Part shown: positions 1 to 46,190 of the stretch, one piece after another
How positions within the stretch are numbered: the first letter of the stretch is position 1
Layout of the letters: each line of letters opens with the position of its first letter
NCBI GenBank assembly: GCA_014799365.1
Contig: JAAVIF010000051.1
Location: 32,766-78,955, forward strand
Length of the DNA: 46,190 bases
Reading direction: 5' to 3'
Source of the DNA: Oscillospiraceae bacterium
GTDB lineage: Bacteria > Bacillota > Clostridia > Oscillospirales > Ruminococcaceae
Notes under the pieces: model-generated
Seen by the model: only the letters and a program-made list of their open reading frames with translations
Databases searched by the model: none
Told to the model about the DNA's origin: nothing
Position numbers and translations under genes: made by a program

Positions 1-572
1 GGGCTGAAAATGGCTATGGGAGGAGACTGCTCCAGCATGGTGCGTATCTGTACGGAGCTTGTCTGTGTTCTGAGCAGAATGTTTTCGGTTATATAAAAGG
101 TGTCCTGAAAATCTCTGGCGGGGTGTCCCTCGTCGGTATTCAGCATATCGAAAACGTATTTGGTTTCCTCCACCTCGGGGCCGTCCATTATCGAATAGCC
201 CATGCCCTTGAATATTTCCTTAAGCTCGTCGAGGACTATATGCAAGGGGTGACGGCTGCCCTGCTCGATGCGTTTTCCGGGGAGAGTGACGTCAAGAGCT
301 TCCTTTTTCAGGCGTCTTTCGGTGTCCAAGCTCTTAAGCTGCTCTCTGCGGCGGGAGATGTCGTTTTCAATGCACTGTCTCACCTCGTTGGCAAGCTGGC
401 CGATAACGGGTCTTTCGTCGGCGGAAAGCTTACCCATTTGCTTTAAAATGGCGGTAAGCTCGCCCTTTTTTCCAAGCAGGCGAACCTTTAAATCGTCAAC
501 GGTCTTTATATCGGAGGCGTTTTGTATTTCCGCAAGAGCCTGCTGCTGAATATTATTTAGCTGCTCTTTCAA
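1..572 (-). CDS. pheS: Phenylalanine--tRNA ligase alpha subunit, N-terminal part (cut by window edge)
   Basis: Class II tRNA synthetase subunit that, with PheT, charges tRNA-Phe in the cytoplasm. The visible part is about 190 residues: the N-terminal coiled-coil arm (LNNIQQQALAEI, then a charged helical hairpin up to about residue 85) followed by the start of the catalytic domain (GSRHPLHIVLDELKEIF, GYSIMDGPEVE, ARDFQDTFYI, LLRTQTSSVQIR), which is typical of bacterial PheS. The rest, and presumably pheT, lies beyond position 1. Two starts compete: an ATG at 581 that touches the AAAGGA ribosome site with no spacing, and a TTG at 572 that is 9 nt from it. The TTG (protein beginning MKEQLNN) fits both spacing and family length, so it is preferred. 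No T-box leader is visible in the roughly 100-nt leader. Confidence 0.93.
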   Translation of the reverse strand, partial: MKEQLNNIQQQALAEIQNASDIKTVDDLKVRLLGKKGELTAILKQMGKLSADERPVIGQLANEVRQCIENDISRRREQLKSLDTERRLKKEALDVTLPGKRIEQGSRHPLHIVLDELKEIFKGMGYSIMDGPEVEETKYVFDMLNTDEGHPARDFQDTFYITENILLRTQTSSVQIRTMLEQSPPIAIFS

Positions 573-691
573 TAATATCATTCCTTTCTTTTTGGGGGGT
601 TCAATAGCATATAAGCTTATGCCGCCTTTGTTTGTGTGTGGCTTCATCGGCGCGGACTTTATCGGTATTAAGGCATAATCAGCTATTTTAT

Positions 692-720
692 CTAATACAT
701 TATAGCACAACACTTGTCAA
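692..720 (-). promoter_or_regulatory. SigA-type promoter of pheS
   Basis: Read on the minus strand: -35 TTGACA (720-715), 17-bp spacer, -10 TATTAG (697-692). It gives a leader of about 100 nt before pheS. The phased decamer repeat starts 20 bp upstream of the -35. Confidence 0.7.
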
Positions 721-740
721 GTTGCAAGGGGTAGAGGAAA

Positions 741-816
741 ATTTTTGAAATTGTTTGAAATTGTTTGAAATTGTTTGAAATTGTTTGAAATTGTTTGAAA
801 TTGTTTAAAATTGTTA
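741..816. repeat. Tandem 10-bp repeat (TTGTTTGAAA), about 7 units
   Basis: Five perfect copies of TTGTTTGAAA (751-800) with degenerate copies at 741-750 and 801-810. The period equals about one helical turn, so the A and T tracts are in phase and the DNA should be intrinsically curved. The repeat lies directly upstream of the pheS promoter in the direction of transcription. An open frame across it encodes only a low-complexity repeat and is not considered a gene. Confidence 0.9.
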
Positions 817-840
817 TATCGTATCATAAACAAAAATAAT

Positions 841-1094
841 GGGCTGTAAAAAACTAAAAAAGAAAATTTAGAAACGGCGAAGCCGCAAATGCCTTTTTCG
901 CTTCCTTTTTGCGCTGCAAAAAGGAAGTAGGGCGTGGGACAAAGTCCCACAAAGTGAATAATCAAAGCCAACACAGAAGCAGGCGAAGCCGCCGCTTCGG
1001 CTGTTAACATCTTACTCAATAACAAAAACCCGTCAAAACCTTATTGTTGCTTGATTTTGACGGGTTTCATTTATATTTGTTTTTTTACAGCTCC
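841..1094. repeat. Small inverted-repeat element, copy A (MITE-like), carrying a terminator
   Basis: The left end reads GGGCTGTAAAAAAC (841-854) and the right end GTTTTTTTACAGCTCC (1079-1094), which are inverted repeats. Inside are a GC-rich palindrome (983-1000), hairpins such as GTGGGAC/GTCCCAC near 930-950, and a strong terminator hairpin at 1026-1067. A shorter copy with the same ends, GC palindrome, AACATCTT-type motif and terminator lies at 9211-9351; copy A has about 110 extra bases near its left end. No transposase is encoded. Together with the decamer repeat this fills the 583-1107 gap, and no gene is seen there. Confidence 0.75.
1026..1067 (-). terminator. Rho-independent-type terminator behind mazF (inside element A)
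   Basis: Perfect 13-bp stem AAACCCGTCAAAA / TTTTGACGGGTTT (1026-1038 and 1055-1067), 16-nt loop. The stem itself is flanked by A/T runs, so it may work in both directions. It lies 41 bp past the mazF stop codon. Confidence 0.7.
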
Positions 1095-1107
1095 TTTTAT
1101 AACGGCG

Positions 1108-1452
1108 TTATTCCAGTCCGAAGCTCACCGACAGCGCGCTGTCAACCCTGTGCATAGCGTCGTTGTCCAATTCCCCCATTCTTTCCTTAAGCCTTTTCTT
1201 GTCTAATGTACGAACCTGCTCCAACAGCACGATAGAGTCTTTTGCAAGCCCATACCGTTCGGCGTCCAATGTAATATGTGTGGGAAGCTTGGATTTTTCC
1301 TTTTGGCTGGTGATAGCCGCCGCTATAACGGTGGGTGAGTGACGGTTGCCCATGTTGTTCTGAACTATAAGAACGGGCCTTACTCCGCCCTGCTCGGAGC
1401 CTACCACGGGACTCAGGTCGGCGTAATATATCTCGCCTCTTTTTACGGTCAT
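1108..1452 (-). CDS. MazF/NdoA-family endoribonuclease toxin
   Basis: A 114-residue PemK/MazF-family protein, the usual length for EndoA (NdoA) of Firmicutes, a sequence-specific mRNA interferase. Family marks are the N-terminal [20 protein letters not shown] strand-loop with the catalytic Arg-containing RPVLIVQN strand, the TVIAAAIT strand, and [13 protein letters not shown] near the C-terminus. The ATG at 1452 is chosen because an AAAGGA site sits 8 nt before it; an in-frame TTG at 1470 would bury that site. In Bacillus and relatives the antitoxin gene precedes ndoA, but no antitoxin-like frame is seen between here and 1751, where transcription diverges. It may therefore be an orphan toxin or have a distant antitoxin. 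Confidence 0.9.
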
Positions 1453-1528
1453 TTTTTCAATCCTTTCCAAATAAATGTTATTGCCTGTAACTGTATTTTT
1501 AACCGCTTACGGAAAAATATTCAATCAA

Positions 1529-1558
1529 ATTACACTTAAGAAAAATTTTTACCTGCAA
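1529..1558 (-). promoter_or_regulatory. Likely promoter of the mazF-like gene
   Basis: Minus strand: TTGCAG (1558-1553), 18-bp spacer, TGTAAT (1534-1529), with start expected near 1522, about 70 nt before the ATG. Moderate match only. Confidence 0.45.
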
Positions 1559-1666
1559 GGGTAATACATTGCCCATACTGTATTTTATTATTTTGAGCTT
1601 GTTTTGTACACTTGAACAAATTGACATTAAAGGTAAAAAATGGCACGGTATTGCGGGACCGCGGTC

Positions 1667-1695
1667 TTGACATTTTCTTATACCTTTTGTATAAT
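1667..1695 (+). promoter_or_regulatory. Consensus SigA promoter of the SGNH lipoprotein gene
   Basis: TTGACA (1667-1672), exactly 17 bp, TATAAT (1690-1695): a perfect match at both hexamers. The ribosome site AGGAAAGGA follows just before the ATG at 1751. Confidence 0.88.
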
Positions 1696-1750
1696 ATTTT
1701 TAAAAGGTATATTAAACAAAAAATATCACCCAAAGGAAAGGACTTAACTT

Positions 1751-3118
1751 ATGAAAAAAATTCTTGCACTTCTATTGACCGCATCGCTCCTGCTTGCAAG
1801 CGGCTGCTCGGGAAACGGCGGCAGCGATACCGATACCGCTCCTGCCGACAACACTGCGGCCGGCACGGAAAAACCCGAAGGCGCAGAAAACTCGGAAAAT
1901 ACCGCGGAGGCGAATAACACCGAGGCTCCCGACAACGAACCCGAAAACACCGTTCCCCCCGTCACTTCAATAGAGTACACCACCGCTGAGCCTCCCTCAA
2001 CGGGATTATCGGAGGAGGAGCAAAGAGAATATATGATAAACAACAGCTTAATGACCCTCGGAGACACCTCCCGAATGATAAACGTGATGAAAAAAGCCGA
2101 GGCGGGAGAAGAAATTACCGTGGGCTTTATAGGCGGCTCGATTACCGAGGGTATTTCCGCGGGAGACAGCCTTTGCTACGCCAAATTGACCCATAACGCG
2201 CTGAGCGAAATGTTCCCCAATGCTACCGTAAATTACGTAAACGCCGGCCTCAGCGGCACTCCCTCCGTATTGGGCGTTGTAAGAGCCGAAAGAGATCTGT
2301 TCGCGGGAAAACAGCCCGATATTATCTTTATCGAGTATGCGGTAAACGACGGCGGCGATCAGCAGTATAAGGACTGCTACGAAAGCCTTGTAAAAAAATG
2401 CCTTGATAAAGAAAACCGGCCTGCGGTAGCTCTTTTGTTCACCGTGCTTAAAAACCGTTACAGCTGCCAGCCCCAAATGGCGGTAGTGGGCGAGCATTAC
2501 GGACTTCCCATGATAAGCGTGGGCAATGCGATAAACCCTATGTTTGACGCGGGAATAATGTCTTGGGAAACCTACTCCGACGACGAATCCCACCCCAACA
2601 TCTGGGGGCATGAGCTTGTAAAGGATTTCCTTATGAATTACTTTACAAAGGTCAAGGAGGAGGCCGACGGCATGGATTCCGCACCCGAAATTACTCCTCT
2701 CCCCACTGCTGCCGTTTACACAACCGAATACTCCGGCATGGAGCTTTTGGAAAGAGATCAGCTTAACGTGATCGATTTTGAAGGCTTCACCGAAACAAAC
2801 AAGGTTATCGCTACCTTTAACAACGGCTGGATGTACCGCAACAAAACGGGAGCTTCCGTTACCTTTACCGCCGAATTTAAAACGCTTTTCCTGGTATTCA
2901 ACTGCAACAACAGCGAATCTTACGCAGACGCCGAGGTTTATATCGACGGCGAGCTTGTGAACACCGTACCCTCAAACAAGCCCGGCGGCTGGGGCAACCC
3001 CGAAGCGGATCACGTATGGACGGGCAGCGAATGCAAGGAGCATACCGTTGAGGTAAAAATCGCGCCCACCGACGGCGGAATGTACTACGGACTTATCGGA
3101 ATAGGCGTGGTAAAATAA
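1751..3118 (+). CDS. Secreted SGNH/GDSL-type esterase lipoprotein with C-terminal beta-sandwich
   Basis: 455 residues. Lipoprotein signal peptide with lipobox LASGC (Cys19), then a low-complexity Asp/Glu/Thr/Pro linker to about residue 85. Residues 120-305 form an SGNH hydrolase: block I GGSITEG with nucleophile Ser130, a glycine block near GLSGTPS, block III VND with Asn199, and the Asp/His pair in DDESHPN (His281). The C-terminal 120 residues (about 330-455) are beta-rich, with many aromatics, and probably form a jelly-roll or carbohydrate-binding module. Such two-domain proteins are commonly acetyl-xylan or other polysaccharide deacetylases, but the substrate here is inferred only from the fibre-degrading setting. 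It is anchored to the outer face of the membrane. Confidence 0.85.
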   Translation: MKKILALLLTASLLLASGCSGNGGSDTDTAPADNTAAGTEKPEGAENSENTAEANNTEAPDNEPENTVPPVTSIEYTTAEPPSTGLSEEEQREYMINNSLMTLGDTSRMINVMKKAEAGEEITVGFIGGSITEGISAGDSLCYAKLTHNALSEMFPNATVNYVNAGLSGTPSVLGVVRAERDLFAGKQPDIIFIEYAVNDGGDQQYKDCYESLVKKCLDKENRPAVALLFTVLKNRYSCQPQMAVVGEHYGLPMISVGNAINPMFDAGIMSWETYSDDESHPNIWGHELVKDFLMNYFTKVKEEADGMDSAPEITPLPTAAVYTTEYSGMELLERDQLNVIDFEGFTETNKVIATFNNGWMYRNKTGASVTFTAEFKTLFLVFNCNNSESYADAEVYIDGELVNTVPSNKPGGWGNPEADHVWTGSECKEHTVEVKIAPTDGGMYYGLIGIGVVK

Positions 3119-3135
3119 TATAAAAAGGGAATAAA

Positions 3136-4287
3136 ATGAAAACAGCCTTCAAATCAAAGCCAACCTTTATAAAAAGCTGTCCGAAGCGTCTTAAAATAAA
3201 CAAGCTCCGCTGGATAATACCGCTGATCCTTATCCTGATCTCGGCAGCCGTCCTTATCGCCAGCCGAGCAAGCACCGATTTTGCGGATTGGTTCGGCTTT
3301 AATATCTATCCCGTTTTTTCGGGTATCGGTTCAAGGCTGTGGGGTTTATTTCCTTTTTCGGCGGGCGAGCTTTTTGTGATTTTATTTGTTTTGGGAACAC
3401 TTACGGGGCTTGTATGCCTTATCATATACGTCAGGCACAGACGAGGACAGCGCATCAGGGCCTTTATAAACGGTTTTTCATGGGCGGTCTGCGCTGCCTC
3501 GGTGCTGTTTTTCTTAGTTACCCTGAACTGTCTTGCGGGCTATAACCGAACTCCGTTTTCCGAATACAGCGGTCTGACCCTTACCGAATACACCGCCGAG
3601 GAATTAAAGGGACTTACCATGGCCATTATAGAAAAAGCAAACAAGGCAGTAAATGAAGTCGAGCTGAACGGCGAGGGCAGACCCGTAAAGCCCGGGGATT
3701 TCAACCGCCTGGCCTGTGAAAGCATGGAAAAGGCGGCGGAAAAATACGAGGTGCTTAAAGCCTATTACCCTCAGCCAAAGGCGGTCCGAGCCTCGAGCGT
3801 TATGTCAAGCTTTAATTTAGCGGGCATTTATTTTCCCGTAACGGTGGAAGCAAACTACAACAACAGCATGCCCGTTTCCTCCCAAGGCTTTACCGCCTGT
3901 CACGAATTAAGCCACTTAAGCGGCTTTATAAGAGAGGACGAGGCGAATTACATTGCCTTTATCGCGTGCAGAGAAAGCGACAGCCCTTATTTCCGATACA
4001 GCGGCTATCTTGACGCGTTGACCTATGCTTTAAACGCATACCGCACGGTAGCAAATGACGACGAATACTACGGACTTACCGCTTTGATCGACCCTTTGAT
4101 ACTTTCGGAATACGGTTATCGAAACGAGTATTGGTCGCCATACCGCAAAAAGGTTACATACAAGGTTTCAAGCACGGTAAATGACGCCTATCTCAAAGCC
4201 AACAATCAAACCGACGGTACAAAAAGCTACGGAAGAGTGGTTGATTTAATGCTTGCCGAGTGGAAAGCAAACGACGGCAAGATATAA
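3136..4287 (+). CDS. DUF3810-family membrane protein with HExxH motif
   Basis: 383 residues. Transmembrane segments at about 24-43, 76-98 and 113-135, then a large domain at about 140-383, probably outside the cell. It contains CHELSHL (His256, Glu257, His260) followed by REDEAN (Glu269), the arrangement of a zinc metallopeptidase of the DUF3810 family. The family is widespread in Clostridia; its substrate is unknown. It starts 17 bp after the esterase stop, with an AAAGGGA ribosome site, so the two are probably co-transcribed. The peptidase activity is inferred from the motif. Confidence 0.8.
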   Translation: MKTAFKSKPTFIKSCPKRLKINKLRWIIPLILILISAAVLIASRASTDFADWFGFNIYPVFSGIGSRLWGLFPFSAGELFVILFVLGTLTGLVCLIIYVRHRRGQRIRAFINGFSWAVCAASVLFFLVTLNCLAGYNRTPFSEYSGLTLTEYTAEELKGLTMAIIEKANKAVNEVELNGEGRPVKPGDFNRLACESMEKAAEKYEVLKAYYPQPKAVRASSVMSSFNLAGIYFPVTVEANYNNSMPVSSQGFTACHELSHLSGFIREDEANYIAFIACRESDSPYFRYSGYLDALTYALNAYRTVANDDEYYGLTALIDPLILSEYGYRNEYWSPYRKKVTYKVSSTVNDAYLKANNQTDGTKSYGRVVDLMLAEWKANDGKI

Positions 4288-4325
4288 GGCATTTTTTGCA
4301 AGTTGTAAAAAAAATCCTGCAAATA

Positions 4326-4354
4326 TTGACTATTTCGGAAAGACGTGGTATACT
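4326..4354 (+). promoter_or_regulatory. SigA promoter of the ANTAR regulator gene
   Basis: TTGACT (4326-4331), 17 bp, TATACT (4349-4354), 59 bp before the GTG start. Confidence 0.8.
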
Positions 4355-4412
4355 ATACTAAGAGCTTTTAAATCAAGGCTTGTACGGCGATTCGGAGAAA
4401 GGCAGCATTACA

Positions 4413-5027
4413 GTGCGGAACATACTTATTGCAGGAAGAAACAAAAAAATATGCGAAAGCATTTCCGCTTTGCTTTCGGACGCGGGCAATCCCGACGCCT
4501 CGGAAAAAACGGAAGGCGCGGGAAATTCAAAAAACGGTTACAGGACGGTTTGTCTTACCGACGGAATACACGCAAGAAGCATTGACGTATCCGATTTTGA
4601 CATTATCATTATTTCCACGCCCTTGGAGGACGAATTTGGGCTTGATCTTGCGGCGGAGCTGCACGGAAAAAGCGGCGCGGGTCTTATTGTGATAACCAAA
4701 AGCGAGCACGCGGAGGAAATACAGAATAAAATCAAATTCACGGGAGCATTTGTTATCGGCAGACCCACCTCCAAGGCCGCGCTTTTACAGGCGGTAAGGT
4801 TTGCGGAGATCTCGGGCGAAAACGTAAAAAGGCTGACCGAGGAAAAGAACCGCTTGGAACGTCAGATAGAGGATATGAAGATAATCAACCGCGCCAAAGC
4901 GTGTCTTATGCAGTATCTTAAGCTTACCGAGGAGCAGGCGCACCGTCATATACAAAAGCAGGCAATGGATCTGAGGAAAACTCAAAGACAGGCAGCGGAG
5001 GATATTCTTCTGATGTATGACATATAG
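4413..5027 (+). CDS. ANTAR-domain RNA-binding antiterminator with a degenerate receiver domain
   Basis: 204 residues from the GTG at 4413, which has AGAAAGG 10 nt upstream; an upstream in-frame TTG at 4380 has no such site. Residues 1-115 resemble a response-regulator receiver, but the phosphorylatable Asp is missing: the strand reads DIIIISTPL where DLIILDxxMP is expected, and the acidic pair after strand 1 is also absent. A coiled coil (LTEEKNRLERQIEDMKII) leads to a C-terminal ANTAR domain (NRAKACLMQYLKLTEEQAH to the end). ANTAR proteins bind paired hairpins in leader RNAs and prevent termination, often in nitrogen or ethanolamine genes. No sensor kinase lies beside it, so activation is probably not by ordinary phosphorylation. 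Confidence 0.88.
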   Translation: MRNILIAGRNKKICESISALLSDAGNPDASEKTEGAGNSKNGYRTVCLTDGIHARSIDVSDFDIIIISTPLEDEFGLDLAAELHGKSGAGLIVITKSEHAEEIQNKIKFTGAFVIGRPTSKAALLQAVRFAEISGENVKRLTEEKNRLERQIEDMKIINRAKACLMQYLKLTEEQAHRHIQKQAMDLRKTQRQAAEDILLMYDI

Positions 5028-5139
5028 AGCGTGTCCCGAAAATATTTTGGATTGGAATAGCCGCGGGCTGCAAAGCCGCTGTTCCGCTTCATTTGTGGAA
5101 TATGCACTAAAAATAATTTTAAATTTGTTACAAAATCGG

Positions 5140-5168
5140 TTGACTTTTAGCTAAATTAAGGTTATAAT
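5140..5168 (+). promoter_or_regulatory. Promoter of the anchored surface protein gene
   Basis: TTGACT (5140-5145), 17 bp, TATAAT (5163-5168). An AAGGAGGAATAACC ribosome site precedes the ATG at 5223. The 112 bases before the promoter hold only a GC-rich imperfect hairpin (about 5055-5088) that could terminate the ANTAR transcript but lacks a T run. Confidence 0.85.
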
Positions 5169-5222
5169 CTTTATTATAGGCAAACTATACTTATATGCCT
5201 AAATTATAAGGAGGAATAACCA

Positions 5223-5993
5223 ATGAATTTTAAAAAGACTATTGCAGCAGCTGCTGTATCTGCTTTGGCAGTAACCGCTTTTGCTGTAAGCGCAAGCGCG
5301 GAGACCGCAGGCTTGATCTTCCAGACCAACGCTTGGACATTCCGCAACAACATTATCCAGAGCCAGGCTATCTGGTGGGATCCCGATTTCGGTGATGCAA
5401 TGAACTTTGACACATGGAACGTAAACGACGTAGAGATCACCGCTGACGGTACATACACCGTTTCTTTTGAAAAGAACATTATGGAAGACTGCAAGGACGG
5501 TCCCGAGCAGTTTTGGAACTTCCTTAAGCTTCAGACAGACATCTCCGCAGCAGAATATCCCGACGTACAGATCACTATCGACAGCCTTAAGGTTGACGGC
5601 AATGAAATAGCCGCTGCTAAGACCGCTACTCAGGGAAGCGACAAGGTTACTAAGGATGATTATTCCGATATCGCTTCCGTTAAGGAAGTTTCCGACGGCT
5701 ATCTCGTAGGCTTCTACAACGCATGGAATCCCGAAGAAACCGTTATCTCTTCCGAAGACTTCGGCGGCAAGGTTGAGTGCACATTCACAATCACAGGCTA
5801 CAAGGCTGCTGAGTCTGCCGCACCCGCTGAAGAAGCAGCAGCTCCCGAAGCTCCCGCGGCTTCCACAGGCGACACCAATACCGCAGGTGCTGACAAGAGC
5901 AATGCCGATACAGGTGTTGAGGGCGTAGCTGCTATCGCAGGTATCGCTATCATCGCTGCCGGTGCTATCGTTATAGCTAAGAAGAGAAAGTAA
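5223..5993 (+). CDS. Secreted surface protein with N-x-D-T-G anchor signal
   Basis: 256 residues. A clear Sec signal peptide (cleavage near ASA-ET at about residue 28) is followed by a beta-rich domain of about 170 residues with many Trp, Phe and Asn (NAWTFRNN, WWDPDFGDAMNFDTW, FYNAWNPEE). An Ala/Pro/Glu linker at about 195-215 leads to the C-terminal anchor: SNADTGVEGVA, a hydrophobic helix of about 20 residues, and AKKRK. That is the layout of a sortase substrate, but the motif is not LPXTG. The protein encoded at 28611 has the same ending. The central domain could bind carbohydrate, which is an inference. Strong promoter, strong ribosome site and a following terminator suggest a highly expressed single-gene unit. 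Confidence 0.8.
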   Translation: MNFKKTIAAAAVSALAVTAFAVSASAETAGLIFQTNAWTFRNNIIQSQAIWWDPDFGDAMNFDTWNVNDVEITADGTYTVSFEKNIMEDCKDGPEQFWNFLKLQTDISAAEYPDVQITIDSLKVDGNEIAAAKTATQGSDKVTKDDYSDIASVKEVSDGYLVGFYNAWNPEETVISSEDFGGKVECTFTITGYKAAESAAPAEEAAAPEAPAASTGDTNTAGADKSNADTGVEGVAAIAGIAIIAAGAIVIAKKRK

Positions 5994-6080
5994 GTAAATC
6001 TTGTCGATCTCTTTTGAGATCTCTAAAACTGTCCAATATACTTTGCGGACACGTACTGCAAGACTTTAACTTATAATAAA

Positions 6081-6109
6081 AAGGAACTCTTTTCAAGGGT
6101 TCCTTTTTT
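6081..6109 (+). terminator. Rho-independent terminator of the surface protein gene
   Basis: Stem AAGGAACTC / GGGTTCCTT (6081-6089 with 6097-6105) followed by a run of T. Confidence 0.85.
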
Positions 6110-6149
6110 GTTTGTTTTTCTATTTATACTAATTTAAACTTTAAAGGTA

Positions 6150-6178
6150 TTGACAAAATCTTTTTTATAGCGTATAAT
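6150..6178 (+). promoter_or_regulatory. Promoter of the peroxide-response cluster, with a possible OhrR operator downstream
   Basis: TTGACA (6150-6155), 17 bp, TATAAT (6173-6178), both consensus. Just downstream, 6193-6213 is an imperfect AT-rich palindrome (TGCGCAATTT ... TTTCCGCA) in the place where an OhrR/MarR repressor would block transcription. CAATCT / AGATTG (6213-6230) flank the AAGGAG ribosome site and could form a small hairpin over it. The operator call is inference. Confidence 0.7.
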
Positions 6179-6232
6179 ATAAATATTGGTTGTGCGCAAT
6201 TTAATTTTCCGCAATCTAAGAAGGAGATTGTT

Positions 6233-6774
6233 ATGAGTATTTATGATTTCAAGGTAAAGGCTCAGAATGGCGGCGAGGTTTCATTGTCCGATTATCGCGG
6301 GAAGGTTCTGCTTATAGTCAATACGGCGACAGGGTGCGGCTTTACTCCGCAGTATGACGAGCTTCAGGATATGTATGAGCTGCACCGTAAGAACGGACTC
6401 GAAATCCTGGATTTTCCCTGCAATCAGTTTGCAGATCAGGCTCCCGGCAGCGATGAGGAGATACACTCATTCTGTACGGGAAGATACGGAATTACTTTCC
6501 CTCAGTTTTCAAAGATAGACGTTTTGGGCGAGAACGCAGACCCGCTTTACAAATTTCTCTCCGAAAACACAACCTTCGGGGATTCGGGAAAGGTCCGATG
6601 ACTCTTATACTGAGTGCGGCAGCTAAAAAAATGGACAAAAATTACAAGAATAACGGTAATGTAAAATGGAATTTCACAAAATTTCTTATTGACCGTGAAG
6701 GAAATATCTCTGCACGGTTTGAACCCACAGAACCGATCAAAAACGTAAAATCGAAAGTGGAGGAACTTTTGTAA
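6233..6774 (+). CDS. Glutathione/thiol peroxidase, reading frame broken by a -1 shift
   Basis: Frame 1 (6233-6601, 122 residues) holds the N-terminal two thirds of a Cys-type glutathione peroxidase: NTATGCGFTPQY with peroxidatic Cys35 and FPCNQF with Gln65. Frame 2 (from the ATG at 6598 to 6774) holds the rest, including VKWNFTKFLIDREG with the catalytic Trp and Asn. Joined, they give a protein of about 180 residues, the normal family length, which reduces hydroperoxides with thioredoxin-like donors. The first frame stops at TGA 6599-6601, overlapping an ATG of the second frame (ATGA). The shift falls at GGGAAAG (6586-6592), a canonical -1 slippery heptamer in the correct phase. Three readings remain open: programmed frameshift, one-base deletion in the following GG run, or a base-call error. 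Confidence 0.85.
6586..6601 (+). other. Possible -1 ribosomal frameshift site in the peroxidase gene
   Basis: The heptamer G-GGA-AAG is in the phase needed for tandem slippage, and the -1 frame is the one that continues the peroxidase. The zero-frame stop follows three codons later. A purine-rich GGGGA (6578-6582) lies upstream where an SD-like stimulator would sit. No strong downstream pseudoknot was recognised by eye. Confidence 0.4.
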
Positions 6775-7040
6775 TGTTTCATTTTGATTATAAAACACAA
6801 GATACCTGTTCTCAGTTAATAAGCCTGAATATCGACGGCGATAAGGTGTATAACGTCAGCTTTACGGGAGGCTGCAACGGAAATCTTAAGGCTATTCCGA
6901 TTTTGGTTGAGGGCATGACGGTAGAGCAGATCGAGGAAAAGCTGTCGGGCGTTCTGTGCGGACGAAGACCCACTTCATGCGCTGATCAACTGACTAAGGC
7001 CGTTCGCGCCGCATACGAGGCAGCTCATAAACAGGTATGA
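6774..7040 (+). CDS. TSCPD-domain (TIGR03905-type) small protein
   Basis: 88 residues. It matches the small family named after a C-terminal TSCPD signature, related to a domain at the end of some vitamin B12-dependent ribonucleotide reductases: FTGGCNGNLKAIPILVEGM, then LCGRRPTSCADQLTKAV. Here the signature is TSCAD, so the Pro is replaced by Ala. Cysteines in GGC, LCG and TSC could bind metal. Function is unknown. The ATG overlaps the peroxidase stop (TAATG), so the two are translationally coupled. Confidence 0.82.
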   Translation: MFHFDYKTQDTCSQLISLNIDGDKVYNVSFTGGCNGNLKAIPILVEGMTVEQIEEKLSGVLCGRRPTSCADQLTKAVRAAYEAAHKQV

Positions 7041-7067
7041 ATTTTATTTTTATAGGAGGATATTTAT

Positions 7068-7550
7068 ATGAGCAAAAAATTGGTAGCATATTTCAGCGCA
7101 GGCGGTGTGACCGCTGACGCTGCAAAGAAAATTGCGCAAGGGGCAAATGCCGATCTTTATGAAATTCGTCCGGAGGTTTCTTATACCGCCGCGGATCTTA
7201 ATTGGCAGGACAAAAATTCCCGCAGCTCCGTGGAGATGAACGACAGAACATTCCGTCCCGCTCTTGCGGATAAAAATGCGAAAGCGGAGGAGTATGATGT
7301 GATCTTTCTCGGATTTCCTATTTGGTGGTACACCGCTCCCACTATCATCAACACCTTTTTGGAAAGCTATGAGATTTCGGGAAAAACTATCATATTGTTT
7401 GCCACTTCGGGAAGCACCGGATTTGATAAGTCGGCTGCGGATTTGAAGGTCAGCGTTGACGATAATACAGTTATCAAAGAGGGAATAGTGATCCACGGAA
7501 AGCAAAGCGCGGAAGAGTGGAAAAATTGGGTGGATTCTTTGGGGTTGTAA
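7068..7550 (+). CDS. Flavodoxin-family FMN protein
   Basis: 160 residues, the normal length for a short-chain flavodoxin. The first strand KLVAYFSAGGVTADAAKKIA carries the FMN-phosphate loop in a modified form (SAGGVT where SxTGNT is usual). VIFLGFPIWWYTAPTIINTFLE supplies the isoalloxazine-stacking aromatics, and TIILFATSGSTGFDKSAADL is the second cofactor loop. It probably transfers electrons or reduces quinones or peroxides in the cytoplasm. It starts after an AGGAGG site, 27 bp past the TSCPD gene and 3 bp before the OhrR-like gene, clearly one operon. Confidence 0.88.
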   Translation: MSKKLVAYFSAGGVTADAAKKIAQGANADLYEIRPEVSYTAADLNWQDKNSRSSVEMNDRTFRPALADKNAKAEEYDVIFLGFPIWWYTAPTIINTFLESYEISGKTIILFATSGSTGFDKSAADLKVSVDDNTVIKEGIVIHGKQSAEEWKNWVDSLGL

Positions 7551-7553
7551 GCA

Positions 7554-8003
7554 ATGAGCGATAAATATGATGTTCTTAAGCTTGAAAACCAGCTCTGCTT
7601 TCCCTTATATGTTGCCGCAAAGGAAGTCGTAAAGGCGTATAAGCCGTATCTGGAGGAACTCGATCTCACATATACGCAGTATATCACAATGATGGTGATG
7701 TGGGAACACAAAGAGCTCAGGATCAAAGAAGTAGGCGAGTACCTGTATTTGGATTCCGGCACGCTCACCCCTCTTATCAAGCGGCTTGAAGAAAAGGGAT
7801 ATGTAACTCGGCGACGCTCCGCAGCGGACGAGCGGGATCTGATCGTTACTATCACGGACAAGGGAAAAGCTTTGAAAGAAAAAGCCGTTCATATCCCCGA
7901 ACGGCTTGGAGGCTGTATTGAGCTTGACCCGCAAAAGGCAAAAGCGATTTACGATATTCTTTATGAAGTTATCGGCAAGCTGACCAATACTAACCCCTTT
8001 TAA
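7554..8003 (+). CDS. OhrR-like MarR-family redox regulator
   Basis: 149 residues. Winged-helix MarR repressor: LTYTQYITMMVMWEH, IKEVGEYLYLDSGTLTPLIKRLEEKGYVTR as recognition helix, and the wing RRSAADERDLIVTITDKG. The N-terminal LENQLCFPLYVA places Cys15 at the position of the peroxide-sensing Cys of Bacillus OhrR, and the LDSGTLTPLIKRLE stretch is also OhrR-like. It should sense organic hydroperoxides and repress its own operon, which fits the adjacent thiol peroxidase and flavodoxin. Its last codons overlap a sequence that recurs upstream of the cytoplasmic GH5 gene. Confidence 0.88.
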   Translation: MSDKYDVLKLENQLCFPLYVAAKEVVKAYKPYLEELDLTYTQYITMMVMWEHKELRIKEVGEYLYLDSGTLTPLIKRLEEKGYVTRRRSAADERDLIVTITDKGKALKEKAVHIPERLGGCIELDPQKAKAIYDILYEVIGKLTNTNPF

Positions 8004-8051
8004 AACCGAGGATCAGTGTTTTGGGTATAATGCCCGCGGAAAGGAAAACGA

Positions 8052-9161
8052 ATGGAAAAGCAAGAGTTTAGCTTAGGCGAATACCTGGCAGGCGGTATCG
8101 AAAAAATAATCAAAAGGGCTGTACGCGCAACGCTTACCGATCCGAGGAAGAGCGCGTTTATGACACGGTTCGCGCTGTCAAGCCGCGAAGCGGCCCGCAA
8201 ACACGCGGCAGCGGAGAGTATAGGCGAAAATATTCCGCCGTTCCTGATAGCAAGTATCACAAGCAGCTGCAATCTTCATTGTGCGGGCTGTTATTCGCGG
8301 CATAATAACGCCTGTAACGACTGCGCTCCCGTCGATCAGCTGACCTCCGATGATTGGAAAAGTATTTTTACGCAGGCTAACGAGCTTGGTATAAGCTTTA
8401 TTCTTCTTGCGGGCGGCGAGCCGCTTATCCGCAAAGATGTTATCGAAGCGGCCGGCGACTATCCGAACATTCTGTTTCCGATATTTACGAACGGAACGCT
8501 TTTGGACGGCGAATACATAAAGCTTTTTGGTAAAAAGCGCAATCTTCTGCCCGTATTCAGTATTGAGGGAAAGCAGGAGAAAACAGACGAGCGGCGCGGC
8601 AGCGGGGTTTATATCAAGCTGAAGCGAGCCATGGAAAACGTTCAAAAGAAGCATCTGTTTTTCGGTGCGTCGATCACAATGACTGCTGCCAATTTGCGCG
8701 AGATCACGGACAAGGAATTCCTTGACGATCTGCAAAACAGCGGCTGTAGGGTAGTGATCTATGTAGAGTTTGTGCCTGTGTCAGAGGAAAGCAGTTTCCT
8801 CGCTCCCGATGACAAAGAGCGCGAATATTTAAGCGAACGCCTTGCCGCTATGAGGGAGGAATATCCCGATATGGTGTTTGTATCGTTCCCGGGTGATGAA
8901 AAGAGCGCGGGCGGTTGTCTTGCGGCGGGCCGCGGATTCTTCCATATCAACTCTCACGGAGGAGCCGAGCCTTGTCCGTTCTCCCCTTACTCCGATATAA
9001 ACGTAAAGGATACATCCCTGCGAGATGCGCTGCGTTCTCCGCTGTTTAGGTCTTTACGCGATCAAAGCTTTCTCACCGCGGAACACAGCGGCGGCTGTGT
9101 TCTCTTTGAAAAACGAGCGGAGGTAGAAGCTATACTGTCAGCAGAAAGCATTTGCGAATAG
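8052..9161 (+). CDS. Radical SAM protein with SPASM-like C-terminal cysteines
   Basis: 369 residues. The radical SAM motif CxxxCxxC is present as CNLHCAGC (Cys73, Cys77, Cys80), ligating the 4Fe-4S cluster that cleaves S-adenosylmethionine. LLAGGEPLIRKDV is the GGE motif that holds SAM, and FTNGTLL and PVFSIEG follow as barrel strands. The C-terminal part (GGCLAAGRGFFHINSHGGAEPCPFSPY, and GGCVLFEKR) resembles an auxiliary cluster or SPASM region. The product is unknown; the family includes peptide-modifying and heme-related enzymes. The ATG follows GGAAAGGAAAACGA, 48 bp after the regulator, so it probably belongs to the same transcript. Confidence 0.82.
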   Translation: MEKQEFSLGEYLAGGIEKIIKRAVRATLTDPRKSAFMTRFALSSREAARKHAAAESIGENIPPFLIASITSSCNLHCAGCYSRHNNACNDCAPVDQLTSDDWKSIFTQANELGISFILLAGGEPLIRKDVIEAAGDYPNILFPIFTNGTLLDGEYIKLFGKKRNLLPVFSIEGKQEKTDERRGSGVYIKLKRAMENVQKKHLFFGASITMTAANLREITDKEFLDDLQNSGCRVVIYVEFVPVSEESSFLAPDDKEREYLSERLAAMREEYPDMVFVSFPGDEKSAGGCLAAGRGFFHINSHGGAEPCPFSPYSDINVKDTSLRDALRSPLFRSLRDQSFLTAEHSGGCVLFEKRAEVEAILSAESICE

Positions 9162-9210
9162 GTACCAAATAGTATCCTTATGTTTATGAATTATAATAAC
9201 TTATTATAAA

Positions 9211-9351
9211 GGACTGTAAAAAACCAATAAAAATATAACCCGCCAAAACCAAGTGAAAATAAGGTTTTGACGGGTTATATTTTATGGAGAAAGATGTCAA
9301 CTCCCGAAGCGGCGGCTTCGTCGCTTTCATATTTTTAGTTTTTTACAGTCC
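9211..9351. repeat. Small inverted-repeat element, copy B (MITE-like), carrying a terminator
   Basis: 141 bp bounded by perfect 14-bp inverted ends GGACTGTAAAAAAC (9211-9224) and GTTTTTTACAGTCC (9338-9351). In reverse complement it aligns along its length with copy A (841-1094): same ends, the GC palindrome around GAAGCCGCCGCTTC, a short GACATCTT-type motif, then the terminator stem. No obvious target duplication. It fills most of the gap between the convergent radical SAM and aspS genes. Confidence 0.8.
9235..9278. terminator. Bidirectional terminator inside element B
   Basis: 16-bp stem with one mismatch, ATAACCCGCCAAAACC / GGTTTTGACGGGTTAT (9235-9250, 9263-9278), flanked by A/T runs on both sides. 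It serves the convergent aspS and radical SAM genes. Confidence 0.75.
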
Positions 9352-9374
9352 GTTTTAGTTAGTTTTTATATTTT

Positions 9375-11162
9375 TTATTTACCGTCTCCGTTATCCATAT
9401 TCGGCTTTGTTCTTACTCTGATATGAACCTCTCTGAGCTGCTGCTCCGTAACGCCGGTAGGCGCGCCCAGCAATAGATCCTGCGCGTTGGAGTTAAGCGG
9501 GAACGCAATGACCTCTCTTATACTTTCCTCGTCAAGCAGCATCATTATCATTCTGTCGATACCGAACGCCATACCCGCGTGAGGAGGGGCACCGTACTTG
9601 AAAGCATTGTACAGCGAGCCGAACTTGCTGATAATATCGTCCTCGGTATAGCCCGCTATCTCAAAGGACTTGACCATAACATCGTTTCTGTGATTTCTTA
9701 CCGCGCCGGACACCAATTCAAGACCGTTGCATACCAGATCGTACTGGTATGCCAGAACATCTTCGGGAGCTTTGGTGTTTAAGGCTTCCAGCTCGCCTTG
9801 GGGCATGGAGAAGGGATTGTGAGTAAAGGCGGGCTTTCCCGTTTCCTCGTCCTCCTCATACATGGGGAAATCAACTATCCAGCACACCTCATAGCGGCTC
9901 TTATCGATAAGGCCCATTCTTTCCGCAACTTCGCTTCTTATCTGACCCGCAAACTTTGCGGCAATCTTTTTGTCGTCGGCGATAAAGTACAAAACATCGC
10001 CCACATTAAGCTTTGCGCGTTCTTTAAGCTCTTTTCTGTCTTCGTCGGAAAGGAATTTGTCGATAGGTCCGAGATAGTTGAAGTTTTCGTCTACCTTAAC
10101 GTAGCCCAGGCCTTTCATGCCTATGGACGTTGCGTAAGCCTCCATTTTTTCAAAGAAGGTCTTGCTTTTTGACGCCATTCCGGGTACGTTTATCGCGCGT
10201 ACCGTTTTACCTCTGAAAGGTTTAAAATCGCTGTTTACAAACAGATCGGATATATCGATTATTTCAAGAGGATTTCTGAGATCGGGTTTGTCGGTGCCGT
10301 ATTTGAGCATTGCTTCGGCATAGGTTATGCGTCTGAACGGAGCGGGGCTGAACTGCTTTCCGCCGCCGAATTTTTCAAGGATAGCGGGGAATACCCTTTC
10401 CGCTACCGCAAAAACGTCCTCTTGATCTGTGAAAGCCATTTCAAAGTCAAGCTGGTAAAATTCTCCCGCCGTTCTGTCCGCTCTCGCGTCCTCGTCGCGG
10501 AAGCAGGGAGCTAACTGGAAGTATCTGTCAAAGCCGCTTACCATATACAACTGCTTGAATATCTGGGGTGCCTGGGGAAGCGCGTAAAATTTTCCGTGAT
10601 GCTTTCTGCTGGGGATAAGGAAGTCGCGTGCGCCCTCGGGGGAAGAGGTTGAAAGAATCGGAGTCTGAAGCTCCAAAAAGCCCTCTTCTATCATTTTTTC
10701 ACGCATAAACTGCATAAGCTGCGAGCGGAAAACAATGTTGTCGTGCATTTTTTTGTTTCTTAAGTCCAAGAAACGGTATTTTAAGCGTATATCCTCGTTG
10801 CTGTTTTTTGAGGTGTCCACCTCAAATGGCAGGTTTTCGGTAACCGCACCCAAAACCGTCAGGGCTTCCGCTACTATCTCTACCTTTCCCGTTTTGATCT
10901 TATCGTTATAGGTGGAGGGATCGCGATTGATGACCTTTCCCTCAACGGATACCGTAAATTCTCTGTGAATACCCTCCAATAACTGTTCGTTCTGCTGCAT
11001 GGTGATCTGCACCACGCCGTAGTGATCTCTCAGGTCAATAAACTTGATGCCGCCGTGGTCGCGGATATTTTCCACCCAGCCCGCTACGCGGACGGTCTTA
11101 TTGAGGCAGTCCTCGGTTATCATTTCGGTGGTGTGGGTGCGGTATCTGTTTTCTCTTATCAT
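9375..11162 (-). CDS. aspS: Aspartate--tRNA ligase, bacterial type (non-discriminating signature)
   Basis: 595 residues, normal for a bacterial AspRS. N-terminal OB-fold anticodon-binding domain (about 1-105), class II catalytic domain with motif 2 (CFRDEDARADR) and motif 3 (GMAFGIDRMIMML), and an inserted GAD domain (about 285-415). In the anticodon domain the sequence is NIRDHGGIKF: His36 lies where non-discriminating AspRS enzymes have His and discriminating ones have Leu. With GatCAB encoded 2-6 kb away, this suggests that Asp-tRNA-Asn is made and then amidated. The start ATG has AGAAAGGAAAC upstream. No T-box leader is seen. Confidence 0.97.
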   Translation of the reverse strand: MIRENRYRTHTTEMITEDCLNKTVRVAGWVENIRDHGGIKFIDLRDHYGVVQITMQQNEQLLEGIHREFTVSVEGKVINRDPSTYNDKIKTGKVEIVAEALTVLGAVTENLPFEVDTSKNSNEDIRLKYRFLDLRNKKMHDNIVFRSQLMQFMREKMIEEGFLELQTPILSTSSPEGARDFLIPSRKHHGKFYALPQAPQIFKQLYMVSGFDRYFQLAPCFRDEDARADRTAGEFYQLDFEMAFTDQEDVFAVAERVFPAILEKFGGGKQFSPAPFRRITYAEAMLKYGTDKPDLRNPLEIIDISDLFVNSDFKPFRGKTVRAINVPGMASKSKTFFEKMEAYATSIGMKGLGYVKVDENFNYLGPIDKFLSDEDRKELKERAKLNVGDVLYFIADDKKIAAKFAGQIRSEVAERMGLIDKSRYEVCWIVDFPMYEEDEETGKPAFTHNPFSMPQGELEALNTKAPEDVLAYQYDLVCNGLELVSGAVRNHRNDVMVKSFEIAGYTEDDIISKFGSLYNAFKYGAPPHAGMAFGIDRMIMMLLDEESIREVIAFPLNSNAQDLLLGAPTGVTEQQLREVHIRVRTKPNMDNGDGK

Positions 11163-11209
11163 GTTGTTTCCTTTCTGCGGCTCCTCGATCGGCGGAGGGC
11201 CTTTTGTTA

Positions 11210-11840
11210 TTTTTATAAAACTGCGTTTTTGGCTGTGGGGGGCTTTTTCGGAGTAAATACCGACTTACTAATTCTTAGAGCTGCGCTTTATGTGGTGTTC
11301 TTTTTACTCGGAAGGCGAGTGCAGTGTGCGCTCCCGCGCGGGGCTTAAAGTAACAGAGAGCAAGCTTTGTTGCCGCCGCATCCTTGCGGCGGTTGGGGCT
11401 TGCTCCCGACGGCTTCATGCCGTCCCAAAGGGGGGCGAAGTCGAAACAAGCTCCGAAAAAGTGATGAATAAAAGCTGCAATTTTGAAATAAAGAAAGGCT
11501 AAGTGTTTGCGGAGCTTGTTCCGACACTCTCCCCCCTTAGGTTTCACCTTAAGAATCCTTTCCTTACCCCCCTCTATTGCGTAGTGCTAAAGGTGAGCTT
11601 TTTGCTCCATAGAATTAGTGCGTGAAATATCACTTATATAACTTAGTTGAATTGTTCAATGTTGGAAATTTGCAGTAACGTTTTATTTACATTCGGGTCG
11701 CATGTGCTGCGTTATTACCGCCTGTTTTCATTGGTTACGTTGGTAGCTCCCATTAGTTAGTGCAATGTATGATTATGCTTGTGCTCCCAATTGGGTTATA
11801 CCGCCCTATCCGTTAAAAACGTTCCTTTTACAATAACTGC
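11210..11840 (+). repeat. Long non-coding repeat family, copy 1
   Basis: First of four related copies (others 37973-38500, 38497-39047 inverted, 45579-46190). The left half has shared blocks (AGCTGCGCTTTATG, TGCGCTCCCGCGCGGGGCTT) and a long hairpin whose arms include CCAAAGGGGGG ... CCCCCCTTAGG and AACAAGCTCCG / CGGAGCTTGTTCC. The right half is conserved without being a simple hairpin (AATTAGTGCGTGAAAT, AGTGCAATGTATGATTATG, CCGCCCTATCCGTT). Open frames through it are not conserved between copies, so it is non-coding. It occupies the gap between the esterase stop and the aspS start; a 69-bp module is inserted at 11356. Function unknown: structured RNA or a non-autonomous mobile element. Confidence 0.85.
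11356..11424. repeat. 69-bp nested-hairpin module inserted in long repeat copy 1
   Basis: Outer stem GAGCAAGC / GCTTGCTC, inner stem CCGCCGC / GCGGCGG, then a second hairpin GACGGC / GCCGTC. The module is absent from the same point of copies 2 and 3 (which read ACA-CCAAAGG across the site) and recurs, also as 69 bp, at 38643-38711, where it lies in a different place of the parent repeat. Confidence 0.85.
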
Positions 11841-11851
11841 CCTACCGCAGG

Positions 11852-11930
11852 GGCGGAGCCAAATTTTCTCCTGACGGCGAAAATTTTGAAATGCTTTGCA
11901 TTTCAGCGGGCTTGCGCCCGCGGCTCCGCC
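11852..11930. repeat. 79-bp cloverleaf-shaped inverted-repeat unit
   Basis: Outer stem GGCGGAGCC (11852-11860) / GGCTCCGCC (11922-11930) encloses three hairpins that abut without spare bases: AAATTTTC/GAAAATTT (11861-11868, 11879-11886), TGAAATGC/GCATTTCA (11887-11894, 11898-11905) and GCGGGC/GCCCGC (11906-11911, 11916-11921). All stems are perfect. The rest of the gap to 12082 is AT-rich with no feature recognised. Confidence 0.85.
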
Positions 11931-12082
11931 GCCGCTTAAGCTGCTCCTCAATCAAGCATTCATCTAAAAATTCTCTACTTACCCTCTTTTACCTTTTTCC
12001 TCTATCATAATGCCCGCTTAGACTTAATGACTTGCTCCATACATTTTTTACCTTTTAAAGTCAGCATTAAACATCACAAAAT

Positions 12083-13012
12083 TCAATTATCACCGTCACA
12101 AACGCTCTTTATCCACCCTGTAACTCCATTTGGCATCATAGGATCGGCAGCTCTGCCGTCATCGAACATCAAATTTGCCTGTACCCAGTTTATCATACAA
12201 TGCTGTCCCATTTCAAAGCCGTAAAATACCGAAGCCACTCCGCCGTCTCCATTATACACCCATTCGGGCAGAAACAGCTCGCAGTTCTTCATGCTTTCAA
12301 GCTCATTCAGCCGCGGCTTTATACACTCGTCAAAATCCGCCATTTCGTCATGCTGTCCGTGAGCGACCAATATCCTTGTTTTGGTTTCGCCTATCTTCTT
12401 TAATGCTTCCTCTTTAGGCACATATCCCGAAGCGATCGGCATCGCGCCGTCAAAGTAATCGGGGTATTTTTCCAGCATATGCCATGTGAAAAATCCTCCC
12501 GAGGAAGCTCCCATAATGAATTTCTTCCCGATATTTGCCGAATGATCGGTCACGACCTTGTCATATATGGCCTTAACGGGTATATGGTAGGGGATTCTTT
12601 CCTCCGACCATGTGCCGTCTATCCTGCCGTTTTCCTCCCGCTTTTCGTTGGCAACGGGAACTATTATATACGCGCCGCCCATATCGTTCTGATATTTCGC
12701 GGAAACGTACTGCTCCGCGCCGCAGCACATAATGCAGTCAATACCCAGAAGAGAATTGCTCGCACCGTGAAAGAACATCAAAACGGGATATTTTTTGTCG
12801 GCGGGAAAGCCGTGCTTGACGGGATCGTAAACGTAATATTTTATATCGCCCGTTTCCTTGCAGGAGTAAACGTATTCGTCAAACAGATCAAAGTATATTT
12901 TGCTTTTATAGGTAGTGGAGTAGCTTATAAACTCCCCCTCTTTTAAATATTTTGCCCAGTCGGGGATAACCGTTTTATCCTGACTCATTTCGCGGAAATT
13001 CGGAAGCGGCAT
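12083..13012 (-). CDS. Alpha/beta-hydrolase esterase, cytoplasmic
   Basis: 309 residues without a signal peptide. Alpha/beta-hydrolase fold: oxyanion strand YPVLMFFHGAS, nucleophile elbow GASSGG (GxSxG), acid region ILVAHGQHDEMADF, and the catalytic His probably in GQHCMINW near the C-terminus. The layout resembles the feruloyl esterase / PHB depolymerase-like group, which in gut Firmicutes often act on acylated oligosaccharides. The substrate is not determined here. Start chosen at the ATG with AAAGGAGAG upstream. It is the last gene of the leftward gat operon, 19 bp behind the small membrane protein gene. Confidence 0.8.
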   Translation of the reverse strand: MPLPNFREMSQDKTVIPDWAKYLKEGEFISYSTTYKSKIYFDLFDEYVYSCKETGDIKYYVYDPVKHGFPADKKYPVLMFFHGASNSLLGIDCIMCCGAEQYVSAKYQNDMGGAYIIVPVANEKREENGRIDGTWSEERIPYHIPVKAIYDKVVTDHSANIGKKFIMGASSGGFFTWHMLEKYPDYFDGAMPIASGYVPKEEALKKIGETKTRILVAHGQHDEMADFDECIKPRLNELESMKNCELFLPEWVYNGDGGVASVFYGFEMGQHCMINWVQANLMFDDGRAADPMMPNGVTGWIKSVCDGDN

Positions 13013-13031
13013 GTTATTCTCTCTCCTTTGT

Positions 13032-13334
13032 TTATTTGGCTATACACATAAAAATTACTATGGCGGCCATAAATACCACCACGCCCACCGCGAATATTAT
13101 ACCGTCGGCGGTCATCTTTTTCTGAGGTTTGTTGTGATCGGCATAGATAACCTTTTTGGGGATTCCGCCGTTTTCATAGTCAACGACCGTGATTTGGTCT
13201 ATACGTTCGGCTTCGGGGTCTTTTGCGCTTTCCTTTAAAACGTCAATAATGTTATCTTTATCGGAAATTCTCAGCTCCTTTTTGCCGTCGTCGGTTCGGT
13301 TAAAGGCAGCACCGCCGTATTCGTTTTCGTTCAT
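13032..13334 (-). CDS. Small C-terminally anchored membrane protein, unknown function
   Basis: 100 residues. A charged cytoplasmic part (about 1-72) is followed by one transmembrane segment (GIIFAVGVVVFMAAIVIFMC) and a two-residue tail, so it is probably tail-anchored. No recognised domain. Its ATG overlaps the gatB stop (ATGA) with AAGGGAGA upstream, so it is translationally coupled to gatB. Confidence 0.7.
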   Translation of the reverse strand: MNENEYGGAAFNRTDDGKKELRISDKDNIIDVLKESAKDPEAERIDQITVVDYENGGIPKKVIYADHNKPQKKMTADGIIFAVGVVVFMAAIVIFMCIAK

Positions 13335-14764
13335 TCTCCCTTAAGCTTCCTTTCCAGAATTTCCTTGATCGCGTTAGGCGTAGCCGCTCCCTTAAGCTGC
13401 CTGTTCGCCTGTCCCATAAGGAAGCCGAACACCTTCTGCTCACCGCTTCTGTACTGCTCCACCGCCTTGGGATTATCTTCTAAGATCTTATCGATAACCG
13501 CCTCCGCCTGTCCCAAATCCTCCTTTATCCAGAGGTTTTCCTCGTCGCATACCTCGTCGGCGGTCTTTCCGCTTTCAAGCATGGAGCGCAGCACGTTTTT
13601 ACCGTTGCTCTTGTTTATCTTATCGGTGTCCATTATCTCAACAAGCCGCGCAAAATCCTTCGCCTCAAAGGGGAGCCTGCTCATATCCGCTTCGCCGAGA
13701 TTTATTCTTCTCATAAGCTCCACAAGTATAAAGGAAGCAACGCTTTTGGGATTATTATAGGCTTTTATCGCTTCCTCAAAGAAGAAGCATACAAGCTTGT
13801 TGTTTATAAGGGAATCCGCGTCCTTTTCCGCAATGCCGTACTGCTCGATATAACGCGCCCTGCGTGTTTCGGGCATTTCGGGAATGGAGCTTCTGATATT
13901 TTCCAGCTCCTCCTCGGTGAAAATAATGGGAGGAATATCGGGGTCGGGGAAATAGCGGTAGTCCTGCGCGTCCTCCTTGGAGCGCATAGCCACCGTTTCG
14001 CCGCTTCCGTCAACAAAACGGCGGGTCTCCTGTATGACCCTTTCACCGCTTTCAATAAGCTCCGTCTGACGGTAAATTTCGTATTCTATCGCTCTGCCTA
14101 TTGCCCTTACAGAGTTTAAATTCTTTATCTCCGCTCTTGTGCCTAATTCCTTGGCGTCCTTTTCCGCAAGGGAAATGTTTACGTCGCAGCGCAGACTGCC
14201 CTGCTCCATTCTGCCGTCGCAGATACCTGCGTATTGAAGCAAAAGACGTATCTTTTCAACAAAGGCGGTAACGTCCGCCGCCGAGTGGAAATCCGGCTCG
14301 GTAACTATTTCTATAAGGGGAATACCGCAGCGGTTATAGTCCGCAAGAGTCTGTCTTGTCCGCTCGTCGTGTATAAGCTTTCCCGCGTCCTCTTCAAGAT
14401 GTATACGGTTTATTCTTACGGTTTTTTCAACGCCCTCCGACACTATATCCACATGTCCGCCGAGACAGACGGGGCGGGGCATCTGGCTTATCTGATACGC
14501 CTTGGGCAGATCGGGATAAAAGTAGTTCTTTCTGTCCCACTTGGTAAAGCGGCTGATGTCGCAGTTCATTACATATCCCGCTTTAACGATGTATTCAACC
14601 GCCCTGCGGTTAAGCACGGGGAGAGTTCCGGGAAGTCCGCTGCACACGGGACAGCAGCGGGAGTTGGGGTCGCCGCCGAATTCCGCGGAGCAGGTGCAGA
14701 AAACCTTTGAGCTTGTCAAAAGCTCCGCGTGTATTTCAAGACCGATAGTTGGGTATAATTTCAT
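13331..14764 (-). CDS. gatB: Asp-tRNA(Asn)/Glu-tRNA(Gln) amidotransferase subunit B
   Basis: 477 residues, the normal size. It begins KLYPTIGLEIHAEL, has the zinc-binding cysteines CTCSAEFGGDPNSRCCPVCSG, and the kinase signature (IEEDAGK-like HLEEDAGKLIHD) of the cradle domain that phosphorylates the misacylated Glu or Asp. The helical and YqeY-like tail (about 330-477) binds the tRNA. GatB works with GatA and GatC. It lies 20 bp behind gatA, with AAAGGAAC as ribosome site. Confidence 0.97.
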   Translation of the reverse strand: MKLYPTIGLEIHAELLTSSKVFCTCSAEFGGDPNSRCCPVCSGLPGTLPVLNRRAVEYIVKAGYVMNCDISRFTKWDRKNYFYPDLPKAYQISQMPRPVCLGGHVDIVSEGVEKTVRINRIHLEEDAGKLIHDERTRQTLADYNRCGIPLIEIVTEPDFHSAADVTAFVEKIRLLLQYAGICDGRMEQGSLRCDVNISLAEKDAKELGTRAEIKNLNSVRAIGRAIEYEIYRQTELIESGERVIQETRRFVDGSGETVAMRSKEDAQDYRYFPDPDIPPIIFTEEELENIRSSIPEMPETRRARYIEQYGIAEKDADSLINNKLVCFFFEEAIKAYNNPKSVASFILVELMRRINLGEADMSRLPFEAKDFARLVEIMDTDKINKSNGKNVLRSMLESGKTADEVCDEENLWIKEDLGQAEAVIDKILEDNPKAVEQYRSGEQKVFGFLMGQANRQLKGAATPNAIKEILERKLKGE

Positions 14765-14784
14765 ACTTTTGTTCCTTTTTTCGA

Positions 14785-16209
14785 TTATTTGTTTTCAAAA
14801 GCGTCCGCAGCTTGTATCAAAGTGCTTTCGTCAAATCTTCTTCCCACTATGCTCATACCGATAGGCATATTGTCCTTATCTCTGCCGCAGGGGGCGGAGA
14901 TCGCGGGAAGTCCCGCTATATTTACGGGAACGGTGAGAATATCCGCCGTGTACATTTTTACGGGATCGGTGTCGTTTGAGCCTATTTTAAAGGCGGCGGA
15001 GGGCGCGGTGGGGGTAAGGATAACGTCCGCAAGCTCAAATATCGCATCGTATTCCGCCTTTATCCTTTGCCTTAAAGCGCACGCCTTTCTGTAATAAGCG
15101 TCGAAGTAGCCGCTGGACAAGGCGTAGTTGCCCAAAAGAATACGTCTTTTTACTTCCTCGCCGAAGCCCTTGTTTCTGCTGTCCAAAATCATTTCGCCGT
15201 AGCTTTTGCCCTCGCCTCTTAATCCGTACTTAATGCCGTCGTAGCGGGACAGGTTTGAAGCCGCTTCCGCGCAGGCGATAAGGTAATATGCGGGAATACC
15301 GTAATTTAAGGAGGGCATTTCGCAGTCTACAAGAATAGCCCCCTGTTTTTCCAGCTCCTTTGCGGCGTTCATTACGGCTTCCTTTACCTCTCCGTCCACC
15401 GCTTCGCCGTAAAATTCCTTTGGCAGAGCTATTTTTAAGCCCTTTACCGACTGACCCGCTTTGGCGTTGAAATTTTCTTTGGGAAGTCTTGCGGAGGTGG
15501 CGTCCCTGTCGTCTCCCCCAGCGATAACGTTTAATATCTCGCCGCAGTCAAAAGCGGAGTTGGCGATAGGACCTATCTGATCCAAGGAGCTGCCGAAAGC
15601 CACCAGGCCGTAACGGCTTACCCGTCCGTAGGTGGGCTTTAAGCCCGTAACGCCGCAGAAGCTTGCGGGCTGTCTGATAGAGCCGCCCGTGTCCGAGCCT
15701 AACGCCGCGGGAGCAAAGCCCGCCGCCACAGCCGCCGCCGAGCCGCCCGAAGAACCGCCGGGAACACGGTCTAAATCCTGCGGATTATGGGTACGCTTGA
15801 AATAAGAGGTTTGGGTCGCGCCGCCCATTGCGAACTCGTCCATATTGGTCTTGCCTATAATAACGTAATCCTGAGCGTTAAGCTTTTCTATGACCGTCGC
15901 GTTGTAAGGCGGTACAAAATCCTCCAGCATTTTGGAAGCGCAGGTGGTTTTTATTCCGTCGGTGCAAATGTTGTCCTTTATTGCAAGGGGAATACCCGTG
16001 AGGAAATCGGCTTCGCCTTTGTCAATGCGAGCCTGCGCCTTTTCCGCGTTCTTTTCCGCCTCCTCTTTGGTAAGGGTAATGAACGCGCCGACTTTTTCCT
16101 CTTTTTCCTCTATGCTTTTATAACATTCCTCACAAAGCTCCTTCGCGCTTATCGTCTTTTCGTCGAGCATTTTGCGCAGTGCCGCGAGGGTGGTTTTTGT
16201 CATATCCAT
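14785..16209 (-). CDS. gatA: Asp-tRNA(Asn)/Glu-tRNA(Gln) amidotransferase subunit A (amidase)
   Basis: 474 residues. Amidase-signature enzyme that releases ammonia from glutamine and channels it to GatB. The Ser-cisSer-Lys triad is visible: Lys78 in LAIKDNIC, Ser153 in PGGSSGGSAAA and Ser177 in DTGGSIRQPA. The C-terminus (PVNIAGLPAISAPCG, GMSIVGRRFDE) is typical of GatA. It follows the DinB-like gene by 36 bp in the same operon. Confidence 0.97.
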   Translation of the reverse strand: MDMTKTTLAALRKMLDEKTISAKELCEECYKSIEEKEEKVGAFITLTKEEAEKNAEKAQARIDKGEADFLTGIPLAIKDNICTDGIKTTCASKMLEDFVPPYNATVIEKLNAQDYVIIGKTNMDEFAMGGATQTSYFKRTHNPQDLDRVPGGSSGGSAAAVAAGFAPAALGSDTGGSIRQPASFCGVTGLKPTYGRVSRYGLVAFGSSLDQIGPIANSAFDCGEILNVIAGGDDRDATSARLPKENFNAKAGQSVKGLKIALPKEFYGEAVDGEVKEAVMNAAKELEKQGAILVDCEMPSLNYGIPAYYLIACAEAASNLSRYDGIKYGLRGEGKSYGEMILDSRNKGFGEEVKRRILLGNYALSSGYFDAYYRKACALRQRIKAEYDAIFELADVILTPTAPSAAFKIGSNDTDPVKMYTADILTVPVNIAGLPAISAPCGRDKDNMPIGMSIVGRRFDESTLIQAADAFENK

Positions 16210-16245
16210 AAAAGCCTGTTCCTTCCTGTTCTTATTTATTCATCT

Positions 16246-16746
16246 TTATTCGTCATATAAACCGTTTTTCAATCTGTCGGCAGTATGCGGACTAACGTAA
16301 ACGGGAAATTTCCCCGTTCGCTCGGTGGTCTGACCGTTCAGCATTCCCGTGTGTATACTCATATGCCGAAATTGTATCAGCACCAGATCCATTCTTGTGA
16401 ATTTGCAGCCTTCTGGACATTCATACAGCTCCTTATCCGTCAGCGCGTCAAGATAGTCAAAGGTTTTCCGCTTAACCTTCTCGAGGTAATCCAACAGCTC
16501 CCTGTCGCTTAACTCCACCGCACACGGGTTGTCGGGATTATCCGGGACGTCCTCGTGAAAAGGCGGCTCATCAAATACAAACGGATTAAAGAACCATTTG
16601 TCCGCCGAATGTATCGTGTGGTAAACGTACCTCCATGCGGGCGACCCGCACACATGCGCGTTTCTGTCGTAGGTTCTTATCGCGGTCTCAAGATTGAGAA
16701 AATTCGCCCCGACCTGCTCCCTGATAATTTCACAAAGCGTTTTCAT
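16246..16746 (-). CDS. DinB/YfiT-superfamily protein inserted between gatC and gatA
   Basis: 166 residues. Four-helix-bundle DinB-like protein: VYHTIHSADKWFF with candidate ligand His46, and FRHMSIHTGML with His128 and His132, the metal triad of this superfamily. Members include bacillithiol transferases and thiol-dependent enzymes, but most are uncharacterised. It sits 17 bp after gatC and 36 bp before gatA, splitting the usual gatCAB order, and shares their promoter. A role in tRNA amidation is not indicated by its sequence. Confidence 0.8.
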   Translation of the reverse strand: MKTLCEIIREQVGANFLNLETAIRTYDRNAHVCGSPAWRYVYHTIHSADKWFFNPFVFDEPPFHEDVPDNPDNPCAVELSDRELLDYLEKVKRKTFDYLDALTDKELYECPEGCKFTRMDLVLIQFRHMSIHTGMLNGQTTERTGKFPVYVSPHTADRLKNGLYDE

Positions 16747-16763
16747 GCTCCCTCCGCATCAGC

Positions 16764-17057
16764 CTACTCCATCATCTTAGGCAGCACATAGCAGTCACCG
16801 TCGCCGCCGGCTTCGGTATTTTGAAGCAGCCTTTCGGCAGGGAAGGACTCGCCCGCCTTATCCTCTCTGAGCCGCTCATAAGCTATCTCGTTATTGTCCT
16901 TTGTGTCGTCGTACTGTATATCTATATCCCGAATGGTGTCCATAAGGGTTATTATATCGCTCATCTGATCGATCATTTTTTCCGTTTCCTCATCTGTGAA
17001 GGAAAGCTTTGAAAGCTCCGCGATGTGATCGAGGGTGGCTTTGTCGATTTTTGCCAT
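16764..17057 (-). CDS. gatC: Asp-tRNA(Asn)/Glu-tRNA(Gln) amidotransferase subunit C
   Basis: 97 residues, family length. KIDKATLDHIAELSKLSFTDEE is the conserved N-terminal helix pair, and the C-terminal LREDKAGESFPAERLLQNTE matches the GatC belt that wraps the GatA-GatB interface. First gene of the operon, with AGGAGG before the ATG. Confidence 0.95.
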   Translation of the reverse strand: MAKIDKATLDHIAELSKLSFTDEETEKMIDQMSDIITLMDTIRDIDIQYDDTKDNNEIAYERLREDKAGESFPAERLLQNTEAGGDGDCYVLPKMME

Positions 17058-17106
17058 AGGTTCCTCCTGCCAATTTACAATTTAAAAGAATAGATATATA
17101 GAAATT

Positions 17107-17135
17107 ATTGTAACATAAAAAAGGCGTTTTTGCAA
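17107..17135 (-). promoter_or_regulatory. Promoter of the gatC operon
   Basis: Minus strand: TTGCAA (17135-17130), 17 bp, TACAAT (17112-17107), 50 bp before the gatC ATG. Confidence 0.75.
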
Positions 17136-17222
17136 GGGGTTTGGATTTAAGTTTCATTTTTTTTTGATATTTCGGCGGCTATTGTAGATTCGCATGTTTT
17201 CGGCGCGCTTTTGTTATCGGAT

Positions 17223-17277
17223 TGTAAACAAATTGTAACCGTTTTGTAATTGTATTTTTTGCGCTTTCAAGTATAAT
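17223..17277 (+). promoter_or_regulatory. Triple direct-repeat operator and promoter before the lipoprotein remnant
   Basis: Three hexamers on an 11-bp period: TGTAAA (17223-17228), TGTAAC (17234-17239), TGTAAT (17245-17250). The last touches -35 TTGTAT (17250-17255), followed by 16 bp and TATAAT (17272-17277). The hexamer-N5-hexamer layout is that of OmpR-family response regulator sites, close to the WalR form TGTWAH-N5-TGTWAH. The same arrangement occurs at 24430-24474. Confidence 0.65.
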
Positions 17278-17319
17278 AGAAGCGTAAACGATTTTTATGT
17301 CAAAAGAAAGGAATAGGGC

Positions 17320-17677
17320 TTGTTAAAATTTCTTTCGGCAAGCCGCGAAAATATGAAAAAACTCCTTGCCTCAATTGTTTCAATGTCATTTTTGCTGACA
17401 CTTTCCGCCTGCTCCGCAAATAAGGATATCGACACCGCACAAAATGTTTGACAGCGAGCGTGTAATTGCCGTTTGCGCCGAGTATCATGTAAATTATAAT
17501 CCCTCCGCAACATACGTCAACGACGGCGACTGCGGACAGTATTTTTATCTGTGGCAGGACGAGGAAAGTTTGGAGTGGCATACCTTTGAAAGCTCCTATA
17601 ATCACAGGGCAAAGGGCTTGAAATTCTTTGGGGAGCATACAGTTAAACTTTTGACCGATTCATTGTTAATACTTTAA
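17320..17677 (+). pseudogene. Deletion remnant of a lipoprotein gene paralogous to the one at 19281
   Basis: The N-terminal part (TTG start at 17320 with AAAGGA 8 nt upstream) encodes a lipoprotein signal ending TLSACSANKD and stops at TGA soon after, at 17447-17451. The next frame encodes about 75 residues (MFDSERVIAVCAEYHVNYNP onward) closely matching the last 65 residues of the protein at 19281. The middle, about 260 residues, is missing: the join falls between ACCGCACAA and ATGTTTGACAGC, both present in the intact paralog. The deletion also shifts the frame, so no functional lipoprotein results. Confidence 0.85.
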
Positions 17678-17819
17678 AATTATGTCTCGTTGTGTTTTAT
17701 GTATAATTATATAACAATAAAAATAATTATATTTTTTACATTTTTTAATTTTTAATAATTAGGCATATAAAAGCAATTTGCTGTTCATTTGGCCTTTTAA
17801 ACACATGCGCTTCATCATG

Positions 17820-17847
17820 TTGACAAGTTGAGCAAAAATGTTATAGT
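17820..17847 (+). promoter_or_regulatory. Promoter of the amidase-domain secreted protein
   Basis: TTGACA (17820-17825), 16 bp, TATAGT (17842-17847), then AATAGGAGG before the ATG at 17879. Confidence 0.75.
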
Positions 17848-17878
17848 TAATTTATATTTTAAATAGGAGGAAACACAC

Positions 17879-19258
17879 ATGAAAAACGCAGTAAAAAAGG
17901 TCTTATCAATTAGTGTTGCACTTGGAATCATATTGTGTAACAATCGCGCATATGCTCTTGTTGAAGGTGACAGAAGCGATTCTGTTATATTTGATAAAGA
18001 CTTTGATACTTTGTCTTTAACGCAGGAGGATTATGAAAGTATTGCATCTAATCAAATCAGTGCTTTTTCAATCAACAGTGAAGCAAACGAAGAAAAAATG
18101 ATCCAAAACACCTGCAAGGCATATATTGCCACTTCAAGAGCATACGTCAGACGACCCGACAGATATTCGGGAAATGCCTTTGTCGAGGAAGAAAGCACGT
18201 CAAACGCCACCATTGAATACCGTACATCCGAGTTTGAGTATTTGAACAAGCTTAACGAAGTCTTAGACTCAGAGATTATTTACGACAATATTTCCTTTGA
18301 CGGATTCAAGACAGATATTGACGGCGAAAACGCCGAGGCAAGCATAGTTGAAAGCTATTCTTATTATCGAAATGATGGTTTTGATATCGAAAGCTTCAGA
18401 ATGCGTGAATATAATTTTAAATTGTTTAAAGGTGACAACGGCTGGGAAATCACCGAGGTCAAGACCAATGACGCATGGGAGGAAGAAGGGTTTAATTACG
18501 AGCCTATAAACATCGACGAAGCAATAAATGCGGCAACCGAATCTATAAATATTGATTCCTTTTACACAAGTGCCGCTTATATAGGAGCGGAATCCGGAAT
18601 TACTCCAATGTGGTCGCAGACGCTTTACGTTTGGTCTTATAATGTGACTAATGCTGTAAATTATGCCGAAAAATATTTTAAAGAAACCCATGAAAACACA
18701 GTTTTCGGAATAAACCCCGATGACAACGATTGTCAAAACTTTGTTTCTCAGTGCATTTGGGCTGGTTTGGGCGGTTCTGGAAGTAATATAAAAACCGCAC
18801 CAGCTGTTTCAACCGATGTAACGGGTACTGAAAACTCTCCGTATTTATGGTGCCGTAACACATGGAGCAATTGTTATAATGATTTTAGAAAAAATTGGGC
18901 TTGGGATAATACAGTTGGCTTTACCAACAGAATAACAATCAGTGACGCTGTATCTCCCGGTCCATACGGATTTATGACATACGGAAGTTCATCCATTGCC
19001 AACGCAAGTGTCGGACAGGCATTATATTTTAACCGCAACGGCAACGCAACAAGTTGTGAAGATCTAAACCATGCTATGTTTATAACAAATGTTACCGGAA
19101 GTGCTGGGTCAAGAACCACTTCAAACATTTATATAGCAGCACATACTGGTTATACAAATTCCGCATATGATTTGTTATCATCATATGCTCATTACAGTAG
19201 CAATCAATATGCAACTGCCACAATTAGAGCAGGATACTATACTACTCCCAAAAAATAA
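17879..19258 (+). CDS. Secreted protein with C-terminal amidase_6 (cysteine amidase) domain
   Basis: 459 residues. Signal peptide of about 26 residues (cleavage near AYA-LV), an N-terminal region of about 200 residues with an NTF2-like look (DGENAEASIVESYSYYR, GDNGWEITEVKT), and an amidase_6 domain from about 250. That domain carries DNDCQNFVSQC (Cys285) and LNHAMFITNV (His398), the Cys-His pair of the NlpC/P60-like fold. Amidase_6 proteins are thought to act on cell wall or peptide amide bonds; the substrate is unknown. Base composition is more AT-rich than flanking metabolic genes. The lipoprotein gene starts 22 bp downstream and is probably co-transcribed. Confidence 0.8.
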   Translation: MKNAVKKVLSISVALGIILCNNRAYALVEGDRSDSVIFDKDFDTLSLTQEDYESIASNQISAFSINSEANEEKMIQNTCKAYIATSRAYVRRPDRYSGNAFVEEESTSNATIEYRTSEFEYLNKLNEVLDSEIIYDNISFDGFKTDIDGENAEASIVESYSYYRNDGFDIESFRMREYNFKLFKGDNGWEITEVKTNDAWEEEGFNYEPINIDEAINAATESINIDSFYTSAAYIGAESGITPMWSQTLYVWSYNVTNAVNYAEKYFKETHENTVFGINPDDNDCQNFVSQCIWAGLGGSGSNIKTAPAVSTDVTGTENSPYLWCRNTWSNCYNDFRKNWAWDNTVGFTNRITISDAVSPGPYGFMTYGSSSIANASVGQALYFNRNGNATSCEDLNHAMFITNVTGSAGSRTTSNIYIAAHTGYTNSAYDLLSSYAHYSSNQYATATIRAGYYTTPKK

Positions 19259-19280
19259 TTGTTAATAGGAAAAGATATAT

Positions 19281-20333
19281 ATGAAAAAATTTCTTCCCTT
19301 AATGATTTTATTATTGTTTATATCGACATTTTCCGCCTGCTCCGCAAATAAGGATAACTACACCGCACAAGAGGAAACCCCTCCCGCCTCATCAGAGAAA
19401 AAAATTTCTGCCGAAGCCACCGAAGAAACTGCTTATACAACTCCCATAGACCTTTCGGAAGGCGGCTGGCATTACATCCAAGGCACCGATCCTATAGAAA
19501 CCGTACGCAGTGCAATAGAAAACGAAGCAAATAAAAGTTATACGGAATATGTTGAATTTATCACGGCGCAGATTGACGAAGAAGGAACCGAGTGGTATCT
19601 TAATAAACGCATTATAGAGGCCGGATTTGCCGACACACCTATAAACAGCAAAACGGACAAAACCTACAACGATGTCAATATCGCCCTCGTTAACGTGGAA
19701 TATCACGCGGAATATGACGGCACAAGAGTTCCTTTTATGGACGGCCATTTAAGGGAAACCTTTTATCTTTGGCAGGATAAGGACACCGAGCTTTGGACGA
19801 TTTTTGACAATATGTCCCCAATTCCGTTCGTAATGGAAGAATGGGAGGGATGTATTTCAAAGGAAGCCTCTCGAAACGGCGAGTATTTGCCCACTCCCAT
19901 TGAATGGGAGCCCGAATACGAGGGAGAAATATACACAAGTGCTTATTGGATATACGAGCCCTCCGATGATCCCATTAGTGTAGTTAAAAGCGCGATAGAA
20001 AATCAGGCGGAAAAGGATTTTACTCTTGCCGTAAGCTTCAGCAGTGCGCAAACCGACCCCGAAGAAACGGAAAAGTATTCCCAAAGGCGTAAGGACAGCG
20101 AATTGGCTCAAAGGTGGAACATATCCGGCGAAATGTTTGACAGCGGGCGTGTAATTGCCGTTTACGCCAAGTATCATGTAAATTATGATCCCTCCGCAAC
20201 ATACCTCGAGGACGGCGATTGCGGACAGTATTTTTATTTGTGGCAGGACGGTGAAACATTGCTTTGGCATATATTTGAAAGCTCTTACAACCACACCGAA
20301 TACGGATATGCGGTGCTTTGGAGCAGATATTGA
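19281..20333 (+). CDS. Lipoprotein with two tandem copies of one domain
   Basis: 350 residues. Lipobox in FSACS (Cys20). Two related domains follow: about 50-170 (TDPIETVRSAIENEANKSY ... LWQDKDTELWTIFDN) and about 222-340 (DDPISVVKSAIENQAEKDF ... LWQDGETLLWHIFESS). Each starts with a helix and ends with a strand pattern YLWQD-x-E-x-LW, which suggests NTF2-like or DUF4829-like folds made by internal duplication. Function unknown; it is exposed on the outer face of the membrane. The remnant at 17320 is a deleted paralog, so the amidase gene lies between two copies of this family. Confidence 0.75.
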   Translation: MKKFLPLMILLLFISTFSACSANKDNYTAQEETPPASSEKKISAEATEETAYTTPIDLSEGGWHYIQGTDPIETVRSAIENEANKSYTEYVEFITAQIDEEGTEWYLNKRIIEAGFADTPINSKTDKTYNDVNIALVNVEYHAEYDGTRVPFMDGHLRETFYLWQDKDTELWTIFDNMSPIPFVMEEWEGCISKEASRNGEYLPTPIEWEPEYEGEIYTSAYWIYEPSDDPISVVKSAIENQAEKDFTLAVSFSSAQTDPEETEKYSQRRKDSELAQRWNISGEMFDSGRVIAVYAKYHVNYDPSATYLEDGDCGQYFYLWQDGETLLWHIFESSYNHTEYGYAVLWSRY

Positions 20334-20340
20334 ATTTTTT

Positions 20341-20369
20341 GGGGCCGCGTTTTCCACGGTCCCTTTTTC
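20341..20369 (+). terminator. Rho-independent terminator
   Basis: Stem GGGGCCGCG / CACGGTCCC with short T-rich loop and TTTTT tail, right behind the tandem-domain lipoprotein gene. Confidence 0.8.
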
Positions 20370-20396
20370 ATATTTGTCAATAACTGTCAAAAAACA

Positions 20397-20425
20397 TTGA
20401 CAACCCCAAAAATTCCGTATATAAT
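20397..20425 (+). promoter_or_regulatory. Consensus SigA promoter of malQ
   Basis: TTGACA (20397-20402), 17 bp, TATAAT (20420-20425); leader of about 105 nt and AGAAAGGAAAA before the ATG. Confidence 0.88.
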
Positions 20426-20536
20426 AGAAACAAAAGACAAAATTAAAACCCTAATACTCACCACCTAAGTGCTATTTTCAAATTATCCACTAAATTTTAC
20501 AAACATTTTAAAAAATAGTATAAGAAAGGAAAACAT

Positions 20537-22021
20537 ATGAGAAGCTGCGGAATTTTAATGCACATAACAAGTCTGCCCTCCCCTTACGGAATAGGCACCT
20601 TCGGAAACAGCGCGGAACGTTTTGTCGACTGGCTGAAAAGCGCGGGGCAGCAGTACTGGCAGGTCTTGCCCTTAGGTCCCACGGGCTTCGCGGACAGCCC
20701 CTATCAGGCTTTTTCTGCCTTTGCGGGAAATCCTCTTCTGATCGATCTTGACGATCTGGTGCAAAAGGCTCTCATCACAAGAGACGACTGCTTAAACGCC
20801 GATTTCGGCGCAAATCCGACCTTTGTGGACTACGAAAAGGTGAACCGCACCAAAATGAAGCTGCTGGAGGAGGCCTACAAGCATTTTAACGAGGACGTGG
20901 GCTATCTTTCCTTTGTAAAGGAGGAAGCGGCATGGCTGGAGGATTACGCTTTGTTTATGTCAATTAAGGAAAGCTATGATTTACAGCCCTTCTGGCTTTG
21001 GGACAAGGATTTGGCCAATCGTAACCCCGACGCGCTGAAAAAAGCGGCGGAGCAGCATGTTGACCGTGTGGGCTTCTGGAAATTCGTTCAGTATATTTTC
21101 TTTGACCAGTGGGCAAGGCTGCGCCGCTACGCCAACAGAAACGGCATAAAAATAATCGGAGATATGCCCTTTTACGTTTCCTTGGACAGCTCCGACCTGT
21201 GGACGCACCCCGATCTGTTCCAGTTAAAGGGCGCGGGAAATCCCACCGCCGTGGCGGGAGTGCCGCCCGATTACTTTTCCGCTACGGGTCAGCGTTGGGG
21301 AAATCCGCTTTACGACTGGCACGCAATGAAAAAGGAGGACTATATATGGTGGATCGCAAGGCTTAAAAAAGCGACGGATATGTACGACATTCTGCGCATA
21401 GACCATTTCAGAGCCTTCGATACCTACTGCTCAATTCCCGCCGAGGACCCCACCGCAATAAACGGAAAGTGGATGCAGGGTCCCGGAATGGACTTCTGGA
21501 ACGAGGTCAAAAAACAGCTTGGGGACGTTAACATTATCGCCGAGGACTTGGGCGAGGTGTTTGACAGCGTTAAGCAGCTTCTTTCCGATACGGGCTTCCC
21601 CGGAATGAGGGTAATGCAGTTCGGCTTTAACCCCAAAAACGAGGACAACGACCACCTGCCCCACAATTACGTCGAAAACTCCGTAGCTTATACCGGCACT
21701 CACGACAACGACACCGTTATGGGCTGGGCCAAGGAAAACAGGTCCGCCGCGGCGGTGGCGAAAAGGTATTGCAGGGCAAACTGCTTTTTCGCTCCGCTTA
21801 ATAAGGCTATGATAAAGACCTTGTACGCTTCCGCTTCCGCTTTGGCGATAGTGCCAATGCAGGACGTGTTGGGTCTTGGCTCCGATACCCGCATGAATAC
21901 GCCTTCAACGGTAGGCGGAAACTGGAAATGGAGAATGACCGAAAAACAGTTAAGCGGTAAGCTTGCGGCCTGGCTGGCGGAAACGGCGGAGCTTTATTCC
22001 AGAAAGGCCAGAAACAAATAA
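20537..22021 (+). CDS. malQ: 4-alpha-glucanotransferase (amylomaltase, GH77)
   Basis: 494 residues, normal for bacterial MalQ. It begins RSCGILMHITSLPSPYGIG with QVLPLGPTG following, as in GH77. The catalytic residues are Asp289 (ILRIDHFRAF, nucleophile), Glu336 (IIAEDLGEV, acid/base) and Asp390 (YTGTHDNDT). The NTPSTVGGNWKWRM motif near the C-terminus is also diagnostic. It transfers alpha-1,4-glucan segments in the cytoplasm, in maltodextrin or glycogen metabolism. It has its own promoter, and a small kinase-like gene follows 15 bp later. Confidence 0.97.
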   Translation: MRSCGILMHITSLPSPYGIGTFGNSAERFVDWLKSAGQQYWQVLPLGPTGFADSPYQAFSAFAGNPLLIDLDDLVQKALITRDDCLNADFGANPTFVDYEKVNRTKMKLLEEAYKHFNEDVGYLSFVKEEAAWLEDYALFMSIKESYDLQPFWLWDKDLANRNPDALKKAAEQHVDRVGFWKFVQYIFFDQWARLRRYANRNGIKIIGDMPFYVSLDSSDLWTHPDLFQLKGAGNPTAVAGVPPDYFSATGQRWGNPLYDWHAMKKEDYIWWIARLKKATDMYDILRIDHFRAFDTYCSIPAEDPTAINGKWMQGPGMDFWNEVKKQLGDVNIIAEDLGEVFDSVKQLLSDTGFPGMRVMQFGFNPKNEDNDHLPHNYVENSVAYTGTHDNDTVMGWAKENRSAAAVAKRYCRANCFFAPLNKAMIKTLYASASALAIVPMQDVLGLGSDTRMNTPSTVGGNWKWRMTEKQLSGKLAAWLAETAELYSRKARNK

Positions 22022-22036
22022 AAGGACGACAACAAA

Positions 22037-22594
22037 ATGAAGCTGATGTTTTTAATAGGGAACTGCGCCGTGGGAAAAATGACGGTGGGACAGGAATTGA
22101 CGAAGATAACGGATTTTCGCCTGTTTCACAATCATATGACGATAGAACCCGTTATCGAGATATTCGGATATTATAACTCGAAAGCTATCAGCCGCATGAG
22201 AGAGGTCGTTTTTGAGGAATTTGCCGCTTCGGATAACTACGGACTGATTTTTACGTATATGTGGGCGTTTGACCAACAGTCTGACCGGGACTATGTGGAG
22301 CATGTTAAAGAAATATTTAAGCAAAGAAACGAGGACGTTGAATTTTACTGCGCGGAGCTTGTTGCGCCGAGGGAGATCCGCCTGCAAAGAAACGTCACGG
22401 AAAACAGGCTGAAAAACAAAGCTTCAAAAAACGATATTGAAGCTTCAAATCAATGGCTGATAAACGATGACGAAAAGTATCGGATAGAAAGCCTTGACGG
22501 TGAGGTTCCTTTTGAGAACTATATAAAAATCGATAATTCCGACCTTTCGCCCGAAGATACGGCAAGGAAAATAAAGGAATATTTTAATTTATGA
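22037..22594 (+). CDS. P-loop nucleoside/shikimate kinase-like protein
   Basis: 185 residues. A Walker A loop opens the protein (LIGNCAVGKMTVGQEL). A possible lid with basic residues is in EIRLQRNVTENRLKNKASKN, and the C-terminus has EDTARKIKEYF, as in small AAA_33/shikimate kinase-like phosphotransferases. The substrate cannot be told from the sequence. It is co-transcribed with malQ and followed by a terminator. Confidence 0.75.
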   Translation: MKLMFLIGNCAVGKMTVGQELTKITDFRLFHNHMTIEPVIEIFGYYNSKAISRMREVVFEEFAASDNYGLIFTYMWAFDQQSDRDYVEHVKEIFKQRNEDVEFYCAELVAPREIRLQRNVTENRLKNKASKNDIEASNQWLINDDEKYRIESLDGEVPFENYIKIDNSDLSPEDTARKIKEYFNL

Positions 22595-22609
22595 TCAAAT
22601 AAAGCAGGG

Positions 22610-22642
22610 GCTGCCGCAAAGTAAAGCGGCAGCTGTTTTTTA
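22610..22642 (+). terminator. Rho-independent terminator of the malQ transcript
   Basis: Stem GCTGCCGC / GCGGCAGC (22610-22617, 22626-22633), 8-nt loop, followed by TGTTTTTTAT. Confidence 0.88.
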
Positions 22643-22676
22643 TAAAAAAGCACTTGTCCGTTTCCGAACAAGTGCT
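22643..22676 (-). terminator. Rho-independent terminator of the leftward lipoprotein/antitoxin-like transcript
   Basis: Stem AGCACTTGT / ACAAGTGCT (9 bp), with a run of A on the plus strand at 22643-22649 giving the U tail on the minus strand. Confidence 0.85.
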
Positions 22677-22685
22677 AATCAAAAA

Positions 22686-22847
22686 TTATTCCGATTTCAT
22701 TATTTCTTTAATTTTCCGCTCCACTTCTTCAGCCGAATAAACTCTGCTGTTTTCTATATCAGCCATTCCTTTAGCAATCTCCGCGTTAAACTGTTCTTCG
22801 GTAAGCTCGCTCATATCAAGCGGTTTTTTTGTAAGCTCCATCATCAT
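22686..22847 (-). CDS. Small RelB/DinJ-antitoxin-like protein without an adjacent toxin
   Basis: 53 residues beginning MMMELTKKPLDMSE, with LTEEQFNAEIAKGMADIE and RVYSAEEVERKIKEIM near the end. The R-V-Y-S-A-E-E-V ending is typical of Firmicute RelB/DinJ-type antitoxins and stand-alone relatives, although the usual N-terminal ribbon-helix-helix strand is not obvious. The start overlaps the stop of the preceding lipoprotein gene (ATGA), so translation is coupled. No RelE/YafQ-like frame lies next to it, and a terminator follows 10 bp after the stop. Confidence 0.7.
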   Translation of the reverse strand: MMMELTKKPLDMSELTEEQFNAEIAKGMADIENSRVYSAEEVERKIKEIMKSE

Positions 22848-24406
22848 TTTTCCCTTATGCTCCCTCCCACATATCTCCCCTGTCCTTGTTCTTCAAGCAC
22901 TGCAAAAGTATTCTCCGCAAAATACCTGTTATAATAATTCCGATCCATATAATGCACCAAATTTCCGTTTTCGTTTTCTCCCCAGCTCTCCATAATATAA
23001 TTCACAACATAATACCTATCCAAAAAACAGAATATCTCACAAACAATATAATCGTCACTTTCGAGCCGCTCGATCTCAGCCAAAAGCTTGTCCCCTTGAT
23101 TTCGGTTTACAAGCTCTTCCCGCGGCACCGATTCGCCCACTATCTCCTCACCCGAATCATAAAACATAAACGGCTTCCATGTATGACCGCCGCCAAGTGA
23201 ATTGGCGTCGTATTTGGATTGGTGCAAAAGAAATGTGCCTGTTTCGGGACCCAATAAAGGTTCAACGCACATACCCCATTTTGAAATTTCCGATTCAAAC
23301 CATACGCCGTTTTTTACTCCGAATATACTGCAAGGCGAGCCGTTGCCTCCCCCTTGAGCAATAAACAGATTTCCCACCCTGTAATGCCAATTTAAGGATG
23401 CTTCTATTTTTTCAAAATCGGAGCCGTTCCAAAAATATATGTAATTCCCGCCTTTTACATAGGAAAAAGCCTCATAATTGCCGTTACCGTCAAAATCATC
23501 AAATACGAAAAAAGCTTCTCCGAGAAAATCCGTATCTCTGTCGGCTTGAAAAAGCTTTTGCGCTTCACCTTTGCCTTTTATATAGAGATTATACACCTCC
23601 GCCGTTTTCCCTGCCATTTCCTCATAGGAAACCCTGTCGGAAAAATCAAAGGCGCATATTGACACCGCGTTTTCCGTAAGGTAAACATCGCCGTTATCAT
23701 AATCAAATCTGTGGTCGCGTCCTTCCTCGTATCCGTAACTTTCTTCCTCGTTCTCCAAATAATAGTCAACCGTTTCCAGCAGCGGATAATTACTGCCTGC
23801 AACGGCATAGGCTTTAAAATAAAGCGTCCTGTCAAGCTTTCCCTCGGAAAGGGTTATTCTGTCTATTTGGTTGAGCCGCTGATGATTCGAATGTTCGTAA
23901 AAATTATGCACGTACACGCATCCGTCATAAGTACTCAGTATTGTATACCCGTCCCGACAGTAGCCCTCAAATCCTCCTAAGTATGTACCATCAATATTAT
24001 AAACATCAACGGGCATCAAGCCTTGACCCGAATTATGCCGCACCAGATACACCTCGGGTACTCCGTCAAGGTCAAAATCATAAAGACCCGTGTAATATTG
24101 TTCCGTATCGGTTTTATTGTCATTCAGGATTTTGTCGATCTGTTCAACCGCCTTATGGGTCAATAATCCGTTTTCGTCGGTGTATTCCCCTTTTTGAATC
24201 GGCTCCGCAGCGGACGTTTCCTCTGTTGATGTAACAGAGTCGGCGGCTTCGGTTATCTCGTCGACGGTGCTGTACTGTTCCGCTTCTTTGGCAGCAGTTG
24301 TTGTAACCTCCGTATCGTTTTGATGTGTTGACGGCTCGTTTTTGAATGAGCAGGCGGAAAGCATCAGCACCGATAAGATAATTGCAATTGCCGTAATTTT
24401 TTTCAT
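22844..24406 (-). CDS. Large lipoprotein with FG-GAP/VCBS-like repeats
   Basis: 520 residues from the ATG at 24406, which has AGGGAGGGAAAGG upstream; an in-frame ATG at 24439 lies within the promoter region and is rejected. Lipobox LSACS (Cys19), then a Thr/Glu/Ser linker to about 70. The body contains acidic loops of the type found in FG-GAP/VCBS repeats: DFDLDGVPEVYL, FVFDDFDGNGNYEAF, and similar stretches that could bind calcium. Such lipoproteins are common in Clostridia and have no established function. It is the first gene of a two-gene unit with the RelB-like frame, under a promoter with TGTAAx direct repeats. Confidence 0.75.
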   Translation of the reverse strand: MKKITAIAIILSVLMLSACSFKNEPSTHQNDTEVTTTAAKEAEQYSTVDEITEAADSVTSTEETSAAEPIQKGEYTDENGLLTHKAVEQIDKILNDNKTDTEQYYTGLYDFDLDGVPEVYLVRHNSGQGLMPVDVYNIDGTYLGGFEGYCRDGYTILSTYDGCVYVHNFYEHSNHQRLNQIDRITLSEGKLDRTLYFKAYAVAGSNYPLLETVDYYLENEEESYGYEEGRDHRFDYDNGDVYLTENAVSICAFDFSDRVSYEEMAGKTAEVYNLYIKGKGEAQKLFQADRDTDFLGEAFFVFDDFDGNGNYEAFSYVKGGNYIYFWNGSDFEKIEASLNWHYRVGNLFIAQGGGNGSPCSIFGVKNGVWFESEISKWGMCVEPLLGPETGTFLLHQSKYDANSLGGGHTWKPFMFYDSGEEIVGESVPREELVNRNQGDKLLAEIERLESDDYIVCEIFCFLDRYYVVNYIMESWGENENGNLVHYMDRNYYNRYFAENTFAVLEEQGQGRYVGGSIREK

Positions 24407-24429
24407 TGCCTTTCCCTCCCTTTTTTGTA

Positions 24430-24474
24430 ATTGTATCATATAAAAAACGTAAATACAATTACAAAAGGGTTACA
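24430..24474 (-). promoter_or_regulatory. Direct-repeat operator and promoter of the large lipoprotein gene
   Basis: Minus strand: TGTAAC (24474-24469), N5, TGTAAT (24463-24458), -35 TTGTAT (24458-24453), 17 bp, -10 TACAAT (24435-24430). The operator and -35 region differ by one base over about 26 bp from those before 17320. Confidence 0.65.
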
Positions 24475-24505
24475 ATTTTTTCGGAGCCTCTTTCGGACTA
24501 TGTCC

Positions 24506-24883
24506 TTAAAAAACATTTCCCCAGCTGATCTCCTGCTCCCGGCAATAAGCACTGACCAATTCGTCCATGAGTCCGCACTCCACCGTTACTTCGTCGCTGT
24601 CGGACTCTATCAGCCGTTCAAGCCTTTGCGCCGACATAGTGATCTCAAGCGCGTGATCATTGTCCAGTATAAGTATATGAAGCTCCCTGAACCCGCGCCA
24701 TATCTCGGAGGCCTCTTTTGCCGCCGTCCTCGCGCCCTCCTTGTCTCCGCTTAAGTAACACTCTTTAACCTGCCGCAGGCTTTCTCTTATGTCGTCCCCT
24801 ACCTTTGAGGTATAAAACAAGCTTATTATCCCTCCCGCAAATATAAGCACCGTTAAAATACAGCAAATAACGATTCGTTTCAT
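24506..24883 (-). CDS. DUF4363-family membrane-anchored protein
   Basis: 125 residues from the ATG at 24883 (AAGAAAGGCGGTAAAC upstream); the upstream in-frame start at 24925 lacks a ribosome site. One N-terminal transmembrane helix (IVICCILTVLIFAGGIISLFY) and a helical domain with Trp (EIWRGFRELHILILDNDHALEI), as in DUF4363. This family is typically encoded next to DUF421/YetF genes in spore-forming Clostridia, as here, 54 bp downstream of the partner. Function unknown. Confidence 0.8.
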   Translation of the reverse strand: MKRIVICCILTVLIFAGGIISLFYTSKVGDDIRESLRQVKECYLSGDKEGARTAAKEASEIWRGFRELHILILDNDHALEITMSAQRLERLIESDSDEVTVECGLMDELVSAYCREQEISWGNVF

Positions 24884-24937
24884 GTTTACCGCCTTTCTTT
24901 TTCCGAAAAAACAATCCGACGACAATTTCTTTTTGGC

Positions 24938-25573
24938 TTACTTTGTTTCCTTATTGACAATAAAATATGCCCCATTGCTGTCCGCCGACATAAAGAATAC
25001 CTTGGGCAGCTCGGTGTTGTTTTCTTTTAAGATCGCTTTGACCCAGCCCTCGCCCAGATTTGTGCGATTCAGCCCGTCCATGTTTATCTCTCCGTCATGT
25101 ATAATGACCTCGGGAGGGTTTTGAGCCGGCTCCTCCTTTTGGAGAAAGTTTATTTTGCCCGTGGTCTCCACAATGGCGTACTGTACCTTGGATATATCGA
25201 AAATACCCTGCTCCCGCATTGCTTCCGTCAAGTCGTCTATTGTGTATCTGAGGTTTTTCATTTCATTTTGGTCAATTTTTCCGTCCGAAATAATAACTCT
25301 CGCGGTACCGCTGACCGCTTTTCTTACTTTGGTGCTTTTAAGCATTATACCCGACAGTATCACGTCAAGCGAACCTATCATAAGAATAGGGATTACTCCC
25401 ATAAGCATAGGAGTGGAAGAATCCTCCAAGGCCAATGTAGCTATGTTGGAGATCATTATGGTAGTAACCAGCTCCGAGGGCTGAAGCTCTCCTAACTGCT
25501 TTTTGCCCATAAGGCGCAGAGTAACAACTATCAGGAGGTATAACAAAACGGTGCGAATAGTGATTATAAGCAT
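24938..25573 (-). CDS. DUF421 (YetF/YrbG-like) membrane protein
   Basis: 211 residues. Two or three N-terminal transmembrane segments (IRTVLLYLLIVVTLRLMGKKQLGEL, ELVTTIMISNIATLAL, MLMGVIPILMIGSLDVILSGIML) and two soluble DUF421 halves (VRKAVSGTARVIISDGKID and PPEVIIHDGEINMDGLNR). In Bacillus, YetF-type proteins are membrane proteins linked to spores. Together with DUF4363 it probably forms a small membrane complex. No promoter recognised; a sporulation sigma factor may read it. Confidence 0.88.
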   Translation of the reverse strand: MLIITIRTVLLYLLIVVTLRLMGKKQLGELQPSELVTTIMISNIATLALEDSSTPMLMGVIPILMIGSLDVILSGIMLKSTKVRKAVSGTARVIISDGKIDQNEMKNLRYTIDDLTEAMREQGIFDISKVQYAIVETTGKINFLQKEEPAQNPPEVIIHDGEINMDGLNRTNLGEGWVKAILKENNTELPKVFFMSADSNGAYFIVNKETK

Positions 25574-25773
25574 TTTTACAGCCCCTTGTCAGTGATATAT
25601 AAGGGTATTTTGTGCGCGGAAGAAAAAAATATTACTTTTTTTAAAGAAATTTTAAAGAATAAATTAACGATATAAAAATTAAAATTATGATACAACAACT
25701 CTGCTATTCATGTTAAAATCAAATACAGAAAGCAACACAAAACTTTAATCATTTTACAGGCATGATTAACACA

Positions 25774-25823
25774 CCGTTCTCAAAGCTTCCGTTAAATTTG
25801 TCCGGAATTTGATTCGAGAACGG
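25774..25823 (+). promoter_or_regulatory. Leader hairpin before the GH5 lipoprotein gene
   Basis: Outer stem CCGTTCTC / GAGAACGG (25774-25781, 25816-25823) and inner stem TTCCG / CGGAA (25787-25791, 25803-25807), ending 28 bp before the ATG. It may be a 5-prime UTR structure or an operator. The rest of the 25574-25850 gap is AT-rich, and no clear promoter was found. Confidence 0.55.
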
Positions 25824-25850
25824 TATAAAACAGTCGACGGAGGTGTTTAA

Positions 25851-27005
25851 ATGAAAAAAGCGCGAAATATAGCGGCCCTGCTGATGTCCTTTTCAATGCT
25901 GTTTACCCTGTGTTCCTGCAACGGAGAAAACACCGAGGGAAGCGAGGACAAAAGCGCGGACTATAAACAGCCCATGCGCGGTATAACGGTCACCGAGCTT
26001 GTTGCCGAAATGAAAACGGGCTGGAATCTGGGAAACACTCTTGACGCAAACGACGGCGAAACCTCGTGGGGCAACCCCGTGACCACCCACGAGATGATAG
26101 ACGAGGTGGCAAAAGCAGGCTTCGACGTTTTAAGAATACCCACCACATGGGAGAAGCACTTTACCGACAGCGACGATTTTAAGATCGACGACGAATGGAT
26201 GAACAGAGTTGAAGAGGTGGTAAATTACGCCTTTGACAACGATATGTACGTCATTTTAAACTGTCACCATGAAACCGACTGGATAAAACCGGCCATGAAC
26301 GAGGTGGACAATGTTCTGCCCAAGTTCAACGCCATGTGGACGCAGATCGCCGAGCATTTCAAGGAATACGGAGATCACCTGCTTTTTGAGGGCCTGAACG
26401 AGCCGCGTATCGTCGGCGGTGAAAACGAGTGGAACGGCGGCACCGAGGACGGAAGAAAAGCACTGAATATTTTAAACAAGGCCTTTGTGGACACGGTAAG
26501 AGCCACGGGAGGCAACAACAGCACAAGAGCCTTGCTTATCCCGTCCTTTGCTGCGGCGGTAACAGATACGGCGTTAGGGGATTTTGAAGTACCCGACGAC
26601 CCGAATATAATAGTTTCGCTTCACGCTTATACCCCCTTCGACTTTACTTTCAGCGACGGAAAAAATCTCTTCAATTACGACGATTCGGTCGGCAGCTCAA
26701 TAGACTGGGTCTTCGGAGTTATCGATAATTACTTTACATCTAAAAACATACCCGTTATCATCACCGAATACGGTTCGGTAAACAAGATCGAAAGCTTTGC
26801 CGTAGTGCCTAACCCGCGGTATGCGGAAAATGTCAAGTGGGTGACACGGTATCTCGAAAGAGCGAAGGAATCGGGGATCCCCTGCGTATGGTGGGACAAC
26901 GGCGTGCATTTCGGCGGCGATGAGCTGTTCGGAATATTTAACCGCAGCGACCTTAGCTGGTATACGCCCGATCTGGTTGACGCCATAATGAAGGTGTACG
27001 AATAA
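25851..27005 (+). CDS. GH5 endoglucanase lipoprotein (GH5_4-like)
   Basis: 384 residues. Lipobox LCSC (Cys23) anchors it outside the membrane. The GH5 barrel begins MKTGWNLGNTLDA, has ILNCHHE (His140), the acid/base Glu184 in FEGLNEPR, His258 in VSLHAYTPF and the nucleophile Glu306 in IITEYGS, with the stacking WWDNG near 347-351. These match subfamily-4-type endo-beta-1,4-glucanases acting on cellulose, xyloglucan or mixed glucans. There is no dockerin and no recognised binding module, so it acts as a membrane-tethered enzyme rather than in a cellulosome. The sugar-binding lipoprotein follows 77 bp later. Confidence 0.92.
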   Translation: MKKARNIAALLMSFSMLFTLCSCNGENTEGSEDKSADYKQPMRGITVTELVAEMKTGWNLGNTLDANDGETSWGNPVTTHEMIDEVAKAGFDVLRIPTTWEKHFTDSDDFKIDDEWMNRVEEVVNYAFDNDMYVILNCHHETDWIKPAMNEVDNVLPKFNAMWTQIAEHFKEYGDHLLFEGLNEPRIVGGENEWNGGTEDGRKALNILNKAFVDTVRATGGNNSTRALLIPSFAAAVTDTALGDFEVPDDPNIIVSLHAYTPFDFTFSDGKNLFNYDDSVGSSIDWVFGVIDNYFTSKNIPVIITEYGSVNKIESFAVVPNPRYAENVKWVTRYLERAKESGIPCVWWDNGVHFGGDELFGIFNRSDLSWYTPDLVDAIMKVYE

Positions 27006-27082
27006 TCTTATTATGCAAGCAAAAAATCCTAAGACATTGTTTTAAACCATCAAAACCAATTTAACAGAAAAGGAGAAAAATC

Positions 27083-28489
27083 ATGAAAACGAAAAAGTTA
27101 CTTTCCGCGTCGGCGGCAGCTATCATGCTGTTAGGCATGCTTACGGCTTGTTCTCAGACAGAAGGAGGCGGCAGCGCAAGCACCGAACCCACCACTACCG
27201 CACCTCCCTCAACCATGGCGGATGAGCAGCAAAGTCAGGCGGAAGAAATTGCCGTTAAGGAATTTGAGCTTGAAAACAAAGAGATCACATTCCTTGCTTC
27301 ATGGGCAAGAAATCCCGCCAACGGAAAGAACAAGGACGTTGCCATCGAGCTTTTCCAGACAAGATTCGGCGGCACGATCAAGGATATGGTGGTAGCTGAT
27401 TCGGAAAGATATGACAGACTGGCTACATTGGTATCAACAGGCTCCTCTCCCGACTTCTTCTCGGCAGGAGACATGGATGCTTTCCCCAAGGGCGCGATAA
27501 ACCAGATGTTCCAGCCGTTGGATAATTACATTGATTTTAACGACCAGTGGTTCGGAAGCCGCAAGAGCATAAACGATCCCTTTGTGTACAACGGCGAGCA
27601 CTATGTAAGCGTTATCAGCCCCGAAGTAGATGTTCTGATGATCTACAACAAGGCCGTTCTTGCGGAAAACGGATTGCAGGATCCCGCAGATCTGCTTAAG
27701 GAAGGCAACTGGAACTGGACTACCTGCAAGCAGATGATGAACGAATTCTGCGACAAGTCCGAAGATAATTACGCTACCGACGGCTGGTGGATAACCAAGG
27801 GCTTCTGCAATTCCACGGGCGTTCCCTTTATCGGAATGGAAAACGGAAAAGTCGTAAACAACTTAAGGGATTCTCTGATCGGAGAAGCGGAGGAATTCCT
27901 CTACAACCTTAACAAAGAAGAAATGGCTTATCCCGTATGGGATTACGGCTGGGTATCGAATCCCGGAAACGTAGGCATAGGCAAGACTCTGTTCTATCCC
28001 GTAGGCTACTGGGCTTTGACCGAGGTAAACTCCGAATACGGTCTTGCCAAGTACGGCAACATTGAGGACGTAGGATTTGTACCCATTCCCAAATGTCCTT
28101 CCGCCGATGAATATTATATCCCCGCGAGAGTTAACGGCTATATGCTTTGCTCCGGCGCACCCAATCCCGAAGGCTTTGCCTGCATGATGTACTGTGAGGC
28201 TGCCGCAAACGACAGCGATGAAGCGGAGCAGATCACAAAGGATCAGTACTATAACGAATACGGCTGGACCGATTCTATGTGGGAAATGCGCGGCATTATC
28301 TACGATATGCTGGATGAACACCCCGTATTTGATTTCTCAAGCGGTATCTCCGAGGCTCTGTTTGACGCTCTTGACAATCCCACAAAGGACGCTTATCACA
28401 ACGGCGCGTCCTGGACTCAGACAAGAGAAAATATCCTTAATTCCGTTCAGACCGAGGTAGATAAGGCTAACGGAGCGTTGGATAGCTAA
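27083..28489 (+). CDS. ABC-transporter sugar-binding lipoprotein without adjacent permeases
   Basis: 468 residues. Lipobox LTACS (Cys23), Thr/Ser linker to about 55, then a type 1 extracellular solute-binding protein: FELENKEITFLASW, FQTRFGGTIKDMV, STGSSPDFFSAGDMDAFPKG, and many Trp residues that suit oligosaccharide stacking. It probably captures cello-oligosaccharides released by the GH5 lipoprotein encoded just upstream. No permease or ATPase genes are nearby, so it must use transporters encoded elsewhere or act only in binding. Confidence 0.85.
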   Translation: MKTKKLLSASAAAIMLLGMLTACSQTEGGGSASTEPTTTAPPSTMADEQQSQAEEIAVKEFELENKEITFLASWARNPANGKNKDVAIELFQTRFGGTIKDMVVADSERYDRLATLVSTGSSPDFFSAGDMDAFPKGAINQMFQPLDNYIDFNDQWFGSRKSINDPFVYNGEHYVSVISPEVDVLMIYNKAVLAENGLQDPADLLKEGNWNWTTCKQMMNEFCDKSEDNYATDGWWITKGFCNSTGVPFIGMENGKVVNNLRDSLIGEAEEFLYNLNKEEMAYPVWDYGWVSNPGNVGIGKTLFYPVGYWALTEVNSEYGLAKYGNIEDVGFVPIPKCPSADEYYIPARVNGYMLCSGAPNPEGFACMMYCEAAANDSDEAEQITKDQYYNEYGWTDSMWEMRGIIYDMLDEHPVFDFSSGISEALFDALDNPTKDAYHNGASWTQTRENILNSVQTEVDKANGALDS

Positions 28490-28530
28490 AATGCTAAAAT
28501 AATGTAGTTTTATACTAATAATAATATCAA

Positions 28531-28553
28531 GAGAAGCAACGGCTTCTCAAAAA
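28531..28553 (+). terminator. Weak terminator-like hairpin after the binding protein gene
   Basis: GAGAAGC-aacg-GCTTCTC followed by AAAAATAAAA rather than T; it may instead be an RNA processing or stabilising hairpin. Confidence 0.4.
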
Positions 28554-28610
28554 TAAAACCCCGTTTTGCCGATACGGTACGAAACGGAATTACAGAAAGG
28601 AATACGTGTT

Positions 28611-29213
28611 ATGAAAACATTTAAGTTGTTCGCAGGCATTGCCGCTGCCGCTTCTGCCGCGGTCATTCTCACCTCCGCCGTTTCGGCTTACGATTTCGGA
28701 GATAAAAATTTAGGAAAAAACTGGAGCCTTAACGCCACCGTTTCCGCTTCCGAATTTGCGGAGCTTACCGCCGATTCCTATGTAACAGTTACCTTTGAAG
28801 CCGATCAAGCAGAGGAGGAATACTGGTCAATTAAGCCTATGGATTCCTCATGGACATTTATCGACCCCAACGGCGAGGGTGGACCCGAGCTTGCGGAGGG
28901 CAAGGACGCTTATCCCGTAGAAAAGGATTGGACCTCCATTACCTTTAAGATTCCCGCCGATTTTGTCGATTCAATTAAAGAAGGCGGTATGGTATTTATA
29001 GGCCACAGCATTACGTTAAAGACACTTACCGTATCCGATGAGGCTCCCGTTACCGAAGCGGCTCCCGCAGCAGCAGAGTCCGCCGCAGGCAGCACCGACG
29101 CTCCCGCGGGAGATAAGACAAACGTTGATACCGGTGTTGAGGGCGTAGCCGCTGTTGCGGTCGTTTCCCTTATTGCGGGTACCGTTGCGGTGATCAGCAG
29201 AAAAAGAAAATAA
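28611..29213 (+). CDS. Secreted beta-rich surface protein with N-x-D-T-G anchor signal
   Basis: 200 residues from the ATG at 28611 (AGAAAGGAATACGTGTT upstream); the in-frame ATG at 28566 has no ribosome site. Signal peptide to about residue 25 (VSA-YD), a beta-rich domain of about 110 residues with exposed Trp (KNWSLNATV, EEEYWSIKP, DSSWTFIDPNG, EKDWTSITFKIP), an Ala/Pro/Glu linker, and the anchor TNVDTGVEGVA + hydrophobic helix + SRKRK. The fold and aromatics suggest carbohydrate binding, which is an inference. The ending is the same as in the protein at 5223. It lies between the sugar-binding protein and AraC genes of the beta-glucan locus. Confidence 0.78.
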   Translation: MKTFKLFAGIAAAASAAVILTSAVSAYDFGDKNLGKNWSLNATVSASEFAELTADSYVTVTFEADQAEEEYWSIKPMDSSWTFIDPNGEGGPELAEGKDAYPVEKDWTSITFKIPADFVDSIKEGGMVFIGHSITLKTLTVSDEAPVTEAAPAAAESAAGSTDAPAGDKTNVDTGVEGVAAVAVVSLIAGTVAVISRKRK

Positions 29214-29244
29214 GTAAATTTTAATATTCATTTTTTCCTATTCA

Positions 29245-29290
29245 AAAAACCAATATCCCCTTGCGGTAAAGTAAGGGGATATTGGTTTTT
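29245..29290. terminator. Bidirectional terminator between the surface protein and AraC genes
   Basis: Long perfect stem around AACCAATATCCCCTT / AAGGGGATATTGGTT with A run on the left and T run on the right. Confidence 0.9.
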
Positions 29291-29368
29291 ATTGTAAACA
29301 AATCAAAGCCGCCGCAGCCGGCAAAAAAGTCACAAATGTCAAACTGTTTTTTATAACGCCATTGCGTT

Positions 29369-30112
29369 CTACTCCTTATCCCCCCACCTCGTCCTAAAAA
29401 ACTTCTCCCGGTACTCCTTGGGCGTAAGCTTGGTATAAGACTTAAACACCTGAATAAAGTAGCTTTCCGAATTAAAGCAAAGATAGTTTGAAATTTCAAT
29501 ACAGGAATAATCGGAAAATTTAAGCAGGTTTTCCGCCGCTTCCACGCGTTTTTGCGATATATACTGCGAAACGGTAACGCCTACCTCCTTATGAAAAAGC
29601 TTTGAGTGATACGGCGCGCTTAAACCCACGTTATCCGCAAGATCGTTCAGGGTTATTTTGTTGTGCAGATTGTCATAGATCAGATCGAGACAAATAAGTA
29701 TGGGCTTGGAATAAAGCCCCTTTTTTATTATGGCGTGCATTCTGCCCGTGTAATCTTCAACAAGCTCGCGGTGAATGGAGTGTATCTCCTCCTCGCTTAC
29801 GCACCTGTCGACCCTTAAAATATAAATATCGCTTAAATTATAAGCGGTTTCCATTTCCATGCCGCCCTCTATGCAGTATCTTGTAATAAAGGCAATGGTC
29901 ACAACAAGATGATACTTTAAATTCCTCAGCTTATCGTCGCTGAGCCTGCCGAAGCCGGTGCCGCCCAAGGGCGTGAAAAGGCGTCTTACTTCCTTGATAT
30001 TGCCCATTTTTACGCTTTGATAAAATTCCATTTCCCGTTCATAGGGCAGGTGAGCTATCATATACTCGCGGTTTTTAAACGCGGTATTCGTTAAAGCTTT
30101 GTTTATATCCAT
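29369..30112 (-). CDS. AraC-family transcriptional regulator
   Basis: 247 residues. The C-terminal AraC domain (about 145-240) has two helix-turn-helix units: ITLNDLADNVGLSAPYHSKLFHKEVG and CIEISNYLCFNSESYFIQVFKSYTKLTPKEYR. The N-terminal 140 residues form a helical sensing domain with no cupin motif recognised. It is divergent from the cytoplasmic GH5 gene with a 335-bp shared intergenic region, so it probably regulates that gene and perhaps the GH5 lipoprotein cluster in response to a cello-oligosaccharide. Start ATG has GGAG 8 nt upstream. Confidence 0.9.
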   Translation of the reverse strand: MDINKALTNTAFKNREYMIAHLPYEREMEFYQSVKMGNIKEVRRLFTPLGGTGFGRLSDDKLRNLKYHLVVTIAFITRYCIEGGMEMETAYNLSDIYILRVDRCVSEEEIHSIHRELVEDYTGRMHAIIKKGLYSKPILICLDLIYDNLHNKITLNDLADNVGLSAPYHSKLFHKEVGVTVSQYISQKRVEAAENLLKFSDYSCIEISNYLCFNSESYFIQVFKSYTKLTPKEYREKFFRTRWGDKE

Positions 30113-30170
30113 TTGATTCTCCGTTTATGCCAAACGCTTCATTTGAATGCGATGTTAATTTTTAATAATA

Positions 30171-30199
30171 ATTGTACCATTTTTTTATTCTTAATGCAA
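30171..30199 (-). promoter_or_regulatory. Promoter of the AraC-family regulator
   Basis: Minus strand: TTGCAT (30199-30194), 17 bp, TACAAT (30176-30171). Confidence 0.7.
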
Positions 30200-30216
30200 G
30201 CATTCATAACAAAAAA

Positions 30217-30246
30217 TTGACTTTAACAGCAAAAAAATGATATAAA
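30217..30246 (+). promoter_or_regulatory. Promoter of the cytoplasmic GH5 gene
   Basis: TTGACT (30217-30222), 18 bp, TATAAA (30241-30246). It implies an unusually long leader of about 195 nt. Confidence 0.6.
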
Positions 30247-30313
30247 AATTTTGGCTTTAGGTCTAATATTAGCATAATAAAGAAGAAAGGAGCTCCGCTG
30301 CCGAGAAGTACAT

Positions 30314-30403
30314 AACACTAATCCTTTTTAAAACTGTTGGATCAGTGTTTCGGGTGCAATCCCTTCTTAAACTGTGGGTATTATGTCAGTTTTAAAAGGG
30401 ATT
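30314..30403 (+). promoter_or_regulatory. Two-hairpin leader of the cytoplasmic GH5 gene
   Basis: Hairpin 1: AACACTAATCC / GGATCAGTGTT (30314-30324, 30339-30349), one mismatch. Hairpin 2: 17-nt arms 30358-30374 and 30387-30403 (AATCCCTT... / ...AAGGGATT), 15 of 17 paired. Hairpin 1 with its loop recurs at about 7985-8035 before the radical SAM gene (about 78% identical over 50 nt). It could be a cis-regulatory RNA; no known riboswitch class is recognised. Confidence 0.5.
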
Positions 30404-30447
30404 GATATAAAAAGTACGATAATTCGGTAAGCAGAGGAAGTATCGTT

Positions 30448-31395
30448 ATGAAAAAGTTTACTGGGTTTACCAAAGGGATAAATTTAGGCGGCTGGCTTTC
30501 CCAATGCGATTACAGCACCGAACGTCTCGAAGGCTTTATAACCGAAGACGACTTTAAAAAAATAGCGGGCTGGGGCGTTGACCATGTAAGGCTGCCCATT
30601 GACTACAATATATTGCAAAACGACGACGGAACGGTCAAGGAATCGGGCTTTTCTTATATCGACAAGGCACTGTCCCTTTGCGAAAAATATGGCTTGAATA
30701 CGATCATAGATCTGCATAAAACCATTGGCTACTCATTTGATAAGGGCGAAAACGAAAGCGGATTTTTTGACAGCATAAAGTACCAGGAAAGATTTTACGC
30801 CTTTTGGGCGGAGCTTGCCAGAAGATACGGCAATTCGGAAAGAATAGCCTTTGAGCTGCTTAACGAGGTGACGGATAAAGCCTTTTCCAAAAAGTGGAAC
30901 GAAATAGCCAAGGAATGTATTAAAAGAATACGTATTCTGGCAAAGGATACCGTGATTTTAGTGGGCGGCTACTGGAACAACAGTGTAGACGCGGTAAAAG
31001 ACCTTGATCTGCCGTATGATGATAAGGTAGTGTACAATTTCCACTGCTATGACCCCATGCCCTTTACTCATCAGGGCGCATCCTGGGTGTATCATATGGA
31101 CGTTTCAAAAAATGTAAGCTACGATCAAAGCGGCTGCAGCGCGGATAAGTTTATCAAAGCCTTTAAGGAAGCTTACGAAACGGCGGAAAAAAACGGCACC
31201 GTACTCTACTGTGGGGAATACGGAGTTATCGACAATGCGTCTCCCGAGGATACGGCTAAATGGTATAGGGATATAAACACAGCATTTGAGCATTACGGAA
31301 TAAGCCGCTGCGCTTGGTGCTACAAGGAAATGGATTTCGGGCTTTCCGATGAGAGAATGAAGGGGGTTATCGGGGAGGTCGTTAAGTGCCTTTGA
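30448..31395 (+). CDS. Cytoplasmic GH5 beta-glucanase/cellodextrinase
   Basis: 315 residues with no signal peptide. GH5 barrel: KGINLGGWLSQC start, WGVDHVRLPIDY, IIDLHKT (His90), acid/base Glu140 in FELLNEV, VVYNFHCYDPMPFTHQG (His199), nucleophile Glu257 in LYCGEYGV, and CAWCYKEMDFG near the end. Intracellular GH5 enzymes of this size (such as clostridial CelC types) cleave imported beta-glucan oligosaccharides. It therefore fits as the intracellular partner of the surface GH5 and the sugar-binding lipoprotein, under the divergent AraC regulator. Confidence 0.88.
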   Translation: MKKFTGFTKGINLGGWLSQCDYSTERLEGFITEDDFKKIAGWGVDHVRLPIDYNILQNDDGTVKESGFSYIDKALSLCEKYGLNTIIDLHKTIGYSFDKGENESGFFDSIKYQERFYAFWAELARRYGNSERIAFELLNEVTDKAFSKKWNEIAKECIKRIRILAKDTVILVGGYWNNSVDAVKDLDLPYDDKVVYNFHCYDPMPFTHQGASWVYHMDVSKNVSYDQSGCSADKFIKAFKEAYETAEKNGTVLYCGEYGVIDNASPEDTAKWYRDINTAFEHYGISRCAWCYKEMDFGLSDERMKGVIGEVVKCL

Positions 31396-31495
31396 TTTTG
31401 CTGTAAAAATAAGCGGTCTCAGAGTTACACACTAAACACAAATATCGTTTTAAAAAGCCATTTTTTTCCGCTTTTTAAACCGATATCGGTATTAA

Positions 31496-31530
31496 ATACG
31501 CCGTCTTTAAGGTAAGACGGCGTATTGTTG
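31496..31530. terminator. Terminator between the convergent GH5 and TIR-MORN genes
   Basis: Perfect 12-bp stem ATACGCCGTCTT / AAGACGGCGTAT (31496-31507, 31514-31525), T-rich on the right. A second AT-rich hairpin (about 31442-31486) lies just before it. Confidence 0.78.
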
Positions 31531-31572
31531 TTTTAAGCGGACTCTCAAAGATCGCTGTTTTTGTGAGACAGC

Positions 31573-33978
31573 TTAGCCGATAAATTTTCCGTTCTGCCAT
31601 GTGCCGGTTTGAACGGTGCCGTCGGCAAATGTTAAAGTGCCTTTTCCGTGCATTCTATTGTCTCTGAATTCTCCTTCGTAAACATTTCCGTTTGGATATT
31701 TATAGACGCCATGACCGTTATAGCTGCCGTCCTTGAATTCTCCCTCATAGGAACTGCCGGTGACAAATGTTTCGATACCGTGTCCTTCATATTTGTTATC
31801 TTTAAATCCTCCTGTATAAACATTTCCGTCTGAGTATTTCATCGTGCCGTGACCGTTCTTTTTATTGTCTATGAAGTCACCTTCATAGACATTTCCGTTT
31901 AAATATTTTATCATACCGCGACCATTGTATTTGCCGTCTTTAAATTCTCCCTCGTATACCTCTCCGTTTGAATATTTATAAACACCATGACCATTCTTTT
32001 TATTATCTTTATATTCGCCTTCGTAAACATCTCCGTCTAAATATTTAAATAAGCCAATACCATTCTTTTCATCATCTTTGTATTCGCCTTCAAAAATATC
32101 TCCGTCCGAATATTTAAATATGCCGTGACCGTTCTTTTTGCCGTCTTTGAAATCACCTTCGTAAACATCTCCACTTGTAAATTTAAAAGTGCCGTGACCA
32201 TTCTTTTTATCATCTTTGTATTCTCCTTCATAAATGTCTCCGTTTAAATGTTTATAAATGCCGTGGCCATTTTTTTTATCATCTTTGTATTCTCCTTCAT
32301 AAATATTTCCGTCTGAATATTTAAAGATACCATAACCATTTCTTTTATCGTCTCTGAATTCACCTTCGTATACTTCTCCGCTTGTAAATTTAAAAATGCC
32401 ATGACCATTATATTTGCCGTCTTTAAATTCACCTTCGTATACTTCTCCGCTTCTATATTTAAAAGTGCCGTGACCATTATATTTGTCGTCTTTGAATTCA
32501 CCCTCGTATACACTTCCACTTATAAATTTATAAATGCCATAACCGTTCCTTTTTCCGTCTTTGTATTTGCCTTCAAAAATGTCTCCGTCCGAATATTTAA
32601 ATATGCCATGACCGTTCCCTTTAGCGTCTTTGAATTCACCTTCGTAAACATTTCCGCTTGAAAATCTTAGGATGCCATAATTCATTTTATCGTCTTTGAA
32701 ATCACCCTCAAAAACATCTCCGTCTGAAAATTTCAGGATACCATGATTCATTTTATCGTCTTTGAAATCACCCTCAAAAACATCTCCGTTTGAAAATTTC
32801 AGGATGCCATGATTCATTTTATCGTCTTCGTATTCACCATCAAAAACATCTCCGTTTAAAAATGTATAGACGCATTTCCCGTCTCTGCTTCCGTTTTTGA
32901 AATTTCCCTCGTAAACATCTCCGTTCAAATATCTAAAGTTACCATGACCGTTTATTCCATTATCTTTGAACTCCCCCTTGTAAACGCTCCCATCCGAAAA
33001 GTTATATGTACCTTTTCCGTCCATTTTTCCGTCTTTCCATTCTCCCTCGTATATTTCTCCGTCCGAAAATGTCATGATACCTTCCCCATACGGCTTATTA
33101 TTATACCATTTTCCCGTATAAATACCGGGAAATTCTTTGTTTGTGATTTCATTGACAAATATATATGATATATTTTCAACACAAGTCGGCTTATTGCCGG
33201 CTTCGGCAGCGATTGATGCTTCCTTAGCTTTTTCGTTTTGCGCGTCTGTTTTGGCCTTTGTAACGGTACTATCCGTTTTACCGCCCTGCTTTTCCTCGGA
33301 TATCAGCGTTTTGTCGAACACATCGCTGCTGACGGAATTTATCGTATAGTTTAAAGCGTCAAGATCGTTTATGGACTTTCTGTTTATTGAAGCGTCACGG
33401 AAAAAGCTCAGGAATGCCTCCGAAATGTCATATTTTGACAGCACGTCCTGTTCCAACGTGGTTAAAATGCTAATATACGCCGTTTTCATCGCTCTCATTA
33501 AATCGCTTGCGGTGTCGTTGGCATTTGTGGCTATATTGGCTCCTTGACGGAGAATTTCGTTTTTTACGCACCGTTCCACATGAGGACGATCGTTCACGTC
33601 TCCGCGGCGAAGTTTTTCTTCAAGAAATACGAATACCACATGCTTTTTGTTGTTAACGGCAGTCATAAGCTCCAAAAAGCATGCGTAGCTTTCAATATAG
33701 CTTTGACTTACAAAAGCTATGACCGCGTCCGCACCCCGAACATTTCTCAGCATAGGTATAAGCCAGCTGTCGTTCACCTTATCAAACGCCGTATCCGAAT
33801 ATACGGAAAGGCCGTACCGCTTTTGAAACGGCACAACGATCTTCTTGAATACGGTTTCCCAATTGTCGCTCGCATAACTGATAAAAACATACGGCTTATT
33901 TTGGGAACACTCCGTTATGGTAAGATTCTTTTTGAGATATTTCGAGCGTTCGGTTCTTTGCGCCGTATCCAATGCCAT
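31573..33978 (-). CDS. TIR-domain protein fused to about 22 MORN repeats
   Basis: 801 residues. Residues about 28-170 form a TIR domain: KPYVFISYASDNW as first strand and box 1, then ADAVIAFVSQSYIESYACFLELM, where Cys100-x-x-Glu103 corresponds to the catalytic Glu of NAD-cleaving TIR domains. A charged linker (about 170-284) leads to 22 MORN repeats of 23 residues (three are 22) plus a partial one, pattern VYEGEFKDGKxNGHGxFKYSDG. MORN repeats form an extended beta-strand groove that binds lipid or protein. No signal peptide; cytoplasmic. It is monocistronic with its own promoter and a strong AAAGGAG site. NAD cleavage on phage or membrane damage is plausible but inferred. Confidence 0.9.
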   Translation of the reverse strand: MALDTAQRTERSKYLKKNLTITECSQNKPYVFISYASDNWETVFKKIVVPFQKRYGLSVYSDTAFDKVNDSWLIPMLRNVRGADAVIAFVSQSYIESYACFLELMTAVNNKKHVVFVFLEEKLRRGDVNDRPHVERCVKNEILRQGANIATNANDTASDLMRAMKTAYISILTTLEQDVLSKYDISEAFLSFFRDASINRKSINDLDALNYTINSVSSDVFDKTLISEEKQGGKTDSTVTKAKTDAQNEKAKEASIAAEAGNKPTCVENISYIFVNEITNKEFPGIYTGKWYNNKPYGEGIMTFSDGEIYEGEWKDGKMDGKGTYNFSDGSVYKGEFKDNGINGHGNFRYLNGDVYEGNFKNGSRDGKCVYTFLNGDVFDGEYEDDKMNHGILKFSNGDVFEGDFKDDKMNHGILKFSDGDVFEGDFKDDKMNYGILRFSSGNVYEGEFKDAKGNGHGIFKYSDGDIFEGKYKDGKRNGYGIYKFISGSVYEGEFKDDKYNGHGTFKYRSGEVYEGEFKDGKYNGHGIFKFTSGEVYEGEFRDDKRNGYGIFKYSDGNIYEGEYKDDKKNGHGIYKHLNGDIYEGEYKDDKKNGHGTFKFTSGDVYEGDFKDGKKNGHGIFKYSDGDIFEGEYKDDEKNGIGLFKYLDGDVYEGEYKDNKKNGHGVYKYSNGEVYEGEFKDGKYNGRGMIKYLNGNVYEGDFIDNKKNGHGTMKYSDGNVYTGGFKDNKYEGHGIETFVTGSSYEGEFKDGSYNGHGVYKYPNGNVYEGEFRDNRMHGKGTLTFADGTVQTGTWQNGKFIG
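31615..33126 (-). repeat. Tandem 69-bp coding repeats (MORN array)
   Basis: About 22 units of 69 bp, three of them 66 bp. The 66-bp units (roughly 32684-32881) are nearly identical at DNA level over the first two, which indicates recent tandem duplication. Copy number is likely to vary between strains and to be a hazard for short-read assembly. Confidence 0.85.
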
Positions 33979-34011
33979 TGCTTTTACTCCTTTGAATGAA
34001 AATCCGATTAT

Positions 34012-34055
34012 GTTTATATATAAACAATTTTATCATAGGCGGAATAAAATGTCAA
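34012..34055 (-). promoter_or_regulatory. TIR-MORN promoter with a palindrome at the start site
   Basis: Minus strand: TTGACA (34055-34050), 17 bp, TAAAAT (34032-34027). A perfect 14-bp palindrome GTTTATATATAAAC (34012-34025) covers the expected transcription start. It could be a repressor operator or a short 5-prime hairpin. The rest of the 33979-34223 gap is AT-rich; no promoter for the rightward ger operon was recognised, consistent with reading by a sporulation sigma factor. Confidence 0.7.
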
Positions 34056-34223
34056 TATATAACAAAAAATGTAAATTTGATAAAATTATTTATACTAATT
34101 TATAATAATGAGTGTAAAAACTTTGATTATTATGAAGCGTATGTTTTACATCTGTTCGGTTAAAATAACAAGAGCAAATATTATACCGATGACAATTTGA
34201 ATAATAAAAAGGAATGATATAAA

Positions 34224-35699
34224 ATGGAGCTTAAAGAACAATCTATCTCTCCCTCCATAGACGAGACCGTAATAAATCTGCGCACGATAATGTCCAACAG
34301 CAGCGACCTGACATTGAAGCACGCCAAAGCGGGCGGACACGCTATCTGCATCGTTTTCTGCGAGGGCATGGCAAGCACGGGTACAATGGCCGACCTGATA
34401 TTTCAGCCCATAAACACCCTTACCGCGGATATGCCCTTTGAGGAGCTTGTACGAACCTTGGAGGACGGGCTTATAATAGCGGGAGAGCAAAAGCAGTCGG
34501 ACACCTACTCCGATATTTGCGCGGATATAATGTCGGGCTTTGTGACTATTCTTATAGAGGGACTTGATCACGCAATTTCGCTGGGAGTTCAGGGCTACGC
34601 CGCCCGCTCGGTGGAAGAGCCTTCAACTCACAATAACGTCAGAGGCAGCCGCGACGGCTTTGTAGAAGTGGTAAGAACCAACGTTTCCCTTGTGCGCCGC
34701 CGTATGAAAAACACCGACCTTGTTTTTAAAATGATGAAGTTGGGCGATATGTCCCAAACCGACGTTTGTATGTGCTATATAAAAAACGTGGCGGACAAGA
34801 AGCTGGTTAAAGAAGTGGAAAAAAGACTTAAAAACCTGCCTCTGAACACCATTCTGGAGGGGGGCTATATACAGCCCTTTTTGGAAAATCCGGGCAATCA
34901 GCTTTTTTCCGAGGTGGGCGCGACGGAACGTCCCGATGTGTTTACCTCCAAGCTTCATGAAGGCAAGGTGGGCGTGCTTATCGACGGAACGCCCTTCGCG
35001 CTTTACCTGCCCAAGCTTTTTATGGAAAATTTCTCGGTAATAGACGACTATACGGGCAGACCCTTTTTCGCCGCTTTAATACGTGTTATAAGATATATGG
35101 CGATAATTTTCGCGACGGTGGTTTCGGGTTTTTACGTGGCTCTTGCCAATTTCAACCCCGAGCTGTTTCCCGAAGCACTTTTGCTGAATCTTGCCACCAG
35201 TATACAGGACACGCCCTATCCGCTGCTGGCGGAATGCCTTGTTATTCACGTGTTTTATGAGGTAATGAGGGAAGCGGGACTGCGTATACCCACAAATATA
35301 GGTCACGCCGTGTCTATCGTGGGCGGCCTGGTTATCGGCGATATTGTGGTATCGGCGGGTCTTGTGGGCGCGCCAATGGTTTTAATGGTGGCAATGTCGG
35401 CGATCACAAGCTTTGTTGTTCCCGATCTGTACGACAGCATCGCCGTACTGAGATTTGCTTATATAATAGTGGGCGGCATGTGGGGCTTGTTCGGAATAAC
35501 CATACTTTCCGCTTTGATAGCCATAAAGCTGTGTTCTCAGGAAAGCTACGGAGTGCCTCACACCGCGCCTATTTCGCCGTTCTCACCTAAGGCACTTCGC
35601 GACTTTATAGTCAGAAGAAGCTGGAGAAAAATGGCGGAAAGAGATTACCGTGTGCAGGACTTAGCAGGAGTCAACGTAGGGGAAATAAACGAAAAATAA
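34224..35699 (+). CDS. Spore germinant receptor A subunit (GerA/SpoVAF family)
   Basis: 491 residues. N-terminal soluble domain (about 1-280) with LVRRRMKNTDL, and the family signature ERPDVFTSKLHEGKVGVLIDGTPFALYLPKLF, then transmembrane segments between about 290 and 440. In the inner spore membrane it forms a ligand-gated channel with the B and C subunits and starts germination on nutrient binding. AAAGGA lies 10 nt before the ATG. First of three co-directional ger genes. Confidence 0.93.
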   Translation: MELKEQSISPSIDETVINLRTIMSNSSDLTLKHAKAGGHAICIVFCEGMASTGTMADLIFQPINTLTADMPFEELVRTLEDGLIIAGEQKQSDTYSDICADIMSGFVTILIEGLDHAISLGVQGYAARSVEEPSTHNNVRGSRDGFVEVVRTNVSLVRRRMKNTDLVFKMMKLGDMSQTDVCMCYIKNVADKKLVKEVEKRLKNLPLNTILEGGYIQPFLENPGNQLFSEVGATERPDVFTSKLHEGKVGVLIDGTPFALYLPKLFMENFSVIDDYTGRPFFAALIRVIRYMAIIFATVVSGFYVALANFNPELFPEALLLNLATSIQDTPYPLLAECLVIHVFYEVMREAGLRIPTNIGHAVSIVGGLVIGDIVVSAGLVGAPMVLMVAMSAITSFVVPDLYDSIAVLRFAYIIVGGMWGLFGITILSALIAIKLCSQESYGVPHTAPISPFSPKALRDFIVRRSWRKMAERDYRVQDLAGVNVGEINEK

Positions 35700-35718
35700 A
35701 TCAAAGGGAGAACAACAG

Positions 35719-36831
35719 GTGCAGTTAACATCAATTAAAAAAATAAGCTATGTACAGCTTGCGGTGCTGTTTGTAGCTTCAAGGCTTTTTTCGGAAGCAA
35801 TGAGCTTTCCTTTGGCAAACACCGAATACGGCATGCAAAGATTTGCCGTTATTCTGACCGCTTACGTGATCTTATTCATTCAGTATATCCCGCTTATTTA
35901 TATTTCAAAAAAATATCCCGGCGAAAGCGCGATAGGCATTATAACCGACCGAAACAAGGTATTGGGCTGGATATACGCCATACTTCTGATGATCTCGGTG
36001 CTGATCTCCTCGATCTCCTCAATGTGCCGCATGAAGTTCTACGCTTCCAGTACCATTTTCGGTCAGGCGCCGGATTACCTGTTAATTATCCTGCCCTTGC
36101 TCGCCTGCGCCTTTGCGGTATGGAAGGGCATTCAGGCAACGGCAAGAAGCGGCGTTATTTTTGCGGCGGTGTTCGTGGCGTTTTTGATTTTGATTTCCGT
36201 AAGCACCTGGAATATGTTCGACGTTAATTGGCTTTATCTTAACTTTATTGATAATAAGGATTCCTTTTTGTCGGAGGTACTGGAGCAGATAGGAAGCAAC
36301 TCGGAAATAATCTTTTTCGCCGCCCTGACGGAACACGTTTCCGAAAAATCCCAGCGTACCGTTTACTGGTACATTCCCGCCGTAATGCTTATACTGGAGC
36401 TTATGCACCTGCTTGAAATGCTTGTGCTCGGACCTTTTCTCGGAAGCGCAAATTTTCCTTTCTTTACCGTTTCCGCTCTTTCAAACATCGTGCTTTTCCA
36501 AAGGCTTGACGGTATCGACGTGGCGGTATGGACGTTAATGTGTATCGTTAAGATCTCTCTTGCAATGCTTTGCATAAGAACGGCTTTCAACAGGCTTGCG
36601 GGAAAAAACGCGGGAATTATTTCCGCATTGGCGGGATTGGTGATAATAGCCGCCGTGTCGATGATGTTCGGAGGTAACTCGGATTTTGTCATAACGATAA
36701 CCGGAATTTTGACCTGCGGTATTCCCATGATAACCTGCGGAATAGTTTTTCCGATTATCGCTATAATAACGGCAAAGCTTAAACCAAACAAAAACAGTAA
36801 AGGAGCAAAGGCGAATGAAAACGGTGCATAA
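35719..36831 (+). CDS. Spore germinant receptor B subunit (GerAB permease-like)
   Basis: 370 residues from a GTG start with AAAGGGAG upstream. About ten transmembrane segments of the amino acid permease fold: SYVQLAVLFVASRLFSEAMSFP, FAVILTAYVILFIQYIPLIYISK, YLLIILPLLACAFAVWKGIQATARSG and others. The B subunit carries the germinant-binding pocket in the known receptors. 19 bp behind the A gene and overlapping the C gene by 17 bp. Confidence 0.92.
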   Translation: MQLTSIKKISYVQLAVLFVASRLFSEAMSFPLANTEYGMQRFAVILTAYVILFIQYIPLIYISKKYPGESAIGIITDRNKVLGWIYAILLMISVLISSISSMCRMKFYASSTIFGQAPDYLLIILPLLACAFAVWKGIQATARSGVIFAAVFVAFLILISVSTWNMFDVNWLYLNFIDNKDSFLSEVLEQIGSNSEIIFFAALTEHVSEKSQRTVYWYIPAVMLILELMHLLEMLVLGPFLGSANFPFFTVSALSNIVLFQRLDGIDVAVWTLMCIVKISLAMLCIRTAFNRLAGKNAGIISALAGLVIIAAVSMMFGGNSDFVITITGILTCGIPMITCGIVFPIIAIITAKLKPNKNSKGAKANENGA

Positions 36832-37960
36832 AACATTTTCCGCGCTGCTGCTTGCGGTATTTTCCCTGATTACCTTTTCGGGCTGCGTACCTCACACCGA
36901 GCTGAACGAAAAAGCCATAATCCTTGCAATAGGCATTGACTACAAGGACGAAAAATATAAGGTTACATTTCAGTACTACAACCCTACGGGCATAGGCGGC
37001 CGTACTCTTGTGGACAACTCCCAGCCCAATGTTCTGACCTCAAATGGCGAGGGAGAAAACGTCTACGCCGCCTTGGAGGACGCTTCCTTTCGCTGCGGCC
37101 GCGAGCTTATGCTCGGCGTAACTCAGCTTATTGTAATAGGCGAGGACGCGGCAAAATATTCGGTAAACAAGGTAATGGAGTTTTCAAAAAGCTTTTTCCA
37201 AAGTCACCCCGATATGCTGGTTACGGTCGCGGAGGGAGAAGCGCAGGAGCTTATGAAGGTTAAATTCAGCGAGGGAATAGTATCGACCCAAAAGCTGAAA
37301 TTTATGCTTACCAACGCGGAAAAAAGCGGCATAGTGGGGCTTCCCAGTGCCATTGAGCTTTTTACCGCCTTGCAGACCAACCGAAAAAGCGCGGCACTGC
37401 CGAGACTTAGACTGCTGGACAGCGGACAAAGCGACGCCTCCGAGGACGGAAAAACCCTTGAAATATCTGGAGGCGTTCTGATCAACGACGGAAAAGCCGT
37501 GAGCGATGTGGATATAGAAGTGATGTCGGGGCTGGAGCTTTTATGCTGTAAGACCGAAACGGGCACGGTAACTATAAATTATAAGGACGAGAAAATATCG
37601 GTGGGCTTGGTGGATATTAAGACAAAAATAAAGCCCTCCTTTGAAAAGGGACGGTTGGTCTTTACCGTTGATCTTACCTCGGGCGGACGGTTTTTGGTAA
37701 CTCCGCAGGGCGATTTTGAAGAAAATAACGGCGAAATGGAAAAAATGTGCGAGGATGAGATAATCAAGAGAATGGAATCGGCTGTGAAGCAGACGGTTTA
37801 CGAACACGGCGCCGATCCCTTTTTGCTTGAGAAAACCGTGAGACATTGTGATTATAAGCTTTGGAAAGAGGTCGAATCGGATTTCGAGGAGTATTTGAAG
37901 AATGCGGAGTTCAGATTTAATGCGAAGATCGAAATAGATAAGCTGATTTTAAGTAAGTAG
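36815..37960 (+). CDS. Spore germinant receptor C subunit (GerAC lipoprotein)
   Basis: 381 residues. Lipobox in FSGCV (Cys24), then the Ger(x)C family sequence ELNEKAIILAIGIDYKDEKYKVTFQY, followed by the N-terminal domain and the C-terminal domain ending in YKLWKEVESDFEEYLKNAEF. The lipid anchor attaches it to the outer face of the inner spore membrane. A copy of the long repeat begins 13 bp after the stop; no ordinary terminator is seen. Confidence 0.93.
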   Translation: MKTVHKTFSALLLAVFSLITFSGCVPHTELNEKAIILAIGIDYKDEKYKVTFQYYNPTGIGGRTLVDNSQPNVLTSNGEGENVYAALEDASFRCGRELMLGVTQLIVIGEDAAKYSVNKVMEFSKSFFQSHPDMLVTVAEGEAQELMKVKFSEGIVSTQKLKFMLTNAEKSGIVGLPSAIELFTALQTNRKSAALPRLRLLDSGQSDASEDGKTLEISGGVLINDGKAVSDVDIEVMSGLELLCCKTETGTVTINYKDEKISVGLVDIKTKIKPSFEKGRLVFTVDLTSGGRFLVTPQGDFEENNGEMEKMCEDEIIKRMESAVKQTVYEHGADPFLLEKTVRHCDYKLWKEVESDFEEYLKNAEFRFNAKIEIDKLILSK

Positions 37961-37972
37961 TAGACTTTTGAG

Positions 37973-38500
37973 GGTTCTCAGTCGGCGAAAGGCCTTTTTA
38001 AAGCTGCGCTTTATGTAGTGTTCTTTTTTTACTCGGAAAGCGAGTGCAGTTTGCGCTCCCGCGCGGGGCTTAAGGCAACACCAAAGGGGGGCGAAGTCGA
38101 AACAAGCTCCGAAGTTGTGACTAAGAAAAGCAGTTTTTCCGAAATAATAAAGACTAAGTGTTTGCGGAGCTTGTTCCGACACTCTCCCCCCTTAGGTTTC
38201 ACCTTAAGAATCCCTTACTTACCCCCCTCTATTGCGTAGTGCTTAAGATGCGTTTTTTGCTCCATAAAATTAGTGCGTGAAATATCCCTTAGATAAGTTT
38301 GTGAATTGGTAAATGTCGGAAATTTATAATTACCTGTGCTTTTTTAATTCATATCATATGCGTTCCGTTATTTATTAAGTTTTTTATTGGTGACGTTGGC
38401 TGATCACATTAGTTAGTGCAACGTATGATTATGCTCACTCACCCAATTAGGTTGTGCCGCCCTATCCGTTGTAATTGCTCCTTTTTCAATAACTAAATAA
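37973..38500 (+). repeat. Long non-coding repeat family, copy 2
   Basis: Left end GGTTCTCAGTCGGCGAAAGG, then AGCTGCGCTTTATG and the GC-rich TGCGCTCCCGCGCGG block. The hairpin half pairs 38069-38093 with 38184-38208 and continues inside as AACAAGCTCCG / CGGAGCTTGTTCC, an imperfect stem of about 45 bp. The conserved right half runs from CTCCATAAAATTAGTG to CCGCCCTATCCGTT. It lacks the 69-bp module and starts 13 bp after a gene stop. Confidence 0.85.
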
Positions 38501-39047
38501 CAACACAATTGCAAATCACCAACATTCAGCAATCCACAAAGTTATCTAAGTGCCATTTCACGCACTAATTCTATGGAGCAAAAAGCCCACCTCAAGCACT
38601 GCGCCATAGAGGGGGGTAAGGAAGGGATTCTTAAGAGTGAAAGCGAGCAAGCTCTGATGCCGCCGCATCCTTGCGGCGGTTTGGGCTTGCTCCCGACGGC
38701 ATCCTGCCGTCCCTAAGGGAGGAGAGTGGGGCAGTGAGTTTCGCCGTCCTTTTTGCACTTATTATATGACAGCACTTTCTTTAACATTTGTATCAGCTTA
38801 TGAGGGTTCAACATAGGCGGAATTTACTGCACCTTCTCCCCCCTTTCTGAGACTTTTGGCTTGCAAAAAGTCTCTTAGTCACCCTTAAGGCCCCAGCGGC
38901 AGCGGAAAATGCACCTCGCTTCCGAGAAAAAGAAAGCACCACATAAAGCGCAGCTTTTTAAGAAAAGCACAAACGCGCCCCTTGTTGCAATCAAGAACAG
39001 CATATTATAAAACGCAATTTTAAAAAGGCCTTTCGCCGCCTGAGAAA
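38497..39047 (-). repeat. Long non-coding repeat family, inverted and truncated copy 4
   Basis: Read on the minus strand from 39047: CTCAGGCGGCGAAAGGCC, AAGCTGCGCTTTATG, the hairpin half, then CATAGAATTAGTGCGTG to about 38500, where it stops about 190 bp short of a full copy, next to the end of copy 2. With copy 2 it makes an inverted pair spanning 1.07 kb. Its 5-prime arm holds an extra small hairpin (GAGACTTTTTGC / CCAAAAGTCTC) and its 3-prime arm the 69-bp module. Confidence 0.8.
38643..38711. repeat. 69-bp nested-hairpin module, second copy
   Basis: Same length and hairpin plan as 11356-11424 (GAGCAAGC ... CCGCCGC ... GCGGCGG ... GCTTGCTC, then GACGGCA/TGCCGTC). Here it interrupts the right arm of the parent repeat's long hairpin, not the left arm, so the two insertions are independent. 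Confidence 0.85.
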
Positions 39048-39330
39048 ATTTGGACGAACCCAACTGCCGCCCTTTCAAACGCGGCAGTTATTTTTTTCGA
39101 TTTCCGCTTCGGCAAACGCAAGTTGAAATTCAAAAAACTGCAAAATGAAATTTTTTAATATTTCAATTTCATAATTTTCACTTTTTCTATCCCTGTTTTA
39201 AGCATTTACCCCACTCTTGTTTTTTGGCAAAGCCTTGTTTATTCGCTTGAATTTGTAACATCTCACAAAAACCCGTTGTCCCGACAGAAAAAATATTTAC
39301 ATATATTTTTGCAAGTTTTTAAAATATAAC
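39048..39330 (+). other. AT-rich gap upstream of gltB
   Basis: No gene. It contains an inverted repeat ATGAAATT / AATTTCAT (39145-39152, 39165-39172) and a palindrome TTGAAATTCAA (39123-39133) that could be regulator sites. No ANTAR-type paired hairpins or known riboswitch were recognised. Confidence 0.4.
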
Positions 39331-39359
39331 TTGCTTTTTTATTTCTTGTATGTTATACT
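39331..39359 (+). promoter_or_regulatory. Promoter of gltB
   Basis: TTGCTT (39331-39336), 17 bp, TATACT (39354-39359), about 60 bp before the chosen ATG. Confidence 0.7.
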
Positions 39360-39425
39360 ATACTCATAAGTATTTTAATGCCTTATAACAGATCAAAATC
39401 AAATCTCTGCGGAAAGGGACAGCGT

Positions 39426-42400
39426 ATGAAAAACAATAAAAACGTCATAAATTCGGCGCAAGCAAAGCAAATAAGCAGGCCGAAAGCAGGCTCACTGTAT
39501 TCTCCCGCCTTTGAACACGACAACTGCGGCATCGGCGCGGTTGTCGACATCAGGGGAAAAAAGTCTCACGACACGGTGGAAAAAGCCCTGACCATTGTCG
39601 AGACCTTGGAGCACCGCGCGGGCAAGGACGCCGAGGGCAAGACAGGCGACGGCGTGGGAATACTGCTTCAGATCTCGCATAAATTTTTTAAAAAGGTTAC
39701 TAAAGAATTGGGCATAGATCCGGGCGGCGAAAGAGACTACGGCGTAGGCATGTTCTTTTTCCCTCAGAACGAGCTTGCACGTAATCAGGCCAAGAAAATG
39801 TTTGAGATAATCGCCGACAAGGAAGGGCTTAAAATATTGGGCTGGCGCGTTGTTCCCGCCTGTCCCGAGGTGCTGGGACAAAGGGCGGCGGAGTGCATGC
39901 CTTACATAATGCAGTGCTTTGTGCAAAGGCCCTCCGACGTGAGAAAGGGAATTGACTTTGACCGCAAATTATATGTGGCAAGGCGCGTTTTCGAGCAGAG
40001 CAACGAGGATACCTACGTAGTTTCCCTGTCCGGCCGCACCGTGGTGTACAAGGGAATGTTTTTGGTGCAGGACTTAAGGAAATTTTTCCCCGATCTGCGG
40101 GATAAGGATTACGAAAGCGCGATAGCTATGGTTCACTCCCGTTTTTCCACCAATACAAACCCAAGCTGGCAACGCGCTCACCCTAACCGCATGATAGTAC
40201 ACAACGGCGAAATAAACACTATCAAGGGCAACGCCGACAAGATGCTTGCCCGCGAGGAAACCATGAAGTCGGAGCATCTTAAGGGCGATCTGGATAAGGT
40301 TCTGCCTGTTGTAAACACCGAGGGCAGCGATTCGGCAATGCTGGACAACACCCTTGAGTTTTTGGTCATGAGCGGCATGGAGCTTCCTCTTGCCGTTATG
40401 ATAACTATTCCCGAGCCTTGGGACAACAATGAAACTATCAGCAAGGCAAAACGTGATTTTTACCAGTATTACGCTACCATGATGGAGCCGTGGGACGGTC
40501 CTGCTTCGATTTTGTTCAGCGATGGAGATATTATGGGTGCGGTGCTTGACCGCAACGGACTGCGCCCCTCGCGTTACTATATCACAAAGGACGGTCTTTT
40601 GATACTTTCCTCCGAGGTGGGAGCCTTAGAGGTCGACCCCGCGTCGATAGTGGTAAAGGAAAGACTTCGCCCCGGAAAAATGCTGCTTGTGGATACCGTT
40701 CAGGGTCGTGTTATAGACGACGATGAATTAAAGGAAAACTATGCCGCAAGGCAGCCCTACGGCGAGTGGCTTGACGGCAATCTTATAAAGCTGACCGATC
40801 TGAAGATACCCAACATGAAGGTGGAGGATCACCCCTACGAGGAAAGAAAACGCTTGATGAAAGCTTTCGGATATACCTACGAGGACGTTATGACCTCTAT
40901 TCTCCCCATGGCCAAAACGGGAGCGGAAAGCATTGCTGCAATGGGTACTGACAGTCCCTTGGCAGCCCTGTCATCTCAGCCTCAGCCGCTGTTCAATTAC
41001 TTTAAGCAGCTTTTCGCGCAGGTGACCAACCCTCCCATTGACGCAATACGCGAGGAGGTAGTTACCTCCTCCACCGTTTACATAGGCGAGGACGGAAATA
41101 TTTTGGAGGAACGCCCGGAAAACTGTCAGGTAATAAAAATAGAAAACCCCATTCTTACCAATACCGACATGCTTAAAATAAAAAACATGAAGGCAAGCGG
41201 CTTTAAGGTGGCGGTAATCCCCATTCTTTACTACAAAAACACCTCTCTCAAAAAAGCACTTAACCGTCTTAATCTTGAAGCGGACAAGGCGCACAGCGAC
41301 GGGGCAAATATACTTATTTTGTCGGACAGAGGGGTAGACGAAAACCACGTTGCCATTCCCTCATTACTGGCGGTATCGGCTTTGCACCAGCACCTTGTTG
41401 TTACCAAAAAGAGGACGTCTCTCGCGGTGATACTTGAAAGCGGCGAACCCCGCGAGGTACACCATTTCGCAACGCTCTTGGGCTACGGCGCAAGCGCGGT
41501 AAATCCTTATCTTGCGCAGGAGGCTATACAAAGCCTTATTGCCCGCGATCTTCTGGATAAGGATTACTACGCGGCGGTGGACGATTACGACAGTGCCATA
41601 CTTCACGGCATAGTAAAAATAGCTTCAAAAATGGGAATAAGCACCATACAGTCTTATCAGGGTTCTCAGATATTTGAAGCCATAGGCATAAGCAGAGAGG
41701 TCATAGATTCTTACTTTACGGGTACGGTAAGCCGCGTCGAAGGCGTCAGCCTGAAGGATATAGAAAGAAACGTTGACCGTCTGCACACCATGGCCTTTGA
41801 CCCCTTGGGCCTTAAGACCGACGACACTCTGGACAGCAGAGGCAGTCATAAATTCAGAAGCGGAAAGGAAGAACACCTTTACAACCCTCAGACCATACAT
41901 CTTTTGCAGCAGGCGGTGAGAACGGGGGATTACAAGCTTTACAAGCAGTACTCCCATATGATAACCGAGGAGATGAGTCCCGTTAATTTAAGAGGGTTAA
42001 TGGACTTTTACTTCCCCGAAAAGGGAATAGATATAAGCGAGGTGGAAAGCGCGGACAGCATAGTGCGCCGCTTTAAAACGGGGGCCATGAGCTACGGTTC
42101 TATCTCGGAGGAGGCTCACGAAACCTTGGCCGCCGCCATGAACGCTCTTCACGGACGATCCAATTCGGGCGAGGGCGGCGAAAGCGACGAAAGACTGGAC
42201 AGCAAGGGTACGGAAAACGACCGCTGCTCCGCTATAAAGCAGGTGGCTTCGGGACGGTTCGGAGTTACTTCAAAATATTTGAACAGCGCGGACGAAATAC
42301 AGATAAAAATGGCTCAGGGCGCAAAGCCGGGCGAGGGCGGACATCTCCCCGGAAAAAAGGTGTACCCGTGGATAGCCAAAACCCGTCATTCCACCCCCGG

Positions 42401-44006
42401 AGTGGGACTTATCTCCCCTCCTCCTCACCATGATATTTATTCCATTGAGGACTTGGCGCAGCTTATTTATGATCTTAAGAACGCCAATAAAGAAGCGAGG
42501 ATAAGCGTTAAGCTGGTTTCGGAATGCGGCGTCGGAACTGTTGCGGCGGGCGTTGCCAAGGCGGGTGCTTCGGTAATTCTGATAAGCGGCTATGACGGCG
42601 GCACGGGCGCGGCACCGAGAAGCAGCATTTACAACGCGGGGCTTCCGTGGGAACTGGGTCTTGCGGAGGCGCATCAGACGCTTATTATGAACGGACTGCG
42701 GGATAAGGTGGTAATAGAAACGGACGGCAAGCTGATGACGGGACGCGACGTGCTTACGGCAGCACTGCTGGGCGCGGAGGAATACGGCTTTGCTACCGCT
42801 CCATTGGTAACCTTGGGCTGCGTTATGATGAGAGTTTGCAACTTAGACACCTGTCCTTTCGGCGTTGCCACGCAAAATCCCGAATTAAGAAAACGCTTTG
42901 CGGGAAAACCCGAATACGTTATAAACTTTATGAGGTTTGTGGCGGAAGAATTAAGAGAATATATGGCAAGGCTGGGAATACGCACCGTTGACGAATTGGT
43001 AGGGCGCGTTGATCTGTTAAAGCGCAGGGAAAGATCGGACGGCCTCGGCGAGGAATTGGACCTGTCAGCCGTTATAACCCCCTCAAAAGAATTTATTTCC
43101 CGCGAAATAAAATACAACGACAAAAAGCCTTACGATTTTAAGCTTTCCGAAACGGTGGACGAAAAGATACTGCTTAAGGAATTTTCGGGAGTCATAAAAA
43201 GCGGCAAGCCCAAAACCGCCGAAATCAAGATAAAAAACACCGACAGAGCTTTAGGTACGATACTGGGCAGCGAGATCACCCGTCACTGCAAGTCCGTACC
43301 CGACGAGGACACCTACAAGGTAATATGTCACGGAGCGGGAGGTCAAAGCTTCGGAGCGTTTATTCCCGCGGGACTTACCTTAGAGCTTATCGGAGACAGC
43401 AACGACTATTTCGGCAAGGGCTTATCAGGCGGAAAGCTGACGGTAAAGCCGCCAAAGGAAAGCGCGTTTAAGGCGGAGGAGAATATAATTATCGGAAACG
43501 TCGCCCTATACGGCGCAACAAGCGGAAAGGCGTTTATCAACGGTGTTGCGGGCGAACGGTTCTGCGTAAGAAACAGCGGCGCGATCGCGGTAGTCGAAGG
43601 CGTAGGCGACCACGGCTGCGAATATATGACGGGCGGCAGAGTTGTCGTTTTGGGAAAAACGGGCAAAAACTTTGCGGCGGGAATGAGCGGCGGTATCGCG
43701 TACGTATTGGACGAAAACAGAGATTTGTACTTAAAGCTGAACAAGGAAATGGTGAGCAGCGGCGAGGTCAGAGAAAAATACGATATATTGGAATTGAAGA
43801 GCCTGATCGAACAGCATGTTGCGGAAACGAACTCCGAAAAGGGAAAGCGTATTCTTGATAATTTTGACGAGTACCTGCCTAAGTTCAAGCGCATTATCCC
43901 TCATGATTACAAGAAGATAACCACCGCGATAATGGAATTCCGCGAAAAGGGCTTGACGGAGGAGCAGGCGCAGATCGAAGCGTTTTACAGCGTGGTCAAC
44001 GGTTAA
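39426..44006 (+). CDS. gltB: Glutamate synthase large subunit
   Basis: 1526 residues from the ATG at 39426 (GGAAAGGGA 6 nt upstream); the in-frame ATG at 39378 lies near the transcription start and is rejected. After a 33-residue leader the class II glutaminase nucleophile Cys34 begins HDNCGIGAVVD and is expected to become the N-terminus. The order is glutaminase, central domain, FMN barrel and C-terminal beta-helix. The 3Fe-4S ligands are Cys1132, Cys1138 and Cys1143 in GCVMMRVCNLDTC. The FMN barrel shows GGTGAAP and the end has GxxGGxxxV repeats. It converts glutamine and 2-oxoglutarate to two glutamates, with electrons from the small subunit encoded next. Confidence 0.97.
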   Translation: MKNNKNVINSAQAKQISRPKAGSLYSPAFEHDNCGIGAVVDIRGKKSHDTVEKALTIVETLEHRAGKDAEGKTGDGVGILLQISHKFFKKVTKELGIDPGGERDYGVGMFFFPQNELARNQAKKMFEIIADKEGLKILGWRVVPACPEVLGQRAAECMPYIMQCFVQRPSDVRKGIDFDRKLYVARRVFEQSNEDTYVVSLSGRTVVYKGMFLVQDLRKFFPDLRDKDYESAIAMVHSRFSTNTNPSWQRAHPNRMIVHNGEINTIKGNADKMLAREETMKSEHLKGDLDKVLPVVNTEGSDSAMLDNTLEFLVMSGMELPLAVMITIPEPWDNNETISKAKRDFYQYYATMMEPWDGPASILFSDGDIMGAVLDRNGLRPSRYYITKDGLLILSSEVGALEVDPASIVVKERLRPGKMLLVDTVQGRVIDDDELKENYAARQPYGEWLDGNLIKLTDLKIPNMKVEDHPYEERKRLMKAFGYTYEDVMTSILPMAKTGAESIAAMGTDSPLAALSSQPQPLFNYFKQLFAQVTNPPIDAIREEVVTSSTVYIGEDGNILEERPENCQVIKIENPILTNTDMLKIKNMKASGFKVAVIPILYYKNTSLKKALNRLNLEADKAHSDGANILILSDRGVDENHVAIPSLLAVSALHQHLVVTKKRTSLAVILESGEPREVHHFATLLGYGASAVNPYLAQEAIQSLIARDLLDKDYYAAVDDYDSAILHGIVKIASKMGISTIQSYQGSQIFEAIGISREVIDSYFTGTVSRVEGVSLKDIERNVDRLHTMAFDPLGLKTDDTLDSRGSHKFRSGKEEHLYNPQTIHLLQQAVRTGDYKLYKQYSHMITEEMSPVNLRGLMDFYFPEKGIDISEVESADSIVRRFKTGAMSYGSISEEAHETLAAAMNALHGRSNSGEGGESDERLDSKGTENDRCSAIKQVASGRFGVTSKYLNSADEIQIKMAQGAKPGEGGHLPGKKVYPWIAKTRHSTPGVGLISPPPHHDIYSIEDLAQLIYDLKNANKEARISVKLVSECGVGTVAAGVAKAGASVILISGYDGGTGAAPRSSIYNAGLPWELGLAEAHQTLIMNGLRDKVVIETDGKLMTGRDVLTAALLGAEEYGFATAPLVTLGCVMMRVCNLDTCPFGVATQNPELRKRFAGKPEYVINFMRFVAEELREYMARLGIRTVDELVGRVDLLKRRERSDGLGEELDLSAVITPSKEFISREIKYNDKKPYDFKLSETVDEKILLKEFSGVIKSGKPKTAEIKIKNTDRALGTILGSEITRHCKSVPDEDTYKVICHGAGGQSFGAFIPAGLTLELIGDSNDYFGKGLSGGKLTVKPPKESAFKAEENIIIGNVALYGATSGKAFINGVAGERFCVRNSGAIAVVEGVGDHGCEYMTGGRVVVLGKTGKNFAAGMSGGIAYVLDENRDLYLKLNKEMVSSGEVREKYDILELKSLIEQHVAETNSEKGKRILDNFDEYLPKFKRIIPHDYKKITTAIMEFREKGLTEEQAQIEAFYSVVNG

Positions 44007-44019
44007 TAAAAGGAGGCAA

Positions 44020-44054
44020 GTTTGAAAGAACTTGAAAAATGTGTTCTTTCAAAC
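44020..44054 (+). other. Perfect hairpin between gltB and gltD
   Basis: Twelve-base arms GTTTGAAAGAAC (44020-44031) and GTTCTTTCAAAC (44043-44054), 11-nt loop, no T run. It lies right after a strong AAAGGAGG site and over a short reading frame. It may set the gltB:gltD ratio by mRNA processing or translational coupling. Confidence 0.7.
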
Positions 44055-44078
44055 ACTTCCTCAAGAGGAAAGGAATGA
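44022..44078 (+). CDS. Possible 18-codon leader peptide before gltD
   Basis: TTG start (44022) 6 nt after AAAGGAGG, reading MKELEKCVLSNTSSRGKE, stop TGA 44076-44078, which overlaps an ATG at 44075 (ATGA) in frame with gltD. The coding signal is too short to judge. The case rests on the otherwise unexplained consensus ribosome site and the stop-start overlap. Confidence 0.35.
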   Translation: MKELEKCVLSNTSSRGKE

Positions 44079-44086
44079 TCATAAAT

Positions 44087-45571
44087 ATGGGAAAACCCAC
44101 AGGATTTCTTGAATATAAACGCTTGAATGCCGAAGCTCTTTCGGTAAAGGAGCGCGTAAAAAACTACGATGAATTTCACCTGCCCTTGTCAAGAGAAAAG
44201 CAGCGGGAGCAGGGTGCGCGCTGTATGGCGTGCGGCGTTCCGTTTTGCCAGTCGGGCTTATTGATAGGGGGTATGGCAAGCGGCTGTCCCTTAAACAACC
44301 TTATTCCCGAATGGAACGATCTTATTTATACGGGCAACTATGAGCAGGCGTACAACCGCCTTAAAAAGACCAACAATTTCCCCGAATTTACAGGGAGAGT
44401 CTGTCCCGCCTTATGTGAATGCGCCTGCACCTGCGGCGTGCATGACGACCCCGTAACGGTGAAACAGAACGAGTACGGGATAATCGAATACGCCTACGAG
44501 CATGGCTACGCAAAGGCGAAAATCCCCGAGGTGCGCACGGGGAAAAAGGTAGCCGTGATAGGGTCCGGGCCGTCGGGACTTGCGGCGGCGGATCAGCTTA
44601 ATCAAAGGGGACATTCGGTAACGGTGTTTGAGCGCAGCGACCGCGTCGGCGGACTGCTTATGTACGGCATACCCAATATGAAGCTGGAAAAGCATATTAT
44701 AGAACGCAAGGTCGAGATAATGAGGCAGGAGGGCGTTGTGTTCGAGGTAAATTCCGATGTGGGCGGAAACGTTGACGCGGCAAAGCTTTCAGAGGATTTC
44801 GATATTGTTATCTTAGCCTGCGGAGCGTCACAGCCCCGCGATATTCAAGCGGAGGGCAGAGACGCAAAGGGAATTTATTTTGCGGTGGACTTTCTGACCT
44901 CAACCACAAAGAGCCTGCTTGACAGCGATCTTGCGGAGGGTTCTTTTATCAGCGCAAAGGATAAGAATGTTGTAATAATCGGCGGCGGAGATACGGGCAA
45001 CGACTGTGTGGGCACTGCGGTCCGTCACGGGGCGAAAAGCGTCATACAGCTTGAAATGATGCCCAAGCTGCCCGATGCGAGAGCCGAAAACAACCCTTGG
45101 CCGCAATGGGCGAGAGTGTGCAAGACAGACTACGGCCAAGAGGAAGCGGCAGAGGTTTACGGCGGCGATCCGAGAGTGTATCAGACTACCGTCAAGGAAT
45201 TTAAGAAGGATAAAAATGGCAATTTAAAAGAGCTTGTTTTGGTCAAGCTTGAAGCTAAAAAAGACGAAAAAAGCGGCAGAGTTCAAATGACGGAGGTCGA
45301 GGGAAGCGAGTACACGACGGAAGCCGATCTGGTGCTTATCGCGGCGGGCTTTTTGGGCAGTCAGTCTTACGTTACAAAGGCTTTCGGAGTGGAAACCGAT
45401 AACAGGAGCAATGTCAAAACCGAAGCGGGAAGGTACGCCACCAATATTCCAAAGGTGTTTGCCTGCGGCGATATGCACAGAGGTCAGTCGCTGGTGGTGT
45501 GGGCTATAAAAGAGGGAAGAGAGTGCGCAAGAGAGGTTGATGAGGCGTTGGTGGGGTATAGTAATTTGTAG
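44087..45571 (+). CDS. gltD: Glutamate synthase small subunit (NADPH, FAD)
   Basis: 494 residues beginning GKPTGFLEYKR, as usual for GltD. N-terminal cysteines for 4Fe-4S clusters (ARCMACGVPFCQSG, SGCPLNN, GRVCPALCECACTCG), FAD-binding GSGPSGLAAADQL, NADPH-binding IIGGGDTGNDCVG, and the C-terminal FACGDMHRGQSLVVWAI. It passes electrons from NADPH to GltB. Start ambiguity: ATG 44087 lies 12 nt after AGGAAAGGA, whereas ATG 44075 touches it; four residues differ. A long repeat begins 8 bp after the stop. Confidence 0.97.
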   Translation: MGKPTGFLEYKRLNAEALSVKERVKNYDEFHLPLSREKQREQGARCMACGVPFCQSGLLIGGMASGCPLNNLIPEWNDLIYTGNYEQAYNRLKKTNNFPEFTGRVCPALCECACTCGVHDDPVTVKQNEYGIIEYAYEHGYAKAKIPEVRTGKKVAVIGSGPSGLAAADQLNQRGHSVTVFERSDRVGGLLMYGIPNMKLEKHIIERKVEIMRQEGVVFEVNSDVGGNVDAAKLSEDFDIVILACGASQPRDIQAEGRDAKGIYFAVDFLTSTTKSLLDSDLAEGSFISAKDKNVVIIGGGDTGNDCVGTAVRHGAKSVIQLEMMPKLPDARAENNPWPQWARVCKTDYGQEEAAEVYGGDPRVYQTTVKEFKKDKNGNLKELVLVKLEAKKDEKSGRVQMTEVEGSEYTTEADLVLIAAGFLGSQSYVTKAFGVETDNRSNVKTEAGRYATNIPKVFACGDMHRGQSLVVWAIKEGRECAREVDEALVGYSNL

Positions 45572-45578
45572 GAGGCAG

Positions 45579-46190
45579 GTTGTTTCCTCAAACGGCGGAA
45601 TGCCTTTTTAACCGGGTTGTTTTTTTTAAAACTGCGTTTTTGGGCTGCGTTTGTTTTATTTGCAGCAAAGTGGTATTTTCTTAATTCTTAAAGCTGCGCT
45701 TTATGAAGTGTTCTCTTTTTTCGGAAGCGAGGTGCAGTTTGCGCTCCCGCGCGGGGCTTAAGGTGACACCAAAGGGGGGAGAAGGTGCAATAAGCTTCAC
45801 CTTATGTGACTTCATTAAAAAAATAGTGCAGGATTTATAATTAAGTTCGTTTACATACACTGGCATGAAAAATCCGGTGAAACTCATTGCCCCACTCTCC
45901 CCCCTTAGGTTTCACCTTAAGAATCCTTTCCTTACCCCCCTCTATTGCGTAGTGCTCAAAATATGTTTTTTGCTCCATAAAATTAGTGCGTGAAATGTCA
46001 CTTATATAACTTGATTGAATTGTTCAATGTCGGAAATTTGCAGTAGTGTTTTATTAACGTTCGGGTCGCGGGCGTTCCGTTGTTTATTAGATTTTTTCAT
46101 TGGTAACGTTGGCTGCTCCCATTGGTTTGTGCAATGTATGATTGTGCTTGCTCTCCCAAATGTGTTGTGCCGCCCTATCCGTTAAAATTG
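45579..46190 (+). repeat. Long non-coding repeat family, copy 3 (runs to window edge)
   Basis: Left end GTTTCCTCAAACGGCGG with GCCTTTTTAA, then AAGCTGCGCTTTATG, the GC block, the hairpin arms CTTAAGGTGACACC ... CTTAGGTTTCACCTTAAG, and the right half from CTCCATAAAATTAGTG to CCGCCCTATCCGTTA at 46185. It lacks the 69-bp module. It is closest to copy 1 in the right half. No gene is seen after gltD. Confidence 0.85.

Follow-up and report, generated by a model that had tools for sequence, protein, structure and literature searches.

The relatives of a TIR-MORN gene found in a 46,190-nucleotide stretch of DNA from an Oscillospiraceae bacterium (the window) suggest, by sequence comparison, a bacterial signalling circuit not described so far, and the window copy would be a soluble, partnerless offshoot of it. 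That the family forms a TIR-RyR signalling circuit, with the window copy as its soluble orphan derivative, is the reading preferred here on the strength of sequences and models, with a probability of about 0.5.

An 801-residue protein had been placed at 31573-33978 in an earlier note, which gave no strand. The plus-strand frame at 31573-33978 is full of stops; the intact ORF lies on the minus strand. Its parts and surroundings are as follows.

31573..33978, minus strand: TIR-MORN gene, 801 codons plus stop (intact ORF, Pfam)
33316..33978, minus strand: residues 1-221, the family-defining N-terminal part, TIR core plus C-terminal helices (Pfam, family alignment, model)
33670..33681, minus strand: Cys100-Phe-Leu-Glu103, putative catalytic site (conserved without exception in the 33 aligned rows)
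33121..33315, minus strand: linker, residues 222-286 (no transmembrane helix by hydropathy)
31576..33120, minus strand: MORN array, residues 287-801, made up of 22 units (22-23 aa each) plus a partial unit
34027..34055, minus strand: promoter-like TTGACA-17-TAAAAT with extended -10 (11/12, consensus match only)
34011..34026, no strand assigned: perfect 16-bp palindrome TGTTTATATATAAACA, operator-like, just downstream of the -10
31495..31526, no strand assigned: terminator-like 13-pair hairpin between the cellulase gene and the TIR-MORN gene, which converge (scored on the plus strand)
31399..34192, no strand assigned: stretch without blastn match in sister genome G015

The profile search that the note had proposed recovered both domain types: Pfam TIR_2 scored 41.5 bits at residues 31-123, above its cut-off of 28, and MORN 358 bits over 19 stretches. 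No PADLOC or NCBIfam model matched the protein at E ≤ 1. Counting the repeats unit by unit in the written-out sequence gave a period of 22-23 aa from residue 287, in agreement with the 22 repeats and a partial one claimed before; the 19 units that are 23 aa long share a mean nucleotide identity of 0.66, with a maximum of 0.90. In the structure prediction, which had likewise been proposed, the N-terminal part adopts a TIR fold (pLDDT 88.6), in which Glu103 lies within helix 98-109, after the third strand. The best 50 rows of VIA-align were all TIR proteins, SARM1 and SPARTA among them, and Foldseek returned a TIR-led list (best E 3.1e-4) with a few nucleoside deoxyribosyltransferases. By both profile and fold, the window protein is a member of the TIR domain superfamily, and with its tandem repeats it is a MORN repeat protein.

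Cys100 and Glu103 are exactly where the note had put them. The catalytic residue of TIR NADases is a conserved glutamate, which the window protein keeps as Glu103; its cleavage of NAD+ is putative. Cat1, a CRISPR-associated TIR and the best solved TIR by sequence for the family, has a Cys and a Glu to which Cys100 and Glu103 aligned in a weak match (E 0.065). Many TIR domains are adaptors, and the weakness of this match to solved TIRs would suit a TIR that serves only as an assembly or adaptor module, contacting the RyR protein or other TIRs, with no role as an enzyme. Such a scaffold is quite improbable, as it leaves unaccounted for that Cys100 and Glu103 are invariant in all 33 aligned rows and coincide with the pair in Cat1.

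A search with the whole protein gave mostly matches to the MORN part in relatives, and the TIR part was used as query instead. To this end, a three-row alignment (A1) of residues 1-221 was scanned over GTDB genome contigs, which yielded 125 pattern matches; 31 of these are relatives, in 30 loci. Their hosts are gut Clostridia, largely Lachnospiraceae and Oscillospiraceae. One locus (L065) adds three tandem TIR copies. Identity to the window TIR is 58-74% in 31 other family rows and 33% in L041, a phage-record row; L067, which is partial, was left out of this range. Scans of IMG/VR with one protein and with A1 found no relative. Conservation stops near residue 221, and the window TIR is, by alignment, a member of a family defined by these conserved residues. 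The part downstream is variable: by pattern, 22 of 32 family proteins carry MORN repeats, with three (L042, L056, L067) ending at contig ends before this region; L063 has Sel1 repeats by Pfam, and by eye L055, L058 and L061 look similar; in L044 and L068, only hydrophobic segments are present towards the end, and the third copy of L065 has a Cys-rich C-terminus.

Most relatives carry a membrane helix after the TIR part. At a hydropathy threshold of 1.6 it was seen in 28 of 30 scorable relatives, two rows being too short to score; the exceptions are L042, cut by a contig end, and the third copy of L065. The window protein lacks this helix, with a maximal 19-residue hydropathy past residue 222 of 0.30. 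The N-side flank of the helix is the more positive one in 26 of the 28 relatives. According to the positive-inside rule, the more positive flank is on the cytoplasmic side, and the membrane-bound relatives would therefore have the TIR inside the cell and the repeats outside.

A candidate partner emerged when the genes of the 30 loci were clustered with the TIR genes set apart. One gene family was present in 18 loci, one in 8, and none other in more than 4. The first encodes a protein with an RyR domain; tblastn added L067, so that the gene is found in 19 of the 30 TIR loci, within 2.4 kb and mostly adjacent. In 16 of 18 loci measured it is on the same strand within 140 bp of the TIR gene, and upstream of it save in L069; in L052 and L060 it lies ∼2 kb away, with a DHH gene between. 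The protein is 455-482 aa long in 16 of 18 loci; in L061 and L063 the match covers residues 159-460 only and the channel-like part was not seen, and the protein of L059 is diverged (28% identity). Pfam RyR was matched in both members scanned (37.4 and 35.5 bits, cut-off 27.4).

The RyR protein, modelled from a 16-row alignment (pLDDT 85.8), consists of a helix (2-34), a pore-type helix (41-54), a further helix (65-97), two Rossmann lobes and the RyR domain at ∼369-455. VIA-align scored it 14.5 with KtrA, 14.3 with TrkA, 13.8 with GsuK and 9.5 with the RyR chimera 6uhi. The GsuK match covers residues 5-343 with an rmsd of 9.5, and the domains are therefore shifted between model and GsuK; in Foldseek, dehydrogenases ranked at the top via the Rossmann lobes, with GsuK 8th. 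Judged from the model, the protein resembles the K+ channel GsuK (two helices with a pore helix, RCK-like) plus an RyR domain. The motifs TTVGYGD or TTAGYGD, the K+ filter signature, occur in diverged homologues of five loci (L112, L113, L114, L122 and L123); the canonical filter is found in 0 of 16 TIR-linked rows. On these sequences and the model we take the RyR-protein family to be channel-derived; because of the 0 of 16, ion conduction by the TIR-linked members is a guess. GsuK itself is a K+ channel of the 2TM dual-RCK type, and ADP and NAD+ activate it (PMC3510474); compared with GsuK, the TIR-linked rows are without the K+ filter signature and have the extra RyR domain.

As to a ligand, RyDEP are phage RyR-domain proteins that cut or sequester 2′/3′cADPR, and the residues contacting or cutting 3′cADPR are H75, W78, H100 and D117 (PMC13232231). 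The TIR-linked RyR domain matches RyDEP in residues and spacing: H403, W406 and H428 were found in 16 of 16 rows and D445 in 15 of 16 (L056 numbering). Since the four residues are, according to the same paper, conserved in animal RyRs as well (PMC13232231), their retention is no proof of a cADPR ligand. The arrangement differs from RyDEP in that a channel-like host protein, encoded with the TIR, carries the RyR domain as a fusion; for this reason a receiver rather than a sponge is inferred.

The second gene family encodes a DHH phosphoesterase (8 of 30 TIR loci; Pfam DHH, 45-47 bits in the three members scanned). In CorA-type III CRISPR systems, the messenger SAM-AMP is broken down by NrN, a DHH enzyme (PMC10600005), and by analogy the DHH protein would remove a messenger here. 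Both systems combine a membrane effector with a DHH-family remover of the messenger; they differ in that the maker is Cas10 there and that an RyR protein and a TIR are found here. In the window genome, a 39% relative of the DHH protein, on contig C4, adjoins a different TIR gene, with the layout TIR, hydrophobic segment, DUF6273. This TIR was rejected as a family member (match E 0.13).

In the circuit proposed, the repeat region would feel a trigger, upon which the TIR domains would assemble, and the assembled TIRs would turn NAD+ into a messenger of the ADP-ribose type. Binding of this messenger to the RyR domain of the channel-like partner would open the pore or activate the partner in some other way, and the DHH enzyme would clear the messenger and thereby act as the off-switch. 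The window copy would have lost both the helix and the RyR partner, where we infer loss rather than an older state. As it lacks the helix, and its genome (86.5% complete) shows no RyR partner, it would act in the cytoplasm, either by lowering NAD+ or through a messenger read by something else, with its MORN array as scaffold or sensor. The earlier suggestion that sensor and effector reside in one chain is not supported as a general design, given that in 19 of 30 loci a second gene, for the channel-like RyR protein, encodes the likely receiver. The description "stand-alone" applies to the window copy alone.

Toll-like receptors join an LRR repeat region, one membrane helix and a TIR in a single chain. 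The membrane-bound relatives likewise have repeats, one helix and a TIR in one chain; they differ in that the TIR comes first and the repeats are MORN or Sel1, not LRR, and the window copy is helix-less. Homology is claimed for the TIR alone. A fuller version of the proposal, in which a circuit of Toll-like-receptor layout comprises a cytoplasmic TIR, outward-facing exchangeable repeats (MORN, Sel1 or other), an RyR-gated channel and a DHH off-switch, with the window protein as a soluble intracellular sensor, is put forward tentatively.

In Thoeris, the TIR protein ThsB makes cADPR isomers, and ThsA is the SLOG receiver. The family's inferred logic is alike in that a separate TIR gene lies beside the gene of a nucleotide-binding receiver. 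It differs in that the receiver would be an RCK-like, RyR-bearing, channel-like protein, with no SLOG seen, and in that the TIRs are mostly membrane-bound and carry repeats; for the window copy, no receiver was found. By Pfam, the window neighbours are a GH5 cellulase, a solute-binding protein, AraC and the GerA operon, and none of those scanned is an RyR, SLOG or pAgo partner. The layout is, as had been noted before, unlike Thoeris and the short pAgo systems: there is no SLOG-bearing ThsA among the scanned neighbours and, in place of a SPARTA arrangement, the C-terminal part is MORN and no pAgo is found among them. Nor is an RyR gene adjacent to the window copy.

Whether the TIR and RyR genes belong together was assessed in a Lachnospiraceae-type sample of 397 genomes around G452. 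A TIR above 400 bits was found in 4 genomes and an RyR above 800 bits in the same 4, the next RyR scoring 391 bits; this score cut was set after the scores were seen, one of the 4 is the sample centre, picked for having both, and the other three are the genomes of L044, L069 and L071, so that they were sampled separately but are not new. Weaker TIRs (77-100 bits) were present in three more genomes without an RyR match at E ≤ 1e-30, and diverged RyR without a family TIR in 34 of 397. Reciprocally, among 391 genomes of the class, 18 had an RyR match, 7 of them full length, and a family TIR was beside 0 of these 7 (flanks up to ∼8 kb; one contig 4.6 kb). The co-presence in the 397 genomes, taken with the 0 of 7, indicates that the TIR probably accompanies one close RyR subfamily, and that RyR-channels overall exist without the family TIR.

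Eleven of the 30 TIR loci are without RyR in the fetched stretch. Of their genomes, 3 hold a close RyR elsewhere (for L045, it is that of the L052 locus), in 4 the sole RyR is diverged, and 4 have none. In the window genome (86.5% complete), no RyR was found by Pfam RyR or a one-protein query, searches run with no positive control, nor with alignment A2 at E ≤ 1e-10, a search that matched 18 of 391 genomes. On the TIR tree, which L067 is outside of, RyR presence requires 11 changes compared with 11.2 in shuffles; the label is scattered, and therefore no single gain or loss is seen.

These data bear on a simpler explanation, a self-contained NADase effector in which the MORN array would detect a target or assemble on it and the TIR would then drain NAD+ to stop cell or phage, with neither messenger nor channel. 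SARM1 and SPARTA TIRs, which are among the best fold matches, drain NAD+; the Cys/Glu site is intact, the window copy is alone with no RyR found in its genome, and 4 of the 11 RyR-less loci are in genomes without any RyR match. A pure NAD drain would, however, leave the 19 of 30 relatives near an RyR gene unexplained, as well as the coinciding presence of TIR and RyR in the 397 sampled genomes, and the window genome is only 86.5% complete. We regard the self-contained effector as rather unlikely and retain the TIR-RyR circuit as the preferred reading for the family.

The position of the window gene was described correctly: it is alone, convergent with the GH5 cellulase gene (30448-31395, plus strand) and divergent from the germination operon GerA (34224-37960, plus strand). 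Its claimed own promoter and operator-like palindrome were recovered as predictions. Promoter-like sites are frequent in the window (19 compared with 10.0 in shuffles; two of them 11/12), and terminator-like hairpins number 3, compared with 2.6 in shuffles. The palindrome TGTTTATATATAAACA has one window copy compared with a mean of 0.01 in shuffles (≤2 mismatches allowed). In the sister genome G015 (GerA 98% identical), the cellulase gene is followed by ∼450 bp and then GerA, with no TIR-MORN gene at the junction; nor was a TIR match found elsewhere in this 76%-complete genome. As homology to G015 ends at 31398 and restarts at 34193, the whole gene with its promoter was probably inserted in the window genome or deleted in G015. 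The comparison is with G015 alone; five other fetched relatives showed no cellulase gene in the stretch. Among 71 genomes of the genus, a full-length close TIR occurs only in the window genome and G014 (68%), whose locus is L056; G013 has a fragment with stop codons (48% identity), and six further genomes have weak TIR matches (24-29% identity). GerA, by comparison, is found in 58 of the 71 at E ≤ 1e-100. In an order-wide sample of 394 genomes, the window genome, G014 and G013 are the sole TIR matches at E ≤ 1e-12. To judge from these comparisons, the TIR-MORN gene is not fixed in its place.

The window TIR is also divergent. Of 76 positions that do not vary among the other 29 rows, 9 are changed in it, and the third copy of L065 breaks 12 of 79 (median 0.5); the two are both helix-less, have the most changes at otherwise invariant positions and, apart from L041, the longest branches (0.72 for the window TIR compared with a median of 0.093). 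Because of the long branch and the broken positions, the window TIR may be drifting. Taken to its end, the gene would be a transferred cassette that lost partner and membrane helix and now decays or drifts neutrally, which its absence from G015 and the stop codons in the related G013 locus would also suit. Against such decay stand 801 open codons, an intact Cys/Glu site, 22 well-kept MORN units and the 11/12 promoter-like site with its palindrome; we deem it improbable.

Enrichment of the homologs' neighbourhoods in defence genes, for which the note had proposed a test, was not observed. The neighbour set comprised 128 complete, X-free proteins of 130-800 aa, no more than the 5 nearest from each locus, from which the TIR, RyR and DHH clusters had been left out and to which L061 and L064 contributed none. 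ORFs were called greedily and some may be spurious; one, L067:4034-5596(-), is an antisense reading of the L067 RyR gene. These proteins matched 13 PADLOC models at E ≤ 1e-10, with 1-2 members each, and Pfam families of many kinds. Control proteins (79, from 13 loci with diverged RyR and no family TIR) matched 28 PADLOC models; the control is crude, several of its loci being parallel copies of one region. A defence-island reading was rejected as evidence, the neighbours in the 30 loci being no richer in PADLOC families than this control. The L050 TIR-MORN protein has a weak PADLOC match (PD-T4-6, E 1.8e-4) across linker and helix; the RyR and DHH proteins of L050 have none at E ≤ 0.01. A conflict role would agree with the patchy spread, the empty site and the relative in a phage record, which do not establish it.

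Should the pair work as a circuit, RyR domains would gain a role on the host side of TIR signalling, and signals derived from NAD would be connected to a bacterial channel-like protein. TIR gene and RyR gene make a small testable pair in gut bacteria, with the window gene as a natural no-partner variant. A 2015 NAR survey of nucleotide-centric conflict systems reportedly discusses RyR and TIR domains there, and an earlier prediction of the TIR-RyR link is for that reason possible. In PMC13232231, RyR domains act for phages, and an implication of cADPR in animal ryanodine receptors is noted. TIR-MORN proteins and TIR-RyR pairs were not found in the literature searched, judged mainly by titles and abstract starts; word counts are 0 for RyR, ryanodine, MORN, DHH and TrkA in PMC9503650, and 0 for MORN, RYR and DHH in PMC7159879.

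The phage-record relative L041 (MT836912.1, human faecal, labelled phage) shares with G013 a gene set that is near-identical by eye: a CorA-like protein (PADLOC E 1e-48 in L041), a protein of 774 aa that matches RyR weakly (18.3 bits; Pfam reports no RyR in the G013 copy at E ≤ 0.1), and a TIR protein whose repeats are of another type, adjoined by a gene that is Phage_Mu_F by Pfam in G013. In G013, where the TIR is broken by stop codons, there is a CRISPR-Cas system upstream, with an array of 47 copies. A CRISPR-linked TIR using a Cas10 messenger was considered for this locus and dropped, because the G013 system is type I-C, not type III. In L041 and G013, a TIR of the wider group is again found beside an RyR-type protein and a membrane protein.

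The repeat part of the TIR family (relatives of residues 1-221 of TIR-MORN) looks exchangeable, judging from a fetched locus, L065, in which family TIR genes stand in tandem:
7201-11927 (+), three tandem family TIR genes
Two of these copies carry MORN repeats and one a Cys-rich C-terminus. At 730-1320(-) of L036, in the related genome G014, the gene following the MORN fragment resembles, by eye, a VWA-type protein; it gave no Pfam match above cut-offs. Another TIR gene (TIR, hydrophobic segment and DUF6273) is found in the bacterium's own genome, outside the window on contig C4 (L038), immediately beside a DHH gene:
5684-7336 (-), second TIR gene
4173-5666 (-), DHH gene
The DHH protein is 39% identical to that of the TIR-RyR loci, where a RyR-domain channel-like protein is encoded near a family TIR.

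In three further stretches, with no TIR of the TIR-MORN family alongside, a RyR protein carries the canonical K+ filter:
L112, 4901-8603 (-)
L113, 2337-6110 (-)
L114, 5303-9110 (-)
In each stretch this protein adjoins a second one of 652-664 aa with a weak RyR match. At the control locus L111, a DpdF-like protein and a type III methyltransferase are possible neighbours of a diverged RyR gene; models of these kinds appear in the control scan, which does not name the matching members.

Three sizeable window ORFs had no Pfam match at E<=0.001:
22844-24439 (-)
19281-20333 (+)
22037-22594 (+)
At the empty site of the sister genome G015, the cellulase-GerA junction without TIR-MORN (L181, ~3900-4360), a repeated AATCCCTTTT/AAACTG-type sequence is present, which could be a small mobile element.

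G013 (L037 and L187) and the faecal record MT836912.1 (L041) share a CorA-like protein, an RyR-like one of 774 aa and a TIR protein whose repeats are of another type, next to a gene that Pfam names Phage_Mu_F in G013. A type I-C CRISPR-Cas system with a 47-copy array is also present in G013. The TIR gene is open in MT836912.1 and broken in G013.
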